Positions 1-64,000 of a stretch of DNA of 64,000 bases are shown here, one piece after another. The stretch comes from Parasphingorhabdus marina DSM 22363 (lineage in GTDB: Bacteria > Pseudomonadota > Alphaproteobacteria > Sphingomonadales > Sphingomonadaceae). The translations under genes were made by a program, and so were the position numbers. The stretch is from assembly GCF_900128895.1 (NCBI RefSeq), contig NZ_FSQW01000002.1:1116001-1180000 (forward strand), written 5' to 3'. The notes beneath the pieces are model-generated. The model made no database searches. It was not told where the DNA came from and saw nothing but the letters and a program-made list of their open reading frames with translations. The stretch's first letter is position 1. Every line of letters starts with the position of its first letter.

Positions 1-839
1 ATGGGGATATCCACCTGTTCCAGTTTCTTCCGTTCCCGCAAGTGATGGGCAGAACTGTAGGCACGTTCAACCCAGCGCCAGCTTGCCGGACCGAGCCGCA
101 GTTCCGGTCGCTGCGCAAACCAGAAAAACTCGTCGGCATATCGCGCGGCATCGTGGGTCAGCAGGCCTTGCCGCAAAACTTCCGGTTCCAGGGGCTTTTC
201 GCTGACTTTCCATGCGCGTCTTCTGGCTCTGCCAAAGGTACACATGATTTTGGCAATGAGCTGCGCCGTCCATTCCGGCATGCCTCCGCCGACCGGCGCC
301 AGCATCGGCGCGCTAAGGATCACCGCATCAGGATGGATACGCTGTTCCGCCAGCGCCCGCATAACGAGATGGCCGCCCATGCTGTGCCCAATTACGATAT
401 GCGGACCGGGCCGGTCCTGACGCCAGCTGGCAAACAGGGCCGACAGGTCATCAACCCAGATGGCAAAATCCTCGATATGCCCGACATGCGGGTGCGGTCC
501 GCACCGCCCGGAACCACCCTGCCCCCGCCAGTCCACCGAACTGATGTTCCAGCCCTGACGATGGAAATCATGGAAAGTCTCGAGATATTTCTCGTAGAAG
601 TCCGCCCGCCCGGTCATGAACAATACCGATCCGCGACACTGCGGTTCCGGCTGCTGCCATTCCAGTTGTCGCATTGGCCAGCCGTCTGACGCGGTCCAGG
701 TCAACTCGTCAGCAGTATCGGGAATGGCGCGTCGATCGAACGCCGGAGCCTCGCTGTTGCTCAAAAACGCGCTCCACAGATCATGGTTACTATTTGGTAA
801 GTCATTTTTCCTAGAACGCGTCCCATGAATGGCGAACAT
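1..839 (-). CDS. alpha/beta hydrolase, lysophospholipase-like (C-terminus cut by window edge)
   Basis: The minus-strand frame stays open from the ATG at 839 to the window edge, so the C-terminus is missing. The translation contains the nucleophile elbow GHSMGGH, preceded by the RGQGGSGR segment typical of serine aminopeptidase S33 / lysophospholipase PldB-type hydrolases. Such enzymes cleave ester bonds of lysophospholipids or monoacylglycerols with a Ser-Asp-His triad; the Asp and His should lie in or near the part outside the window. The ATG at 839 overlaps the divergent prepilin peptidase gene by 15 bases, and no nearer in-frame ATG exists before the conserved region, so a non-ATG start further in is possible. 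Family call is firm; substrate is unknown. Confidence 0.8.
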   Translation of the reverse strand, partial: MFAIHGTRSRKNDLPNSNHDLWSAFLSNSEAPAFDRRAIPDTADELTWTASDGWPMRQLEWQQPEPQCRGSVLFMTGRADFYEKYLETFHDFHRQGWNISSVDWRGQGGSGRCGPHPHVGHIEDFAIWVDDLSALFASWRQDRPGPHIVIGHSMGGHLVMRALAEQRIHPDAVILSAPMLAPVGGGMPEWTAQLIAKIMCTFGRARRRAWKVSEKPLEPEVLRQGLLTHDAARYADEFFWFAQRPELRLGPASWRWVERAYSSAHHLRERKKLEQVDIP

Positions 840-1322
840 TTCATCTACTTGCTCTGGGTCGGATTGGCAATTGCGCTGATTACCGCAGCGATCACTGACA
901 TAAAGAGTCGGACCATTTCCAACCGATTGAACATCATGATCGCACTTGGTGCGCCGGTTTTCTGGATCGCAAGCGGAATGCAATTGTGGCCAGACATGCT
1001 GATACAAATTGGTATCGCTGCCATCATATTTACCATATTTACCGGATTCTTCGCGCTTGGTGCGATGGGAGGCGGAGACGTCAAACTGCTGGGAGCCATT
1101 GCCCTCTGGCTGCATTGGATCCCTCTCGTACAGATGTTGATCGTGATGTCGATCGCCGGCGGAGTCCTCACCGCGTTAATGATGATCCGCAACAGAATCA
1201 ACAAAACCCCTGGTCCAATAAAGGTGCCGTACGGAGTCGCAATATCATTTGCGGGTCTGTTCGTGATCTGGGGGGATCAAGCGACAAAACTATACGAACG
1301 ATATTTTAACCATTTTACTTGA
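825..1322 (+). CDS. cpaA: prepilin peptidase of the Tad/Flp pilus (CpaA/TadV)
   Basis: This 165-residue, strongly hydrophobic protein is an inner-membrane aspartyl protease that would trim the leader of Flp-type prepilins. The two expected catalytic aspartates are visible: Asp25 in the TDIKSRTISN segment and Asp85 in the GGGDVKLLGA segment, the latter matching the GxGD protease motif. The length fits the short CpaA/TadV type, which lacks the methylase half of PilD. It opens the pilus gene run on the plus strand, 75 bases ahead of cpaB. No flp pilin gene is present here, so its substrate must be encoded elsewhere. Confidence 0.9.
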   Translation: MNGEHFIYLLWVGLAIALITAAITDIKSRTISNRLNIMIALGAPVFWIASGMQLWPDMLIQIGIAAIIFTIFTGFFALGAMGGGDVKLLGAIALWLHWIPLVQMLIVMSIAGGVLTALMMIRNRINKTPGPIKVPYGVAISFAGLFVIWGDQATKLYERYFNHFT

Positions 1323-1350
1323 AAGAGAAATCTACCGCCATCTGGTCGTT

Positions 1351-1366
1351 TTTCGAATGATCGAAA
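1351..1366. promoter_or_regulatory. perfect inverted repeat between cpaA and cpaB
   Basis: TTTCGA-ATGA-TCGAAA is a perfect 6-4-6 inverted repeat in the 75-base gap before cpaB, 32 bases before its start codon. It could be an operator for a dimeric regulator or a small mRNA hairpin. Only the symmetry is seen; function is inferred. Confidence 0.3.
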
Positions 1367-1397
1367 CAGGTGGGGCATTCAGGAGGCGTGAGACGTC

Positions 1398-2357
1398 ATG
1401 GACAAGAAGAAACTAGTATTACTTATCGGTGCGCTGGTTGTGGCTGCGGTCACGGCCTTGCTCGCCCGGAACATGTTTGCCGGTGCATCAGCCCCTCAGG
1501 CAGAAGCCCAGAAGGTAGAGATTGCCGGTGAAGAGGTACTTGTTGCGACACGGGCTCTCCCGGTCGGCACCATCATCACACCGGAAAGTTTCCGCTTCCA
1601 GCCCTGGCCGGAAGAACTGGTTGAAGAGGCCTATTATCAGAAGGAAGGCACAGACGTGAATGCATTGAACGGTACTGTCGTTCGCAATGCCATCACTGCC
1701 GGCCAGCCTCTGACACGCGGAGCAATTGTCAGCCCGGGCGACCGCGGCTTCCTTGCAGCGGCTCTTGGGCCAGGCATGCGTGCCGTCACCATTCCGGTTT
1801 CCGGTCTGACCGGTGTCGCCGGCTTCGTGTTTCCCGGAGATCGTATTGACCTGATGCTGACTCAGACTGTTAAGGGACAAGGTCCGGAAATGAAGGTTTC
1901 CGAAACGGTCATCCGAAACGTTCGTGTTCTTGCCACCGATAACCGGGTCACTTCCAGAACCAATGAAGCTGGGCAAACTGTAGCAACAAAAACCAAGCTG
2001 GTTACGCTGGAAGCCACACCGAAAATTGCCGAGAAAATTGCTGTCGCGCAGACTCTGGGGACGCTGAGCGTTTCTCTCCGGTCGCTGGCGGACAGCCATG
2101 CGGAACTTGAGCAGGCCATTGCTTCCGGTGAGGTCAAGCTGCCTGAAACAGATGACCCGAACGAAGAAGCCGCGCTGATCAAGTCGCTGGCCGCTCGTCC
2201 TACCGCGAAGAAATCAACCTATTCTACCGGCGGTGAGGTCTCTCGCTTTGAATCACGCACTCCTCCGCAGTTGCCGGAGGCTCAGAAACCAAAAGGACCT
2301 GTCGTCCGGGTGTCACGCGGTAACGCGGTCACTGAAGTTGAGTTCGGAGGCAAATAA
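1398..2357 (+). CDS. cpaB: Flp pilus assembly protein CpaB (RcpC)
   Basis: The 319-residue protein has an N-terminal membrane anchor (about residues 6-24) after MDKKKL. A SAF-type domain follows, with the hallmark stretch VLVATRALPVGTIITPESF near residues 47-65 and a PGMRAVTIPV segment. CpaB/RcpC is a periplasmic factor that works with the CpaC secretin in Tad pilus export. An AGGAGG ribosome site lies 11 bases before the ATG. The stop shares one base with the cpaC start, which suggests translational coupling. The C-terminal 60 residues are Lys/Pro-rich and poorly conserved in appearance. Confidence 0.92.
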   Translation: MDKKKLVLLIGALVVAAVTALLARNMFAGASAPQAEAQKVEIAGEEVLVATRALPVGTIITPESFRFQPWPEELVEEAYYQKEGTDVNALNGTVVRNAITAGQPLTRGAIVSPGDRGFLAAALGPGMRAVTIPVSGLTGVAGFVFPGDRIDLMLTQTVKGQGPEMKVSETVIRNVRVLATDNRVTSRTNEAGQTVATKTKLVTLEATPKIAEKIAVAQTLGTLSVSLRSLADSHAELEQAIASGEVKLPETDDPNEEAALIKSLAARPTAKKSTYSTGGEVSRFESRTPPQLPEAQKPKGPVVRVSRGNAVTEVEFGGK

Positions 2358-3985
2358 TGACCATCCATTATAACACACAAGGCCGTCCTGCCAAAAAGGC
2401 CATTGGTGCTGCAATTGCTGCAGCCCTGGCCATGGCCCTCGCTGCCAACAGCGCGGTTCCGGTGCAGGCACAGTCCGCAAAGATCACTGAGCCAAACTCC
2501 CGGATTTCTCTGGCCGTCAGCCGCGGCAAGCTGGTCACTCTTCCAGCTGCAGTTGAGGATGTCTTCATTGCCGAGAATGGAATTGCCGATGTTCAGGTAC
2601 GCTCGCCGCGTCAGTTGTACATCTTCGGCAAAAGGAGCGGGGAAACCAGCTTTTATGCCACAAACGCCGCTGGCCGGGTTGTGTATTCTGCTGAAATCGC
2701 AGTGATCGGTGCGGAAATCTCTTCCATCGACCAGATGCTCTCGCTTGCCATGCCAAGCGCTGACATTGCCGTTAGCACAACCAATAATTTTGTCCTGCTG
2801 ACCGGTACAATTGCCGATCCGGATGACGCGGAAGAAGCAGAAAACCTCGTTCAGGCCTATGTGGGTGATGACACACGCGTGGTCAGCCGACTGAAAACCG
2901 CGACCCCGATGCAGGTCAACCTCAAGGTCCGTTTTGCCGAAGTCAGCCGGACGCTGGCCAAGGAAATCAACGGCAACGTTCTGACCCGCGACAATACCGG
3001 CGGTTTTCTGTTCGGTCTGTCTCGCGGCCGCAACTTTGGCACGATAACGGACTTCGACACCAGCGCTTTTCCGAATCTGGATGCATCGAGTCTTTTCGGA
3101 TTACCCACCGGATCCATTTCGCTGCCGTTCAACCCGAACACGGGACAATTTGTAACGCCGGGCGGAACGCAGTTCAATTTTAATCAGTCTTCGGGCTTGA
3201 ACACCATTCAGGCTGCCGGACGTCTTTTTGGGCTTGATATCTCCACAGCCCTCGACATCTCCGAACGCGTTGGACTGGTTACGACCCTTGCGTCGCCAAA
3301 TCTGACAACGATATCCGGGGAAACCGCAACATTCCTGGCTGGTGGACGTTTCCCGATCCCGCAATCTTCGGGTTTTGGCGAAGTTAGCGTCACATATCAG
3401 GATTTCGGTGTCAGCCTTTCCTATACACCAACCGTATTGTCCAATGGCCGGATCTCGATCCGTGTAGCTCCGAAGGTTTCGGAACTGTCTTCGGCTGGTG
3501 CGGTCCGGATCAACGGTTTTGAAATTCCCGCAATTTCCACCCGGGAAGCGGAAACCACCGTCGAACTGGGATCAGGCGAAAGCTTCATGATCGCAGGTCT
3601 GATGCAGAACAGCTACAGCTCGACTGTCGACAAGACCCCTGGTCTCGCGGACGTTCCGGTGATTGGCAACCTGTTCAAATCCGACGGTTATCGGAAAAAT
3701 GAAACCGAACTCATGATCGTGGTCACACCATATCTGGTGAAACCGGTCAGCGAGAATCAGATTGTCTTGCCGACAGACGGGTTCAAGCAGGCCAACGACT
3801 TTGAGCGGGTGTTCATGAACCGTCATACCTCGACGGGCACCGGAGACCGGCCGAAGCCGACCGTTGCTCCTCCCGTCGAAAGCGGACCGGCCATCAGCAG
3901 TCTTGAAGCACCTGCAAAAACCAAAACCGCCAAAAAGAACGGCAAATCCGGGGGCGCAGCTCCAGGATTCAGCTTCGATAACTAA
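2357..3985 (+). CDS. cpaC: Flp pilus secretin CpaC (RcpA), outer-membrane channel
   Basis: This 542-residue protein has a signal peptide ending near VPVQAQ (about residue 39). An N-terminal pilus-secretin domain contains the KRSGETSFYA segment, a short BON-like portion follows (NNFVLLTGTI), and then comes the secretin core with the VPVIGNLFKS and ETELMIVVTPYLV signatures of the type II/III secretin family. It would oligomerise as the outer-membrane gate for the Tad pilus. The tail (about residues 480-542) is a Lys/Pro/Ala-rich extension likely to be flexible. It starts inside the cpaB stop and precedes cpaD by 21 bases with an AGGAGA ribosome site. Confidence 0.93.
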   Translation: MTIHYNTQGRPAKKAIGAAIAAALAMALAANSAVPVQAQSAKITEPNSRISLAVSRGKLVTLPAAVEDVFIAENGIADVQVRSPRQLYIFGKRSGETSFYATNAAGRVVYSAEIAVIGAEISSIDQMLSLAMPSADIAVSTTNNFVLLTGTIADPDDAEEAENLVQAYVGDDTRVVSRLKTATPMQVNLKVRFAEVSRTLAKEINGNVLTRDNTGGFLFGLSRGRNFGTITDFDTSAFPNLDASSLFGLPTGSISLPFNPNTGQFVTPGGTQFNFNQSSGLNTIQAAGRLFGLDISTALDISERVGLVTTLASPNLTTISGETATFLAGGRFPIPQSSGFGEVSVTYQDFGVSLSYTPTVLSNGRISIRVAPKVSELSSAGAVRINGFEIPAISTREAETTVELGSGESFMIAGLMQNSYSSTVDKTPGLADVPVIGNLFKSDGYRKNETELMIVVTPYLVKPVSENQIVLPTDGFKQANDFERVFMNRHTSTGTGDRPKPTVAPPVESGPAISSLEAPAKTKTAKKNGKSGGAAPGFSFDN

Positions 3986-4006
3986 GTCCGACCAGGAGAA
4001 GATATC

Positions 4007-4609
4007 ATGCGTTTTGTTTCCATCGCCCTAGTCACCGCCGTCGGACTTTCTGTGTCGGCTTGTGGCAGCACAACCGCCAATCGCTCGGTTGACAGCGTTC
4101 ACCAACCGGTTGTTGAACGATCCCATTTCGTGCTGGACATGAACATGGACGGAGCGGGCTCCATCCCGGCGTCCGAAAGGGCTCGGCTGGCTGGCTGGTT
4201 TGACGCTCTCGAACTCGGATATGGTGATCGCGTATCTATTGACGATCCCAGTTTTGGCGCCAGCGCCAGTGCCAGGGCCACCGTAGAAGCTCTGGCTGCA
4301 GAATATGGTCTGCTGATCAATGATCTCGCACCGGTAACCGAAGGCAATGTGCCGGCCGGAACCGTCCGGGTTGTTGTTTCGCGATCCACGGCAAGCGTGC
4401 CGGGATGTCCCGACTGGAGCCATCGCAGTCATACCGATTTTCAGGGCAGAACAAGTGCCAATTACGGCTGCGGTATCAACAGCACAATGGCTGCCATGAT
4501 CGCGGATCCGGAAGATCTGGTCCGCGGCAATGCGGCTGATGGCGTCAATCAGACCCAGGCTTCCAAAGCCATCCGGGCCTATCGCGAACGTAAAGTGGGA
4601 GACCAATAA
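4007..4609 (+). CDS. cpaD: pilus assembly lipoprotein CpaD
   Basis: This 200-residue exported protein has a lipoprotein-type signal ending LSVSACGS, so Cys19 is the likely lipidation site. The body fits the CpaD family: the NYGCGINSTMAAMIADPEDLVRG segment near residues 150-172 is the most recognisable part. CpaD is thought to help place or stabilise the secretin in the outer membrane. The stop shares one base with the cpaE start, consistent with one transcript and coupled translation. Confidence 0.85.
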   Translation: MRFVSIALVTAVGLSVSACGSTTANRSVDSVHQPVVERSHFVLDMNMDGAGSIPASERARLAGWFDALELGYGDRVSIDDPSFGASASARATVEALAAEYGLLINDLAPVTEGNVPAGTVRVVVSRSTASVPGCPDWSHRSHTDFQGRTSANYGCGINSTMAAMIADPEDLVRGNAADGVNQTQASKAIRAYRERKVGDQ

Positions 4610-5892
4610 TGAACGCTCCTTGGAAACCAGGATCAATTAACGGCCGGGACCTGTTCTCCGCCTATGTATGCGACGACGATACACTGGATATTCTCCGGCC
4701 CGTTGTCGAAGAAATGGGCTGGCCCGTGGACAAATGTCACAAGGGCGGACTTCGCAATGCCGTGCAATCGCTGTCGGTCGCTGCAAGTCCGAACATCCTG
4801 CTGGTCGATCTGTCGGAATCAGGTGACCCGCTGAGCGATATCAACTCGCTGGCTGAAGTATGCGAACCCGGAACTGTTGTTGTTGCCATGGGCCAGGTCA
4901 ATGACGTTCGGTTGTACCGCGATCTTATCGTCAGCGGCCTGCAGGACTATTTGCTCAAGCCATTCAGTCCCGAACAGCTGCGTGATGTTCTGAGCCAGGC
5001 AAATGCCGTGCTCAACGCACCAAAAACGGATGAGGTAGCAAGCGAGAAGCCCCATGTTTCCACGGCGGTCATTGGAACCCGTGGCGGCGTAGGTGCCTCT
5101 ACGATTGCGACCTCTCTCGCATGGTTGCTGAGCCAGGATCGCGAACGTCTCACGGCACTTCTTGACCTCGACGTCCATTTCGGAACCGGTGCGCTTGCGC
5201 TGGACCTCGAACCGGGCCGGGGACTGACCGATGCTATTGACAACCCAAGCCGGATTGACGGGCTGTTCATCGAACGGGCCATGATCAAGGCAAATGAGAA
5301 ACTGTCTCTGCTTTCCGCCGAGGCACCGATTAATTCGCCAATGATGACTGACGGCACGGCATTTTTCCAGCTGCAGGAAGAATTTCGGGCAGCTTTTGAA
5401 TGCACCGTCATCGATCTCCCGCGGGAAATGCTGATCAGTTATCCGCACCTTCTGGGTGATGTGAATGCCACCGTCATCGTGACGGAGCTGACGCTTGCTT
5501 CCGCACGAGACGCTATCCGTCTCCTGTCCTGGCTGAAATCACACGCTGCACAAAGCAAGGTGATCGTGGTTGCCAACAAGGTGCAGTCGGGTGGCCTCGA
5601 AATTTCCAGACAGGATTTCGAAGCATCGATCGAACGCAAGATTGACATTGTCATTCCTGCAGATCCGAAGACTGCCGCACAGGCGGCCAAGCTCGGGCAG
5701 GCCTTTGTCGAAGCTGGCAAGTCCAGCAAGGCTTCCGCGAAAATCGTGGAACTGGCTGATCAGGTGCTTGGAGCCGTTGACGGCAATGAAGACGAGACAG
5801 GCGGACAGGCAAAAGCGTCGCTGATGGACAAACTGAACATCAAGTCGCTCCTGCCTTCCAAGAAAAAAGCGGTGGAACAGGACGCTGAATAA
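4609..5892 (+). CDS. cpaE: pilus assembly ATPase CpaE (TadZ), MinD/ParA-like
   Basis: The 427-residue protein has two parts. Residues about 15-130 form a degenerate response-receiver-like domain (ILLVDLSESGD, then DYLLKPFSPEQL). Residues about 145-400 form a MinD/ParA-type ATPase with the deviant Walker A segment TRGGVGASTIA and the LLDLDVHFGTGAL Walker A'/switch region. CpaE/TadZ proteins place the pilus machine at a cell pole. The next pilus gene in most Tad loci, cpaF/tadA (the motor ATPase), is absent: only 42 non-coding bases separate this stop from tadB. Confidence 0.92.
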   Translation: MNAPWKPGSINGRDLFSAYVCDDDTLDILRPVVEEMGWPVDKCHKGGLRNAVQSLSVAASPNILLVDLSESGDPLSDINSLAEVCEPGTVVVAMGQVNDVRLYRDLIVSGLQDYLLKPFSPEQLRDVLSQANAVLNAPKTDEVASEKPHVSTAVIGTRGGVGASTIATSLAWLLSQDRERLTALLDLDVHFGTGALALDLEPGRGLTDAIDNPSRIDGLFIERAMIKANEKLSLLSAEAPINSPMMTDGTAFFQLQEEFRAAFECTVIDLPREMLISYPHLLGDVNATVIVTELTLASARDAIRLLSWLKSHAAQSKVIVVANKVQSGGLEISRQDFEASIERKIDIVIPADPKTAAQAAKLGQAFVEAGKSSKASAKIVELADQVLGAVDGNEDETGGQAKASLMDKLNIKSLLPSKKKAVEQDAE

Positions 5893-5934
5893 GCGGCCTG
5901 TACCATCATTTTTTTGAAATTGGGGATCTAAGCA

Positions 5935-6906
5935 ATGGACATAATGCAGGTAGCGATTATCGGAGCAGGAACCCTGGCGTGCCTGCTGCTGCTCATCTTT
6001 GCATTTGCCGGTCCGTCGCAGGCCAAGGCGCAGGCAAAGAGGCTCGATCAGGTCAAGTTCCGCCACTCCGACAGCGCCAACGTCAAGGTTGAAGCGCAAA
6101 TGAAAAAGGCGCTGAGTGCGCGTCGCAAGCAACGGCGTCCGGTTGGCGACAACATGACCCGTATGGAAGCGCTGGCCATCCGGCTCGAAAAGACTGGCAA
6201 TGACTGGCAAATCTCGCACTTTGTATATGTGTGTCTGGGTCTGTTTCTGCTCACCGCAGCAGGATTGTTCGTCAACGGTGCACCCCTTTTGCTGTGCCTG
6301 TTTGTCGGACTGGCAGTTGGCATCGGGCTGCCACATCTGGTGGTCGGATTTCTGATCAGCCGGCGAGTCAACCGGTTTACTGCCAATTTTCCCGACGCCA
6401 TTGAGCTGCTGGTGCGTGGTTTGCGGTCCGGTTTGCCGGTCACCGAGACCATCGGCGTTGTTGCGAAAGAAATCGAGGGGCCGGTCGGAGAAGAATTCCA
6501 GAAGGTGGTTGACCGGATCAAGATCGGTAACACCATGGAGGATGCACTCCAGGAAAGTGCCAAGCGCCTCGACACGCCGGAATTCAAGTTTTTCTGCATC
6601 ACCATCGCGATCCAGCGCGAGACCGGTGGTAACCTGGCAGAGACCCTGTCCAATCTGGCCGATGTTCTGCGCAAGCGCGGACAAATGAAGCTGAAAATCA
6701 AGGCCATGTCTTCGGAATCGAAGGCTTCAGCCTATATCGTGGGTTCCTTGCCATTCATCGTTTTCGGCCTCGTCTGGTCGGTTAATCCCAACTACATCGC
6801 CGGCTTTTTCTATGAAGAACGGTTGATCATCGCGGGACTTGGCGGACTCACCTGGATGAGCATCGGTGTGTTCATCATGGCCAAAATGGTCAATTTCGAA
6901 ATCTAG
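5935..6906 (+). CDS. tadB: Tad pilus inner-membrane platform protein TadB
   Basis: This 323-residue type II secretion F-domain protein has transmembrane segments near residues 5-27, 95-140 and at the C-terminus. The cytoplasmic F domain sits between, with FPDAIELLVRGLRSGLPV and RETGGNLAETLSNLADVLR as family signatures. TadB and TadC form the membrane platform on which the motor ATPase acts. A GGGG ribosome site lies 12 bases before the ATG. It follows cpaE directly rather than cpaF, which is unusual for this gene order. Confidence 0.92.
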   Translation: MDIMQVAIIGAGTLACLLLLIFAFAGPSQAKAQAKRLDQVKFRHSDSANVKVEAQMKKALSARRKQRRPVGDNMTRMEALAIRLEKTGNDWQISHFVYVCLGLFLLTAAGLFVNGAPLLLCLFVGLAVGIGLPHLVVGFLISRRVNRFTANFPDAIELLVRGLRSGLPVTETIGVVAKEIEGPVGEEFQKVVDRIKIGNTMEDALQESAKRLDTPEFKFFCITIAIQRETGGNLAETLSNLADVLRKRGQMKLKIKAMSSESKASAYIVGSLPFIVFGLVWSVNPNYIAGFFYEERLIIAGLGGLTWMSIGVFIMAKMVNFEI

Positions 6907-6922
6907 GCGGGGAGCAGGGAAT

Positions 6923-7936
6923 ATGACAAATTTAGCTATTGCTGCTGCCGCTACGACGGGTGGACCAACGTTGCTGGGCATTGATGTGCTCTGGGTGGCA
7001 ACCATTTTGGCCGCCGTCGCAACGATGGCCGTCTGCTTTGCAATCTATGCCGCCGTCACGGTCCGCGATCCCATGGCCAAACGGGTCAAATCCCTGAACG
7101 AACGCCGCGAGCAGCTCAAGGCCGGAATCACGGCCTCGACTACCAAGAAGCGTGCGAAGATCGTCCGTCAGAATGACACCACCGACAGGATGCGCGGCAT
7201 ATTGCAGTCGATGAAAGTCCTGCAGGATGACCAGCTGTCCGAAGCCCAGCAAAAGCTGGCTCAGGCGGGAATTCGCTCCAAAGATCTGGCCTATGCAGTC
7301 ATTTTCAGCCGGCTCGTTCTTCCGATCGTGCTCGGCGGGGGTGCGGCCCTGGCCATATATGGCCTTGGTTATCTTCCGGACTATTCGCCGATTCAAAAAT
7401 TCGGTGTTTTCGCCGGTGCCACCATTGCCGGTTACAAGGGCGCAGACGTCTATGTCGGTAATCTCATTGCCAAGCGAACCGATCTCATTCGCAAAGGTCT
7501 GCCGGACGCCATTGACCTTCTGGTCATTTGTGCGGAAGCCGGTCTGACGGTTGACTCGGCATTTGCGCGGGTTTCGAAAGAACTCGGTGATGCCTATCCT
7601 GAACTGGCGGACGAATTCTCGCTGACATCCATCGAACTGGGTTTTCTTACCGAACGTCGCCAGGCGTTTGAGAACCTCGCCTATCGCGTTGCTCTCGAGC
7701 ATGTCAAAGGCGTCGTGACAACAATGATCCAGACTGAAAAATACGGTACGCCGCTGGCTTCGGCCCTGCGTGTCCTGTCGGCAGAATTCCGGAATGATCG
7801 CATGATGCGCGCCGAAGAAAAAGCGGCCCGCCTGCCAGCGATCATGACTATTCCACTGATTTTGTTCATTCTGCCAGTGCTGTTTATCGTGATCCTCGGG
7901 CCGGCAGCCTGCTCGATCTCCGACGCCCTGCTTTAG
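6923..7936 (+). CDS. tadC: Tad pilus inner-membrane platform protein TadC
   Basis: The start chosen is the ATG at 6923, which has a GGGGAGCAGGGA ribosome-site region just upstream. An in-frame start at 6866 would run back into tadB. The 337-residue product is a second F-domain membrane protein, with KGLPDAIDLLVICAEAGLTVDSAF and YGTPLASALRVLSAEFR as characteristic segments and a C-terminal hydrophobic helix. It closes the pilus run and is followed by a strong terminator 27 bases later. Confidence 0.92.
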   Translation: MTNLAIAAAATTGGPTLLGIDVLWVATILAAVATMAVCFAIYAAVTVRDPMAKRVKSLNERREQLKAGITASTTKKRAKIVRQNDTTDRMRGILQSMKVLQDDQLSEAQQKLAQAGIRSKDLAYAVIFSRLVLPIVLGGGAALAIYGLGYLPDYSPIQKFGVFAGATIAGYKGADVYVGNLIAKRTDLIRKGLPDAIDLLVICAEAGLTVDSAFARVSKELGDAYPELADEFSLTSIELGFLTERRQAFENLAYRVALEHVKGVVTTMIQTEKYGTPLASALRVLSAEFRNDRMMRAEEKAARLPAIMTIPLILFILPVLFIVILGPAACSISDALL

Positions 7937-7962
7937 CGGAAACAGGCAATCAAACAAAAAGG

Positions 7963-7991
7963 GAGCGGCTTTCAACAGCCGCTCTTTTTTT
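7963..7991. terminator. intrinsic terminator shared by tadC and the MarR gene
   Basis: GAGCGGCT-TTCAAC-AGCCGCTC is a perfect 8-base stem with a 6-base loop, followed by seven T on the plus strand and preceded by five A, so it can work in both directions. It sits between convergent tadC and the MarR gene, and the stop codon of the MarR gene (7990-7992) overlaps the T tract. Confidence 0.9.
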
Positions 7992-8433
7992 ATCCGGAAG
8001 CGATATCGTCAGCAGATTGTTTGATTTTCCCGAGAAAGGCAGACAATTGCTTTTGCTCCCCATCGGACAGGACAGACATGATTTTCTTTTCCATTGTCTC
8101 GGCAGCAGGCATGATCTGGTCGTACAGGTCACGACCGGTATCGCTCAACATGAGATGATGCGAACGGCCATCGGCACTGTTCGGACTGCGCCCGAGCAAA
8201 GCCCGGTCGACTAGCGTCTTCACCGCGCGGTTCACCGTTACCTTGTCCATCAGGGTGGCTTCCACCAGCTGTCGCTGCGTGGCATTGCCGCGATTTCCCA
8301 GGACTGCCATGACACGCCATTCAGGGATCTTCAGGCCGAAGCGGCTTTTATACTCGCGCGCGATCAGGTCACTCACCGCGTTGGACGCAGTGGACAGCTG
8401 GTATGGAATAAAATCATCTAAATTGGTGACCAT
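7990..8433 (-). CDS. MarR family transcriptional regulator
   Basis: This 147-residue protein has the MarR winged-helix layout: a helical dimerisation N-terminus, a recognition region (ATQRQLVEATLMDKVTVNRAVKTLVDRALL, about residues 50-80), and the wing with NSADGRSHHLMLSDTGRDLYD. MarR proteins are dimeric repressors released by small, often aromatic, ligands. It lies 9 bases downstream of the TonB receptor gene on the same strand, behind maiA, so it may regulate that run. Ligand unknown. Confidence 0.88.
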   Translation of the reverse strand: MVTNLDDFIPYQLSTASNAVSDLIAREYKSRFGLKIPEWRVMAVLGNRGNATQRQLVEATLMDKVTVNRAVKTLVDRALLGRSPNSADGRSHHLMLSDTGRDLYDQIMPAAETMEKKIMSVLSDGEQKQLSAFLGKIKQSADDIASG

Positions 8434-8442
8434 GGGTAATAT

Positions 8443-10542
8443 TTATTCAATTTTTGCCCGAAGTCCAACCCAAAATGTTCGCGGGAAGGCACGTTCGACA
8501 ATTCCTGAGCTGCTCACCGCCGCCTGCACCTCCGTGTCAAACAGGTTCTCGACCCGTCCTTCGATCAACAATTTTTCCGTGACGGCGTAGGCCAGCCGGC
8601 CATCGACTGTGAACGCACCATCCAGTGACCGGCTGTTTTGGTCATCCTCAAACCGGCTGCCGGTATAACGCACGGAGATACTCGCAGCCGTTCCATTTTC
8701 CTGGCTCCAGTCAAGCGATGCACTTGCTTCATGTTCCGGAATTTGTGCCGGGCGCAGCTGATCGACCGCGGCCGCCAGCCCGGAAGCATTCACTTCCGCA
8801 TCAACATAGGACCAGGAAGCTTGCAGCGAGAGCTTCTCCACCAAGGCGCCCAGGTCAAAGCGCGTATCAATCTCAATTCCCTTGCTCTCCACGGAATCCA
8901 GATTTTGCCGTTGCCGGAAGACACCTGCGCCGGAAACGAAACCAACGCCGGGAAAGACGCCTGGCCCGGAGTCGAGAGTCACGTTGGCGATGGCATCGTC
9001 CAGTTGATTGTAGAACAGCGTCACTCCGAACTTTGTCCGTCCGTCATTCCAGTCGAGCCCCAGTTCGGCGCCCTTGACGCGTTCTGGCGTCAGCATTTCG
9101 TTGGCCGCCGTGGCATCGGGCCCAACGCGAAACGGGCGAAAAAGTTCGTTGATCGTTGGTAGGCGCCAGCCGAGATAGGCCGCACCCCGCAATGTCACTT
9201 GACGGTTCGCGTTGAAGGCAATCCCCCCGCGCGCCGTAAACTCGCTGCCACTGCGAGAGGCGAAACTGGCATCTGTTCGCACAGACCCCGGAAAGGGCGA
9301 GATCAGTTCAATTTCTCGCCGGAAGCCGTCATCAATTGACCAGAAGTCGATCCGGCTACCGCCCGTCAACGTCAAGTTGTCGGCGGCTCTGACGCTGCCC
9401 TCGACAAATGCGCCATAGGTCGAGGTGTTGCCGCCAGCTCTGCGGCTCCGGCGCGGGGTATCATTGTCGAGAAAAAAGAAATTCTCGTTGGTTGTCCCTT
9501 CCGTGTGGCGCCAGTCGCCACCGATACGCAGTTCCGCATTGTCTCCAACCGGTGGTCGCACCTCAAAGCGTCCGCCGAGACCGATCGAAGGGACATTGAA
9601 CTGCTCGAAAACCCGGTTGACGCTGTTCCGGTCCGCCGCAACGCCGCCGAAACTGACGTCAAAATTGCGGATCTGGACATAACCAAGCGCCGACCATTGC
9701 CAGTCACCCGTTGTCCGGTTCACCAGACGAATACTGGCATCCGCGCCGTCATTGTGATTCTCGCTGAACGCAAATCCGCGTTCGCGATCATCCGTAAAAA
9801 CCCGCACACTGGTCTGCAATTCGGTTGTGTAGCTGACCGGCGCAACATAACGCACGGCCAGCCCTGCCTGCTCATATTCAGCCGGACGATCAACCGTGCC
9901 ACGCTGACTGGCAACAATGGGCGTAAATCCATCACCCCGCGCATAGGACGCAGAAATGGTCAACTGTCCCCTGCCCAGCTCCCGGCCAAAAAGCAGGTCG
10001 GCGTCGACGCTGTTTCGGCTGCCATAGGCCGCACCCAGTTCGATCCGGTCCCCGACATCGGCGCTGACCAGTTCAATGGTTCCCGCCAAGGCCCCCTGCC
10101 CGTTGGAACCGCTACCACCTCCACGTTGCACCCGGGCAGACGCAATGGGCAGCGCATCATATCCGGGCCATGAAATCCAGCCGCCAAACGGATCGGCCTG
10201 CGGCACGCCATCCAGCAGCAGCAAGGCCCGTGACGAGGCATTTCCGCCCAGCCCGCGCAAGGTGATGCCCTGGCTCGTGGGATTGGCTGATCGCGCATCA
10301 GATCGGCGAAACTGTTGCAGACCCGGAACCGGGCGCAGGCTGTTTTCCAGCCGCTGATTGCGGTCCACAACAATGGTCTGTGAGGAATATGTGTCGGTGG
10401 TAAAGGTGCTGATCAGGCCTTCGACAATGATGATGCTCTCCGGCACCCCAACCAGAACTTCGGCTCCGGCGGTCGTCTCATCTTGTGCCAAAACAGGAGC
10501 GCTCGCCGCCAGAAGCGGTAATGTGAGAAGTTGTTTTTTCAT
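8443..10542 (-). CDS. TonB-dependent outer-membrane receptor
   Basis: The 699-residue protein has a signal peptide (about residues 1-19, cut after VLA) and a candidate TonB box SIIIVEG near residues 37-43. A plug domain follows (SQGITLRGLGGNASSRALLLLDGVPQ, near 92-117), then a beta-barrel ending in the aromatic-rich FWVGLRAKIE. It would import a scarce ligand across the outer membrane with TonB energy. The start codon overlaps the maiA stop by 4 bases (ATGA), so maiA and the receptor are almost certainly cotranscribed. The ligand cannot be read from sequence; a BtuB-like siderophore or small aromatic carrier is possible. Confidence 0.9.
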   Translation of the reverse strand: MKKQLLTLPLLAASAPVLAQDETTAGAEVLVGVPESIIIVEGLISTFTTDTYSSQTIVVDRNQRLENSLRPVPGLQQFRRSDARSANPTSQGITLRGLGGNASSRALLLLDGVPQADPFGGWISWPGYDALPIASARVQRGGGSGSNGQGALAGTIELVSADVGDRIELGAAYGSRNSVDADLLFGRELGRGQLTISASYARGDGFTPIVASQRGTVDRPAEYEQAGLAVRYVAPVSYTTELQTSVRVFTDDRERGFAFSENHNDGADASIRLVNRTTGDWQWSALGYVQIRNFDVSFGGVAADRNSVNRVFEQFNVPSIGLGGRFEVRPPVGDNAELRIGGDWRHTEGTTNENFFFLDNDTPRRSRRAGGNTSTYGAFVEGSVRAADNLTLTGGSRIDFWSIDDGFRREIELISPFPGSVRTDASFASRSGSEFTARGGIAFNANRQVTLRGAAYLGWRLPTINELFRPFRVGPDATAANEMLTPERVKGAELGLDWNDGRTKFGVTLFYNQLDDAIANVTLDSGPGVFPGVGFVSGAGVFRQRQNLDSVESKGIEIDTRFDLGALVEKLSLQASWSYVDAEVNASGLAAAVDQLRPAQIPEHEASASLDWSQENGTAASISVRYTGSRFEDDQNSRSLDGAFTVDGRLAYAVTEKLLIEGRVENLFDTEVQAAVSSSGIVERAFPRTFWVGLRAKIE

Positions 10543-11174
10543 GCGGCTGACTTTGCTGCCTCCGGGTGCGCGTTCTGAAACGCGGAGATCTGATTGCAGG
10601 CCGCATCAATCCGCTCCAGCTTTGGAAAAGCCGTCAGGTCGGTATCAAATCGCCGCGCGTTATACATCTGCGGAATCAGGCATACATCTGCCAGATTTGG
10701 CTGTTCTCCCCCAAACAGGCCATCGGCCGGTGCCAGCTGTTCCAGTGCGGCAAAGCCGGTTGTCATCCAGTGCTGCATCCACGTCACCACGGCTTTTCCA
10801 TCTGCGCCAAATTCACTTTTCAGATAATTGCCGACACTGATATTGTTTATCGGGTGGATATCGGTGGCAACGATGAGAGCTTGTGCCAGTGTTTGCGCCC
10901 GATCTGCCGGTTCCGCCGGGAGCATCGCCGGATCCGGGCGCGTGGCATCCAGATAATCAATGATCGCCAGTGACTGGGTGATTTCCTGGCCATCAATGGA
11001 CAGTGTCGGTACCCGGCCCTGCGGATTGATCGCCTGATAGGCCACATCGCGCTGCTCGCCTTCCAGCAGATTCACCGAGCGCAACTGGTGCGAAATGCCT
11101 TTGAGATTGAGGACAATCCGTACCCGGTAACTCGCCGAGCTGCGCCAGTAGTCATAAAGAATGGTATCGGTCAT
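10539..11174 (-). CDS. maiA: maleylacetoacetate isomerase (zeta-class glutathione transferase)
   Basis: The ATG at 11174 begins MTDTILYDYWRSSASYRVRI, matching the zeta-class start in which SSxSxRVR forms the glutathione site. A longer frame upstream is not conserved in character. The 211-residue length, the NPQGRVPTLSIDG thioredoxin-fold turn and the C-terminal helical domain all fit. The enzyme isomerises maleylacetoacetate to fumarylacetoacetate in tyrosine/homogentisate or gentisate breakdown. No other gene of that pathway is nearby; instead it overlaps a TonB receptor gene and lies upstream of marR. Confidence 0.87.
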   Translation of the reverse strand: MTDTILYDYWRSSASYRVRIVLNLKGISHQLRSVNLLEGEQRDVAYQAINPQGRVPTLSIDGQEITQSLAIIDYLDATRPDPAMLPAEPADRAQTLAQALIVATDIHPINNISVGNYLKSEFGADGKAVVTWMQHWMTTGFAALEQLAPADGLFGGEQPNLADVCLIPQMYNARRFDTDLTAFPKLERIDAACNQISAFQNAHPEAAKSAA

Positions 11175-11220
11175 CCGCGGCTTGTGCAGAGGCGGAAAGG
11201 AAATTGCAAGCCCGGTTCGG

Positions 11221-12231
11221 TCAGCCGGAACTGGCGAGACCTCCATGAATGGGAAGTTCCCCTCTTGTGCGCAATTCCACAGGTCGACCGGTGCGCTTCT
11301 GCAACTCGTACAGCCATGAATCTTCACTGCGAAGGCAGGTAGCAACCGCGGGATGGAGTTCCAACACCAGCAGACCGGTTCCAACCGTTCGTTCTGCCAG
11401 TCGCAGCAACTGCAACGCTGCGCTTATTGTCCGGTTGGACTGCAGCAGTTCCAGAACGGACGGTCCTGTTTTTCTGCTGACGACCTGCATCAGCCCGAAC
11501 CCGTTTATGGCGGTGCGTTCGCAATTTTCAGTCATGTTTTGGTCGAATTCCGCCAAAGCTTCGGCGCGGCTGGCCCGGGATTCGAGGGTCGGAAAATCAA
11601 TTGCGACGGAACCGGTTATGTCCAGCCGCGACAGAAGCCGGGCCACTTCGCCAGCCGATTTCTTCGCCAGTTCCGCCGCGGGCAATGTGCCGTCTACATC
11701 AATGACGGTCATGGCCGGAGTCGGTGATACCAGCAATGTGCCGCCCGCAAATGCGACCCGGCCGGTTTCGGCCTGCTCAACAATTTCGTGCCAGCCATGC
11801 GCGCCGAGCAAATCGGCATCATGTGCGGCCACCTGGCGAATCTCGACATCGTCGGTATCGATCTGCTCGAGCAGATCGGGACCGCGCATCAACGCGGTAC
11901 CCGGCTCAGCCGGACGCGCCAGCGCGCGCTTGGCTTGCCCCGCCTGTTCCCGCATGGCCGACCGGACGATCCGGATCCGGACCGTGCGGCCCTCGGTCAA
12001 TCCGCCGGGCAAGGGACTCAGCAAGCATTGCTCGCCAGCATCCAGTTCGGCGATTCCGGATTGGCCCGGCACCCATTGCCGCAGGAATTTTGCATCCAGA
12101 ACATCACCAGACCGGGCAGCGTCACCTGGTCGTTCGATCCGGATTTTCGCACACACGCCCTGACTAACCAGCATCGCCCGGTTTTCGCCGATCCCGGATT
12201 CGTAAATCCAGAATGTATCGGGATCAGACAA
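11221..12231 (-). CDS. ribonuclease E/G-like protein
   Basis: The 336-residue protein matches the alphaproteobacterial short RNase E/G-like family found downstream of maf. It has an S1-like N-terminal part (FLRQWVPGQSGIAELDAGEQCLL), the catalytic metal-site strand MTVIDVDGTL near residue 175, a second acidic strand SVAIDFPTLES near 208, and the FGLMQVVSRKTGPSVLELL signature near 246. It would cut RNA during processing or decay. It is shorter than RNase G and lacks the zinc-link and C-terminal scaffold of RNase E. It overlaps maf by 8 bases. Confidence 0.8.
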   Translation of the reverse strand: MSDPDTFWIYESGIGENRAMLVSQGVCAKIRIERPGDAARSGDVLDAKFLRQWVPGQSGIAELDAGEQCLLSPLPGGLTEGRTVRIRIVRSAMREQAGQAKRALARPAEPGTALMRGPDLLEQIDTDDVEIRQVAAHDADLLGAHGWHEIVEQAETGRVAFAGGTLLVSPTPAMTVIDVDGTLPAAELAKKSAGEVARLLSRLDITGSVAIDFPTLESRASRAEALAEFDQNMTENCERTAINGFGLMQVVSRKTGPSVLELLQSNRTISAALQLLRLAERTVGTGLLVLELHPAVATCLRSEDSWLYELQKRTGRPVELRTRGELPIHGGLASSG

Positions 12232-12793
12232 GCGGGTAACCCGAAGCGATCAGAAGATTACGGGTTTCGTAGAGCGGCAGGCCCATGATTCCGCTATGGC
12301 TACCCGAGATTTTCAGGACCAGGGCCTCGGCCTGCCCCTGAATGGCGTAACCGCCCGCCTTGCCCTCGCCTTCGCCCGACGCGACATAGGCATCTATTTC
12401 CTGCGGGTGAAACCGCTTGAATTTGACGATACTGTCGGAAAGCCGCGTTCGGGCGGTTCCCTCGCGGTCGATGATACAGACAGAGGACAGGACATGATGC
12501 CGGCGTCCGCTGAGCAGTTCCAGAAACCGGCGCTGCTCGCTTTGATCGACGGCCTGGCCCAAAATGCGTCGGCCCACCGCGACAGTTGTGTCTCCGGCCA
12601 GAAGAATTTCATCTGTCTCGCGGGTAATCGCTGTCGCTTTTTCCTCTGCCATCCGCACCACATAGTCGCGCGGCAATTCTCCCCTGTGCGGGGTTTCGTC
12701 AATATCGGGAGAAACTATTCTGTCCGGCTTGACTCCGAGCCGGCTGAGCAATTCGCGCCTGCGCGGACTTGAAGAGGCGAGAACCAGCCGCAC
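12224..12793 (-). CDS. maf: Maf-family nucleoside triphosphate pyrophosphatase
   Basis: This 189-residue protein begins with the family signature LVLASSSPRRRELLSRLG. It carries the conserved LLAGDTTVAVGRRILGQA and GGYAIQGQAEALVLKISGSHSGIMGLPL segments. Maf proteins hydrolyse non-canonical or canonical NTPs (dTTP/UTP/CTP types) to monophosphates and limit misincorporation. It lies 17 bases after infA and overlaps the RNase E/G-like gene; infA-maf-RNase is a common alphaproteobacterial order. Confidence 0.93.
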   Translation of the reverse strand: MRLVLASSSPRRRELLSRLGVKPDRIVSPDIDETPHRGELPRDYVVRMAEEKATAITRETDEILLAGDTTVAVGRRILGQAVDQSEQRRFLELLSGRRHHVLSSVCIIDREGTARTRLSDSIVKFKRFHPQEIDAYVASGEGEGKAGGYAIQGQAEALVLKISGSHSGIMGLPLYETRNLLIASGYPLV

Positions 12794-12810
12794 GCGTGCT
12801 CCCGAACCGG

Positions 12811-13029
12811 TTACTTGAATCGATAGGTGATACGACCCTTGGTCAGGTCATAGGGTGTCAGTTCCACGAGGACTTCGTCGCCCACCAGCACACGGATACG
12901 GTTCTTGCGCATTTTGCCGGCAGTGTGGCCCAGTATTTCGTGACCATTTTCCAGTTCTACGCGGAACATAGCGTTGGGGAGCAGTTCGCGGACCATCCCC
13001 TTCATTTCCAATAACTCTTCTTTTGCCAT
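12811..13029 (-). CDS. infA: translation initiation factor IF-1
   Basis: The 72-residue product is a textbook IF-1: [19 protein letters not shown] at the start, then [20 protein letters not shown] and [20 protein letters not shown], which build the single OB-fold. It binds the ribosomal A site during initiation. The length is exactly the bacterial norm. It heads the minus-strand run infA-maf-RNase; its promoter must lie in the 221-base gap shared with the divergent TonB-type receptor gene. Confidence 0.97.
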
Positions 13030-13054
13030 TCGGCCCTGTTTATCCTTGTCTGTC

Positions 13055-13075
13055 GGCGGGAAACACCGCCTTTTT
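13055..13075 (+). other. small GC hairpin with T run in the infA / receptor gap
   Basis: GGCGG-GAAACA-CCGCC followed by five T looks like a short plus-strand terminator, but no plus-strand gene lies upstream. It may fold in the infA leader instead, where it would read AAAAAGGCGG with a different flank. The rest of the 13030-13250 gap shows no gene. Confidence 0.25.
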
Positions 13076-13250
13076 GAACTATTTCAGCGCGCCATAAACC
13101 GAAACCGGGAAAAAGGGAAGGACTTGATGAACTGCGTGCCATTCCGGGTGAGCAGTGCGACAATTTGTTACAAGGAAAGGATTGTTCCGCAAATCACCCT
13201 GAGGCATCACCAATCCCGCCCCAACCTGTTCCGAGTATTGACTGATTCCC

Positions 13251-15788
13251 ATGCCAAGATTCACCAGCGTTGTTCCCGATATCGTCGACCGGCGGATGTT
13301 GAAGGCCGCAGGCCTTGCCTCGCTCGCCTTTCTGCCGTCACCCGGCCTGGCGCAGTCGGATGGAAATGACGTGAATCCGGATGATGACATCGTCGTAATC
13401 GCAGAGTTTCCGCGCGGTTCTGTTGTCACCGACATCCCGCCGGTTTTGGAGCTTGATGCCGGGGATATTGACAGTTTCGGGGCGTCCTCGGTGGAAGACC
13501 TGCTGGAAGCCATTTCCTCCCAGACCAGTTCCAGCCGGGGACGCGGCAGCGGACGTCCGGTCGTGCTGATCAATGGTCAGCGCACCTCCGGATTTCGGGA
13601 AGTTCGCGATCTGCCGCCCGAGGCCATCAAAAACGTCCAGGTTTTTCCCGAAGAACTGGCCGTCCAATATGGTTTTCGGCCCGATCAGCGGGTGATCAAC
13701 TTCATCCTCAAGGAGGATTATACGGGCTTCAGTCTCGAGGCCGAGGCCGGCCTGCCCGAACGCGGTGGCCAGACCTATCAGGAATATGAGTCAAATCTGA
13801 CCCGCATCGGCAAGAACAGCCGGATCAATCTCAATCTGGAATATGAGCAAAACGGGGCGATCACCGAAGCCGAACGCGGTATTGTTCAGGACGATGCAGG
13901 CGCGGCCGTCGATCTCGGGCAGTTTCGTACGCTCGCTCCGGCAGAAAAGACGCTGGAGTTTAACGGCAACTACAGCCGGACCTTCGAAAATGGCACCGCA
14001 CTTTCCGTGAACGGGGACTATAAGTTTGAACAATCAAGAGCCTTGCGGGGGCTCGCCGGTGCCAGTCTGGCCGTTCCGGCAAGCAGTCCTTTTGCCGTTT
14101 CTCCGGCAGATGAAACCGTCGAGCGCTTTTTCCCGGAACTGGGGGCTTTAAGGCGCAGGGTTGAAACCCATACCGGTCAGGCAGGCTTCGCGCTCAACGG
14201 CACGGTTTCGGACTGGCGCTGGTCGTTGACGGGCGAATATGTCTACACGCGGGAGGATACTGACACCGACCAGTCCGGGGATACCGGCGCGCTGCAGGCC
14301 GCAGTCGATGCCGGTACCGTGGATCCCTTTGCCGACGGCATTGGTTCCCTGCTCGGCCCCGGCCGGACGGATCGCGCGCGATCTGTGAGCCGGGACATTG
14401 ATACGCAAGCGACCGCTTCCGGCACGCTGTTCATGCTGCCTGCTGGCCCCCTTACAACCACATTGCGTGGGGGGTATGACCGCAATTCGCTCGACAGCCG
14501 GGACATCACGGATGGCATCGTAACGCGCAACAAACTGAGCCGCGACATATTCAGCACCGGGATCAATATCGATATCCCGCTGGCGGACGAGAATATCGAT
14601 GTGAAAGACGCGATTGGCGAACTCTCGATCAACGGCAATCTGGGATATAGCGAGCTGTCCGATTTTGGCGGCCTGGTCGAATTTGGCTTTGGCCTCAACT
14701 GGGAGCCCCTCAATGGCCTGGTGTTTAGTGCCACCGCGATCGGCGAGGATGCAGCTCCCGAAATCACCCAGCTCGGCAATCCGCTGATTGTCACGCCAAA
14801 TGTCACGGTCTTTGATTTCACCAATGGCGAAACGGTCCTGGTGGACATCACCACCGGAGGGAATTTCGCGCTGCCTGCCGAGAAGCGGAGAGATATCAAG
14901 CTGGCCGCGAACTATCGGCCGGAATGGCTGGATGACCTCACCCTGCTGGCGGAATATAATCGCACCAACAGCACGAATGTGGCGTCGTCCTTTCCGCTGC
15001 TCACGCCGGAAATTGAAGCCGCTTTCCCGGACCGGGTGACCCGTGACGGCACCGGGCAACTGATAGCGATTGACCGGCGGCCCGTGAGTTACAGCACCGT
15101 TCGTAGCGACAATATCCGTTACGGATTCACATTTTCGAAACGCTTCGGCCAGCGGCGGGGCAACAGACCAGGAGGTCGGCCACGCAGGGAACGGGGACCC
15201 AATGCGGACGAAACACCACCTCCCGGCAGCGAAAGCCGCTCCGCCGGACGGCCGCAACAAAATGCCCGTCCGGGCGGGCGCGGCGGACGGCCCGGAGGTC
15301 GCAGACCCGGCGGGCGCTGGCGCGTCACACTCTATCACACGGTCAATCTGGAAGACCGTATCCTGATCCGCCCCGGGGTGCAGGAACTGGACTTGCTGGA
15401 CGGTTCCGCAACCGGTTCGGATGGCGGGACTCCCAGGCACAAGTTCGAGCTGTCCGGTGGCTGGTTCAACAAGGGCATCGGATTTCGGGTACGCGGCGAG
15501 CATGTCAGTTCCACACGGGTGGATGGTGGCCTGACCGGTTCGGACCTGCGCTTCTCCGACCTGACCACTCTGAATCTGCGGATGTTCGTCAATCTCAATG
15601 ATCGCGGCAATTTGACCGAAAAAGTCAAATTTCTGCAAAACAGCCGGATTGCCCTGCGGATCGACAATCTGTTCGACGACATCCAGACCGTTCGCGACGC
15701 CAGCGGCGTGGTGCCGCTCAGCTATCAGCCCGGCTTTGTCGATCCGGTAGGCCGCTATTTCGAGATCAGCTTTCGCAAACGCTTCTAG
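13251..15788 (+). CDS. TonB-dependent receptor-type outer-membrane protein with Arg/Gly-rich insert
   Basis: The 845-residue frame carries a secretion signal (a second ATG at 13296, MLKAAGLASLAFLPSPGLAQ, is an equally good start). A plug domain follows, with RPVVLINGQRTSGFREVRDL and VQVFPEELAVQYGFRPDQRV near residues 100-150, then a long beta-barrel ending YFEISFRKRF. Residues about 630-690 are an Arg/Gly/Pro-rich low-complexity stretch (RPGGRGGRPGGRRPGGR) within the barrel part, probably a loop. It would be a TonB-linked importer; ligand unknown. Its stop codon interlocks with that of the convergent gene through a CTAG tetramer. Confidence 0.85.
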   Translation: MPRFTSVVPDIVDRRMLKAAGLASLAFLPSPGLAQSDGNDVNPDDDIVVIAEFPRGSVVTDIPPVLELDAGDIDSFGASSVEDLLEAISSQTSSSRGRGSGRPVVLINGQRTSGFREVRDLPPEAIKNVQVFPEELAVQYGFRPDQRVINFILKEDYTGFSLEAEAGLPERGGQTYQEYESNLTRIGKNSRINLNLEYEQNGAITEAERGIVQDDAGAAVDLGQFRTLAPAEKTLEFNGNYSRTFENGTALSVNGDYKFEQSRALRGLAGASLAVPASSPFAVSPADETVERFFPELGALRRRVETHTGQAGFALNGTVSDWRWSLTGEYVYTREDTDTDQSGDTGALQAAVDAGTVDPFADGIGSLLGPGRTDRARSVSRDIDTQATASGTLFMLPAGPLTTTLRGGYDRNSLDSRDITDGIVTRNKLSRDIFSTGINIDIPLADENIDVKDAIGELSINGNLGYSELSDFGGLVEFGFGLNWEPLNGLVFSATAIGEDAAPEITQLGNPLIVTPNVTVFDFTNGETVLVDITTGGNFALPAEKRRDIKLAANYRPEWLDDLTLLAEYNRTNSTNVASSFPLLTPEIEAAFPDRVTRDGTGQLIAIDRRPVSYSTVRSDNIRYGFTFSKRFGQRRGNRPGGRPRRERGPNADETPPPGSESRSAGRPQQNARPGGRGGRPGGRRPGGRWRVTLYHTVNLEDRILIRPGVQELDLLDGSATGSDGGTPRHKFELSGGWFNKGIGFRVRGEHVSSTRVDGGLTGSDLRFSDLTTLNLRMFVNLNDRGNLTEKVKFLQNSRIALRIDNLFDDIQTVRDASGVVPLSYQPGFVDPVGRYFEISFRKRF

Positions 15789-16348
15789 CGCCGGGTTGCC
15801 TTGATCCGGTAGACTGTGCGCCAGCTCTTCTCGCCATCGGTGGATATTTCCAGCTGCCAGTTCCAGCCATTTTCATCCGGCGGGAAAAAGGTGATCCGGC
15901 GTGCCGGGTTCGGCTTTGGCGCAACAAAATGCATCACGATATGACCGTCGGCATTCTGAACCGCGGAAATATGCGCCATGGCCGTATTGCCCTTGTTGGT
16001 CCAGGCAATGTCCCAAGCACCCTTGTCCTTGTCATACATGCGCAAATTGGTGCCGAATCCACCGCCATTGGGCATCCAGAAGTCCTGAATGGCCGTCCCG
16101 TTTCCGACACAGGTGAAGTGCCAGCGGGCGCCTGGCCCCCTGGTCCAGGTCTTGCCATCCTGGGACAGGGTTTCGTCGGCAATATCCCAGTCTCCGACAT
16201 AGCGGCCAAATTGTGCTGTCGGCCCGGTCATGCAGCCATCGGTCTTGTCCATTCCGACATCGGCCAGCGTGCCTTTTTCCTTGTCGCTGGCCAGAACGGG
16301 ACTGGCCAGCACCACCGTGCACATCGCGATCAGTAACTGGTTTTTCAT
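15785..16348 (-). CDS. exported protein of unknown function (DUF1579-like)
   Basis: This 187-residue protein has a clear signal peptide (MKNQLLIAMCTVVLASPVLA). The body is Trp- and Gly-rich: FGRYVGDWDIADETLSQDGK, ARWHFTCVGNGTAIQDFW, WNWQLEISTDGEKSWRTVYR. That pattern resembles the lipocalin-like barrel of DUF1579-type proteins that report a change in a sample mass or signal, but I do not recognise a specific function. It ends convergently with the upstream receptor gene, the two stops sharing CTAG with no terminator between them. Confidence 0.6.
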   Translation of the reverse strand: MKNQLLIAMCTVVLASPVLASDKEKGTLADVGMDKTDGCMTGPTAQFGRYVGDWDIADETLSQDGKTWTRGPGARWHFTCVGNGTAIQDFWMPNGGGFGTNLRMYDKDKGAWDIAWTNKGNTAMAHISAVQNADGHIVMHFVAPKPNPARRITFFPPDENGWNWQLEISTDGEKSWRTVYRIKATRR

Positions 16349-16453
16349 GATTGCCTCCCCAACAGACAGTTTTTCCTGATTGCAGCATGCTTTGCCGCAA
16401 ACTCTCCCGCAACGGCGCTACGATCAAGGATCCATGGCTTTCGACAAAGACGA

Positions 16454-16852
16454 TCAAATCATCGCCGGCAACAACTGACCAAGGAACATGACCATCGCGA
16501 TCAGGGTCAGTCCAAAGGCAGCCGACCGCCAATAGGCCACGCCAGCCAGATAAAGCGGCGCAAAAAATAGCCGGCCCGTCAGGAACAACCCGGCTGCAAA
16601 CCGGGTCATGTCATTTGAAATACCTGCAAGTTCACCAAGAACGAGGAGCGGGACGAACATCAGCATGGCCTGACCATGATTGGCGACGGTGCGGTCAACG
16701 CGGCGCTGGAATATGGATTTTTCAGGCAGTTCGTCCCTGCTGCCCAGCCCCCAGGCAAAACCCTGCCGGCCCGGTACCAGCCCGCCCTGCAGCATGACAA
16801 GTGCGATGTAGATGATGGTCAGCCAGCCAGCGACCGCGAGTTCGAACGTCAT
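16454..16852 (-). CDS. MAPEG family membrane protein
   Basis: The 132-residue protein has four predicted transmembrane helices and the MAPEG-type middle segment (FQRRVDRTVANHGQAMLMFVP, residues about 48-68, with the conserved Arg/Asn pattern). MAPEG proteins are inner-membrane glutathione-dependent or eicosanoid-type transferases in eukaryotes; bacterial members are mostly of unknown substrate. It is a single gene on the minus strand, with short gaps on both sides. Confidence 0.75.
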   Translation of the reverse strand: MTFELAVAGWLTIIYIALVMLQGGLVPGRQGFAWGLGSRDELPEKSIFQRRVDRTVANHGQAMLMFVPLLVLGELAGISNDMTRFAAGLFLTGRLFFAPLYLAGVAYWRSAAFGLTLIAMVMFLGQLLPAMI

Positions 16853-16940
16853 GATCTGGTTTCTCCTCCGGTGTTTCGGAGTGGATTAAACCTTCAGAGA
16901 AACAGAACCAATTACCGCGCGGGTAAGGACAGGCGAGCAA

Positions 16941-17255
16941 TCATGGTCTAGCTAGATCGGCCGGTGAGATCGTCTCCGCCCGGCAGATTTGCATGTCGGG
17001 CCGATGCCCGACGAGGGATGTCAGCTGTTTCACGAAGTCCCGCGATTCCGGTACTGCAAAATGGGCCGCAACGGCCTTAGCATCTTGCCATTCCTCATGG
17101 AAAAACAGACGAGACGAATCTTCGCAATCCGCGTGAATATGGTGGCTGATACAGCCCGATTCAGCACGCGACCGCGCGCTGTGCTCTCTGCAAAGGGCGA
17201 TGATCGCGTCGCGATTGGCTGAGGTGGTGGAAATGGTCGCCGAGATGATGATCAT
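16941..17255 (-). CDS. antibiotic biosynthesis monooxygenase (ABM) domain protein
   Basis: This 104-residue protein shows the ABM dimeric ferredoxin-like fold pattern: beta strand MIIISATIS, helix with ALCREHSARSRAESGC, then the signature LFFHEEWQDAKAVAAHFAVPESRDF. Family members are cofactor-free oxygenases or quinone-handling stress proteins such as YgiN. Substrate is not inferable here. It stands alone between the MAPEG gene and the JmjC-like gene. Confidence 0.78.
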   Translation of the reverse strand: MIIISATISTTSANRDAIIALCREHSARSRAESGCISHHIHADCEDSSRLFFHEEWQDAKAVAAHFAVPESRDFVKQLTSLVGHRPDMQICRAETISPADLARP

Positions 17256-17353
17256 GAGATTGTTGCAACCCGCGTCATTGAAGTCAGGCCATACATATCA
17301 TGTTTGCAGAATACGCAAGGAGCCATATCCGAACTCTAGTCCGCCGAAAGCGC

Positions 17354-18226
17354 CTAACCAACCCCCAGCTTTCGTAGCACGCGCCATGCCAGAGCCTTTG
17401 CCCGGTTCTGCTCGGGATAACGCCCCGGAGCAGTTGGCGAGCCCCCCCGCTTTCGCAGCCAGCCGTTGAATGCCCGTGCATCGGCCTCTGCGAAGCTCCA
17501 GTCGCTGCGCCAGGTGATCGAAAGCGAGATGCTGTGCGTCTCGCCCACCCGGACGAAATGCGGGGCCATGACCGGTACGAAAATCGCGTTGCCGGGCGTC
17601 AGATGGTGCCTGGTTCCCTCGGCTTCGAACGCGTCCTGCCAGACGAGATTGCGATGGCCGCCAAGATGATAGCCTTCATGCACTTCATCGGGTGCATAGC
17701 GGGGATCGCCAGCCGGAAAGGTGGTCATCCACTTCTCACCACGCAGCTGCAGCAGGATATTGTGTTCCGGGTCGAAATGATAGGGTGTCATCGCGCCCGG
17801 CGACGACACGAAAATAAAGCCTTGTGGCTTGAGCATCTTGCCCGTCCGGGCCTCAAGCAGAGGCCGGATCTCCTCCAGCAGCGCCATCAGAAGCCCTTCA
17901 TATTCCGGGACCTGCTCGATATTCTTGAGCACCGCCCAGCTGGCCGAATTTTCGATCATCAGGATGGTGTCGGCAATCGTCATGCCGTTGCCTGGAACAT
18001 CTTCCGGCGCAATGCCCACCGGCAGATCGCCCGGATTATACTCGACGCTGGTCCCGGGCAGTGATGTGCCCAGTCTGGCCAGTGCATCCAGCGTCAGCAA
18101 GCTGTGTTCTGCCAGATGGTGATCCAGCAAATGGGGTTGCTCCGGATAGCATCGGGCGAACTGGCTGCGGGCCTTCTCGTCAAATACCTGCCGCTGGAAC
18201 TGGTCGGATGAGGAAATCTGGTTCAC
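17354..18226 (-). CDS. cupin-like / JmjC-domain oxygenase
   Basis: This 290-residue protein has the cupin-8/JmjC iron site: HFD in TPYHFDPEHNILLQLRGEK (near residue 167) and a later His in APHFVRVGETHSISL (near residue 228). These are the expected HxD...H ligands of a 2-oxoglutarate/Fe(II) dioxygenase. Homologues hydroxylate protein side chains; the target is unknown. Its start overlaps the upstream FemAB-like gene stop by 4 bases (ATGA), so the two are probably made from one transcript and may act on the same substrate. Confidence 0.75.
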   Translation of the reverse strand: MNQISSSDQFQRQVFDEKARSQFARCYPEQPHLLDHHLAEHSLLTLDALARLGTSLPGTSVEYNPGDLPVGIAPEDVPGNGMTIADTILMIENSASWAVLKNIEQVPEYEGLLMALLEEIRPLLEARTGKMLKPQGFIFVSSPGAMTPYHFDPEHNILLQLRGEKWMTTFPAGDPRYAPDEVHEGYHLGGHRNLVWQDAFEAEGTRHHLTPGNAIFVPVMAPHFVRVGETHSISLSITWRSDWSFAEADARAFNGWLRKRGGSPTAPGRYPEQNRAKALAWRVLRKLGVG

Positions 18227-19440
18227 TGTCTTTTCTCCGCCGGATCACCAGTTTTGCGGCCCTTGATCTGGGCCATGAATTCTTCGCCCAGTCGCACACC
18301 GCGGAACAGGGCGGTTCGTGACAGGCCTTTCAGCTCCACCGAAAAGCGTCCGACATGGCGCCGACCGGACCACAGGCTGTCAATCATCGGATGATCCTCC
18401 GCCGCACAGCTGTCCATCCAGGATATGGCGGGATTGTCCAGAATTCCGAGATTCTCCCGCTGCAGCAGCACGCCGGGAGAAAAGCGCGCATAATCCTCGT
18501 CAAATGTCGTCTTGAAGGAGAAACTGCCCTCCCCTGAGTGAAAATTGACCAGCATCGCCAGCGGCTTGCCATCAAGCCGTAGGTCCAGGCGCTGGAGTTG
18601 ACCGGTAGCAGCGGCTCCCTGCAACGTCTCCACAAAAAACTGCCGGGTTTCCGCCCAGCTGTCGAGCGCCGAGCCTTGACGCCCTTTCCAGCCGCGACGT
18701 TCCAGCGCGAGAAACTCTTCAATCCATGCCTCGAGATCCGTTGCATCCTCATGACGGATCACCTGAACGTCTCCCTGGTCGGCCAACCGTCGTTCCTGCC
18801 GCCGCAACTCCTTGCGCTTCTTGGCGCGCACGGTGCTGGCGTAATAGCTGTCCGGATCGAGATCGCTCTGCAGCAGGGCTCGCACTTCACTGTGCACCAG
18901 ATCGCAGCGCCGCTTCTGACGCGCACATACCGCCCGCATCGCGTCATCAACCGCACCGCCGATTGTCAGGCCATTAATGTGAAAAAACCCGGGCCAGGAT
19001 ACCTTGTCGAGCTGATCAAACAGAGCGGTCCAGAACTGATTTTCGAACCCCTTGCGGACGAGCGGCGTTCCCAGAAAGCAATTGTGATGCACCCAGTTCT
19101 GGACATGCGGAATCGGCCAGCGGCCAAACAGACGGCTGGGGCCCACAGGAAGCAGACCGATCAGATCGGTCTTGTCCGGAACACCGGCCCAGAACAGGAA
19201 CATGTGCAAATCGGGATTGGTGCGAAAATGTTGGAGTGCCGGTTCGAGCAACCAGGGTTCATGAAAAACATTGGGCTCCGATGCGTGTTCAGCCAGCTTT
19301 TGCCAGGCCGGGCGGAGCGCCGCATCAATTTCTGCAATGGGGCGCAGTTCGGCGCTGGCCGAGGAAATCAGGCAGACGCGATTGTCATGCGCAAACATGT
19401 CCGTCGCTTCTGGTCTGCCCTGAAACCCGCCTGCATCCAT
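18223..19440 (-). CDS. FemAB/CelD-like GNAT acyltransferase
   Basis: From the ATG at 19440 (a TTGGGG site lies 10 bases before it; a TTG at 19464 and an ATG at 19398 are alternatives) the product is about 405 residues. The N-half carries NVFHEPWLLEPALQHF, and the C-half is a GNAT fold of the Acetyltransferase_6 type with YYASTVRAKKRKELRRQERRL and LRLDGKPLAMLVNFHSGEGSFSFKTTFDEDYARFSPGVLL. Such proteins transfer acyl or aminoacyl groups to envelope or polysaccharide targets. The stop overlaps the JmjC-like gene by 4 bases. Specific substrate unknown. Confidence 0.75.
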   Translation of the reverse strand: MDAGGFQGRPEATDMFAHDNRVCLISSASAELRPIAEIDAALRPAWQKLAEHASEPNVFHEPWLLEPALQHFRTNPDLHMFLFWAGVPDKTDLIGLLPVGPSRLFGRWPIPHVQNWVHHNCFLGTPLVRKGFENQFWTALFDQLDKVSWPGFFHINGLTIGGAVDDAMRAVCARQKRRCDLVHSEVRALLQSDLDPDSYYASTVRAKKRKELRRQERRLADQGDVQVIRHEDATDLEAWIEEFLALERRGWKGRQGSALDSWAETRQFFVETLQGAAATGQLQRLDLRLDGKPLAMLVNFHSGEGSFSFKTTFDEDYARFSPGVLLQRENLGILDNPAISWMDSCAAEDHPMIDSLWSGRRHVGRFSVELKGLSRTALFRGVRLGEEFMAQIKGRKTGDPAEKRQ

Positions 19441-19550
19441 GATATTGTTGCCCCAAAAATGCAATTCTTCGAGCCAGAACAGCTAGCAAAAATTGGGTAA
19501 TATCCGATTAACGCCGATTGGCGGGCGTATGGGAACAGCCAAATAAAGAA

Positions 19551-19582
19551 AAACCCCGCCGAAATCGCTTCCGGCGGGGTTT
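19551..19582 (-). terminator. intrinsic terminator of hppA
   Basis: AAACCCCGCCG and CGGCGGGGTTT form a perfect 11-base stem with a 10-base loop, 24 bases past the hppA stop. On the minus strand the stem is followed by a T-rich run. It also insulates the FemAB-like gene start region. Confidence 0.92.
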
Positions 19583-19606
19583 GTTCAAACCAGTATGTCG
19601 GTCAGA

Positions 19607-21724
19607 TTACACTGCGCCGTGCGCCAGAGCAGCGAGCAGCAGCAATGCCACGATATTGGTGATCTTGATCATCGGGTTCACGGCCGGGCCAGCGGTGTCC
19701 TTGTAGGGATCGCCAACCGTATCGCCGGTCACGGCTGCCTTGTGGGCTTCGCTGCCCTTGCCGCCATGATTGCCGTCTTCGATATATTTCTTGGCATTGT
19801 CCCATGCGCCGCCGCCAGCTGTCATTGACAGTGCAACGAACAAGCCGCCGACGATCACGCCAAGCAACAGGGCACCAAGAGCGGCAAAACCATTCGCCTG
19901 ACCCGCGACCATCGTGATCGCGAAATAGACGATGATCGGTGCCAGAACCGGAAGCAGTGAAGGAACGATCATTTCCTTGATCGCCGCCTTGGTCACCAGA
20001 TCCACGGTCCGGGCATAATCAGGACGGGATGTGCCGTCCATGATGCCCTTGTCCTTGGCAAACTGGTCCCGGACGTCGACAACCACGTCACCGGCCGCCC
20101 GACCCACAGCGGTCATGCCCATCGCTCCGAAGAGATAGGGCAGCAACGCGCCGAGCAACAGGCCGACAATCACATAAGGATTCTCCAGACTGAAGCTGAC
20201 TTCGAGGTTCGGGAAGAAGATCGCCAGATCGGCGGTATAGGCACTGAACAGAACCAGAGCGGCAAGACCGGCGGAACCAATGGCATAGCCTTTGGTCACG
20301 GCCTTTGTGGTGTTACCTACAGCGTCAAGCGCGTCCGTCTTGTCACGAACACTCTGATCCAGACCGGACATTTCGGCGATACCGCCGGCATTGTCGGTGA
20401 CCGGGCCATAGGCATCAAGCGCCACGACCATGCCTGCCAGAGCGAGCATCGAGGTTGCCGCGAAGCCGAGACCGATCAGGCCGGCCAGCTGGTAAGCCAC
20501 AATGATACCGATCACGATGACCAGAGTCGGCAGCGCCGTGGACTCCAGGCTGATCGCCAGACCCTGGATCACGTTGGTGCCGTGACCGGTTTCGGACGAT
20601 TTCGCAATCGAACGGACCGGACGATAGTTGGTACCCGTGTAATATTCGGTAATCCAGATGATCAGGCCGGTCACAGCCAGACCCACCATCATGCACCAGA
20701 ACAGCGCCATGCCGGTAAAGCCACCCGTGCCATCGACACCCACACCGATCACGGTGTTCATGTCACCGATCGTCCGGAATGTCACATAGTAGAGCGCGGG
20801 GATCGACAACACGGCGGTTGTAATGAAGCCCTTGTACAGCGCACCCATGATGTTGGTTCCACCGCCAAGCCGGACCATATAGGTACCGATGATCGAGGTG
20901 ATGATGCATGCCCCGCCGATGATCAGCGGCAGCGCCATCAGGTTACCGAGCATCTCCGCACCGACCAGGTCGCCAACCAGAAGCGCCAGCAGCACCATGG
21001 TGGCGCCGACGGTCACGACATAGGTTTCGAAGAGGTCGGCTGCCATGCCGGCACAGTCACCGACATTGTCGCCGACATTGTCGGCAATCGTCGCCGGGTT
21101 GCGTGGGTCATCCTCGGGAATACCAGCTTCGACCTTGCCGACCAGGTCGGCGCCGACGTCCGCGGCTTTCGTGAAGATACCACCGCCGAGACGGGCGAAG
21201 ATCGAAATCAGCGAAGCGCCGAAGGCCAGAGCAACTAGCGCTTCAATGACGACACGGTCATTGGGAGCCATGCCCATTTGCGCGGTCAGGACCCAGTAGA
21301 AGATCGAGATAGCGAGAAGCGCCAGGCCAGCGACCAGCATGCCGGTGACCGCACCTGCGCGAAACGCAACGGTCAGGCCGGTTTGCAGGCTTTCCGCTGC
21401 GCCCTGCGCCGTCCGGACGTTGGACCGGACCGAAATGTTCATTCCGATATAGCCCGCAACCCCTGAGAGAACCGCACCAATCACAAAACCAATGGCTGAA
21501 ATGGCGCCCAGAAACAGGCCAACCACAATAGCAACCACGACACCGACAATGCCGATGGTGGTATATTGGCGGTTCAGATAGGCTTGTGCCCCTTCCTGAA
21601 TCGCGCCGGAAATTTCCTGCATTTTTTCGTTGCCTGCCGGTGCCCCGAGCACCTGGCGGCTGGTAATGAAACCGTATAAAACGGCCAGTAAGCCACATAA
21701 TATTGAAATGGTGACAACATTCAT
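19607..21724 (-). CDS. hppA: membrane H+-translocating pyrophosphatase, K+-independent type
   Basis: The 705-residue polytopic protein carries the pyrophosphatase substrate motif [18 protein letters not shown] and the [19 protein letters not shown] acidic segment. It couples PPi hydrolysis to ion pumping across the inner membrane. The [10 protein letters not shown] segment has Lys after GNTT; in this family Lys there marks K+-independent proton pumps, whereas Ala marks K+-dependent ones. It is followed by a strong terminator and lies after thiL, as in other sphingomonads. Expression would save energy under low-energy conditions; that is inference. Confidence 0.96.
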
Positions 21725-21886
21725 GTGCTGCTCTCCCCCTGGTTTTTATAACAAAACGCCCCGTTTGATCGGGACGTCGACCGGCAAGGCTATAGGGCGG
21801 GAACCGGGAGCGGTGCAACCCCTGATTTTCACGGTTTACCGCAAGGTCGGCCACCTTTGCCGCGTCCGCAAAAAGGGGGCTAACGG

Positions 21887-22822
21887 TCAGGCGTGGACGA
21901 AGCCAAGAGAAGCGGGCAGGCCGACCTCCTCTCCCTTTTGGACCAGAGAAACGCCGGAACCGGCCCGGCACTGGCCAATTTTCGTCAGTTTTGTGGGCAA
22001 TACCGTCTCGGGACTGGCTGTCAGGAGGAGCTGGTAATCGTCGCCGCCGGTGGCGGCTTTCATGCGGGCATCCTCGCTCTCCCCGAAAACCGCGACAAAT
22101 GGTTCGGACAAGGGCACTTCACCGAGATCGATCTCCATGCGGACATTGCTCGCATCGGCGATCCGGGAGGCATCGAGCAGCAGGCCATCGGAGATATCCA
22201 TCATGCTGCTGACCAGCGGCGAAAGCGCCCGGCCGTCCTCCAGCCGCGGTGCAGGTCGGTTATGCGCTTTCAAAAGCGCAGCGGAAATCTCGAAATCTGC
22301 TGCTTGTGCCGTTCCGGATGCCAGCTGCAGTCCGGCCCAGGCATCGCCGATATTCCCGGTCACGTAGATACTGTGCCCCGGTGCAGCGCCAGAACGGGCG
22401 GGTACGATATGGCCGCGTGCCTCGCCAAAAGCGGTCAGTCCCATGGTCCGGCGGCCATTTTCACCGGAAGACACCGTATCGCCGCCGAGCAAGGGCACCG
22501 AGAAACTGGCCAGTGCTTCCTTGAGCCCACGGACAAAGGCCGCGTCCCAGATGTCGTCGTTCCCGCGGCTGTAACCCATCAGCACGCCCATCGGCTTGGC
22601 GCCTTTGGCCGCGAGATCCGACAGATTGACCGCAACCAGCTTCCACGCCACATCGGCGGCATCGGCTTCGGGAAGAAAATGGACACCTTCGACCAGCATG
22701 TCATGGGTCATGACCAGCTTGTGGCGGCCAAAGGGAATAACGGCTGCATCGTCACATAGTCCGCGTGCAGCAGGATGAGTGGCCAGCTTCTTCAGCTGGT
22801 CAATAAATTCCAGTTCAGTCAA
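21887..22822 (-). CDS. thiL: thiamine-monophosphate kinase
   Basis: This 311-residue protein has the PurM/ThiL-type motifs CDDAAVIPF near residue 24, VMTHDMLVEGVHFLP near 37, LSDLAAKGAKPMGVL near 68, and SSMMDISDGLLLDASRIADA near 207. ThiL phosphorylates thiamine monophosphate to the active diphosphate cofactor. Length is normal. It sits 84 bases downstream of nusB in the common nusB-thiL order. The downstream acetolactate-synthase-like gene also needs this cofactor but is far away and not in this operon. Confidence 0.95.
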   Translation of the reverse strand: MTELEFIDQLKKLATHPAARGLCDDAAVIPFGRHKLVMTHDMLVEGVHFLPEADAADVAWKLVAVNLSDLAAKGAKPMGVLMGYSRGNDDIWDAAFVRGLKEALASFSVPLLGGDTVSSGENGRRTMGLTAFGEARGHIVPARSGAAPGHSIYVTGNIGDAWAGLQLASGTAQAADFEISAALLKAHNRPAPRLEDGRALSPLVSSMMDISDGLLLDASRIADASNVRMEIDLGEVPLSEPFVAVFGESEDARMKAATGGDDYQLLLTASPETVLPTKLTKIGQCRAGSGVSLVQKGEEVGLPASLGFVHA

Positions 22823-22906
22823 TTGGGCCCCTTAAATACAAAAGGATGTGCCCCACATCAGATACCAACAAAACCATTCCCCTTGCCGGAAGGCACGGGA
22901 AATATG

Positions 22907-23353
22907 TCAGCCACGCACCTTTTTGGCAATTGCATCGAGCAATCCGTTGACGAAGCCGCTTTCCTTCTGGTCGAAAAAGGCATGGGCGACGTCGACATAT
23001 TCGTCGATGACCACTGCGGTCGAAACATCCTCCCGCATGAGTAATTCAAAACTGCCAGAGCGCAGAATTTGCAACATGGTTTTGTCGAGACGCCCCATAG
23101 ACCAGCCGGATGCCAGCTTTTCGGTGATCAGCGCGTCTATTTCGTCGCGTTTTTGGTCCACTCCGGTGACGAGATCATCGAAAAACGCGACCTCTGCCTC
23201 CTGATACTGGTCATCCTCGATCTCTGCGCCCAGGCGGTGATCATGAAACTCCTTCAGCAGTTTCGGGATGGGAGTCTTTTCCATGTCATGCTGGAACAAG
23301 GCCTGCACGGCTGCCAGCCGGGCGGCGGAACGGGAAGAGGATTTTGCGGTCAT
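22907..23353 (-). CDS. nusB: transcription antitermination factor NusB
   Basis: The 148-residue all-helical protein begins SSRSAARLAAVQALFQHDM and ends with the family segment LLMREDVSTAVVIDEYVDVAHAF and GFVNGLLDAIA. NusB binds BoxA RNA with NusE (S10) to prevent early termination of rRNA transcripts. Its start overlaps the DUF1993 gene stop by 4 bases. Confidence 0.95.
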   Translation of the reverse strand: MTAKSSSRSAARLAAVQALFQHDMEKTPIPKLLKEFHDHRLGAEIEDDQYQEAEVAFFDDLVTGVDQKRDEIDALITEKLASGWSMGRLDKTMLQILRSGSFELLMREDVSTAVVIDEYVDVAHAFFDQKESGFVNGLLDAIAKKVRG

Positions 23354-23877
23354 GCCGGGTTCGCAATTCTCGGACGACCGACAAAATCCATCTTGCCAAT
23401 CGCAAAACCGCGCTCCCGAAGGAGATCGTAGGCCGTTGTCGCATGGAAATAGAAATTTGGCTGGGCAAAGCTGAGCAGGAAATTCTCGGCCGTGAATGGC
23501 ATCACGGTTTGCTTGAAACGGAATTCCATGGGTTTGCCCACGAAGCTGGCCATTTCCTCGGTACTGATCGCCTCCAGCCCCACCTGCGCTTCATCGAGAT
23601 ATTCATAAAGGCCCTCCCAGCTGTCAGCCGGTGCAACCAGGCTCGGTGTATAGACGCCTTCCTTGACGGCGTCGATCGCACCGAGCGAATGTTCGCGGCA
23701 GCATTTTACCTGGTAAGAGAATGGCTGCATGTCGGCGATCAGGCGTGCTCCGATAATTTCTTCCCGTGCCGTTCCAGTCTCTTCACAATGCGCCCTGGCC
23801 TTGTCTACCAGCGCACGCACGGCATCAATGATCTGAAGCTGTGATGGAATGACGGCGTCATAAAGTGAGATCATCAT
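23350..23877 (-). CDS. DUF1993 family protein
   Basis: This 175-residue soluble protein resembles DUF1993: MMISLYDAVIPSQLQIIDAV at the start, RLIADMQPFSYQVKCCREHS in the middle and AQPNFYFHATTAYDLLRERGF near the end. That is a DinB-like helical bundle outline. No reaction is known. It overlaps nusB by 4 bases, while hisD lies 142 bases upstream, so it may head its own nusB transcript. Confidence 0.8.
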   Translation of the reverse strand: MMISLYDAVIPSQLQIIDAVRALVDKARAHCEETGTAREEIIGARLIADMQPFSYQVKCCREHSLGAIDAVKEGVYTPSLVAPADSWEGLYEYLDEAQVGLEAISTEEMASFVGKPMEFRFKQTVMPFTAENFLLSFAQPNFYFHATTAYDLLRERGFAIGKMDFVGRPRIANPA

Positions 23878-24019
23878 GGATTGTTTCTTTCTGCTTCCGG
23901 AGCATCACTCCGGCATATTTTTGAACCGCCATGCTATGCCGCCGGGCTTGGCGATCGTCGAGAGGTTTTTTGGCCAGTTACCGCCCGCCCGAAAACCTGC
24001 GTAAACTGCGCCGCGGGTG

Positions 24020-25312
24020 TCATGGGTCAAGCCGTTTCTGCACGCTTGCTGCATGAGCAGGCAGCCCTTCGGCCTCTGCCAATGCCACGGCAGCGGGTCC
24101 GATTTTCGCCAGCGAATTTTCATCGCATTCCAGAAAACTGGTGCGCTTCATGAAATCCGTGACAGACAATCCGGAAGAGAAACGCGCCCGGCGACCGGTC
24201 GGCAGTACGTGATTGGGACCGGCAACATAGTCCCCCACTGCTTCCGGCGTGTGCCGGCCGAGGAAGACCGAACCGGCATGCCGGACCTTGTTGAACAGGC
24301 GCTGCGGATCATCCACGGCCAGCTCGAGATGCTCCGCGGCAAGCCGGTCGACGAGCGGCATCGCCTTTTCGAGGCGGTCCACGAGGATGATTGCGCCGTT
24401 ATCCTGCCAGCTGGCCTTCGCCGTCTCGACAGTCTTCAATGCCGCTAGCTGTGTATCAATCTGTTCGGCGACGGCGTCCGCAAAGGCCGCGTCATCGGTG
24501 AACAGGATGGACTGGCTGGTTGGGTCATGTTCGGCCTGTGACAGCAAATCCGCCGCGATCCATTCGGGATTGTTCTGACCATCGGCGACCACGACGATTT
24601 CGGACGGTCCGGCGACCATGTCGATCCCGACAACGCCATAAACCTGCCGCTTCGCTTCGGCGACCCAGGCATTACCGGGGCCGGTGACAACATCAACCGG
24701 AGCAATTTTGTCCGTTCCATAGGCCAGCGCAGCCACGGCCTGCGCCCCGCCGATCCGCCAGATTTCATCCACGCCCGCGATTTGCGCGGCGGCGAGAACC
24801 AGCGGATTGACTTCTCCGCCCGGCGTTGGCGTCACCATGATTACCCGGTCCACGCCAGCGACCTTGGCAGGAATCGCGTTCATCAGAACCGAAGAGGGAT
24901 ATGCCGCCCGGCCACCGGGGATATAGATGCCTGCACGCTCCACGGCGTTCCAGCGGGCACCGATCCGGACGCCGGCATCATCACGATAGTCGCGATTGTC
25001 GGGCTTTTGCCCCTCATGATAGTCGCGGATCCGCAGCGCGGCGAGCTCCAGGGCAATCCGCAGGTTAGGGTCAAGATTCTCGAGCGCGGCTTCGCATTCC
25101 AGCGGCGTGATCTGCCAGCCGGTAAACTCGGGATCATGACCGTCAAACTTTTGCGTCAATCGCGCAAGGGCTTCATCGCCATTGTCCCGCACATCCTGAA
25201 TGATCGCGGTGACGTCGGCTGACACATCTGCGTCGCTCTCGCGTCTGGCATTGACCAGCGCATCAAAAGCCGTGTCAAATCCGGCATCATTCGCAGCGAG
25301 ACGCAAGGGCAT
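24020..25312 (-). CDS. hisD: histidinol dehydrogenase
   Basis: The 430-residue enzyme shows the HisD landmarks: GIYIPGGRAAYPSSVLMNAIPAKVAGV near residues 118-144, TGPGNAWVAEAKRQVYG, and the zinc-site region LLSQAEHDPTSQSIL and AAEHLELAV. It carries out the last two oxidations of histidine synthesis, histidinol to histidine, with NAD. Length is usual. It shares one base with the hisG stop, so hisG and hisD are coupled. Confidence 0.96.
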   Translation of the reverse strand: MPLRLAANDAGFDTAFDALVNARRESDADVSADVTAIIQDVRDNGDEALARLTQKFDGHDPEFTGWQITPLECEAALENLDPNLRIALELAALRIRDYHEGQKPDNRDYRDDAGVRIGARWNAVERAGIYIPGGRAAYPSSVLMNAIPAKVAGVDRVIMVTPTPGGEVNPLVLAAAQIAGVDEIWRIGGAQAVAALAYGTDKIAPVDVVTGPGNAWVAEAKRQVYGVVGIDMVAGPSEIVVVADGQNNPEWIAADLLSQAEHDPTSQSILFTDDAAFADAVAEQIDTQLAALKTVETAKASWQDNGAIILVDRLEKAMPLVDRLAAEHLELAVDDPQRLFNKVRHAGSVFLGRHTPEAVGDYVAGPNHVLPTGRRARFSSGLSVTDFMKRTSFLECDENSLAKIGPAAVALAEAEGLPAHAASVQKRLDP

Positions 25313-25962
25313 CAGGCTTGCCCGGCCATTTCACGAAACTTCTGGACCAGCGGAGTGAGCTCGGCGCTGCGCATCTTGTAAGCGGCGCGGTTCACGACCA
25401 GCCGACCGGAAATATCGAGGATCCGGTCCGTCTCGACCAGATTATTGGCTTTCAGCGTACTGCCCGATTCCACCAGATCGACGATATGCCGCGACAGGCC
25501 CAGCGACGGCGCCAGTTCCATCGCGCCATTGAGCTTCACACATTCCGCCTGAATCCCCTTCGATTCAAAATAGCGGCTGGTCAAGTTGGGATATTTGGTT
25601 GCCACCCGGAGATGCGAGACATTGCCGACCTGTTCGGCATCATCCTTCGGCTGCGCAACCGACAGCCGGCAGCGTCCAATGCCGAGGTCGACCGGGGCAT
25701 AAAGCTCACTATAGTCAAACTCCTCGATCACGTCCGAACCGACAATGCCGATCTGGGCCGCGCCGTGAGCGACGAACGTCGCGACGTCGAAGGCCCGGAC
25801 ACGGATGATCGAAACATGCGCCTGGTTGGTCGCAAACATCAGCGAGCGGTTCGCCTTGTCGAAAAACTCGCCCGCAGGCGTGATCCCGACGCTGGCGAGC
25901 AGCGGCAGGGCTTCGTCCAGTATTCTCCCCTTGGGGATTGCAAAGATCAGCGGTTCGGCCAT
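25312..25962 (-). CDS. hisG: ATP phosphoribosyltransferase, short form
   Basis: The ATG at 25962 gives a 216-residue protein starting [21 protein letters not shown]; upstream in-frame codons look unconserved. The catalytic PRPP-type segment is [11 protein letters not shown] near residue 167. It makes the first step of histidine synthesis, joining ATP and PRPP. The short form lacks the C-terminal regulatory domain and in other bacteria needs HisZ for activity and feedback; hisZ is not in this window. The divergent DUF2332 gene starts 53 bases away. Confidence 0.95.
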
Positions 25963-26014
25963 AGATGCGCGCTCTAATGCTGTGCTGCAAAAAGGGCAAT
26001 GGAGAAAGGGCAAT

Positions 26015-27064
26015 ATGTCGAATCAAGATCAAGTCCGCGCGGCCTTTGCCAACCAGATCGAATATTGCCGGTCCAATGGCGCGCCGATTACCGGCCGAAT
26101 GGTCGAAGCTATTATCGGCGCCATCGACATGACGACCGAGCTGGGGCAGCGTGTCCTCGAATGGGAGGGCAATCCGCTGGCCGACGCCCTGCCCTTGCGC
26201 GTCGCTGGCGGATTCCATGCCTTGCATTTGGCTGGCGAGCACGCGGAACTGTCAGCCATATATGAGGGCGACAGCGCAGCAATCGACCGGGCAGAGGCAA
26301 TCGTGTCCGCCACCATCGCCAGCGACGAAGGACAACTGCTGCCCTGGCTCAATTCGCCGCCACAAACCAATGAAGCGGGTCGTTCCTCTTCCTATATTGC
26401 CGGCCTGCTGGCGCTGACCGCAGCCGGATTGCCGCCGCGTTTCGAGTTGCTGGAAATCGGTTCCAGCGCCGGATTGAATCTGATGATAGATCGCTATCGC
26501 TATGACTTGTCAGGTGTTTCTGTTGGATCAGCGGACGCGGACATGTCTTTTCAGCCCGAGTGGGAAGGCCCGCCGCCGCCTGATGTGCCGTTCTCCTTCG
26601 ACTCCATTCGTGGCTGCGACATTGCGCCCGTGGATCTGGCGGATCCGGCGCAGGCGCGGCGCCTGAAGGCCTATATCTGGCCCGAACATACGCAGCGGTT
26701 TGAGCGGATGGAAACGGGAATTGCCATGATCCGCGAGCGAGCCCCGTTGCTGGACAGCGGCAGCGCCGATGACTGGGCCGAAGCCCAGCTCACACTGCCC
26801 CAGGAGGCAGGAGTTACGCGGGTGCTGGTGCATTCGATCGTCTGGCAATATATCCCCAGGGCCGGCCGCCAGCGTGTCCGTGCAGCCATGGAAGCCGCGG
26901 GCCAGAAGGCAACGGCCGAGCGGCCGCTCGCATGGCTGGCTCTGGAGGCCAATCGCGAAACCTATCGCCACGAGCTGATCGTCCGTCACTGGCCAGGCAA
27001 TGATGAGCCGGTCAAACTGGGCGAAGCCCATGCCCATGGCGCATGGGTGAAATGGCTGGGATAG
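26015..27064 (+). CDS. DUF2332 family protein
   Basis: The ATG at 26015 gives a 349-residue protein; a longer frame to 25805 would cover the hisG start. It contains [23 protein letters not shown] near residue 143, which looks like a methyltransferase-type SAM-binding turn, and [20 protein letters not shown] near 268. This fits DUF2332, whose members are predicted but unproven methyltransferase-fold proteins. It is followed by the COQ4-like gene 36 bases later. Confidence 0.8.
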
Positions 27065-27100
27065 CTTGCAATTTGGGCTAAATTCCGCTAATATACATTT

Positions 27101-27577
27101 ATGTCAGTAGCGTTTCTTTCCTCTCACCAGTCCAGTCCGAATCTGTCCTTGCGTGATGCCCTGGAACGATTCCGGGCAGATGCCGGGATTGATGGAAAAT
27201 TTGCGGCAGCCGGCCCGGATTCCCGGGACCTGCTGGACAAGCACGACGTCATCCATGTCCTGTTCGGACTCGACACCTCCATTCGACAGGAAGCCATGGC
27301 CGATTTCTGGACCCTGTTTGGGACCGACGCGAAATTTGCCGACCTGCGCAAATATTTTGATCTGCCGGAACAACAGGAACTGGTCGATGAATTTGGCTGG
27401 CCCAAACTGGCGGCCCTGACCTTTGCTTCGCTGCCGCAGGCTGTCCGGATTGCGATCCGTGCACGCAAACTCAAGCGCAAGTGGCCGTGGAATGAGTACC
27501 ACCGCTATCTGGATGTTCCGGTCACGGATATCCGCCGCGAATTTGGCATCGATCTGGTCGAAGCGCGGCCCGCCTAG
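27101..27577 (+). CDS. COQ4-like ubiquinone-biosynthesis protein
   Basis: This 158-residue protein has LLDKHDVIHVLFGLDTS near residues 45-61. The HDxxH-type motif with its downstream sequence recalls the metal-binding motif of COQ4, a protein of the ubiquinone pathway recently linked to C1 decarboxylation/hydroxylation of the quinone ring. The rest (KWPWNEYHRYLDVPVTDIRREFGI) also resembles bacterial Coq4-like proteins. Assignment rests on motif recognition only. Its stop interlocks with the convergent cupin gene at CTAG. Confidence 0.6.
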   Translation: MSVAFLSSHQSSPNLSLRDALERFRADAGIDGKFAAAGPDSRDLLDKHDVIHVLFGLDTSIRQEAMADFWTLFGTDAKFADLRKYFDLPEQQELVDEFGWPKLAALTFASLPQAVRIAIRARKLKRKWPWNEYHRYLDVPVTDIRREFGIDLVEARPA

Positions 27578-27954
27578 AGCCTGTCTGGCTTCAACACGGT
27601 TTTTTCGGTCACCACATTTCCGGTGTTGAGGATCGTGTTTGGTTCGAGCAGCAATACGTGACATTCTCCGTTCAGTCCCTCGGGCCGATGTTCGACACCG
27701 CGCGGGATGATGATGAATTCCCCTTCCCCGACGTCCACGTCGCCAGAGCGCAATCCCATGCGCATGGTTCCCGACACCACCAGAAACAACTCATCCTCAT
27801 CCTCGTGATGATGCCAGTCGAATTGGCCGGAAAATTTCGCCAGCTTCACCTGCATATCATTGATGTCGCCCGCCACTTTCGGCGACCAGTGGTCCGAAAA
27901 ACTGGCAAAGGCATCTGCCAGGCGGACTTTTTCAATCTGAGTTTCCGTGCTCAT
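27574..27954 (-). CDS. cupin domain protein
   Basis: The 126-residue protein is a single cupin barrel with the metal-site pattern FDWHHHEDEDELFLVVSG near residues 47-64 and GEFIIIPRGVEHRPEG near 79-94; the HxH...E...H ligands are present. Small cupins of this kind bind metals or act as isomerases/oxygenases. It overlaps the upstream bolA stop by 4 bases and the convergent COQ4-like stop by CTAG. Confidence 0.82.
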   Translation of the reverse strand: MSTETQIEKVRLADAFASFSDHWSPKVAGDINDMQVKLAKFSGQFDWHHHEDEDELFLVVSGTMRMGLRSGDVDVGEGEFIIIPRGVEHRPEGLNGECHVLLLEPNTILNTGNVVTEKTVLKPDRL

Positions 27955-28235
27955 TCGCCGGGCGCCCGCGCCTTGATGGCCATCGCATGCACCTTGTCCC
28001 GCATCAGGTCACCCAGCGCCCGGTTGACCATCCGCTGACGTTCCAGCCGGGACTGGCCAGCAAAGGCCGCACAGGTGATTTCCACCGTAAAGTGCGACTC
28101 GCCGCTGCCGTCATCACCGGCATGACCGCGATGTTTCGCACTGTCGTTGATGACCCGGAGCGTGTCCGGGGAGAACGCCGCCTGCAGCCGTTGTTCAATT
28201 TCGGTGGCCACCGGCCCTTTTGATTCTGTTTCCAT
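27951..28235 (-). CDS. bolA: BolA family protein
   Basis: This 94-residue protein fits BolA: LQAAFSPDTLRVINDSAKHRGH, then ESHFTVEITCAAFAGQSRLERQRMVNRAL and the MRDKVHAMAIKARAP end. BolA proteins partner with monothiol glutaredoxins on [2Fe-2S] clusters and influence iron and stress responses. In many alphaproteobacteria bolA lies divergent to the J-domain/cobS genes, as it does here. It overlaps the cupin gene start by 4 bases. Confidence 0.92.
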   Translation of the reverse strand: METESKGPVATEIEQRLQAAFSPDTLRVINDSAKHRGHAGDDGSGESHFTVEITCAAFAGQSRLERQRMVNRALGDLMRDKVHAMAIKARAPGE

Positions 28236-28302
28236 CCTGCCTATATAGAAATTTCACGCCCGTTTGCGAACAGTAACTGCCCAACCCTGCCCGGATATTC
28301 TC

Positions 28303-28905
28303 TTGCCCTCAACCGATCCCAAAAGGAAAAAGCCCAACCGTTTCCATGGACGCGTGGAAACCGAAGGGCAGACCTGTGCGGTCGAAGGTTGCGAAGAACG
28401 CGGAGAGTTTCGGGCACCGCCCATATATGGTGCACGTCATGGTTTTGACGGTCCGGGCGAATATCGCTGGCTGTGCCTCGACCATGTCCGCGAGTTCAAT
28501 CAGGGCTATGACTATTTCGCCGGCATGGATCAGGAACAGGTGTTTCGCGAACAGCACCCGATTCACGGATGGGACAGCAACCGCCGAATCTACAGCGCCG
28601 GACCGACGGCAGGACCGGCATGGGCCGATTTCACGGACCCGCTGGATGCCATTGGTGCCAGATTTGCAGCCAACACGTTCCGCCCCAAAAATCCCGGCCC
28701 TGCGATCAGCAAGGCGGATCAGGATGCGCTCAGGACGCTAGGGCTTGGCGAGGAAGCAGGGCGCAGTGATATCCGGCGGCGCTATTCCGAACTGGTCCGC
28801 AAATATCATCCCGACCGCAATGGCGGGGACAGAAGTCACGAGAAAGACTTGGCAGATGTGATCGCGGCCTATACGCAGCTAAAGGAATCACCGGATTTTA
28901 GATAG
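28303..28905 (+). CDS. J-domain (DnaJ-like) protein
   Basis: The J domain sits at the C-terminus: RSDIRRRYSELVRKYHPDRNGG, with the HPD motif needed to stimulate Hsp70. The N-terminal half has a compact CAVEGCEERGEFRAP / YRWLCLDHVREFN four-Cys-like pattern that may bind zinc. No ATG is available in frame before the conserved part. TTG codons at 28303 and 28264 are the candidates; the later one leaves room for the divergent bolA promoter. Product is about 200 residues. It precedes cobS by 54 bases, a layout conserved in related bacteria. Confidence 0.82.
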   Translation: MPSTDPKRKKPNRFHGRVETEGQTCAVEGCEERGEFRAPPIYGARHGFDGPGEYRWLCLDHVREFNQGYDYFAGMDQEQVFREQHPIHGWDSNRRIYSAGPTAGPAWADFTDPLDAIGARFAANTFRPKNPGPAISKADQDALRTLGLGEEAGRSDIRRRYSELVRKYHPDRNGGDRSHEKDLADVIAAYTQLKESPDFR

Positions 28906-28959
28906 TGGCTCCGGCTTTTTGCTTTTCCTAGGGGAAGCCGAAGTGCACGAAGGACAGAC

Positions 28960-29949
28960 ATGACTGACATACCCAATACCCACCCCGACGGCAGTGGCGA
29001 AACCGTACTGGACGCTCCGGACCAGACCGTCGATGCGCGCGAAATCTTTGGCGTGGATCTCGACATGCAGGTCCCGGCCTTCAGCGAAAAGGACGAGCGG
29101 GTTCCGGACCTCGATCCCTCCTATGTATTCGATCAGGACACCACGGCGGCAATCCTGGCAGGCTTCGCTTTCAATCGCCGGGTGATGGTCCAGGGTTTCC
29201 ACGGCACCGGCAAGTCGACGCATATCGAACAGGTCGCTGCACGGCTCAACTGGCCCTGTATCCGGATCAACCTCGATGCCCATATCAGCCGGATCGATCT
29301 GGTGGGCCGCGATGCGATCGTCCTGAAAGACGGCCAGCAGGTCACCGAGTTCCGGGAAGGTCTCCTCCCCTGGGCACTGCAGACGCCAACCGCGCTGGTG
29401 TTCGACGAATATGATGCCGGCCGGCCGGACGTGATGTTCGTGATTCAGCGCGTCCTCGAAGCAGAAGGCAAGCTGACCCTGCTCGACCAGAACCGGGTCA
29501 TTCGTCCCAATCCGAATTTCCGCCTGTTTGCGACCGCCAATACCGTGGGTCTGGGTGATACCAGCGGACTGTATCACGGCACGCAACAGATCAACCAGGG
29601 CCAGATGGACCGCTGGAACATCGTCGTCACCCTCAACTATTTGCCGGCCGCGACGGAAGCCAAGGTCATTCTCGCCAAGGTTCCGGAGACCGACGACAAG
29701 ACGGTGGAGAACATGATCAAGGTGGCGGATCTCTCGCGTCAGGGCTTCGTAAACGGCGATATTTCGACCGTGATGAGTCCGCGGACCGTAATCAGCTGGG
29801 CCCAGAATGCCGCCATTTTCAACGATGTCGGATTTGCCTTCCGCCTGAGCTTCCTCAACAAATGTGACGAAGCCGAGCGGATGCTGGTCGCCGAATATTA
29901 TCAGCGCGTGTTTGGCGAGGAGCTGCCCGAAAGCGTGGTCGGTGCCTGA
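28960..29949 (+). CDS. cobS: cobaltochelatase subunit CobS (AAA+ ATPase)
   Basis: The 329-residue AAA+ protein has Walker [11 protein letters not shown] near residue 85, Walker [12 protein letters not shown] near 145, and the [14 protein letters not shown] sensor region. With CobT it forms the ATPase chaperone of the aerobic CobNST chelatase, which puts cobalt into hydrogenobyrinic acid diamide for cobalamin. Length is usual. cobT lies 3 kb further on the same strand; cobN is not in the window. Confidence 0.94.
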
Positions 29950-30282
29950 TCAGCCGGCACAGGCCATGCAGATTGGTGCTTCCGGCTGCACTTCCAGCCG
30001 TTTCGGCGCGATGTCTTCCCCGCACCGCATGCACTGACCATAGGTCCCGTCATCGATCCGGGCGATCGCGGCCCTGATCTGCGCCAGTTCCCGTTCAAAA
30101 ACCTGCTCCTGACCGCTCAGGGCTTCATCCTGTTCGCGCTCTGTTGCCTGTTCTGCAAACCCCTTGCTGTGCGGGCCGGACAATTCGTTTTCCACCCTGC
30201 CGAGGCGTTTTTGCAGTTCCTCGGATCGCTGAACCAGCGCATGTCGCACGGGCGCCAGAGCGGCGTTTTGCTGTTCGGTCAT
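29950..30282 (-). CDS. TraR/DksA-type zinc-finger protein
   Basis: This 110-residue protein has a coiled-coil N-terminal half rich in Glu/Gln (ERELAQIRAAIARIDDGTYG) and a C-terminal four-Cys zinc finger, CMRCGEDIAPKR and ICMACAG. That is the TraR/DksA layout; such proteins insert into the RNA polymerase secondary channel. It is shorter than DksA and the DxxDxA tip is not obvious, so it may be a paralogue of other function. Its stop abuts the cobS stop (TGATCA). Confidence 0.85.
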   Translation of the reverse strand: MTEQQNAALAPVRHALVQRSEELQKRLGRVENELSGPHSKGFAEQATEREQDEALSGQEQVFERELAQIRAAIARIDDGTYGQCMRCGEDIAPKRLEVQPEAPICMACAG

Positions 30283-30323
30283 TTCCTTGCTCCGGTAGTC
30301 AAATGGATGAATGGCTGGAGGTT

Positions 30324-30569
30324 TCAGCCGGATGTTGCGGTGATCATTTCACCAATCTGGTCAAGCAGGGAAAGCCGCCGCTTTTTGAGATCTTCCATCC
30401 GCACGTCCGAGGCGGCATCAACGCCTGATTCAATCCTGTGAATCTCACGGTTTGTGTGGTGATATTGCTCGGACAAGGTCTGAAAATGCCCGTTGTCGCA
30501 TTTCAGTTCGTGCAGAATATCAACCGCGTGGGGAAATTCGTCCGCGAGTTCGTGAGGTGTGTGTGACAT
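30324..30569 (-). CDS. DUF465 (YdcH-like) small protein
   Basis: The 81-residue protein is a short alpha-helical hairpin with HFQTLSEQYHHTNREIHRIE and MEDLKKRRLSLLDQIGEMI, the recognisable DUF465 core. Function is unknown in all members. It lies 41 bases upstream of the DksA-like gene on the minus strand and may be cotranscribed with it. Confidence 0.82.
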   Translation of the reverse strand: MSHTPHELADEFPHAVDILHELKCDNGHFQTLSEQYHHTNREIHRIESGVDAASDVRMEDLKKRRLSLLDQIGEMITATSG

Positions 30570-30714
30570 GCATTATTCCTTGTGTTTTTCCTGCGGAACG
30601 GCCTCTCCGTTCGCGGTCATGTTGCCAATTCCGGCTGGTGCTGCATTGAGCCAGATCAAAAGCCCGGTTTTTTGGCTCGCAATTGCCGTATTATATTGCT
30701 AATACAGTGAAGTC

Positions 30715-32805
30715 ATGCTTGATCCTGCCCCTCCCCCGCCATCCCGCAGAAGATGGTACTGGCCGTTTCGCCGGAAGGCAGAGGTGCAAACCGAATATTA
30801 TCCGCCCAGTGGCGAGCCGATGTGGCCGGACCCAGAGGCCTTTCCCGCGCTGCAGAAAAAACGGCGTGGCAAATGGTGGTGGTTCAGCCGGGGACTGGCT
30901 GCTGGTCTGTTCCTGTTCATCCTGCTCATCGCCTGGCTGGCGATCACGGCACCGCTGTCCAAATCACTCGAGCCAATTGCCCCGCCGCAAATCACGCTGC
31001 TGACGTCCGATGGCCAGCCGATCGCCCGCAATGGCGCCGTCGTTGACGAGCCGGTCGACACCGAAACCCTGCCCGATCATGTGATTGAGGCGTTTCTTGC
31101 GATAGAAGACCGGCGTTTCTATTCCCACTGGGGCGTCGATCCGCGCGGTCTGGCCCGTGCCATGTGGAGCAACGCCACCGGCAGCGGCATGAAGCAGGGC
31201 GGCAGTACGATCACCCAGCAACTGGCCAAACTGACCTTCCTCACCCCGGAGCGAAGCCTGACCCGCAAGGCGCGGGAAATGCTGATTGCGTTCTGGCTCG
31301 AAACATGGCTGACCAAGGACGAGATTCTCGAACGCTATCTGTCCAACGTCTATTTCGGAGACAATGTCTACGGTCTGCGCGCGGCGTCCCTGCATTATTA
31401 TTATCGCAAACCGGAAAACCTGAAACCGGAACAGGCGATGATGCTCGCCGGGCTTGTGCAGGCGCCATCGCGACTGGCTCCGACCCGCAATCCGGAGCGG
31501 GCAGCCAAAAGGTTTGAACTGGTCCGGTCCGCGATGGTGGGCGCCGGATATATGAACGAGGCGGAAGCGAGCCGCCTGCCGCTCCCGGTGCTTGACGTCC
31601 GGACACGGAGCACTGTTCCGACCGGCACCTATTTTGCCGACTGGGCCATGCCGCGGGCGCGGGCGATGACGGACATGAGTTATGAAAAGCTCACGTTGAC
31701 CACAACACTGGACGCCCGGTTACAGGACATTGGCCGGCGCGTGATCAGCCGGGCGCCGCTCGGCAAGGCGCAGGTCGCCCTGGTGGCGATGCGACCGGAT
31801 GGCGAGGTGGTCGCGATGATTGGCGGCCGGGACTACAAGGAATCGGCCTTCAATCGCGTTACCCAGGCGCGACGCCAGCCGGGCTCCACATTCAAGCTGT
31901 TCGTCTGGCTTGCGGCGCTGCGTTCGGGCATGATGCCGGATGATCCGGTCGACGACAGCCCGATCACACAGGGCGGATACCTTCCCAAAAACGCCGGCGA
32001 AAAATATGCCGGAACAATCTCCCTCAAAGAGGCCTTCGCCAAGTCCAGCAACGTCGCTGCTGTCCGCCTGTTCGGGCAGCTGGGCGATGAGGCTGTAATC
32101 CGTGAGGCCCGCAACCTGGGTGTCACCTCACCGCTGGCGGAAGATGATCCCAGTCTGGCACTCGGAACCTCGACCATGACACTGCTGGAACTGACCGCTG
32201 CCTATGCCGGACTTGCCGGCAACAGCTGGCCTGCAAAACCCTATGCGTTCCAGAAAGAGCAAAGCTGGTCCGACTGGCTGTTCGACTGGCCCGGACGCTA
32301 TGGCAACAGCACCCATGAACGGATGGAGGACATGCTGCGCCATGCGGTCAACAAGGGAACAGGCCGCAATGCGCAGCTGTCGATAGCCAATTACGGCAAG
32401 ACCGGCACCAGCCAGAATAACCGCGATGCACTGTTTGTCGGCTATGCCGGGGATCTGGTAGTGGGCGTCTGGGTTGGCAATGATGACAACAGCCCGCTCA
32501 AAGGCGTCCAGGGCGGCGGCATTCCGGCCCGGATCTGGCGCGATTTCATGCGACAGGCGATACTGGACGCAGCACCCGCCCGCGAACCAAAGAGCGAAAG
32601 CAAACCGGATCCTGATGGCCCGGTCCGGCCACTGGACATCCCGGATCCGGCAGACTTGCCCGATATTCCGATTGACCTCGGGGAATCGGAAATCCGCATT
32701 GGCAGGGAGGACGGCGTGACCTTGCGGACCGAACTGGGCGGGATCCCCGTCGATCTCAATTTTGACGGCGACCGTGTCCGCATCGAACAGCGGCGGGACG
32801 AATAG
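30715..32805 (+). CDS. class A penicillin-binding protein (PBP1-type)
   Basis: This 696-residue bifunctional enzyme has a basic N-terminus, one membrane helix (about residues 60-80), a glycosyltransferase-51 domain (EDRRFYSHWGVDPRGLARA; GGSTITQQLAKLTF), and a transpeptidase with Ser391 in PGSTFKLF, SSN in FAKSSNVAAVRL, and KTGTSQNNRD. It polymerises and cross-links peptidoglycan. The C-terminus adds an acidic Asp/Pro-rich tail ending with FDGDRVRIEQRRDE. It sits between cobS and cobT, an unusual place for a murein gene. Confidence 0.93.
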   Translation: MLDPAPPPPSRRRWYWPFRRKAEVQTEYYPPSGEPMWPDPEAFPALQKKRRGKWWWFSRGLAAGLFLFILLIAWLAITAPLSKSLEPIAPPQITLLTSDGQPIARNGAVVDEPVDTETLPDHVIEAFLAIEDRRFYSHWGVDPRGLARAMWSNATGSGMKQGGSTITQQLAKLTFLTPERSLTRKAREMLIAFWLETWLTKDEILERYLSNVYFGDNVYGLRAASLHYYYRKPENLKPEQAMMLAGLVQAPSRLAPTRNPERAAKRFELVRSAMVGAGYMNEAEASRLPLPVLDVRTRSTVPTGTYFADWAMPRARAMTDMSYEKLTLTTTLDARLQDIGRRVISRAPLGKAQVALVAMRPDGEVVAMIGGRDYKESAFNRVTQARRQPGSTFKLFVWLAALRSGMMPDDPVDDSPITQGGYLPKNAGEKYAGTISLKEAFAKSSNVAAVRLFGQLGDEAVIREARNLGVTSPLAEDDPSLALGTSTMTLLELTAAYAGLAGNSWPAKPYAFQKEQSWSDWLFDWPGRYGNSTHERMEDMLRHAVNKGTGRNAQLSIANYGKTGTSQNNRDALFVGYAGDLVVGVWVGNDDNSPLKGVQGGGIPARIWRDFMRQAILDAAPAREPKSESKPDPDGPVRPLDIPDPADLPDIPIDLGESEIRIGREDGVTLRTELGGIPVDLNFDGDRVRIEQRRDE

Positions 32806-32907
32806 CCGGATCCGCCAGGCCGTTGGTCCGGCGGGCGAAGCCCTGTCAAAATCGATCAATTTATCGCTTTGATTCCCGTTCTCTTTCCGCTTATGGCTTT
32901 CCCTTCC

Positions 32908-34749
32908 ATGGCAGACCGTTCCAAACTTGATGACCTGAAAGACGTGCTCGGCGGCGCCGCGCGCGCCATGGCACATGAACCCGAGGTTGAACTGGCCTAT
33001 ACGGCAGAAGCGCCGTCCCAGTCGGGGCAACATCTCAAGGTTCCGATGCCCGCCCGGGACCTGCCACCGGATCAGGTCGCTGAGGCCCGTGGTTTTGCCG
33101 ACAGTTTTGCGCTGAAGCTGCGCTATCATGACGAAGCAAGCCACCGGAAAAACGCACCGCAGGAGCCGGTTGCCCGCGCCTGTTTCGATGCGCTGGAACA
33201 GGTCAGGACCGACGCCCTGGGATCGCGCAACATGAAAGGCGTCAACGGCAATCTGGACGCGGCGCTGGAGATGCGCATGCGCTCCGATCCGATTTCCCGT
33301 GCACAGAACCGGGACGAGGTACCGATTTCCACTGCACTCGCCCTGCTCGCCCGCGAAAAGCTGACCGGGCAGGCCCCGCCGGATGGCACCGTCAAGGGTC
33401 TCGACATGCTGCGCGAATGGATTGAGGACAGTGCCGGCGCGGATCTCGAGGGACTCAATCTGACGCTGGATGACCAGGACAGTTTCGCCCGGCTGTCCAC
33501 CCAGTTGCTCGAGCATCTTGATCTGATCAGCAGCGATGACGATCCGGCCGATGCCGACGACAATGACGACGACAGCGACGAGGACAGCGAAGACCAGGAA
33601 GATGACGGTGCCGATGAAGAGGCAACCGGCGACCAGGGTCAGCAGGACATGCGCTCGGAACAGTCCGAGGACGATGCGCAGGACAGCGAGAGCGAGCAGA
33701 ATGCCGAAGAGCTGGAAGAAGGCGCGGAAGAGGAAATGGGGGATGCCGGCGACGAAGGCATGATGCCGGTCCGGCCCAACCGGCCGATGTCCGACCTGCC
33801 GCCCGGCTTTGACTATGCCCCCTGGACAGAAAAATATGACGAAGTCATCGCCGCGACCGAATTGTGCGACGATGAAGAACTGGTTCGGCTGCGCGCATTT
33901 CTCGACCAGCAGCTCACCAGTCTGCAGGGTGCCGTGACAAAACTGGCTAACCGGTTGCAACGCCGGCTGATGGCGCAGCAGAACAGGAGCTGGGACTTTG
34001 ACCAGGAGGAGGGCATGCTCGATGCCGCCCGCCTCGCCCGTGTGGTCAGCAATCCCGCCCACAGCCTGTCTTACAAGGTCGAACGGGAAACCGATTTCCG
34101 GGATACGGTCGTGACCCTGCTCATCGACAATAGCGGTTCGATGCGCGGCCGCCCGATCAGCATTGCCGCGATCAGCGCTGACATCATGGCCCGGACCCTG
34201 GAGAGATGTGGGGTCAAAACAGAAATCCTGGGCTTCACGACCCGCGCCTGGAAGGGCGGCCAGTGCCGGGAAAGCTGGCTGGCGGCCGATCGCCCGGCCA
34301 ATCCGGGTCGCCTGAACGATCTGCGGCATATCATCTACAAGCAGGCCGACGAGCCCTGGCGCCGGGCCCGCAAGAATCTCGGCCTGATGATGCGCGAAGG
34401 GCTGCTCAAGGAAAATATCGACGGCGAGGCGCTGCTCTGGGCCCATAACCGCCTGATTGGAAGGCCAGAAGAACGTCGAATCCTGATGGTGATCTCCGAT
34501 GGCGCTCCGGTCGATGACAGTACGCTGTCGGTCAATCACGGCGCCTATCTGGAAAACCATCTGCGCAAGGTCATCGAGTGGATTGAAGGCCGCTCACCGG
34601 TCCAGCTGGTCGCGATCGGTATCGGCCATGACGTTACGCGCTATTACAAGCGGGCAGTGACCATCATGGACGCCGAGCAGCTGGGTGGCACAATGGTCGA
34701 GCAACTGGCCGGGCTTTTCGACGAGGAGAAGGGGCCTGGGCAGAAGTGA
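32908..34749 (+). CDS. cobT: cobaltochelatase subunit CobT
   Basis: From the ATG at 32908 ([19 protein letters not shown]; a TTG at 32869 and an ATG at 32893 are less likely) the product is 613 residues. It has an N-terminal CobT domain, a very acidic linker near residues 207-285 ([20 protein letters not shown]), and a C-terminal VWA domain with the MIDAS motif [13 protein letters not shown]. CobT pairs with CobS as the ATP-driven part of aerobic cobalt chelatase. The stop overlaps the next GNAT gene start by 4 bases (GTGA). Confidence 0.94.
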
Positions 34750-35174
34750 GAGAAACAGCTCTTTCGATCCGCAAACTCGGACCCGAAGATATAGAGTTGG
34801 TCCATTCGGCTGCGGACTTGTTCGACGACCCGCCGATCAAGGAGCAGACGAAGGCTTTCCTCGAAAGCGATCGCGACCATATCTGGATCGCCTATCTTGG
34901 TCAGGAGCCGGTCGGAATGTTGACTGCAACCACTCTCCTTCACCCGGACAAGTCGCCACATATTTTTGTCAACGAATTGGGGATTGACGACGACTATCGT
35001 CGGCGGGGGATAGCGACGCGGCTGATGGCTGAGGCTGTTTCGTTCGCGCGCTCTTGCGGGCTGACTCCGCTTTGGCTTGCCGCCGAAGGCGATGACGATC
35101 AGGCTAACGCGTTTTATCGCAGCCTGAGCGAACCCACTGAACGCGTATCAGTTGTATATGAATGGGAAGAGTAA
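34746..35174 (+). CDS. GNAT family N-acetyltransferase
   Basis: The 142-residue protein starts at a GTG overlapping the cobT stop. It has the GNAT acetyl-CoA loop [19 protein letters not shown] near residues 81-99 and the VNELGI strand before it. The fold layout recalls AAC(3)-I-type aminoglycoside acetyltransferases, but the residues that would fix an antibiotic substrate are not evident, so resistance should not be assumed. It lies immediately before a nitroreductase gene. Confidence 0.8.
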
Positions 35175-35846
35175 ATGAACGTAACCGAAGCCGTCACCAG
35201 TCGCCGATCCGTGAGGGACTTTCTCGACAAACCGGTCGACAAGGCCATCATTGAACGCGTGCTGGAAACCGCGCAGCGCGCACCATCTGGCGGCAACACA
35301 CAGCCCTGGAACGCCTTGGTCGTAGGCGGCGATGCGCTGGTTGATCTAACTGCCAAGATCAAGGCGAAGGCCAAGGAAGCACCGATGGGAGAAGGCATGG
35401 AATATGCCATTTATCCCGCAGAACTCGAAGGCCGCTATGAAGACCAGCGCCGTGCAGTTGGCCGCGACATGTTTGAAAGCATCGGCCTCGCCCGCGAGGA
35501 CAAAATGGGCCGGATCGAACAGATGTTCAAAAACTGGGACAGTTTCGGCGCACCGGTCCAGTTGTTCACCTATACCCGCAAATATATGGGGCCACCGCAA
35601 TGGTCCGACATGGGCATGTGGCTGCAAACAGTCATGCTGTTGCTCCGCGAAGAGGGTCTGGACAGCTGCTCCCAGGAAATCTGGGCCATGTACGGCACCT
35701 ATATGCGCGAATTGCTCAATATTGACGACGATCATATCTTCTTTTGCGGGATGGCGATCGGATATCGGGATCCGGACGCGCCGATCAACAATTTTTCCGT
35801 TCCACGGGTAGCGCTGGACGAAGCGGTAGAGTTTCGCGGTTTTTAA
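35175..35846 (+). CDS. nitroreductase family oxidoreductase
   Basis: This 223-residue flavoprotein has the FMN-binding nitroreductase signature SRRSVRDFLDKPVDKA and ETAQRAPSGGNTQPWNALVV at the N-terminus, and a C-terminal GMAIGYRDPDAPINNF typical of the family. It would reduce nitroaromatics or quinones with NAD(P)H. The start follows the GNAT stop directly. Physiological substrate unknown. Confidence 0.92.
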   Translation: MNVTEAVTSRRSVRDFLDKPVDKAIIERVLETAQRAPSGGNTQPWNALVVGGDALVDLTAKIKAKAKEAPMGEGMEYAIYPAELEGRYEDQRRAVGRDMFESIGLAREDKMGRIEQMFKNWDSFGAPVQLFTYTRKYMGPPQWSDMGMWLQTVMLLLREEGLDSCSQEIWAMYGTYMRELLNIDDDHIFFCGMAIGYRDPDAPINNFSVPRVALDEAVEFRGF

Positions 35847-35852
35847 CCGTAA

Positions 35853-35877
35853 AAAACTCCAAGATTCCGAGAGTTTT
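35853..35877 (+). terminator. weak candidate terminator after the nitroreductase gene
   Basis: AAAACTC and GAGTTTT form a 7-base stem over an 11-base loop. The stem is A/T-rich and the T run is short, so this would be a weak terminator. Confidence 0.3.
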
Positions 35878-35909
35878 CGTCAGGATTTGCCGGGAATCTG
35901 TCCCGCATA

Positions 35910-35923
35910 GTGACAATTGTCAC
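35910..35923. promoter_or_regulatory. perfect 14-base palindrome with CRP-type core (GTGA-N6-TCAC)
   Basis: GTGACAATTGTCAC is perfectly symmetric and matches the GTGA-N6-TCAC core of CRP/FNR-family binding sites. It lies 142 bases before the CHAT gene, just upstream of a candidate promoter. The operon it precedes contains a class III nucleotide cyclase, so cyclic-nucleotide feedback is possible. Binding is inferred. Confidence 0.5.
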
Positions 35924-35930
35924 CGACAAG

Positions 35931-35960
35931 TTGCCTCCAGAGTCGATAAACTACTATACC
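35931..35960 (+). promoter_or_regulatory. candidate promoter of the CHAT/TPS operon
   Basis: TTGCCT (35931-35936) and TATACC (35955-35960) are separated by 18 bases and resemble sigma-70 type -35 and -10 boxes. The palindrome centre would lie about 50 bases before the start of transcription, which is neither the class I nor the class II CRP position, so the pairing is uncertain. Confidence 0.4.
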
Positions 35961-36064
35961 AGACTCGAAATCGTCGCTTATGTCGGTTTTGAGGGTTATT
36001 TCCGGGTCGCAAAAAAGTCCGTCTGAGCAAGGGGCCAGACAGGGCTAGAACCTGTGGGGGGAAT

Positions 36065-39000
36065 ATGATCCGTCTGAAACAAGCAAGCCTGCTGTGCATC
36101 GCTGCTGCTCTTGCCGCAAGCTCGACCATCGCTCATGCCCAGGGCACGCCGGTCACCTTGAGAGACAGCTTTCCGATAGGCAAGAGTGGCGGAATATTGT
36201 GCCAGGTGCAGGACCGCAGCCTGAGCAACAAGGCCAAGGAATCCATGTTTGACCGAAGCTGGGCGGTGGTCTGCCGGGATTCGGCCCGACCAGTCGGATA
36301 TGTCTATTCTTCCCGCTCCACGACCGAACAATTGCTGGGACGGATCGCACCTCACCGTCAGGAGCCGGTTGTCTGTCCCGCGACATCCGGGCCGGTAAAG
36401 AAAGACGGTTTCGTCCAGACCCAGTGCCAGCTTTCCGCAGAACCCGTGTCCTATTCTGTTTTTGAAGGCCGGCAGGGCAATACAAGCTATGTGGCGGAAG
36501 GCCTTTCCGCCTATGACAGCGCGACGCTGCTGGCGCTCAAATCCATCATCAGCGACGAAATTGTCGAAGGTTCGGTTGATGTAGCCCTGACCTCAATTGC
36601 CGATCCGTTCGCTTTCGCCCGGGTCCAGGCTTCAACTCTGCAACCTGAACAGGCTCTTGCAGAAGGATATCGGCGCAATCTCAGCGGCGACTATGCGGAG
36701 GCTGCCGCATTTTTCGAAACCTTGCAACAACGCACGGCCGGGCAAAAGGGTGACGATATTGATCCGGAAGAATATCTCATCAACCGCGCCCTGCAAAAAT
36801 CCAATCTCGGTGAGTTTGCCGAGGCGGAAAGGCTGTTCGAACAGTCCCTGGCGGTATCATCCAGTGATCCGGTGAACCAGCGACTTCGCCGCAACTTCCA
36901 GGGCATGCATCTGCTCAATCAAGGGCGTTTTGACGAGGCGGTCGAACTGATCATGCGTCCTGTGGATGCCGTGGCCGAACAGGAGAAGGCGCTGCTCGAA
37001 AATCTCGAGATCACCTCCCCTATTTCCACCCGGATCAATGGCAGCAACCGCACCGCCAATCTGCTGGGCTTTACCGACGATCTGAAGCTGACAGATCGTG
37101 AACGGTCCGAAATCATCGATGCGCAAGCCCTGCAGCTTGTAGGTACGGCCCAGCGCATTCGCGGCGAACGCGCTTCCGCGCGCAACAATCTGATTACGGC
37201 CTATAATCAGGCGATCGCCGTGCGCGACGGTCGCGTCACATCGATCACCCGTTTGCGGGTGCAGGTCTTGTCAGAACTGGCACTTATCGCCGAGGCAGAT
37301 GGCAATGCGGCCCGCGCAGAGCAGCTGTTGCGCGACGGGCTGGAGCTGCTCTCGATCCAGTATCCCGAAACCAAATCGGTCAATGGCGCGAAGGCGCGGC
37401 TTGCCTCTTTCCTGTTGCGTCAGGATCGTCAGGCCGAGGCCCGGCAGATTTACGCAGAAGTTGTCGACAGCTCGCTGGGCAAACGCAACGCCGTAACCGG
37501 CCTGAACAACCAGCTGGCGCCCTATTTCCGTTTGCTGGCAGATGACCCGGCAGCCGGAGAGGAATTTTTCAAGGCGACCCAGATCCTGATCCGCCCGGGT
37601 GTAGCTGAAACCAACGCGGTGCTCGCCCGGGAGCTCAGCGGCGGGACCGACGAGGCGGCACGGCTGTTCCGGCAGTCGACCAATCTTGCGCGCAATATCG
37701 AACGGCTGCGGATACGCTTTTCCTCGCTCGGCAAGGTGGAGCAGACATCTTCGGTCCGCCGGGCCCGCAATGATCTGGCTTCAGAAATCGAGCAGCTCGA
37801 ACGCAGCCAGCAACTCACCCAGGTCGCACTGGCCGAGTTTCCGCAATACCGGGCCGTGGCCAGCCGCTTTATCAGTCTGGCGGATCTCCGCTCGAACATG
37901 ACGGCGGACGAGGCCTATATGCGCATGGCAATTGTCGGCGGCGACATCTTCATGTTCTATGCGGACCAGAATGACGCCCGCGCCTGGCAGGTCGGCTTGC
38001 GGGAAAGCCAGCTGGACAGCAAGGTGGACAATCTGCGCGCTTCGATATCCACGCTCGAAAACGGACAATATGTCACCTATCCTTTTGACATTGAAGCCGC
38101 GCGAGACCTCTACAAGGACCTGTTTGAGCCGGTTGCGGCCAGGCTGGCGGCTACCGAACATCTGATTTTCGAGCCTGACGGCGCACTGCTGCGCCTGCCC
38201 ATCAATCTTCTGGTCGCCGATGACGCGTCGGTCGCCGGATATCTGGCTCGCACCGGAGAGCCCGATGGCGATCCGTTCGATTTCACCGAAGTCAACTGGC
38301 TGGGCAGCAACACCAATGTCAGCACAGCGGTATCTGCACGCGCCTTTACCGATGCACGGCTGGCGCCCGCTTCGACGGCGCAGCAGGAATATCTCGGCCT
38401 TGGTCAGAACAATCCGGTGCTCGCCGATGCGCGCGTGGCGCAGGACCGCCTGGAGGCGGAGGGGAGTGATGCCAGTTGTCAATGGTCGCTCAGCGAATGG
38501 AACAAGCCGATTTCCGATGCCGAATTGCGGCAGGCCCGGTCGATCATCGGCCAGTCGGGGTCGGAATTGCTGACCGGCCAGGCCTTTACCGACGACAGGA
38601 TCCTCGCAAAGGATGATATCTCGGAATATCGCATATTGCATTTCGCCACCCATGGCCTGGTAACGGCGCCCAATCCGTCCTGCCCGGCCAAACCCGCTCT
38701 GCTGACCTCCTTCGGCGAGTCTGAATCGGATGGGCTGCTGGCCTTTGACGAGATTTTTGAACTGAAACTGGATGCGGACATTGTCATTCTGTCGGCCTGC
38801 GATACGGCCGGAAAAGCCAGTATCTCGGCCACACGGGAAGCCGGTGTGAGCAGCGGGGGCGGCACGGCTCTGGACGGACTGGTCCGCTCCTTTATCGGCG
38901 CAGGCAGCCGCTCGGTACTGGCCAGCCACTGGCCCGCGCCAGATGATTTTCAGGCCACGGAGCGGCTGATTGGCGGCCTGTTTGAAGATGGTCAGGGTCA

Positions 39001-39187
39001 GTCGGTGGCGACAGCCCTGCGGACGTCCCAGCGCAAGCTGATGGAAGATCCGGTCACATCGCATCCCTATTACTGGTCCGGTTTTGCGATCATCGGTGAC
39101 GGAGCCAGACCGTTTCTTCCCGGCCAGCAGACGGCGGCCACTGGCGGAGACAGCAACAATCCGGTGCGGGAAAATGTCTTGAAATAA
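36065..39187 (+). CDS. exported TPR-CHAT caspase-like protease
   Basis: The 1040-residue protein has a signal peptide (MIRLKQASLLCIAAALAAS, cut near AHA|Q, residue 25). TPR-like helical repeats follow (about residues 180-500: NLSGDYAEAAAFFETLQ, SNLGEFAEAERLFEQSL), and a CHAT domain forms the C-terminal 400 residues. The caspase-type dyad is present: His863 in HFATHGLVT and Cys912 in ILSACDTAG. It should therefore be an active cysteine protease of clan CD, working in the periplasm or outside. Its stop shares one base with the cyclase start. Its target is unknown; the secreted giant exoprotein of the same run is a candidate. Confidence 0.88.
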   Translation: MIRLKQASLLCIAAALAASSTIAHAQGTPVTLRDSFPIGKSGGILCQVQDRSLSNKAKESMFDRSWAVVCRDSARPVGYVYSSRSTTEQLLGRIAPHRQEPVVCPATSGPVKKDGFVQTQCQLSAEPVSYSVFEGRQGNTSYVAEGLSAYDSATLLALKSIISDEIVEGSVDVALTSIADPFAFARVQASTLQPEQALAEGYRRNLSGDYAEAAAFFETLQQRTAGQKGDDIDPEEYLINRALQKSNLGEFAEAERLFEQSLAVSSSDPVNQRLRRNFQGMHLLNQGRFDEAVELIMRPVDAVAEQEKALLENLEITSPISTRINGSNRTANLLGFTDDLKLTDRERSEIIDAQALQLVGTAQRIRGERASARNNLITAYNQAIAVRDGRVTSITRLRVQVLSELALIAEADGNAARAEQLLRDGLELLSIQYPETKSVNGAKARLASFLLRQDRQAEARQIYAEVVDSSLGKRNAVTGLNNQLAPYFRLLADDPAAGEEFFKATQILIRPGVAETNAVLARELSGGTDEAARLFRQSTNLARNIERLRIRFSSLGKVEQTSSVRRARNDLASEIEQLERSQQLTQVALAEFPQYRAVASRFISLADLRSNMTADEAYMRMAIVGGDIFMFYADQNDARAWQVGLRESQLDSKVDNLRASISTLENGQYVTYPFDIEAARDLYKDLFEPVAARLAATEHLIFEPDGALLRLPINLLVADDASVAGYLARTGEPDGDPFDFTEVNWLGSNTNVSTAVSARAFTDARLAPASTAQQEYLGLGQNNPVLADARVAQDRLEAEGSDASCQWSLSEWNKPISDAELRQARSIIGQSGSELLTGQAFTDDRILAKDDISEYRILHFATHGLVTAPNPSCPAKPALLTSFGESESDGLLAFDEIFELKLDADIVILSACDTAGKASISATREAGVSSGGGTALDGLVRSFIGAGSRSVLASHWPAPDDFQATERLIGGLFEDGQGQSVATALRTSQRKLMEDPVTSHPYYWSGFAIIGDGARPFLPGQQTAATGGDSNNPVRENVLK

Positions 39188-41259
39188 TGGTGAGTGAAGC
39201 GACCACACAGGACCCGGCCAATGGTGGCCGCGATGTCGAAAAGGAAGCCCGGAGCGCCGTGCAGTCAATCCGCCGGATTTTCGCACAGCTGGGCCCGGTC
39301 CGCCTCGCGTCGACGCTGTTTTTCCTGATCCTCGCCATTCTGATTGCCGGCCTCAGCTGGAAGACTCCGCTGATCCAGGATGCCGAACGGGCGCTTTATG
39401 ACCTGAGGGCATCGGTCTTCGCCCCGGTTGTCGAGAAAGACGATCGCATCGTCATGATCGTCTACAATGAAGAGACGCTCAGACTGACAGGACAGCGATC
39501 ACCAGTCGACCGCACGATCCTGGCGCAATCACTCGAGACCATCGATGCCGCCGGAGCGAAGTCCATCGGGATCGATATCCTGTTCGACATGCCCCAGGAT
39601 GACGATCCGTTGCTGATCAACATGTTCCGGTCAATGCAAACACCAACGTTTCTGGCCTATGCCAATGCAGCGACCAATCCGGAAATCACCTTTGCCCAGC
39701 AGCAGTTTCTCGACGACTATCTGACGGAATTTGCCGACAGCAACGTGAAACCGACAACCATCCGGCTCGATACGGACGGCGACGGTGTCCAGCGCCGCTG
39801 GAACGCGCCGCCCGAGGGTTCGCCGCCATTCCTGGCCATTGCGATGACCGGACCCAATCCGGCCTTTGCCAGCTATTCCGGGGCGATCCGCTATTTTAAC
39901 GGAGTGAATGACGAAATTCCCGTCTTTGACAAATTCCCGATAGAAAGCTTTGCAGACCCGGCAACGGCGGACATGCTCGCAAGCTTTATCAAGGACAAAT
40001 ATGTCCTGATCGGTGGCGATTTCATTGACCGTGACCGGTTCGAAACACCCATCAGTTCCATCGCCACCAGCCAGGATGATGTCAGCACCCAGAGTGATGA
40101 CGCCAAGATGATCGGGCTGGAAGTCCATGCCCACATGCTGGCCCAGTTGCTCAATGATGACCAGCCAGCTGCTATTCCGACCTGGGCCCTCTGGGTTGCC
40201 GCTGTGATCGTCGCCGCATGTGGCGGATTGTCTGCCGTGTTGATCGGCAACTCGATCAAGATTGCCCTGATCCTCATCAGTCAGTTCCTGTTCTTCGTCA
40301 TATTCCCCTTTGTGCTCCACAATATCGGCATAGATACACTCACCCTCCCTGCTTTTGGATGGGGTTTGGGATGGTTGCTGGGCTACGCTTCGGTCGGATC
40401 GGCGGCGCGGACGATCAATTCCAAACAGCGCAGTTTTGCCCAGAATGCCCTGGGGAAATATCTGCCGAAATCGATTGCCGGCGAAATCCTTCGCGATCCG
40501 GAAAAACTGGCCCTCCACGGCGAAAAGCGCCAGATCTTTGCGGTATTCACGGACCTTGAGGGGTTCACCAAATTGAGTCACGCGATCGAGCCGGAAATGG
40601 TCGCGACCCTGCTCAATGACTATCTCGACCGTCTCAGTGACGTGGCGCTGGAATATGGCGGAACGATCGACAAATTTGTTGGCGATGCGCTGGTCGCCTT
40701 CTGGGGCGCGCCCATTGCCTATGCGGATGACGGCGAGAGAGCCGCAAAAGCGGCTTTTGCGCTCTATGAAGCAGGTGAAGAGTTCCGCAAAAACGTCCCG
40801 GAAGGGGTGCCACCCATCGGTCGCACCCGGGTGGGCATGCACTATGGCGATGCGATTGTCGGCAATTTCGGGGGTGAAGGCCGGATTCAATATACTGCTC
40901 TCGGGGATGCGATGAATACCGCCGCGCGGCTCGAAGCCGCGAACAAGGCGCTGGAAACCAAGGTACTGGTCAGCCGGGAAGCCATGGAGAAAACCGGACT
41001 CGACTGGTATCGCCCAATGGGCCGGATCACCCTGCGCGGCCGCTCGACGCCGGTCGATGTGTTTGAACCTGTGCCCGACTGGGAAGAAAAAGATCGCGCA
41101 GCAGTGACCGCCGTCATAGCAGCCCACCAGCAAGGTGATAATGATGCTGTTCAGGCACTGGGGGCCATGATCAAGCAATATGGCGAAGATCTCGGCCTCG
41201 CCAATCTGATAAAACGACTTGAAAAGACAAAACATGGAGAAAGCTATGCTCTCGGTTAA
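39187..41259 (+). CDS. CHASE2-domain class III adenylate/guanylate cyclase
   Basis: The 690-residue protein has one N-terminal transmembrane helix (about residues 40-58), a CHASE2 extracytoplasmic sensor (about 60-310), three further helices (about 335-415) and a cytoplasmic class III cyclase domain. Both metal aspartates are present, Asp456 in FTDLEGFT and Asp500 in VGDALVAFWGAP, and the IDKFVGD Lys plus YTALGDAMNTAARLE favour ATP as substrate. CHASE2 would sense something in the periplasm and set the cAMP level. The 3' end overlaps the start of the next small gene. Confidence 0.9.
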   Translation: MVSEATTQDPANGGRDVEKEARSAVQSIRRIFAQLGPVRLASTLFFLILAILIAGLSWKTPLIQDAERALYDLRASVFAPVVEKDDRIVMIVYNEETLRLTGQRSPVDRTILAQSLETIDAAGAKSIGIDILFDMPQDDDPLLINMFRSMQTPTFLAYANAATNPEITFAQQQFLDDYLTEFADSNVKPTTIRLDTDGDGVQRRWNAPPEGSPPFLAIAMTGPNPAFASYSGAIRYFNGVNDEIPVFDKFPIESFADPATADMLASFIKDKYVLIGGDFIDRDRFETPISSIATSQDDVSTQSDDAKMIGLEVHAHMLAQLLNDDQPAAIPTWALWVAAVIVAACGGLSAVLIGNSIKIALILISQFLFFVIFPFVLHNIGIDTLTLPAFGWGLGWLLGYASVGSAARTINSKQRSFAQNALGKYLPKSIAGEILRDPEKLALHGEKRQIFAVFTDLEGFTKLSHAIEPEMVATLLNDYLDRLSDVALEYGGTIDKFVGDALVAFWGAPIAYADDGERAAKAAFALYEAGEEFRKNVPEGVPPIGRTRVGMHYGDAIVGNFGGEGRIQYTALGDAMNTAARLEAANKALETKVLVSREAMEKTGLDWYRPMGRITLRGRSTPVDVFEPVPDWEEKDRAAVTAVIAAHQQGDNDAVQALGAMIKQYGEDLGLANLIKRLEKTKHGESYALG

Positions 41260-42043
41260 GAAAAGCGCGGTTCCGTCCGCAAATATGTCGAAATTCCTGG
41301 GCAAGGCGGCCTTGGCCGTTGCGCTGGCAACCGGCCTGAGTAGCGCAGCCTTGGCGCAAAACATGGTGGTCCGCTCGACCGGACCCTCGGCGAGCAGCTA
41401 CCCGGCCGGTACCAAGCTGGCCAACAATGCCCGGATCACGCTCAAAAATCTCGACTCCGTCACCGTGCTCAGCAAGTCGGGGACCCGCGTCCTTCGCGGA
41501 CCGGGGACATTCTCGCTCAACCGGACGACCCGGGCCAACGCAACCACGACGGCGCGACTGGAACGGTTCATCACCAATCGCGGCAGCAGCCGCGCCCGGA
41601 CGGGAGCAGTGCGCAGCGCGGGCGTGGAAGTTGCCACCGCGGCTCCGAAAAACCCGAATCTCTGGTTTCTCGACGTGACCAAGGGCGGCAAATTCTGTGT
41701 TGCCAATCCGGATACGCTCGTTCTTTGGCGGCCGGACTATACGGGGTCCGCAACGGCGAGCATCGTCGAACCCACCGGCGGCAATGTGACCGAGGTCGAA
41801 TGGCGCAAGGGCAATCCGCTGAAAAAATGGCCAACCGCAGAAGCACCGCTCAGCAGCGGCGCGAAATATCAGGTAATCGGATCCAACGTCCCGCAAGCGG
41901 TTGAAGTGAATTTCGTATTGCTTGGCAAGACACCGGAAAATCTGGACGAAGCCGCTGTGGCGCTGATTGAAAATGACTGTCAGAGCCAGCTCGACCTGCT
42001 CGTCGACACATTGGGAGGCGGATCGGATCCGGAACAGGGATAA
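41246..42043 (+). CDS. small exported protein of unknown function (FecR-like outline)
   Basis: The ATG at 41246 has GGAG six bases before it, although earlier starts at 41219 and 41234 overlap the cyclase more. The 265-residue product has a signal peptide ending SSAALAQN. The first part of the mature protein, SYPAGTKLANNARITLKNLD then SVTVLSKSGTRVLRGPGTFS, resembles a FecR-type beta fold. I cannot name the function. Its place between the cyclase and the TpsB genes suggests an envelope accessory or sensor of the same system. Confidence 0.7.
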   Translation: MLSVKKSAVPSANMSKFLGKAALAVALATGLSSAALAQNMVVRSTGPSASSYPAGTKLANNARITLKNLDSVTVLSKSGTRVLRGPGTFSLNRTTRANATTTARLERFITNRGSSRARTGAVRSAGVEVATAAPKNPNLWFLDVTKGGKFCVANPDTLVLWRPDYTGSATASIVEPTGGNVTEVEWRKGNPLKKWPTAEAPLSSGAKYQVIGSNVPQAVEVNFVLLGKTPENLDEAAVALIENDCQSQLDLLVDTLGGGSDPEQG

Positions 42044-42054
42044 CAGGGAAATCG

Positions 42055-42086
42055 CCTGTCGGCCGGATTGAGGGCCGGCCGACAGG
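42055..42086 (+). other. 10-base-stem hairpin before tpsB
   Basis: CCTGTCGGCC (42055-42064) pairs perfectly with GGCCGACAGG (42077-42086) across a 12-base loop. There is no T run, so it is not an ordinary terminator; it may stabilise or partly stop the transcript between the small exported gene and tpsB. Confidence 0.5.
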
Positions 42087-42149
42087 GTGAACAATGGAGG
42101 CAGTCCGATCGGGGTCGCGCGAGGAATGCCGAAACAAACGGGGATAAAC

Positions 42150-43940
42150 ATGTCGCCAATGCGCGTAACGACAAAAACAGCCATCACGGCTTCGGCCATA
42201 GCCTTGGTCGCAACCAGCCATCCGGCCCTGGCGCAGTCTTCTGTTGCCGCGCCCACGCGAGAGGAAATTCAACGCAGCCTGAGAGACCAGGCCGAAGCCA
42301 GCCAGGCACAGGCAGTGACCATTGACGGAGACGTGGAACGCTCGCCCTGTCCCCTCGCCAATCCCGAATTTTCCGACGTGCGCTTCACTTTGCAAAATGT
42401 TGAATTTTCCGGTCTCGGCGCAATCGATGCCAGCATATTGCGCTCCTCCTACGAACAATATGTCGGTCAGGACGTTCCCGTTGCCATCGTTTGCGATATC
42501 CGTGACCGCGCGGCGACAACCCTGCGCGGAGCCGGATATTTGGCCGCCGTCCAGGTCCCTCCCCAGACAATCTCCGGCGGCACCGTGAAGTTCGATGTGC
42601 TGCTGGCGCGGATGACATCGGTACAGGTCCGGGGCAATGCGGGTCCATCGGAAAAATTGTTGCAGCAATATATCCGGCAGCTGACCGACGAACCGGTTTT
42701 CAATATCGAAGTGGCCGAGCGCTATTTGCTGCTTGCACGGGATATTCCGGGACTCGACGTACGTCTTTCGCTCCGTCCTGTTTCAGCGGAGACCGGCGGC
42801 CAGCCCGGTGATGTCGTTGGCGAGTTCAATGTCACACGCACCCCTGTCTATGTTGATGCCAATATCCAGAATTTCGGCTCCGAAGAAGTTGGCCGGTTCG
42901 GCGGCCTGTTGCGCGCGCGTTTCAACGGCCTGACCGGTCTGGGGGATGAAACGACCATCAGCGTCTATTCCACCGCCGATTTCAAGGAACAGCAGGTCGT
43001 TCAGATTGGCCATGAGTTTCGGGTTGGCGGAGAAGGCCTGAAACTTGGGGGTGATTTCACCTATGCCTGGACCCGGCCCGAACTGCCGGGCAATTTCAAC
43101 ATCCGGTCGGAAACGCTGGTGGCCAATGCCTATGCGACCTATCCTTTCGTCCGGAAGCAGTCCCACAATATCTTCGGCACGATTGGTTTTGAACTGATCG
43201 ACCAGAAAACGGATCAGCTGGGTATCCGCACCAACGAAGATCAACTGAGCATCGCTTATGCGCGGGTGGATTTCAATTCCGTGGAACCGGGGAGTATTTC
43301 CGGGCGCGGCGGCTATTCGGCTTTCGAGCCCAAATGGGGCATCGCCGGATCGCTCGAAATCCGCCAGGGACTTGACATTCTTGGCGCCAGCGAAGGTTGT
43401 GGCGCCGGTTTCGTCAATTGCATCGGACAAGCTGTCACGCCCAACCGGATCGATGGTGACCCGACAGCATTCGTGCTCAGAGGTCAGGCCAGGCTGGACT
43501 ATCGGCCCGATCCATTGCTGACGTTCACGCTGAAGCCAAGGTTTCAGTTTTCTTCCAACGCCCTGTTTTCCTATGAGGAAATTTCGGGCGGCAACTACAC
43601 CACCGGCCGCGGATATGATCCGGGCACAATCATTGGTGACAGCGGCTACGGCCTGCAGACGGAAGTGAGCTATGGCTCGCTGGTCCCGGATTCTCCCGAT
43701 GGCATCGCCTGGCAGCCCTATGTGTTTTTCGACGGGATGGCCGTGTGGAACAGGAATATCCCAGGCGATCCCCAGAGAATTTATTCCGCAGGCGGCGGCA
43801 TCCGCGCCACAATCGGGCGCCAGGCCAATCTGGACCTGATGGCAGTCGTGCCGCTGAAGCGCGGACCATTCCAGACGCGCCGCGACAGCGCACGTGCGCT
43901 GCTGACGCTGACGGTGCAGCTCGCACCCTGGACGCGATAG
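42150..43940 (+). CDS. TpsB transporter of a two-partner secretion system (ShlB/FhaC family)
   Basis: The ATG at 42150 has GGGGAT eight bases upstream; a GTG at 42087 and ATGs at 42126 and 42159 are alternatives. The 596-residue product has a signal peptide ending HPALAQ, a POTRA region (FTLQNVEFSGLGAIDASILR and VPPQTISGGTVKFDVLLARM), and a 16-strand-type barrel ending LTLTVQLAPWTR. It should export the following giant protein through the outer membrane. It precedes tpsA by 46 bases. Confidence 0.88.
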   Translation: MSPMRVTTKTAITASAIALVATSHPALAQSSVAAPTREEIQRSLRDQAEASQAQAVTIDGDVERSPCPLANPEFSDVRFTLQNVEFSGLGAIDASILRSSYEQYVGQDVPVAIVCDIRDRAATTLRGAGYLAAVQVPPQTISGGTVKFDVLLARMTSVQVRGNAGPSEKLLQQYIRQLTDEPVFNIEVAERYLLLARDIPGLDVRLSLRPVSAETGGQPGDVVGEFNVTRTPVYVDANIQNFGSEEVGRFGGLLRARFNGLTGLGDETTISVYSTADFKEQQVVQIGHEFRVGGEGLKLGGDFTYAWTRPELPGNFNIRSETLVANAYATYPFVRKQSHNIFGTIGFELIDQKTDQLGIRTNEDQLSIAYARVDFNSVEPGSISGRGGYSAFEPKWGIAGSLEIRQGLDILGASEGCGAGFVNCIGQAVTPNRIDGDPTAFVLRGQARLDYRPDPLLTFTLKPRFQFSSNALFSYEEISGGNYTTGRGYDPGTIIGDSGYGLQTEVSYGSLVPDSPDGIAWQPYVFFDGMAVWNRNIPGDPQRIYSAGGGIRATIGRQANLDLMAVVPLKRGPFQTRRDSARALLTLTVQLAPWTR

Positions 43941-43986
43941 GACAAAGAAACACATGCATGTGTCACAGACAGTTAGAGGCAAGACA

Positions 43987-46900
43987 ATGACCAAAGCAAC
44001 GAACGTTCATCCGACGGACGATGCCAGATCGCAAAAAGCCGGTCGCAGCAATGCTGCCGGTTTCGCACGTCGGTTCTCTTCCTCGTGGAAACTGAAATTG
44101 CTTGCTGGCGGCTCACTGTCGGCTGCCGCATGTCTGATGGCTACCGCTCCCGCGCTGGCGCAAGCCATAGCGCCACGCAACAATCCCAACCAGGCATTCC
44201 AGGCTCTGGACACATTCGTTCTGGGCACGGGAAATGTTTCGGTCTCGACGGATGTCGACACCGTGACCATCAATAGTGCGCAAACCGTCATCAACTGGTC
44301 ACCACTCGACAACGCGGACATCAATGCAAACCCAGATCTGATCAATTTGCTGCCCGACGGCACCAGTCTGATTTTTGAGGGGCCGGTCGGCGGATATACG
44401 GTACTCAATCGCATTGTACCGACTGCCAACCTGATGGGTCAATTCCGCGGCGTGGCGATCAGCGGCGATGTTCAGAGCCGGCTGGGCGTCGGCGGGGCAA
44501 CAGGCGGTGATGTCTGGTTTTACAGCCCGGGCGGCATTCTGATTGGCGGTACCGCAGCATTTGACGTCGGCAGCCTGATACTGACGACCAATGATATTGA
44601 CACCACGGGCGGATTGTTCGGCAGCAATGGAGAAATCCGATTTCGTGGCGCCGCAGATAGCCTGTCTGCAGTGACCATTCAGGAAAATGTCGACATCACT
44701 GCCGATAACTCCGGAAGCTATCTCGCGCTGGTTGCCCCGAGAGTCACACAGGGCGGGGAAATCCGTGTCAATGGCTCCGCCGCTTATGTAGCAGCCGAAC
44801 AGGCAGATCTGACGATCAACAATGGTCTGTTTGACATTGCCATCACCGTTGGCACCGCCGATTCCGTTGGGGTAGAGCATACGGAGACGGGAATCACCAC
44901 GGGACCCTCCGCCGCGCCCATTGCAGATGACATGGGAACTCCGGGCATCAATGAAGCCAATCGCGATGCCCAGGCCATTTATCTCGTCGCGGTCCCCAAA
45001 AATGACGCGATCACCATGCTAGTGGGCGGAGACATCGGATATGAACCGGCCACCACGGCGGGTGTCGTCAATGGCGAAGTCATATTGAGTGCCGGTTACA
45101 ATGTATCCGTTGGCGGGACCGAGCAAAGCGCACAGGTGATTCTGGCGGATGATCCGGTCAGCGCATTTCCCACCAATATCGAATTTACGGGCGGCGACAT
45201 TCGGGCAGACCTGACGGCGATCGCAGCCGACACGATCGACGCACTGATTGACGGATCGACGGCACTGACCATCGGCAGCGAGGTCCAGTTCCAGGATTAT
45301 GATGCGAGATTTATCGCAGGAGATCGCGTCGATGTTGGCGCGGCCAATGGCGGGGCCTTGCGCGTGCGCGGCAATCTCGACATTCAGGCGGGCGACAACG
45401 AGACCGGCGGCACGATCAATATCCTGGCAGAAGATAATCCGTTCGATGCCGATGCCATCGGCGAGCTGATTGTCAACGGGAGCTTCACTACCGACGCCAG
45501 CGGAATTGGCATCAGCGAACCACTGATCGCGGGTAACGGAGATGATGCCACCGGGGGCACAATCAATATTGCCGTATCTGACGGTGCCGAACTGACAGTT
45601 GACGGTTCCGCCGAGTTTATTGCCGATGCCAGGGGCGGCATCAGGTCTGACATGGCCGGCAGCTCGACTGGCGGCGACATTTCGCTGACCCTCACCGGTG
45701 CGACTGGTCAAATGAATTTCAACGGCGGTCTCACGCTTTCCGCTTCTGGCCTGAACAACACTTCAGATGCCGCGATCGGGAACAGCGGTACCGGCGGGAC
45801 CCTGCTGCTGGACCTGCAGGATGGCCAGTTTTCCGCCAGCGATATCATCCTCGATTTCACCGGCAACGGCATCGAAGGCGGTAGCAGTACCCAGCAGAGC
45901 AATGACGGCTTTGGCGGGGACCTGACCATCAATGTTTCCGGCGGCACGCACAATATCAGGAGCATTTTTGCCAATGGCGGAGGGATTTCCGGAACCAGCA
46001 GGGATGCGATCGGTGACGATGTCGACGGAAGGGCCACCGGCGGTAGCGCCGCTTTCAATGTAAGCGGCGGTGATGTGACCATCACCAATCGGCTGTTTCT
46101 CGGCGTGAATACGTCCGGAGATACCGCGCCGGGTGACAGTGCGAATATTGATCTGAATGTGACGAATTCCGCCAACTTGCAGATTCAGGGAGATCTGGAG
46201 CTCAACACACAGTCTTCCGGCGGATTGCCAACAAGCAGCACTTTTGCCGGCGATGTCAATATTACCGTCGACAATGCCAGCTTCAGCTTCGATTCGCTGG
46301 ACATCCGGGCGGACGGTGCCCCGGACCTGTTCGAATTCAATGAACGCGGCCGGGATTTTACGGCCGGTGATGTCACTATTATTTCCCGCAACGGCGGGAC
46401 TTTCTCTGGCGGATTTGGGGTCATTTCCGCAAGCGCTTCCGGAAATACCGGAACAGTGGGCGATGGCACGGGCGGCAATGTACTTCTCAACGCCAATAAC
46501 GGGGCGATCAGTTTCTCCAGCAGTCTTTTCGTCAATGCCAACGGCCAGGGAGCAACGGGCACACGCGAAGACGGATCTGTTTCTTCCGGAACCGGTGGCT
46601 CGGCCACATTCCGGGTTGAAGGCGCCGCTGGATCAATGTCGTTCAACAACATCTTCACCAGTTCCGACGGTTCCATATTTTTCGATGTTGAGAGCGGTAT
46701 TGAAGATTTTGACGGTGACGGAGGCAATGGTATCGGGGGCACCACGACCTTTGATCTGCTCGGTGGAACATTCAACGCCAACAGAGTCACTGTCGGGGCT
46801 GACGGATTTGGCGGACCGGGTGGCGACACCCAGGGCGATGACATGGCTCCAGTGCCTGACTTTCTTGTCGTGGCTCCCGTGCCTCAGATGGCCTTAAATG

Positions 46901-49900
46901 TCGGGCCCAAGGCCGGAACAGGCGGTGATGGAATTGGCGGCGACGTCATATTCAACCTCGACGGAACCACCGCGACCGTCAACGATCTGGATGTCACTTC
47001 GAACGGTTTTGGCGGCGATGGAGGTCGCGGGGAATTCAACAACGGAACCTCGGGTGGCGACGGCGGCGGCAGCTTTGGCGGCAACGCCACGTTCAATGCC
47101 ATTTCAGGCACGCTGACCGTCAATAACACGCTTTCAGTTGAAGCCAATGGCGGTAGTCAGTTCGGCGCCGGCCGGGGTGGGAACGGAGATGGATCAGCCG
47201 GTGGCGATGGCGGTGTGTCTGTTGGCGGCACGGCAATATTCAACCTGGATGGAACCTCGACCATCAATGCTGGAGTAGTTGTGGTCAGCACCGACGCATT
47301 TGGCGGCGGCGGCGGTTTCGGTGACCTCACTTTCGACAATGGCATGCTTGTACCCGCGGGGCCTGGTGGCAGCGGCGGCAACGGCACAGGTGGAGATGCG
47401 ATATTCAACAATAGTACCGGCACAATCAGCTTCAACCAGCTTACGGTCCAATCCATCGGAACCGGGGGTCAGGGCAGAGCCAGTATCGGCTTCACCGTCG
47501 GCGAATCCCCTGACCAGGGCGGTGACGGCGGTGATGGCGCGGGTGGCACCGCAACGATCAATCTCAATCAGGATGAAAACGGTTTTCCAGCTTACTCCGT
47601 TCTGGCAAATGGCATTGGCGGCAATGGCGGCGAAGGCCTGCTCGCGGGCAATGGCGGCGACGCGACCGGCGGGATCGCGTCACTGAATGTCAACAATGTC
47701 TCGGTGCAGCTGGGAGATCCGGTCATTCTGGCGGTTGCAACCGGAGGAAATGGCGGATTTGGTGATGGTATCAACGCCAGCAATGGCGGAAATGGCGGCG
47801 ATGCCTTTGGCGGTTCGGCGCGCCTGGAAGTGACCGGAACGGATGGTTTTGTACCGATCGACAACAGTTTCACGATCAACAGCGATGCGACCGGCGGAAA
47901 TGGCGGTAGCGGCAATGGCAATTTCATCGGCGGGACGGCCGGTGACGGTGGCAATGGCGGAAACGGAACCGGCGGCAGCTCGGAAGTGATTGCCCGTACC
48001 GGCGGTGTTGTCGAATTCACCCCCACACCGACACCCGGGCCATCAACATTCCAGCTTTCGAGCAGCGGTACAGGCGGACGCGGCGGCGATGGTGGTAATG
48101 TCGACATGCTCAGCGGTGGAAGCGCTGGTGATGGCGGCGACGGCGGCGCGGGTACTGGCGGATCGCCGACCTTGCTCGCCCAGGGCGGCACCATCACAAT
48201 GCAGGACATCGATCTGCTCGGCAACGGGGCCGGCGGAACCGGGGGTAGCGGCGGCACGGACTTTACCATGCAACTCGGCCTTGACGGAGCCGGAGGCGAC
48301 GGTGTTGGTGGCAACCCTGTCGTCGAGGTCCAGGAAGGCAGCCCGGGCATCATCACGCTCAGTGACACGTTCATTCAGGCCAATGGTGTCGGCGGCGCGG
48401 GAATCACCATCGGTACCGGCGGCGGTGGCCGCATCGAAGTCACCGATACATCAGTCGACCCAGCCGGGATGATCACCTTCGGGAACCTGACTGCAGAAGC
48501 GTTGACCTCGACACTGGGCGGAACTGGCGGCTTTTTCGTGAGCGGCAATAGTGATGCGATAACGGTGCTGGGCAATCTGACGGTCAATGTCGCCGACAAT
48601 ATTGAATATGCCTTTGACGGCACCGGTCAGATGACTGTTGGCGGCATGGCAATGCTGACCAGTGGCCAGGATATCCTGTTTACCCATGTCAATAACGCGG
48701 TGCCGACCATCTCGCTGGACGTGACGGGCACGTTCCAGGCCACGGCGGCCCGCGATTTCCTGTCCTCGGACAATGCGATTATCCGGGCCGGTTCGGTGCT
48801 GGATATCCGGGCTGAAGGCAATGCAACGGCGCACGATCTGCGGGCAATTGAGCTGATCAATCTGTCCGCCGGTCAAAATGCAGCCCTCAACAATGCCGAA
48901 ACGACCGGCCCGCTGTCGGGATCGCTGAATTTTGACGGCATTTTTGTTGATGCTGGCCTGAGTTTCAACAATCTGGGCATGGAACAGTTCGACCCTGCGT
49001 TCAACGCCAGCGTCACTGGTGACATCAATTCCTTTACCGATGTTCAAATCCGTGCTGGCGGCAATGCCATTGCCGTTGCCGGTACCGATGTCACCGCCAA
49101 TAACCAGCTTCTCGTCCAAACCGGTGACGATATCATTATTGAAAGCGGTGCCAGCCTCGTCTCCGGTGCCAATCCGGCGGCGGCGCCCAATCCGCTGGAC
49201 CCGTTCAATGACGGCTCCAACCTGATTTTGCGCGCTGGCGAGCTGGATCTGCTGCTCACCAGCCCGCGTCTGACGCCGATTGCATCCATTGTCGCGGCCG
49301 GTAACCTGGGAGCGAATGACAGCGCCGTATTGCTGACAGCCAATGCCATTGATGGCCTGGGAGGCACGATCAGCGCCGGTTCGATCAGCGCCGACATCAA
49401 CGACGCACCATCCAACGCCGATATCGCCATGTTTGGGCAGTCGGATGATAACGGCCTGCTCAGCACGCAATGTCTCGAAGGCAATCTGTGCCTCGGCGTT
49501 CTGACCGCGGACAATATCGTTTCCATCGGGCAGGACGGCCTCCCGATACAGGCGATCATTGAAAATGGCGACATCATTGCCAACCGCATACTCGTGAGCA
49601 CCCGCCGCGACATTGTGATGGGCACCAATGGGATACCTTCGCGGTTCATCGGGTCGGATGAAGTGTTCGTGAACAGCACGGAAGGTGATATCGATCTGAT
49701 GGATGCCGAACTCAACAGCGATTTGCTTGGCGTCGATGCCGCCGGCAGTCTGCTGGGAACCGGCTCTCTGATCAGCGACAATGACATTGGTATAACGGTC
49801 GGAGGGGATATCAACGCTGCAGCCATCGATACCGGTGGTGAACTGACCACCGTGGCTGATCGCGGAGGTGCGCCGGAAGGATTCTATTCGGTGCCGGGCA

Positions 49901-51930
49901 GCATGATCGTTGACAGCCTTTCGGTCGGAACTGGTGATGTCAATTATGATGCCGGAGCGGACTTCATCTTTGGCAGCATTTCGGTGCCGGGAACGGACAT
50001 CAACCTGGTGGCGCCACAAACGATCTCGATCGACAGCACATCCGGTGCCGAGAATATCATTCTCGATGGTGGTGAAATCCTGTTGGGCGATATTTCGGCA
50101 AATGATCAGGTTTTCGCAACATCTGCCAGCAATATCGATTTCGGTTCGATCTCGGCGGGTAATGATGTCGACCTTGATGCGGCAGACAATGTATTCGGAT
50201 TTGATCTGGATGCGGGCAGCTTTGTCTCGGTGTCCGGACCCGGCAGCATCGATATCAGCGTCCTGACCGCCGGCGCAGATGTCAGCCTGTTCTCGGATGG
50301 CTCCATCCTCATCGGCGATCTGAATTCGGGTGGTGTTGTCGAGGCCTTTGGTGGTGATATCGATATCACCTCGTCCGGCAGCCTCGAGTTTACCGACGCG
50401 TCTGCCAGCAATGGCGATATCAATATAGTGACCGCTGGTGATCTGTTGATGGACGAAACAGATGCGACGGGAAGTATCTTCCTGCAATCCACCGGCGGTT
50501 CGATAGATCTCGGTACAACTCTCGCCGGTGGAAGTTCGATCGGCGACCCGTTCGGAGCTGGCCTGTTGACCGTGGATGCTGCTGTGAACATTGCGCTGAA
50601 CAGCGAAGCCTACGGACCCGAAGGCCTGTTCCTCACGGCTGGTTCCCTGATCGACATTCAGGGCGAAGCGATTGGTGCAGAAATTTTCACAACCAGCGCC
50701 AACATGAATCTGGAGGGTCTGCTGGGACGGACAGATGCTACCTTCAATATCGAGATCGAGTCTAACGGCACCACCCAGATGGTGCTCGGCGGAGTTACCG
50801 ATCTCGGTGGGTACACGCTGGACAATCTGGAATTCGCCCGGATCGCCTCAGGCGGGGATCTGACCATCTTTGCGGCCGATACAGGACAAACCGGATTTGA
50901 TCTGACGGTCCTGGATCTCGACGCGGTGGTCGCAGACAATGTTTCGGGACCGCAATCGGCCAATATTGGGCTTTCAAACACCTTGAACTTGCTGGCTGAC
51001 CAGTCGATCACCGTTGCGGGACAGCTCAGCCTGACCAACGCCAATAGCGGCACGGGTCTCAACATCGACGCCGGAGCTGATCTCTTCGTTGATGCCCCGC
51101 TTGGCCTTGTGCAAATTCTTGACGCCAATAACGGATATCAGGGACTGATCACGCTGAACGGTGACGATATCTTTGCCGGGACCCAGCAGGCTCGAACAGA
51201 CATTGTCGGTTTAGGCACAGCGGCAATCGACAGCCGTCTCGCCAACAACGACGGACTGAACATCACAGACGGATTAATCCGCGCCAACGAAATTGTGTTC
51301 GAAGCCGGTCGTGCGGCATTTGTACAGAATACCGTCAGCGGCACCGATTTCGACGATCGCCGCGGATTCACGGCACAAATTGTGACAGTCAACGGTCGCA
51401 ACGCCACCGCTCCGATCATCGTGATCAACGGTACGGTGGGTGCCACAACCGGCGTGGATGCGCTGCTTGCTGTAGGCATCGGCAACGGATTTGCACCAGA
51501 CAGCACGATCAACGGCTGCATATTGGCTGATCCTAGCAGTTGTGGACCCACACCGACTCCAACGCCGACCCCCACTCCGACACCGACACCGACACCCACC
51601 CCAACTCCAACACCGACCCCAACTCCGACGCCCGAACCGACGGATGAGGATCCGGTGCAGGATATCATCGAGGAAGAAGTGACCCCGGAGGAAACGAACC
51701 TTAACTCGGATCCGTTTGAATCCAATCTGATTGAACTCAAGGAGAATGAGGAAGTTGTCGAGGATCCGCTGATTGACGAACCGGTCACCGGGGCGGGGAA
51801 TGATGATCTCTGGATAGGCGGCCTGTCCGGCGAGGAAGAAAGCGAAGAAGAGTGTGAAGCCGGGGAAAGTGGCGAAGGCTGCGGAACCGGAACTTCTGGT
51901 TCCGGAGACCAGTCACCCGCTGGCAACTGA
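43987..51930 (+). CDS. giant TpsA-type exoprotein (filamentous haemagglutinin family)
   Basis: The ATG at 43987 has GAGG eight bases before it (43954 is an alternative), giving 2647 residues. The N-terminus is a long signal with a basic extension (about 55 residues, ending ATAPALAQ). A TPS domain follows, in which the usual NPNG motif is replaced by YSPGGILIG (near residue 179). The body is a predicted right-handed beta-helix with Gly-rich repeats near residues 970-1485, then a PT14 linker and an acidic C-terminus. Close Cys pairs occur in QCLEGNLC and GCILADPSSC, and at residues 2623/2632 near the end. It is probably a surface fibre or adhesin exported by the adjacent TpsB. Confidence 0.88.
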   Translation: MTKATNVHPTDDARSQKAGRSNAAGFARRFSSSWKLKLLAGGSLSAAACLMATAPALAQAIAPRNNPNQAFQALDTFVLGTGNVSVSTDVDTVTINSAQTVINWSPLDNADINANPDLINLLPDGTSLIFEGPVGGYTVLNRIVPTANLMGQFRGVAISGDVQSRLGVGGATGGDVWFYSPGGILIGGTAAFDVGSLILTTNDIDTTGGLFGSNGEIRFRGAADSLSAVTIQENVDITADNSGSYLALVAPRVTQGGEIRVNGSAAYVAAEQADLTINNGLFDIAITVGTADSVGVEHTETGITTGPSAAPIADDMGTPGINEANRDAQAIYLVAVPKNDAITMLVGGDIGYEPATTAGVVNGEVILSAGYNVSVGGTEQSAQVILADDPVSAFPTNIEFTGGDIRADLTAIAADTIDALIDGSTALTIGSEVQFQDYDARFIAGDRVDVGAANGGALRVRGNLDIQAGDNETGGTINILAEDNPFDADAIGELIVNGSFTTDASGIGISEPLIAGNGDDATGGTINIAVSDGAELTVDGSAEFIADARGGIRSDMAGSSTGGDISLTLTGATGQMNFNGGLTLSASGLNNTSDAAIGNSGTGGTLLLDLQDGQFSASDIILDFTGNGIEGGSSTQQSNDGFGGDLTINVSGGTHNIRSIFANGGGISGTSRDAIGDDVDGRATGGSAAFNVSGGDVTITNRLFLGVNTSGDTAPGDSANIDLNVTNSANLQIQGDLELNTQSSGGLPTSSTFAGDVNITVDNASFSFDSLDIRADGAPDLFEFNERGRDFTAGDVTIISRNGGTFSGGFGVISASASGNTGTVGDGTGGNVLLNANNGAISFSSSLFVNANGQGATGTREDGSVSSGTGGSATFRVEGAAGSMSFNNIFTSSDGSIFFDVESGIEDFDGDGGNGIGGTTTFDLLGGTFNANRVTVGADGFGGPGGDTQGDDMAPVPDFLVVAPVPQMALNVGPKAGTGGDGIGGDVIFNLDGTTATVNDLDVTSNGFGGDGGRGEFNNGTSGGDGGGSFGGNATFNAISGTLTVNNTLSVEANGGSQFGAGRGGNGDGSAGGDGGVSVGGTAIFNLDGTSTINAGVVVVSTDAFGGGGGFGDLTFDNGMLVPAGPGGSGGNGTGGDAIFNNSTGTISFNQLTVQSIGTGGQGRASIGFTVGESPDQGGDGGDGAGGTATINLNQDENGFPAYSVLANGIGGNGGEGLLAGNGGDATGGIASLNVNNVSVQLGDPVILAVATGGNGGFGDGINASNGGNGGDAFGGSARLEVTGTDGFVPIDNSFTINSDATGGNGGSGNGNFIGGTAGDGGNGGNGTGGSSEVIARTGGVVEFTPTPTPGPSTFQLSSSGTGGRGGDGGNVDMLSGGSAGDGGDGGAGTGGSPTLLAQGGTITMQDIDLLGNGAGGTGGSGGTDFTMQLGLDGAGGDGVGGNPVVEVQEGSPGIITLSDTFIQANGVGGAGITIGTGGGGRIEVTDTSVDPAGMITFGNLTAEALTSTLGGTGGFFVSGNSDAITVLGNLTVNVADNIEYAFDGTGQMTVGGMAMLTSGQDILFTHVNNAVPTISLDVTGTFQATAARDFLSSDNAIIRAGSVLDIRAEGNATAHDLRAIELINLSAGQNAALNNAETTGPLSGSLNFDGIFVDAGLSFNNLGMEQFDPAFNASVTGDINSFTDVQIRAGGNAIAVAGTDVTANNQLLVQTGDDIIIESGASLVSGANPAAAPNPLDPFNDGSNLILRAGELDLLLTSPRLTPIASIVAAGNLGANDSAVLLTANAIDGLGGTISAGSISADINDAPSNADIAMFGQSDDNGLLSTQCLEGNLCLGVLTADNIVSIGQDGLPIQAIIENGDIIANRILVSTRRDIVMGTNGIPSRFIGSDEVFVNSTEGDIDLMDAELNSDLLGVDAAGSLLGTGSLISDNDIGITVGGDINAAAIDTGGELTTVADRGGAPEGFYSVPGSMIVDSLSVGTGDVNYDAGADFIFGSISVPGTDINLVAPQTISIDSTSGAENIILDGGEILLGDISANDQVFATSASNIDFGSISAGNDVDLDAADNVFGFDLDAGSFVSVSGPGSIDISVLTAGADVSLFSDGSILIGDLNSGGVVEAFGGDIDITSSGSLEFTDASASNGDINIVTAGDLLMDETDATGSIFLQSTGGSIDLGTTLAGGSSIGDPFGAGLLTVDAAVNIALNSEAYGPEGLFLTAGSLIDIQGEAIGAEIFTTSANMNLEGLLGRTDATFNIEIESNGTTQMVLGGVTDLGGYTLDNLEFARIASGGDLTIFAADTGQTGFDLTVLDLDAVVADNVSGPQSANIGLSNTLNLLADQSITVAGQLSLTNANSGTGLNIDAGADLFVDAPLGLVQILDANNGYQGLITLNGDDIFAGTQQARTDIVGLGTAAIDSRLANNDGLNITDGLIRANEIVFEAGRAAFVQNTVSGTDFDDRRGFTAQIVTVNGRNATAPIIVINGTVGATTGVDALLAVGIGNGFAPDSTINGCILADPSSCGPTPTPTPTPTPTPTPTPTPTPTPTPTPTPEPTDEDPVQDIIEEEVTPEETNLNSDPFESNLIELKENEEVVEDPLIDEPVTGAGNDDLWIGGLSGEEESEEECEAGESGEGCGTGTSGSGDQSPAGN
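46900..48440 (+). repeat. Gly-rich repeat region inside tpsA
   Basis: Codons for GG(D/N)GG(N/D)G-type runs recur every few dozen residues between FN-rich strands (for example GGNGGDAFGG, GGDGGNGTGG). The array is degenerate, not exact, and lies in frame. It would form glycine loops on a beta-helix. It also causes long antisense open frames that are not genes. Confidence 0.75.
51547..51630 (+). repeat. 14-unit Pro-Thr repeat in tpsA
   Basis: Fourteen consecutive Pro-Thr pairs use mixed codons (CCC/CCG/CCA with ACA/ACT/ACG/ACC), so the repeat is likely kept at protein level rather than being a fresh slippage product. It makes a stiff linker between the beta-helix and the acidic tail. Confidence 0.85.
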
Positions 51931-51975
51931 ATTGACAGGTTGACCTTTTGCCGCGGAAGCCCTTAGGCGGTGGGC

Positions 51976-53439
51976 ATGAGTGAATACCCTGCCCATCCGC
52001 TGCGCCTGTTCAACAGCCTGACACGCCAACTGGAAGAATTTGTGCCGGTTCATGATGGCGAAGCGCGCATCTATACCTGTGGTCCGACAGTCTACAACTA
52101 CCAGCATATCGGCAATATGCGGGCCTATATCTTTGCCGACCTGCTGGGCCGGACAATGAGCTGGAAGGGTCTGAAGCTCACACATATCATCAACATCACC
52201 GATGTCGGGCATCTCACGTCCGATGCCGACGCCGGCGACGACAAGATGGAAAAGGCTGCGGCGGCATCCGGCAAGACCGCCTGGGATATCGCCAGATATT
52301 ATACCGACGCCTACTGGGCCGACATCGACCGGCTGAACATCCGGCAACCCGCCAAATGGACGATCGCCACGGATCATGTGGAAGAAATGATCGAATTTGC
52401 AAAAGGTATTGCCGACAAGCATTGCTACGAATGCGAAACGGGGCTCTATTTCGATACCACCACCGTTCCGGATTATGGCCGCCTCGCCGGTGCAAGAAGC
52501 GATGACATCGAAGGGCGGATTGACGAAGTCGAAGGCAAACGTCACCCGCAGGATTTTGCGATCTGGCGCAAGACGCCCCCCGGAGAGAACCGGCAAATGG
52601 AGTGGGACAGCCCGTGGGGCAAGGGTGCGCCCGGCTGGCATCTGGAATGTTCACAGATGAGCATGAAATATCTCGGCAACCGGTTTGACATTCATACCGG
52701 CGGCATTGACCACCGCGAAATCCATCACCCAAATGAAATTGCCCAGAACCAGGCGCACAACTGCTCGGAGCATTCAGGCGCCAACATCTGGATGCACAAC
52801 AACTTTCTGATCGACCGCGCAGGCAAGATGTCGAAATCTTCGGGCGATTTCCTGCGGCTGCAGGTGCTGGTCGACCGCGGTATTCACCCCCTCGCCTATC
52901 GACTGATGTGTCTGCAGGCGCATTATCGCAGCGAGCTGGAATTCACCTGGGATAATCTCGTGGCAGCCCTCACCCGGCTCAAGCGGATTGTCATGGGCGT
53001 TGAAAATCTGCGCCAACGCGCCGCTGATATGGATCCCGCCAAAGCCGGTGACCGCGAACATCCGAAGGTCACCGAATTGCGAGACCAGCTGGATGCGGCG
53101 ATGAGCGATGACCTGAATAGTCCTAAGGCCATCCCCTTGCTCGAAGAGCTGCTCTCGCTGAAGAAAGTCAACGCGTCTCAGCGGTTGAATCTGCTGGCAG
53201 ACATGGATGCCGTTCTGGGCCTCGATCTGGAAAAGATCCAGCGCGCCGATTTGCGCGTGCGGCCCGCGAACGCCCCAATCGAAGAAACAGATATCGAAGC
53301 CGCTCTGGATCGCCGGCAGCAGGCAAAGTCAGACAAGGATTTCGCTGCAGCCGATGCGGTCCGGGATGAACTGACGGAACAGGGAGTGGAGCTGATGGAT
53401 GGTGATCCCTTACGCTGGGAATGGAGAATAGTGATATGA
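51976..53439 (+). CDS. cysS: cysteine-tRNA ligase
   Basis: The ATG at 51976 (GTG 51970 is an alternative) gives 487 residues. The HIGH-like motif is TVYNYQHIGNMRAY, the KMSKS motif is KMSKSSGDF, and the zinc-site segment TCGPTVYN and ECSQMSMKYLG plus HHPNEIAQNQAH are present. It charges tRNA-Cys. It is 46 bases after tpsA, probably read from its own promoter or by read-through, and it overlaps the next gene by 4 bases (ATGA). Confidence 0.96.
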   Translation: MSEYPAHPLRLFNSLTRQLEEFVPVHDGEARIYTCGPTVYNYQHIGNMRAYIFADLLGRTMSWKGLKLTHIINITDVGHLTSDADAGDDKMEKAAAASGKTAWDIARYYTDAYWADIDRLNIRQPAKWTIATDHVEEMIEFAKGIADKHCYECETGLYFDTTTVPDYGRLAGARSDDIEGRIDEVEGKRHPQDFAIWRKTPPGENRQMEWDSPWGKGAPGWHLECSQMSMKYLGNRFDIHTGGIDHREIHHPNEIAQNQAHNCSEHSGANIWMHNNFLIDRAGKMSKSSGDFLRLQVLVDRGIHPLAYRLMCLQAHYRSELEFTWDNLVAALTRLKRIVMGVENLRQRAADMDPAKAGDREHPKVTELRDQLDAAMSDDLNSPKAIPLLEELLSLKKVNASQRLNLLADMDAVLGLDLEKIQRADLRVRPANAPIEETDIEAALDRRQQAKSDKDFAAADAVRDELTEQGVELMDGDPLRWEWRIVI

Positions 53440-54383
53440 CGAAACCGATCGCCGCAATGGCTTCCCTTGTCCGTCCTCTGGTGGAACCGCATTGCGGAGA
53501 CCTCGACGTCACATGGTTTACCAGTACGGAAGAAGCGCTGGAAATCGCGCCACATGCCGAAATCGGCTGGTTCGACATGTATGACAAGGAAAAGATGGCG
53601 TCGATTATCGCGGCGGCAACCAGCCTCAAATGGCTCAACAGCATCTATGCCGGTGTGGAACATTTTCCGCTCGAGCAGCTGAAGTCGCAGGGCACGATCC
53701 TGACCAACGGCGCCGGTTTGAACAGCGCCCCGATTGCGGAATTCGCCGTCATGATGATGCTGTCGGCCGCAAAACGGATGGATGTTCTTGTCGACAATCA
53801 GCGGGACCATGTCTGGCTGGAAACGCCGCCGGGCACGACCGAAATCGACGACAGCAAGGCACTGATCATCGGCTATGGTGGCATCGGCCAGCAGATCGCG
53901 AAGAAGCTGGCAGGCTTTGATGTCGAGGTGACCGCCGTCCGGCGAACAGCAACCGATGATCCGCTGGTGATCGGACTGGATGACTGGCGGGCTCGCCTGG
54001 GCGAATTTGACTGGGTCTTTGTGTCGGCCCCGGCAACCGACGAAACCCGGCATCTGCTGGGGGTCGAGGAGTTTGCCGCGATGAAGGATTCGGCCTGGCT
54101 CATCAATGTCGCGCGGGGTTCGCTGATCGATCAGGAGGCTTTGCTCGAAGCCCTGAACAGCAAGTCCATCGGCGGCGCAGCGCTTGATGTGACTGACCCC
54201 GAACCGCTGCCCAAGGATCATCCTCTATGGGACGCGCCCAATTGCATGATCACCATGCATTTGTCCGGTCAGGCCCAGACCCGGATGTTTCAGCGTGCCG
54301 CGGCCCGCTTTGTCGAGAACCTGAAACGCTATCAGTCCGGCGAAGAAATGATCGCCGTGGCCGATCCGGACCGCGGTTACTAG
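53436..54383 (+). CDS. D-2-hydroxyacid dehydrogenase
   Basis: The start at 53436 overlaps the cysS stop as ATGA and gives 315 residues; an in-frame ATG at 53421 is less likely. The NAD fold has IIGYGGIGQQIAKKL near residue 145, the Arg of NVARGSLIDQ and the Glu of DVTDPEPLP are present, and the catalytic His is in MHLSGQ. It would reduce or oxidise a 2-keto/2-hydroxy acid such as glyoxylate or hydroxypyruvate. Exact substrate unknown. Confidence 0.9.
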   Translation: MTKPIAAMASLVRPLVEPHCGDLDVTWFTSTEEALEIAPHAEIGWFDMYDKEKMASIIAAATSLKWLNSIYAGVEHFPLEQLKSQGTILTNGAGLNSAPIAEFAVMMMLSAAKRMDVLVDNQRDHVWLETPPGTTEIDDSKALIIGYGGIGQQIAKKLAGFDVEVTAVRRTATDDPLVIGLDDWRARLGEFDWVFVSAPATDETRHLLGVEEFAAMKDSAWLINVARGSLIDQEALLEALNSKSIGGAALDVTDPEPLPKDHPLWDAPNCMITMHLSGQAQTRMFQRAAARFVENLKRYQSGEEMIAVADPDRGY

Positions 54384-54524
54384 ACGGCCGGGATATTTTT
54401 CGATTGAGGCGTGACTCGCACTCAAATTTGACTTATCAACCAACAGCATAGGGGTAGGGCTGAGTCTTTTTCTGGAGGGGAAGAAGGCTTTTTCCGGGGT
54501 CGTTACCGTTCACTCGAACCCAGA

Positions 54525-54541
54525 CTGATCATGAGGATCAG
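54525..54541 (+). promoter_or_regulatory. leader hairpin CTGATC-ATGAG-GATCAG before the ThDP-enzyme gene
   Basis: A 6-base perfect stem ends at the edge of the GGGAAGGA ribosome site, 12 bases before the ATG. A second hairpin with the same arms precedes the cytochrome gene at 57875. Together they may be a shared mRNA control element. Confidence 0.4.
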
Positions 54542-54553
54542 GGAAGGACCCAC

Positions 54554-56200
54554 ATGACCAAAGCATCCGATCTGTTCGTAGAATGTCTCGAAAATGAAGG
54601 CGTGGAATATCTCTTCGGCGTTCCCGGCGAAGAAAATCTCGACATGCTCGACAGCCTGTCGCGCTCCAAAAAGATCAAGCTGATCCTGACACGCCACGAA
54701 CAGGGTGCCGGTTTCATGGCCGCCACCTATGGCCGGCATACCGGAAAGACGGGCGTCTGCATGGCGACACTCGGACCCGGCGCTACCAATCTGGTCACTG
54801 CAGCCGCCTATGCCCAGCTTGGCGGCATGCCGATCCTGATGGTCACGGGTCAGAAGCCGATCAAGAAATCCAAACAGGGCCGCTTCCAGATTCTCGACGT
54901 CGTCGACATGATGGGACCGATCACGAAATTTACCCACCAGCTGGCCGGCGGTGACAATATTCCGAGCCGGGTGCGCGAAGCCTTCCGCCTCGCCGAGGAA
55001 GAGAAGCCAGGTGCGACCCATATCGAATTCCCCGAAGATGTGGCCGATGAGCAAACCAACTCTCGTCCGATCACGCCCAGCACAACACGGCGCCCCACGG
55101 CCGAAGAAAAGGCTGTCCGCGCCGCCACAAAGAAGATTGAGGCGGCCAAATCCCCGATCCTGGTGATCGGTGGCGGCGCCAACAGGACCGTAACGGGCCG
55201 GATGCTGACGCAGTTTATTGAGAAAACCGGCATCCCCTTTGTCACCACCCAGCTCGGCAAAGGCGTTGTCGACGAAACCCGCCCCGAGTTCATGGGCTGT
55301 GCTGCGCTGTCCGCGGGCGATTTTGTCCACCGGGCGATTGAATCAGCTGACGTGATCATCAATGTCGGTCATGACGTGATCGAAAAACCGCCGTTTTTCA
55401 TGAAGGACGGCGGCACCGACGTGATTCACGTGTCGATGAACAATGCCGAGGTCGATCCGGTCTACTTCCCCCAGATCGAAGTGATCGGTGATATCGGAAA
55501 CGCCATCTGGCAGATGAAGGAAGATATTGTCCCGTCCGGCAGCTGGAGCTGGGACAAGATGTATGAGGCCCGCAAAGCGGAAGTCGAACATACGGCCAGC
55601 CTCGACAACGATATGCGCCATCCGATCTATCCGCCACATATGGTCAAGGTCGTCCGCGATGCGATGCCGGCGGACGGGATTATCTGCCTCGACAATGGCG
55701 TGTATAAAATCTGGTTCGCCCGCAATTACAACGCGCGGCAGCAGAATACGGTACTTCTCGACAACGCGCTCGCGACCATGGGGGCCGGCCTGCCCTCGGC
55801 AATGGCGTCGGCGATGGTCTATCCCGACCGCAAGGTCATGGCGATCTGCGGCGATGGCGGCTTCATGATGAACAGCCAGGAAATGGAGACCGCGGTCCGT
55901 CTGAAGCTCAACATCACGGTGTTGATCCTCAATGACAGCAGCTATGGCATGATCCGCTGGAAGCAGGCGAATATGGGCTTCGAGGACTGGGGTCTGACCT
56001 ATGACAACCCGGACTTCGTCAAATATGCCGAAAGCTACGGTGCCAACGGCTATCGTATCACCAGCGCCAAGCATCTGCAGGAAACGATCGACCATTGTCT
56101 CGGCACGGAAGGCGTGCACCTGATCGATTGCCCGGTCGATTATTCCGACAATGATCGTATTCTCAATCATGAAATCCAGGACCTCAGCTCCAAGGTCTGA
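54554..56200 (+). CDS. acetolactate synthase-like ThDP enzyme, large subunit
   Basis: This 548-residue protein has the three-domain ThDP layout: catalytic Glu in LTRHEQGAGFMAATYG near residue 50, and the ThDP-binding motif GDGGFMMNSQ followed by LILNDSSYGM about 27 residues later. It resembles acetolactate synthase large subunits, which join two pyruvates or a pyruvate and 2-ketobutyrate. No small regulatory subunit is adjacent, and the partner gene is an aldehyde dehydrogenase 11 bases later, so a catabolic carboligase or decarboxylase role is also possible. SD GGGAAGGA precedes the start. Confidence 0.85.
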   Translation: MTKASDLFVECLENEGVEYLFGVPGEENLDMLDSLSRSKKIKLILTRHEQGAGFMAATYGRHTGKTGVCMATLGPGATNLVTAAAYAQLGGMPILMVTGQKPIKKSKQGRFQILDVVDMMGPITKFTHQLAGGDNIPSRVREAFRLAEEEKPGATHIEFPEDVADEQTNSRPITPSTTRRPTAEEKAVRAATKKIEAAKSPILVIGGGANRTVTGRMLTQFIEKTGIPFVTTQLGKGVVDETRPEFMGCAALSAGDFVHRAIESADVIINVGHDVIEKPPFFMKDGGTDVIHVSMNNAEVDPVYFPQIEVIGDIGNAIWQMKEDIVPSGSWSWDKMYEARKAEVEHTASLDNDMRHPIYPPHMVKVVRDAMPADGIICLDNGVYKIWFARNYNARQQNTVLLDNALATMGAGLPSAMASAMVYPDRKVMAICGDGGFMMNSQEMETAVRLKLNITVLILNDSSYGMIRWKQANMGFEDWGLTYDNPDFVKYAESYGANGYRITSAKHLQETIDHCLGTEGVHLIDCPVDYSDNDRILNHEIQDLSSKV

Positions 56201-56211
56201 GAGGAAATGGC

Positions 56212-57651
56212 ATGACCAAATTGCAAGACGTCTATCCGCTCTATCTGAACAATGTCGCGGCTCAGCCGAACGAAGATCTGGAGGTCACGGACAAGTTCAC
56301 CAATGAAGTGGCGTTTCGTACCGCTCTCGCGACGCCGGATGTGATCGAGGAAGCCATTGCGGGTGCCGTTGAGGCCACTGAACCGATGGCAAAAATGGCC
56401 AGTTTCGAGCGGCAGGCGGTTCTTCAGCATTGTGTCGACCGGTTCAAGGAGCGCTTTGACGAGCTCGCCTATGCATTATGTGTCGAGGCCGGCAAGCCGA
56501 TCAATGATGCCGAAGGCGAAGTCGGCCGGCTGATCGACACATTCCGGATCGCGGCCGAAGAGGCCGTGCGCAACTATGGCGAAGTCCAGCCGCTGGATAT
56601 CTCTGCGCGTGCCAAGGGCTATCAGGGCATGTGGAAGCGCTATCCGATCGGTCCGTGCAGTTTCATTTCGCCGTTCAATTTTCCGCTCAATCTGGCGGCA
56701 CACAAGGTGGCACCGGCTATTGCTGTTGGTTGCCCCTTCGTCATGAAGCCTGCGTCCAAGACACCGCTCGGCGCATTGATCATGGGTGAGGTTCTGGCCG
56801 AAACCGACCTGCCGAAAGGCGCCTTTTCCATTCTCCCCGCGAGCCGCGACGGCGCCGATTTGTTCACGGTTGATGATCGCCTGAAGCTGCTCTCCTTCAC
56901 CGGTTCGCCGGGCGTCGGCTGGGATCTCAAGGCCAAGGCCGGCAAGAAACCGGTGGTCCTGGAGCTGGGTGGAAACGCGGCGGTGATTGTTGATGAAGAT
57001 GCAGATCTGGACGACGCGCTCGAGCGGATCATATTTGGCGCCTTCTACCAGTCCGGACAAAGCTGCATCGGTGTCCAGCGGATCATCATCCATGAAAAGG
57101 TCTATGACCGGTTCAAGGACATGCTGGTCAGCAAAACCGCGACCCTCGTCGCCGGCGATCCAAAAGATCCCAAAACCTTTATCGGCCCGATGATTTCGGA
57201 AGGCGAAGCGAAACGTCTGCATGGCTGGATCGAGGATGCAGTTGCCGGCGGAGCAACGCTGCTCTGTGGCGGCAAGCGCGAAGGCAATATGCTGGAGGCC
57301 ACCTTGCTGGAAAATGTCGCGTCCGATGCGGACGCCAATCGCGAAGAAGCCTTTGGCCCGCTGGCGCTGCTGTCCAAATTCAGTGACTTCAATGCTGCAT
57401 TGCACGAAGTGAATGACAGCAAATTCGGTCTGCAGGCCGGGATTTTCACCCGCGATCTGTTCAAGACGCTCGATGCCTGGGACACGCTGGATGTCGGTGG
57501 TGTGGTTGTCAATGACGTGCCGTCCTATCGTGTCGACAACATGCCTTATGGCGGGGTCAAGGACAGTGGTCTCGGCCGGGAGGGCATTCGCTTTGCGATG
57601 GAAGACATGACCGAGATCCGCAATCTCGTCATTCGCCGCAAGCTCGACTAG
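56212..57651 (+). CDS. NAD(P)-dependent aldehyde dehydrogenase
   Basis: The 479-residue enzyme has the ALDH superfamily features FISPFNFPLNLAAHKVAPA, the coenzyme turn FTGSPGVGW, catalytic Glu251 in LELGGNAA and catalytic Cys285 in SGQSCIGVQR. It oxidises an aldehyde to an acid or acyl-CoA. Being cotranscribed with the ThDP enzyme suggests it acts on the aldehyde product of that enzyme. The following 57652-57874 stretch has no gene. Confidence 0.93.
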   Translation: MTKLQDVYPLYLNNVAAQPNEDLEVTDKFTNEVAFRTALATPDVIEEAIAGAVEATEPMAKMASFERQAVLQHCVDRFKERFDELAYALCVEAGKPINDAEGEVGRLIDTFRIAAEEAVRNYGEVQPLDISARAKGYQGMWKRYPIGPCSFISPFNFPLNLAAHKVAPAIAVGCPFVMKPASKTPLGALIMGEVLAETDLPKGAFSILPASRDGADLFTVDDRLKLLSFTGSPGVGWDLKAKAGKKPVVLELGGNAAVIVDEDADLDDALERIIFGAFYQSGQSCIGVQRIIIHEKVYDRFKDMLVSKTATLVAGDPKDPKTFIGPMISEGEAKRLHGWIEDAVAGGATLLCGGKREGNMLEATLLENVASDADANREEAFGPLALLSKFSDFNAALHEVNDSKFGLQAGIFTRDLFKTLDAWDTLDVGGVVVNDVPSYRVDNMPYGGVKDSGLGREGIRFAMEDMTEIRNLVIRRKLD

Positions 57652-57874
57652 CGCGAATCACATATAGCTGTTTTCGGAATAAGCCGCGACAAAGCGGTCA
57701 CAGGATAGTTGCGTTTACATCACAGTCCGCTGTCAAATGCCTTCAGATCCGACTCCAAACCATTAAAATCCAACAGATTTCGGCTCTTTTTCGATTGCAT
57801 TGAGCAAACAAACATGGATAGTTAGAACATAGTTAATATCGAACGGCTTGGGTCGCGTCGTGCTGTCAGAGGGA

Positions 57875-57892
57875 CCTGATCTTCGGATCAGG
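57875..57892 (+). promoter_or_regulatory. UUCG-tetraloop hairpin overlapping the cytochrome ribosome site
   Basis: CCTGATC-TTCG-GATCAGG is a perfect 7-base stem with the very stable cUUCGg tetraloop. Its 3' arm runs into the AGGAGG ribosome site (57890-57895), 8 bases before the ATG at 57903. This could limit ribosome access or protect the mRNA. Confidence 0.55.
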
Positions 57893-57902
57893 AGGAGCAA
57901 CG

Positions 57903-59324
57903 ATGCAGATGGGGATAGACTTTTACAGGATTCGTGGCTGGACGCTGAACAGGCTTCCCGCTCTTGCAGCCGGTGCATTTTGCATCGCGCTGGCCGGCGT
58001 CGCGCTTTTCGCTTCCACTCTGGCCGCTCCCGAACCCGTTGAAGCCGCTTCGGAGCTTCCCAAAGGCACATATCTGGGCGTTGCAACCTGTGGCGGGACG
58101 ACCTGTCATGGCCGTCAGGAAGCCGACGGAGAAATCGTCCGTCAGGATGAAATCATGCGCTGGCAGGAAGAATCGACGCCGGGTGGCGCCCACAGCCGGG
58201 CTTTCCGGGTGCTCAAGGAACCGCGCAGTATCGCGATCGCCAAGCGCCTCGGAATCAAGGATGCCGCGTCGTCCCAGCAGTGCCTGGGTTGCCATGCGAC
58301 GCCCGCTGCTCGCAAGGGCCCGCGGTTTCAGCTGGGAGATGGCGTTGGATGTGAAGCCTGCCACGGCGCATCCTCCGAGTGGATTTCCGCCCATTATGCG
58401 GTCGGTGCGAACCACGCCAAAAATGTGTCCCTTGGCCTGACGCCTCTTGAAAACCCGAAGGTGCGCGCCAGCAATTGTCTCGATTGCCACTTTGGCAGCG
58501 CCAAGTCCGGACAATTTGTCGATCACCGTATCATGGCCGCCGGACATCCGCGGATATCTTTCGAACTCGACCTGTTTTCGACATTGCAGCAACACCATGA
58601 CGAAGATGTCGACTATGTCCGCCGCAAGGGCCGGACCAATTCCGTCCGGTTCTGGGCAGTCGGACAGTCGATGGCGCTCGAACGGTCGCTGAACCTGTTT
58701 TCCAAACCGGCGCTCGCGACAGAGGGCATTTTCCCGGAATTCTACTTCTATGACTGTCACAGCTGTCATCGCCGTATCTATGATGAAACCACCGCGCGGC
58801 CGACATCGGTGAACAATCCGGGCCGCCCGATCCCGGAAGGCATGCCGCCCTATAATGACGAGAACATGATCATGCTGAGCGCCGCGATTCGGGTGGCTGC
58901 TCCTGATCTTGCCGGTCAGTTTGATGCCCGGTCGAAAGCGTTCCATACCGCGATGGCCAAGGGTCGCAAGCCAGCTCTGGAGGCTGCCGCCCGTCTTCGG
59001 CAGACGGCGGTCACACTGGCCGATCGTTTTTCCCGCGCCAGTTTCGGCAAGGACCAGACCTTCCGGATCATGGAAACCATAGCCGGGGAAGCCATTTCTC
59101 CCCGCTTCACGGATTATGAAGGCAGCGTCCAGGCTGTGATGGCAATCGACACATTGCTCAACGGGCTGGTGAACAGCGGTCAGGTCAGCAATGCGGCGGC
59201 GACCAGCCTGCGCGGTCAGATCAATACCGCCTATACCGCAGTTGATGACCCCAACAGCTATCAGCCGCTGAAATTCCGCCGCGCTCTGGGAAGTGCCGTC
59301 CGGACCATAAGGGCGCTCAGATGA
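57903..59324 (+). CDS. multiheme c-type cytochrome (c554-like)
   Basis: The 473-residue protein has an N-terminal membrane/signal helix (ALAAGAFCIALAGVALFAS) and five heme-type motifs: a CX4CH (CGGTTCH, Cys63-Cys68) and four CXXCH (CLGCH, CEACH, CLDCH, CHSCH). The layout, with GVGCEACHGASSEW, resembles cytochrome c554-type proteins. It likely carries electrons in the periplasm or at the outer membrane. The stop overlaps the next gene by 4 bases (ATGA), so it leads a cotranscribed run. An AGGAGG site precedes the start. Confidence 0.9.
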   Translation: MQMGIDFYRIRGWTLNRLPALAAGAFCIALAGVALFASTLAAPEPVEAASELPKGTYLGVATCGGTTCHGRQEADGEIVRQDEIMRWQEESTPGGAHSRAFRVLKEPRSIAIAKRLGIKDAASSQQCLGCHATPAARKGPRFQLGDGVGCEACHGASSEWISAHYAVGANHAKNVSLGLTPLENPKVRASNCLDCHFGSAKSGQFVDHRIMAAGHPRISFELDLFSTLQQHHDEDVDYVRRKGRTNSVRFWAVGQSMALERSLNLFSKPALATEGIFPEFYFYDCHSCHRRIYDETTARPTSVNNPGRPIPEGMPPYNDENMIMLSAAIRVAAPDLAGQFDARSKAFHTAMAKGRKPALEAAARLRQTAVTLADRFSRASFGKDQTFRIMETIAGEAISPRFTDYEGSVQAVMAIDTLLNGLVNSGQVSNAAATSLRGQINTAYTAVDDPNSYQPLKFRRALGSAVRTIRALR

Positions 59325-61321
59325 TCCGGAACCTGCGACTGACAGCTGCCATTTCTGCGGCGGCCCTGATTCTGACCTCCTGCGGTGGCGGTGGAGGGGA
59401 CAGCAACAATTTCGGCGGTACGCCGTCGCCCTCGCCTCCCACGCCGACGCCGACTCCCACTCCGCCGACTTATGGCGATGGCGGCGAATATGTGGCTCCG
59501 GCGCAGGAAGCGCTGACCGTGACCGACGTCCAGACGGTGATTGCACAGGCCGTTGGTGAAGCCACCGCACGTGGCCTGCCCTCGATTATCGCGGTGACCG
59601 ACAGGGTCGGCAATGTGCTGGCCGTTTTCCAGATGAATGGCGCCGCGCCGATGGCAGCCGCCAGTACCGAGACACCCAAGGGGACGAACCCCAATCCGGC
59701 CGGATTGCAGGGCGCGATGGTCCCGGCCACGATTGCCGCAATTTCCAAGGCGGTCACCGGCGCCTATCTGTCGAGCTCGGGCAATGCGTTTTCGACACGG
59801 ACCGCCAGTCAGATCGTGCAGGAACACTTTCCGCCCGCGCCCACGGCTGTAGGACTGGAAAGCGGTCCGCTATTTGGCGTGCAGTTCAGCCAGCTGCCCT
59901 GCTCTGACCTCTCGGCACGATTCATGGCCGGAGGCGGCGCGGCCGGTCTGATTGGACCGAAACGCTCTCCCCTCGGTCTGTCTGCCGATCCCGGTGGTCT
60001 GCCGCTTTACAAAAACGGTGTGGTTGTCGGCGCTATCGGCGTGATGGGCGATGGCGACTATGGCTTTGACAGCAATATTCTCGATATCGACAAGGATGAT
60101 GAGGAAGCGATCGCGCTGGCCGGAATTCAGGGATTTGCACCGCCGGCCTCGATCACCGCCAACCGGATCTCCGTCGATGGCACGTCCTTGCGGTTCAGCG
60201 ACATGAATGTCGGCGATCTGTCACCGCTGCAAAACAATTTCGCCGCGATTGACGGCACGGCCGGAGCGCTGGTCGCAGTTCGTGGATATAATGACGCGGC
60301 CATCATAGCCGGTACGGCCTATGGCACTGAAGCCTCCGGTATTCGCGCCTCTACGCTGGCGGAATTCCGCAATACCGATGCCTTTGTGCTGAGCGACGGA
60401 ACGGGCACCAACCGCTTTCCGGTCCGCGCGGCAACCGATGCCGCCAGCGTCCCGGGTCCGCTGACCGAGCCGGAAGTGCGCGCCATTCTGGAAGAGGCGT
60501 TCATCGTCATGACCCGCGCCCGGGCCCAGATCCGGCAGCCGCTGGACAGCCGTGCACAAGTATCTATTTCGGTCGTCGATACCCATGGTGAAATATTGGG
60601 CATTGTCCGGTCTCCTGACGCCCCGATTTTCGGCACGGACGTGTCCCTGCAAAAGGCACGAACCGCCACATTTTTCTCCAACAGCGTGGCAGCCACCCAG
60701 ATGCTGGCGACCCCGGCCGCCGCACCCTATGTCCAGGCGATCCGGAATTTTTTAAACGATCCCAATGCTTTGACCGGGACAGTGGCCTTTGCTGACCGCT
60801 CCGGCGGCAATCTTGCCCGCCCCTATTTTCCCGACGGTGAAGTCGGCCGGCCGCATGGTCCGATTTCCCAGCCGATTGACGAGTTCAGCCCCTTCAACAA
60901 CGGGCTGCAGCTCGATTTCGTGATCGGCAATATCGGTGCGCACGTCGCCTTTGTCGGTGATCCGATGGCAGCGGACACCCCGCAAAGATGCACCACATTG
61001 CCCGATGCCGCGCCGGGCCAGAACCGTCTCGAAAACGGAATCCAGATCTTCCCCGGCAGCGTGCCCATCTATCGCGGCGATCAGCTGATTGGCGGCATCG
61101 GCGTGTCGGGTGACGGTATTGATCAGGATGACATGATCAGCTTCCTCGGTCTGCACAATGCCGGCCAGCGGGTCGGTGGAATCGGCAACGCGCCGACGTC
61201 CATCCGGGCGGACAATGTCGTTGTCGACCTCGGCGATGCCAATGTGCGGCTGCGTTACATTAATTGCCCGTTCGCGCCGTTTCTCGACACTGATGACCAG
61301 AATGTCTGTCAGGGGCTGTAG
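59321..61321 (+). CDS. lipoprotein with two GlcG/HbpS-like heme-binding-type domains
   Basis: The 666-residue protein has a lipobox LTSC (Cys21) followed by poly-Gly and a (PT)n linker. Two GlcG/HbpS-like domains follow, recognisable from LPSIIAVTDRVGNVLAVFQM / GVVVGAIGVMGDG in the first and ISVVDTHGEILGIVRSPDAP / DQLIGGIGVSGDGIDQDD in the second. HbpS-type domains bind heme or sense redox change. Being a lipoprotein between a cytochrome and a barrel gene, it is likely an outer-membrane part of the same machinery. No CXXCH is present. Confidence 0.8.
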   Translation: MIRNLRLTAAISAAALILTSCGGGGGDSNNFGGTPSPSPPTPTPTPTPPTYGDGGEYVAPAQEALTVTDVQTVIAQAVGEATARGLPSIIAVTDRVGNVLAVFQMNGAAPMAAASTETPKGTNPNPAGLQGAMVPATIAAISKAVTGAYLSSSGNAFSTRTASQIVQEHFPPAPTAVGLESGPLFGVQFSQLPCSDLSARFMAGGGAAGLIGPKRSPLGLSADPGGLPLYKNGVVVGAIGVMGDGDYGFDSNILDIDKDDEEAIALAGIQGFAPPASITANRISVDGTSLRFSDMNVGDLSPLQNNFAAIDGTAGALVAVRGYNDAAIIAGTAYGTEASGIRASTLAEFRNTDAFVLSDGTGTNRFPVRAATDAASVPGPLTEPEVRAILEEAFIVMTRARAQIRQPLDSRAQVSISVVDTHGEILGIVRSPDAPIFGTDVSLQKARTATFFSNSVAATQMLATPAAAPYVQAIRNFLNDPNALTGTVAFADRSGGNLARPYFPDGEVGRPHGPISQPIDEFSPFNNGLQLDFVIGNIGAHVAFVGDPMAADTPQRCTTLPDAAPGQNRLENGIQIFPGSVPIYRGDQLIGGIGVSGDGIDQDDMISFLGLHNAGQRVGGIGNAPTSIRADNVVVDLGDANVRLRYINCPFAPFLDTDDQNVCQGL

Positions 61322-61326
61322 GACCG

Positions 61327-63420
61327 ATGGCTGCGCTCTCCTCTTCCTTTGTCCCGATCCTGGCGGTGATGTCGGGCGAGGCCGAACAGATGGAACAGCA
61401 GCAGGCGACGGCCGAGCAGATGGAAGCATCGCTGATCGCCTTGCTCGCCGGGGAGAGCTTTGAATGGGCGAGACCTGTCCAATCGGTCGAACCGGCTGGC
61501 GAACTGGCGGTCGGCGGACCTGAACCGGAAGAGGAAGAGGCTTCTTCACCGCCTGCCCCGGCCGCGGAAGACGGGGCCGAACCACCAGCGAACACCGCGA
61601 GCCCGGAGCCCGTCCAGCTCGAAATGGACTTTGACGGACTGGAAGCAGACGAAGCGCTGATTGATGGCCGGCGTCGGCCCGGTGTACAAAAAGAACTGCC
61701 GGATCCGGTGGTGCAGAATAATCCCGGTGCGGTGAGCGCACCGCCGCCGGAAGCCTTTCCGACCGACGAATTTCCGGTTCCGGATCGCTGGCGCATCATG
61801 CAGTCGCTCTGCCCGCAAAAGGGTGGCGACCAGTCGATCTACAAGCTGTTCGGCGCGCTGCGAGCCAATTGCAGCAGCACACTCAACCCCTATGCCCAGA
61901 ACGTGCTCAAGGGGGACAAACCGATTCCGGCCGACAAGAAACCCGGCTTCCTGAAGGGCGATGACTGGTTTTTCGTGGTCAACGCCATTTCTGACACGGT
62001 CGTCGAACCGCGCAGCTTTCCGATCCCGGTTGGTGTGCAGACCACGGAGCGGGCCAATAGCCTCGACGTTTTTGGGCGCTCCAACTCCCTCGTCCTCGCC
62101 CAGACATTCATCACTGGTGTAGCGCTGATCAAGGGCTCAACCGCCTACAAGCCGCCTGATGTTGAATATCGCCTGACCCTGGCCACCCAGGTCAATCATG
62201 TCGATGTTCCCGAACGCCGGGTCTTGTTCGTGGAACCGTCCAGGTCGTCCAATCGTACGGATTTCTTCGTCGGTGTGCAGGAAGCGTTTTTCGACTATCA
62301 TATCCGCAACACCTCGGCCCGCTACGACTTTGACAGCTTCCGGATCGGCATCCAGCCGATGCAGGCGGATTTCCGCGGCTTCCTGTTTCAGGACAATCAG
62401 CTGGGCTTCCGCCTGTTCGGAACGCGCGACAATAACCGCGTGCAATATAATCTTGGCGCCTTCGTGCAGCTGGAAAAAGATACGAACAGCGGTCTCAACG
62501 ACATCTTCCAGACACCGCGCGAAAGCTATATTTTCTTTGCCAATCTCTATCGCCAGGATCTGCCCTTTGTCGGCCTGACCAGCCAGTTCAGCGTGACCTA
62601 CAACATGAACCGCGAACGCAGCGATATCGAGATTGACGACAATGGTTTCCCGGTTCGGCCTGCCCTGCTCGGCGATCTGCGCGGCCGGGCCTATGACGTG
62701 GTCTATCCCGGCTATGCGGTTGACGGGCGGATCGGGCGCATCAATGTCACCGGGCAGCTTTACGGGGCATTCGGCGAAGACCGGAACAGCTTCTTCACCA
62801 GCGAACCAGCCAAGATCCAGGCCTTTTTTGCGGCGGCTGAAGCGAGCTATGATGTCGATTTCTGGCGCTTCCGTGCATCCGGGCTATTCGCCAGCGGGGA
62901 TGGCAATCCCTATAACAATACCGAAGCCGGATTTGATGCGATTTTTGAAAACCCGATTTTCGCAGGCGCCGATACCAGCTACTGGATCCGCCAGACCATC
63001 CCGTTCGCAGGCGGCGGTCGCGTGATCAGCATCAACGGTCGCAATGGCATCCTGAATTCCCTGCGTTCCTCCAAGGAACAGGGCCAGAGCAATTTCAACA
63101 ATCCGGGTACGATCCTGGCGGGTGTCGGCGTCGATGCGGATCTGACGCCGGACTTCCGGCTGTCCGCCAACGCCAATCATCTCTGGTTCCACAAAACCGA
63201 GAGTCTGGAAGCGCTTCGAGTGGAAGGGTCGATACCGAAAGATATTGGCTGGGATCTTTCCATGGCCGGGATCTACCGCCCCAATGCCAACCAGAATCTC
63301 GTGTTCCGGCTGTCGGGCGCCGCATTGCTGCCGGGCAAGGGATTCAAGGATCTGTTCGATCAGAGTGACAAACGCGATTTCCACTATTCCATCCTCTTCA
63401 ACGCAATATTGGCTTTCTGA
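61327..63420 (+). CDS. predicted outer-membrane beta-barrel protein of the cytochrome run
   Basis: The 697-residue protein starts 5 bases after the lipoprotein gene. The first 40 residues are a weak export signal, followed by an acidic/Pro linker (PEPEEEEASSPPAPAAEDGA). The remainder has alternating polar/aromatic strands and ends SILFNAILAF, with the C-terminal Phe of outer-membrane barrels. Its size is like that of MtrB-type porins that hold multiheme cytochromes in the outer membrane, but I see no proven MtrB motif. It is not recognisable as a TonB receptor. Confidence 0.75.
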   Translation: MAALSSSFVPILAVMSGEAEQMEQQQATAEQMEASLIALLAGESFEWARPVQSVEPAGELAVGGPEPEEEEASSPPAPAAEDGAEPPANTASPEPVQLEMDFDGLEADEALIDGRRRPGVQKELPDPVVQNNPGAVSAPPPEAFPTDEFPVPDRWRIMQSLCPQKGGDQSIYKLFGALRANCSSTLNPYAQNVLKGDKPIPADKKPGFLKGDDWFFVVNAISDTVVEPRSFPIPVGVQTTERANSLDVFGRSNSLVLAQTFITGVALIKGSTAYKPPDVEYRLTLATQVNHVDVPERRVLFVEPSRSSNRTDFFVGVQEAFFDYHIRNTSARYDFDSFRIGIQPMQADFRGFLFQDNQLGFRLFGTRDNNRVQYNLGAFVQLEKDTNSGLNDIFQTPRESYIFFANLYRQDLPFVGLTSQFSVTYNMNRERSDIEIDDNGFPVRPALLGDLRGRAYDVVYPGYAVDGRIGRINVTGQLYGAFGEDRNSFFTSEPAKIQAFFAAAEASYDVDFWRFRASGLFASGDGNPYNNTEAGFDAIFENPIFAGADTSYWIRQTIPFAGGGRVISINGRNGILNSLRSSKEQGQSNFNNPGTILAGVGVDADLTPDFRLSANANHLWFHKTESLEALRVEGSIPKDIGWDLSMAGIYRPNANQNLVFRLSGAALLPGKGFKDLFDQSDKRDFHYSILFNAILAF

Positions 63421-63421
63421 T

Positions 63422-64000
63422 ATGCAGCTGATCCAGACCCTTCTTCATCAGAAAAAATGGCTTCTCGCGGGACTGGGAGCTCTGGTACTGACGGCAGCTC
63501 CCGCCTCGCTGCTGATGGCGGCAGGCAAGGAAAAGCCGCAGAAAATCGATTACAGCTTCACTCCGCCCGCGCCGCAGAACCAGACATGGGATGCGGCCGA
63601 AGCAAAGAGTTCGGGCTGTGTGTCCTGTCATACCGACAGCGACCAGAAGACCATGCACGAAACCCCGGCGGTGGTACTGGGGTGTGTGGACTGCCATGGT
63701 GGCGATGCCGCAGTCACCGGAGACAATAGCTGGGGCAAGAACAGCCTCGCCTATATGGATGCGCTCAAGAAAGCGCATGTCCTGCCCAAATATCCGGAAA
63801 GCTGGCACTGGCCTTCCTCGGCCAATCCCAAGCGCAGCTATGCCCTGCTCAACAAGGAATCACCGGAATTTGTGCGGTTTGTGAACCCTTCCGATTACCG
63901 CGTTGCCCGCGAGGCCTGTGGCGCTTGTCATATGGAAATTATCGAGGCGTCGGAGCGGTCGCTGATGGCCACAGGCGCGATGCTGTGGGGCGGTGCTGCC
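63422..64000 (+). CDS. multiheme cytochrome, C-terminus beyond the window
   Basis: The frame opens at 63422, directly after the barrel gene, and is still open at the window end (193 codons). It begins with a membrane/signal helix (WLLAGLGALVLTAAPASLLMAA) and has three CXXCH motifs so far: CVSCH, CVDCH and CGACH. It is therefore at least a triheme periplasmic or membrane-tethered cytochrome, probably larger. Tight spacing places it in the same run as the preceding cytochrome, lipoprotein and barrel. Confidence 0.88.
   Translation, partial: MQLIQTLLHQKKWLLAGLGALVLTAAPASLLMAAGKEKPQKIDYSFTPPAPQNQTWDAAEAKSSGCVSCHTDSDQKTMHETPAVVLGCVDCHGGDAAVTGDNSWGKNSLAYMDALKKAHVLPKYPESWHWPSSANPKRSYALLNKESPEFVRFVNPSDYRVAREACGACHMEIIEASERSLMATGAMLWGGAA

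Follow-up and report, generated by a model that had tools for sequence, protein, structure and literature searches.

A five-gene two-partner secretion run with a TPR-CHAT protease and a CHASE2 cyclase in Parasphingorhabdus marina: conserved parts and a proposed tail-reading mechanism

In the sphingomonad Parasphingorhabdus marina DSM 22363, a single run of five genes places a TPR-CHAT protease and a CHASE2 class III cyclase beside the transporter (TpsB) and the giant exoprotein (TpsA) of a two-partner secretion (TPS) system, which raises the question of whether the five products serve one process and what that process might be. While describing from sequence the parts of the run, their conserved order and co-occurrence, a tail common to its TpsA proteins and a CRP-like site upstream, this report weighs a mechanism in which the protease would read the TpsA tail and free a tethered exoprotein, with cAMP feeding back on the operon, against its rivals. 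The window is the whole stretch of DNA that was analysed, 64,000 nucleotides of contig NZ_FSQW01000002.1.

Layout of the run and its products

An ORF check of the window found all five frames open and in the order below, between a nitroreductase gene (35175-35846) and a gene from about 51970 that looks cysS-like by its sequence. Base composition is even across the region.

36065..39187, + strand: TPR-CHAT protease gene, 1040 aa, with a signal-peptide-like start MIRLKQASLLCIAAALAASSTIAHAQ, identified by eye
38096..39100, + strand: CHAT domain, residues 678-1012, with His863 at 38651-38653 and Cys912 at 38798-38800
39187..41259, + strand: CHASE2 class III adenylate cyclase, 690 aa
41246..42043, + strand: gene 3, exported-looking and with no family match; a start at 41234 or 41246 is possible
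42150..43940, + strand: TpsB outer-membrane transporter with POTRA_2 and ShlB; a start at 42087, 42126 or 42150 is possible
43987..51930, + strand: TpsA exoprotein, 2647 aa

The CHAT and cyclase genes overlap by 1 base (TAATG) and the cyclase gene and gene 3 by 14 bases, followed by gaps of 106 bases from gene 3 to TpsB and 46 bases from TpsB to TpsA. An earlier note on this DNA had described five genes in this order, the first three overlapping and the last two following within about 110 bases, and that description holds. The run is also kept in related genomes, so that chance is excluded as its source. Rfam and tRNA scans of the window gave no match, and a consensus promoter scan returned 6 sites where chance alone would give 7.1.

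The first product matches Pfam CHAT at E=2e-55 and TPR_2 just over the cut-off. The His863/Cys912 pair read in the earlier note is present, and both catalytic motifs (HFATHG-type and LSACDT-type) are kept in 80 of 80 aligned CHAT relatives, the sequences of L062 and L065 having been excluded for an internal stop. The best structural match of its AlphaFold model (mean pLDDT 76.3) is the TPR-CHAT protein Csx29 (E=1.6e-10), followed by DdvA and separase. With TPRs, a CHAT domain with its His-Cys dyad and a fold resembling Csx29 all found, the protein belongs among the TPR-CHAT proteases, and it is probably exported to the periplasm and proteolytically active. Caspase-like Cys proteases are unusual in the oxidising periplasm, a point that counts against the mechanism preferred below.

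The second product matches CHASE2 (E=1.4e-28) and Guanylate_cyc (E=5.7e-15) in Pfam, and its closest solved relative is CyaB (E=4.7e-31). The two metal Asp residues mentioned in the earlier note are present as Asp456 and Asp500, and Lys496, Thr570, Asn577 and Arg581 are present too. CHASE2, a cyclase domain and the metal and substrate residues thus make the protein a member of the CHASE2 class III adenylate cyclases, and the residue set is in line with an adenylate cyclase. For gene 3, the earlier label of 'FecR-like' finds no support: the protein has no Pfam family, and a comparison of its model (mean pLDDT 73.5) with the PDB gave nothing at E<=0.001; Pfam searches of 30 gene-3 members gave T2SSC in 11 (best E=0.0016), SecG in 3 and FecR in none. 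Identity with DUF928 was tried and rejected, the hhalign probability being 9 against a 4-protein alignment of which one member itself has no Pfam match. Among relatives, 49 of the 50 gene-3 matches entered have a cyclase match within 1.5 kb, the cyclase set comprising the 54 matches that were entered once weaker CHASE2 or cyclase matches had been left out.

As the earlier note had it, the fourth product is a TpsB transporter, with ShlB (E=1.7e-15, 57.7 bits) and POTRA_2 (2.4e-08, 34.2 bits) both over the Pfam cut-off, and the fifth is a TpsA of 2647 residues from the ATG at 43987, encoded directly 3' of TpsB. A scan of the first 300 residues of TpsA gave the TPS domain, PF05860, with E=6.2e-06 and 26.8 bits, under the Pfam cut-off of 33.5. 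Judged by TpsB and gene order, the set is classed as a TPS system in which TpsB is predicted to export TpsA, the TPS domain of the latter lying under the cut-off. CdiA-type contact-dependent inhibition was considered and rejected, as TpsA, scanned whole, gave no Pfam hit at E<=0.1 and the next gene is cysS-like.

Conservation and co-occurrence of the five genes

Conservation was read in the best 80 of 117 sphingomonad loci found with the CHAT protein. All five genes stand in the same order in 62 of these 80; in a further 14, mostly of Erythrobacter type, the cyclase pair is missing and the order is CHAT-TpsB-TpsA; the remaining four are cut by contig ends, three of them (L042, L073, L107) beginning as a five-gene run and the fourth (L102) being CHAT alone on a short contig. 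Wherever the contig continues (77 of 77 loci in that set), TpsB comes next after CHAT or after the cyclase pair. Within the window's genus, CHAT at >=60% identity is found in 28 of 32 genomes, the window's included, and the other four are 80 to 89% complete assemblies.

Across the 147 genomes of relatives examined, 91 of 97 CHAT matches were entered; those omitted are second pieces from G021, G051, G022 and G026 and the short matches of G079 (50%) and G001 (57%). A TpsB match lies within 26 kb of 54 of the 91, always on the same strand. At >=48% CHAT identity, 34 of 36 have a same-strand TpsB within that distance, and the two that do not must be those of G017 and G021, whose TpsB match sits on another contig. 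At 39-47% identity the count is 14 of 19, the five misses being short matches, and the long matches at 39-46% have TpsB in 14 of 14 cases, upstream of CHAT; the five such loci that were read (L145-L147, L154, L158) have the order TpsB-TpsA-CHAT. Below that band only 6 of 36 have TpsB within 26 kb, and the TPS tie therefore holds for this CHAT lineage and not for every CHAT. The identity of CHAT follows that of its linked TpsB (r=0.97, 54 pairs), a correlation to which relatedness contributes.

Outside the window's genus, all 13 genomes with this CHAT (>=39% identity) hold TpsB, the cyclase and gene 3, and the cyclase is found in 2 of the 102 genomes without it (G033 and G049, the TpsA of G049 being cut by a contig end). 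In four genomes (G046, G047, G064, G072) the CHAT-TpsB-TpsA trio is far from the cyclase pair or on another contig, and such co-occurrence despite no linkage favours shared function over chance neighbourhood, although Fisher values overstate the case because the genomes are related. The earlier note had counted a lack of co-occurrence of CHAT and cyclase genes with TPS genes in relatives against its proposal; these genes occur together, and strongly so.

An even sample of 249 genomes from the phylum gives a wider view, with at least 150 CHAT matches listed (72 of 81 genomes) and 141 ShlB matches entered, second pieces of ShlB being omitted. Among the matches listed, CHAT and ShlB stand within 20 kb of each other at least 16 times, in 14 genomes, where random placement in 4-Mb genomes would give 1.25 such pairs. 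That 134 of the 150 listed CHAT matches are not linked to ShlB within 20 kb would fit genes that are mere neighbours, carried along with no common function; this explanation is strongly disfavoured and very improbable, given that unlinked modules co-occur, that there is more than one gene order and that the TpsA proteins bear a tail. In the phylum relative G183, a divergent ShlB gene stands with CHAT, a CHASE2-cyclase and DUF928; in another, G329, the set consists of a CHASE2-Ser/Thr kinase, DUF928, CHAT and ShlB; and in Nostoc sp. HK-01, the genes after CHAT encode a CHASE2 protein and a protein with a sub-cut-off DUF928 match. CHAT, a CHASE2 sensor and a small protein therefore recur with varied outputs.

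The wider distribution also bears on a defence or conflict role, in which TpsA would sense an attacker or neighbour and the caspase-like CHAT would be a damage-triggered effector. CHAT and caspase-family genes lie close together on cyanobacterial and other plasmids, and two TPS-CHAT sets fall within type VI secretion clusters. Such a role is nevertheless quite improbable, as CHAT has a signal-peptide-like start, the run holds its place before the cysS-like gene in several same-genus genomes, and the conservation of the TpsA tail would be left unexplained.

About 6 kb downstream of the run lie a cytochrome c554-like gene, an HbpS-like lipoprotein gene, a gene whose product has 697 residues and a long frame in which the CxxCH motif occurs ten times. 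Two features of this wider neighbourhood are:

57903..59324, + strand: multihaem cytochrome c (Cytochrome_C554), outside the five-gene run
59321..61321, + strand: HbpS-like protein with a lipoprotein-like start

The cyclase and gene 3 could belong to this cluster, having regulation in common with CHAT-TPS and no part in its mechanism. Outside the genus, 12 of the 13 genomes with this CHAT have the HbpS-like gene, compared with 7 of the 102 others, and in Sphingobium the cytochrome and HbpS-like genes are directly 3' of TpsA. Moreover, the unlinked cyclase pair adjoins cytochrome and HbpS-like genes in G046, G047, G064 and G078 and lies within 8 kb of them in G072, so that the cluster may be its partner. 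This assignment is rather unlikely, however, in that the pair sits between CHAT and TpsB in the 62 loci noted above (best 80 of 117) and G183 and G329 hold CHAT together with a CHASE2 protein, DUF928 and ShlB. The cyclase may instead serve both CHAT-TPS and the cytochrome/HbpS-like cluster, since the pair sits near those genes in several genomes.

The TpsA tail and the upstream site

Two features mark the C-terminal part of TpsA in the window:

51511..51543, + strand: Cys pair NGCILADPSSC, a possible cysteine hook, with Cys codons at 51517-51519 and 51541-51543
51649..51813, + strand: C-terminal tag region, ending LIDEPVTGAGNDDLW

The close Cys pair is predicted to be able to form a disulfide loop. 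In 28 of the 28 complete CHAT-linked TpsA read first (the window's included), a Cys pair 7 or 8 residues apart lies within the last ~170 residues, typically in the context STINGCxIxxPxSC; in most, a Pro-Thr or other linker follows, then a tag of the type DPLIDEPVTGAGNDDLW (PLIDEPVTGxGNDDLW-like) and an acidic end. The strict tag is present in 21 of the 28 and degenerate forms in 7, and conservation of the tail is sharpest as a motif in its last part. Five TpsA were added: an NGC-type pair is present in that of Sphingobium, which also has the tag, and in those of G275, Sphingomonas parapaucimobilis and G178, whose ends are degenerate, so that 32 of 33 alphaproteobacterial CHAT-linked TpsA have a close Cys pair in all. 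The TpsA-like frame of the divergent CHAT system of G081 has neither pair nor tag, and three CHAT-linked TpsA from beyond the class (Caballeronia, G168, G180) lack the NGC-type pair. For comparison, the NGC-type pair and tag occur in 0 of 10 TpsA-like frames without a linked CHAT (L148, L149, L153, L161, L165, L166, L167, L175, L177, L182), four of which carry Cys pairs of another kind, with spacings of 11 to 27 residues; loci without a long TpsA-like frame (L162, L164, L168-L174, L176, L178, L180, L181) were not counted as controls, and a TpsA-like frame is absent beside the divergent CHAT of G043 and G062:C8. This close Cys pair, usually with a tag, at the end of alphaproteobacterial CHAT-linked TpsA is new here.

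A profile of the tag, built from 14 tails, gave 50 matches (those 14 among them) in 41 of the 147 genomes, every one in a frame of >=679 aa; it misses three CHAT genomes (G062, G078, G079). Two apparent cases of a tag without CHAT were rejected: the TpsA of G049 runs into a contig end, and G008 has a 656-aa TpsA remnant between the usual flanking genes and a CHAT match of only 30%. G061 has the NGC pair, no tag and no CHAT match, with cyclase and cytochrome genes nearby. A TpsA-CHAT fusion in G178 was likewise rejected. In the 2442-aa frame that follows TpsB and ends with CHAT, the first ~1445 residues come from another gene read in the wrong frame; the true CHAT gene begins within this frame and has a lipoprotein-like signal, and TpsA is encoded apart from it in a frame of 1542 aa. 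Elsewhere in the window's genome, an orphan TpsA gene bears both hook and tag, with TpsB and CHAT absent from the 18 kb read around it, as if its product were served in trans by the single CHAT match found in the genome.

On the side of the protease, Arg occupies 13 of the 57 invariant positions of the TPR region against 44 of 420 residues overall (hypergeometric P=0.0026, uncorrected, from a single test picked after looking at the data), and 5 invariant positions are acidic. The last 100 residues of the window's TpsA have a net charge of -31, and the Arg-rich invariant TPR positions would suit an acidic ligand such as this tail. TpsB or some further protein could instead be what reads the tag. 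A quality-control protease would also fit this gene set, tail and TPR region; it would read the tail when TpsA jams in TpsB and clear the stalled protein, normal TpsA not being matured. General periplasmic proteases already remove such stalled material, however, and a sharp motif in the last part of the tail exceeds the apparent need of a jam sensor, making quality control unlikely.

Upstream of the run, a further feature may concern its control:

35910..35923, no strand assigned: CRP-like palindrome GTGACAATTGTCAC, ending 141 bases before the CHAT start codon

The CRP consensus is TGTGA-N6-TCACA, and the palindrome in the gap before CHAT is the core of such a site. Sites with <=2 mismatches to TGTGAN6TCACA in the 300 bp upstream occur in 55 of 64 cyclase-bearing operons (9 have none), in 1 of 13 cyclase-less operons and in 136 of 2280 random windows, in a test made after the palindrome was seen and leaving out L050, L069, L073 and L102, which have too little sequence before CHAT; the comparison is confounded by ancestry, the cyclase-less 13 being 11 from Erythrobacter-type genera and 2 from Sphingomonadaceae. 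Among the closest relatives, the half-sites GTGA-N6-TCAC are kept in 14 of 14 upstream regions, the window's included, and identity is 0.92 over the site compared with 0.52 in its surroundings, which ranks it second among 266 windows. Variants of the site survive in Sphingopyxis and Novosphingobium (ranks 7/244 and 15/244), with 3 of 6 Novosphingobium rows degenerate. At the same mismatch level, nothing matches upstream of the five unlinked cyclase pairs tested, of three TpsB-first sets, of the orphan TpsA or of the Sphingobium CHAT, and the exact core occurs twice in the 64-kb window against 1.07 expected. The genome encodes, at G000 C1:695533-695796, a CRP-family protein with GEIALLDGGDRTA, which we take to be a cNMP-type motif, and with REHINR, presumably the recognition helix. 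Both elements of CRP-cAMP control, a TGTGA-N6-TCACA-like upstream site and a CRP homologue, are thus found, and the candidate CRP-like site upstream of cyclase-bearing operons is the second new feature. The earlier suggestion that the cyclase may set expression accordingly gains a conserved candidate site and a regulator with a cNMP-type motif, and stays a suggestion.

Proposed mechanism and relation to known systems

In the preferred reading, TpsB would carry TpsA out until the C-terminal Cys pair, closed into a small disulfide loop, halted it in the pore before its acidic tail had left the periplasm. There the exported TPR-CHAT protease would bind, its TPR groove holding the acidic, tagged tail, and would cut beside the tail, whereupon the exoprotein would be released or matured. 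Probably partnered in the periplasm by the gene-3 protein, the CHASE2 cyclase would sense the state of the envelope and make cAMP, which with a CRP-family regulator would act at the upstream site and adjust the whole operon. The prospects of this five-partner TPS operon, with tail reading, release and cAMP feedback all as described, are evenly balanced. That the protease may process or release the exoprotein was already proposed in the earlier note, and the circumstantial points now in its favour are a tail on CHAT-linked TpsA and not on the ten others, the Arg-rich TPR region and the r=0.97 correlation. More broadly, and tentatively, exported clan-CD TPR-CHAT proteases of secretion operons may form a separate release class that reads a short C-terminal tag (acidic, with Trp) on cysteine-hooked giant exoproteins, one of them encoded elsewhere, and frees or matures them under cAMP feedback. 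If right, this would be a TPS system that unites in one run a protease of its own, a substrate tag that can be read and a second-messenger loop, hosted by environmental bacteria and testable at each step, and extracytoplasmic CHAT proteases would gain a substrate.

LapG is a cysteine protease, and LapD takes part in CdrA release. The closest functional parallel is CdrA-CdrB/LapG/LapD of Pseudomonas aeruginosa, in which, in the passages of the sources that treat it, CdrA is hooked in the pore until periplasmic LapG, controlled by c-di-GMP, cleaves it close to the C-terminus (PMC11898600, PMC7616799, PMC5422565). The likeness lies in a hooked TpsA, a periplasmic protease and a second messenger, read here from sequence alone; unlike in that system, the protease is a TPR-CHAT protein and not Peptidase_C93, and the messenger enzyme is a cAMP-type cyclase. 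A profile search of the window's genome for Peptidase_C93 (the LapG family) gave no match, and LapG as the release protease was rejected, C93 being absent here and from 35 of 41 CHAT genomes. Within the family, C93 occurs in 6 of 41 genomes with CHAT and 8 of 47 without (P=1), and with no anti-correlation its absence is not evidence of replacement. The run would work like a hook-and-protease TPS system while not being, by membership, a LapG system. In the parts of the 2017 review that deal with maturation, protease genes apparently lie outside TPS operons, whereas here the protease gene is inside one (PMC5422565).

Other systems share single elements. Csx29 (Craspase, type III-E CRISPR), the best structural match, has the same TPR and CHAT architecture but partners the CRISPR effector Cas7-11, whereas the CHAT protein here looks exported and sits with a secretion pair. 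According to the relevant passage of the source, Csx29 cleavage is lost when the 20 C-terminal residues of its substrate are removed, so that an intact C-terminus is needed (PMC10028731); reading of the TpsA tail by CHAT is a proposal. In the BiofilmReg operon of Burkholderia (LysM-FecR and a CHASE2 histidine kinase), an exported-protein gene stands beside a CHASE2 sensor as here, but the output is a kinase, the passages describing it name neither CHAT nor TPS, and gene 3 has no FecR match (PMC5192318). The present TpsA differs from HMW1 and HxuA, with their C-terminal disulfide anchor, in having a linker and a tagged acidic tail beyond the Cys pair. CtpA acts in FhaB processing in Bordetella. 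The FhaB-FhaC/SphB1/DegP system likewise has a TpsA with regulated C-terminal processing, as the pertinent sections of the sources report (PMC5422565, PMC8263021), but its proteases are unrelated to CHAT and SphB1 is encoded away from fhaB-fhaC (PMC5422565).

Searches of the open-licence literature returned no match for a CHAT domain with two-partner secretion, or with filamentous hemagglutinin/CHASE2, and wider queries no such gene set among the best 25 of 123 and best 15 of 399 results. The earlier view that no characterised system has this set thus agrees with the literature searched, but must make room for CdrA-LapG as a close functional parallel that it did not name. If the preferred reading is right, the LapG-type problem of surface-protein release would have been solved a second time by unrelated means, and the CHAT protein of the run would join LapG, which acts on adhesins, and PorU, which acts on type IX cargo, as a third tail-reading cysteine protease.

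An HbpS-like gene and its cytochrome neighbours

Relatives that carry the CHAT-TPS set tend to have the HbpS-like gene as well. This gene belongs to a group that may constitute an electron-transfer cluster, present in the window and at locus L209:

window 57903-63420 and L209:2046-6392: cytochrome c554-like gene, HbpS-like lipoprotein, 697-aa protein and ten-CxxCH frame

The 697-aa protein of this group gave no Pfam match.

CHAT-TPS sets and variants of the CHAT gene

Within the phylum, two relatives' loci (L187 and L190) each combine CHAT and the TpsB-type transporter ShlB with DUF928 and a CHASE2 sensor; the output of this sensor differs between the two, one having a cyclase and the other a Ser/Thr kinase. 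At two further CHAT-bearing loci, a PpiC-type prolyl isomerase gene, perhaps encoding an additional export helper, lies immediately 5' of the ShlB gene (L188:318-1304 and L189:12669-13625). Type VI secretion clusters enclose CHAT and TPS genes on plasmids of two distant bacteria, Caballeronia sp. M1242 (L121) and Sphingomonas parapaucimobilis (L124). The CHAT gene of L183 begins inside frame 3092-10417, with a lipoprotein-like signal at about residue 1447, which is in line with a periplasmic location for these proteases. In two Sphingomonas genomes (L062 and L065), each CHAT reading stretch contains one internal stop.

TpsA genes apart from the full run

Another contig of the window's genome holds an orphan TpsA (L141:7702-15570) bearing both the close C-terminal Cys pair and the PLIDEPVTGxGNDDLW-like tag, with neither TpsB nor CHAT adjoining; the system in the window may export this protein and read it in trans. 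A tag-bearing TpsA remnant of 656 aa (L200:3600-5567) is flanked by nitroreductase-like and cysS-like genes, the remaining genes of the run being absent around it in an assembly that is 82% complete. In genome G061, where no CHAT match was found, a TpsB-TpsA pair (L179) has the NGC Cys pair and lacks the tag, and a cyclase match and cytochrome genes lie close by.

Small exported-looking proteins

Locus L209 also encodes, at 13016-18653, three small exported-looking proteins with a common C-terminal tail of the GGAMRRQ...VKVSYA type, which we take to resemble exosortase-type sorting.
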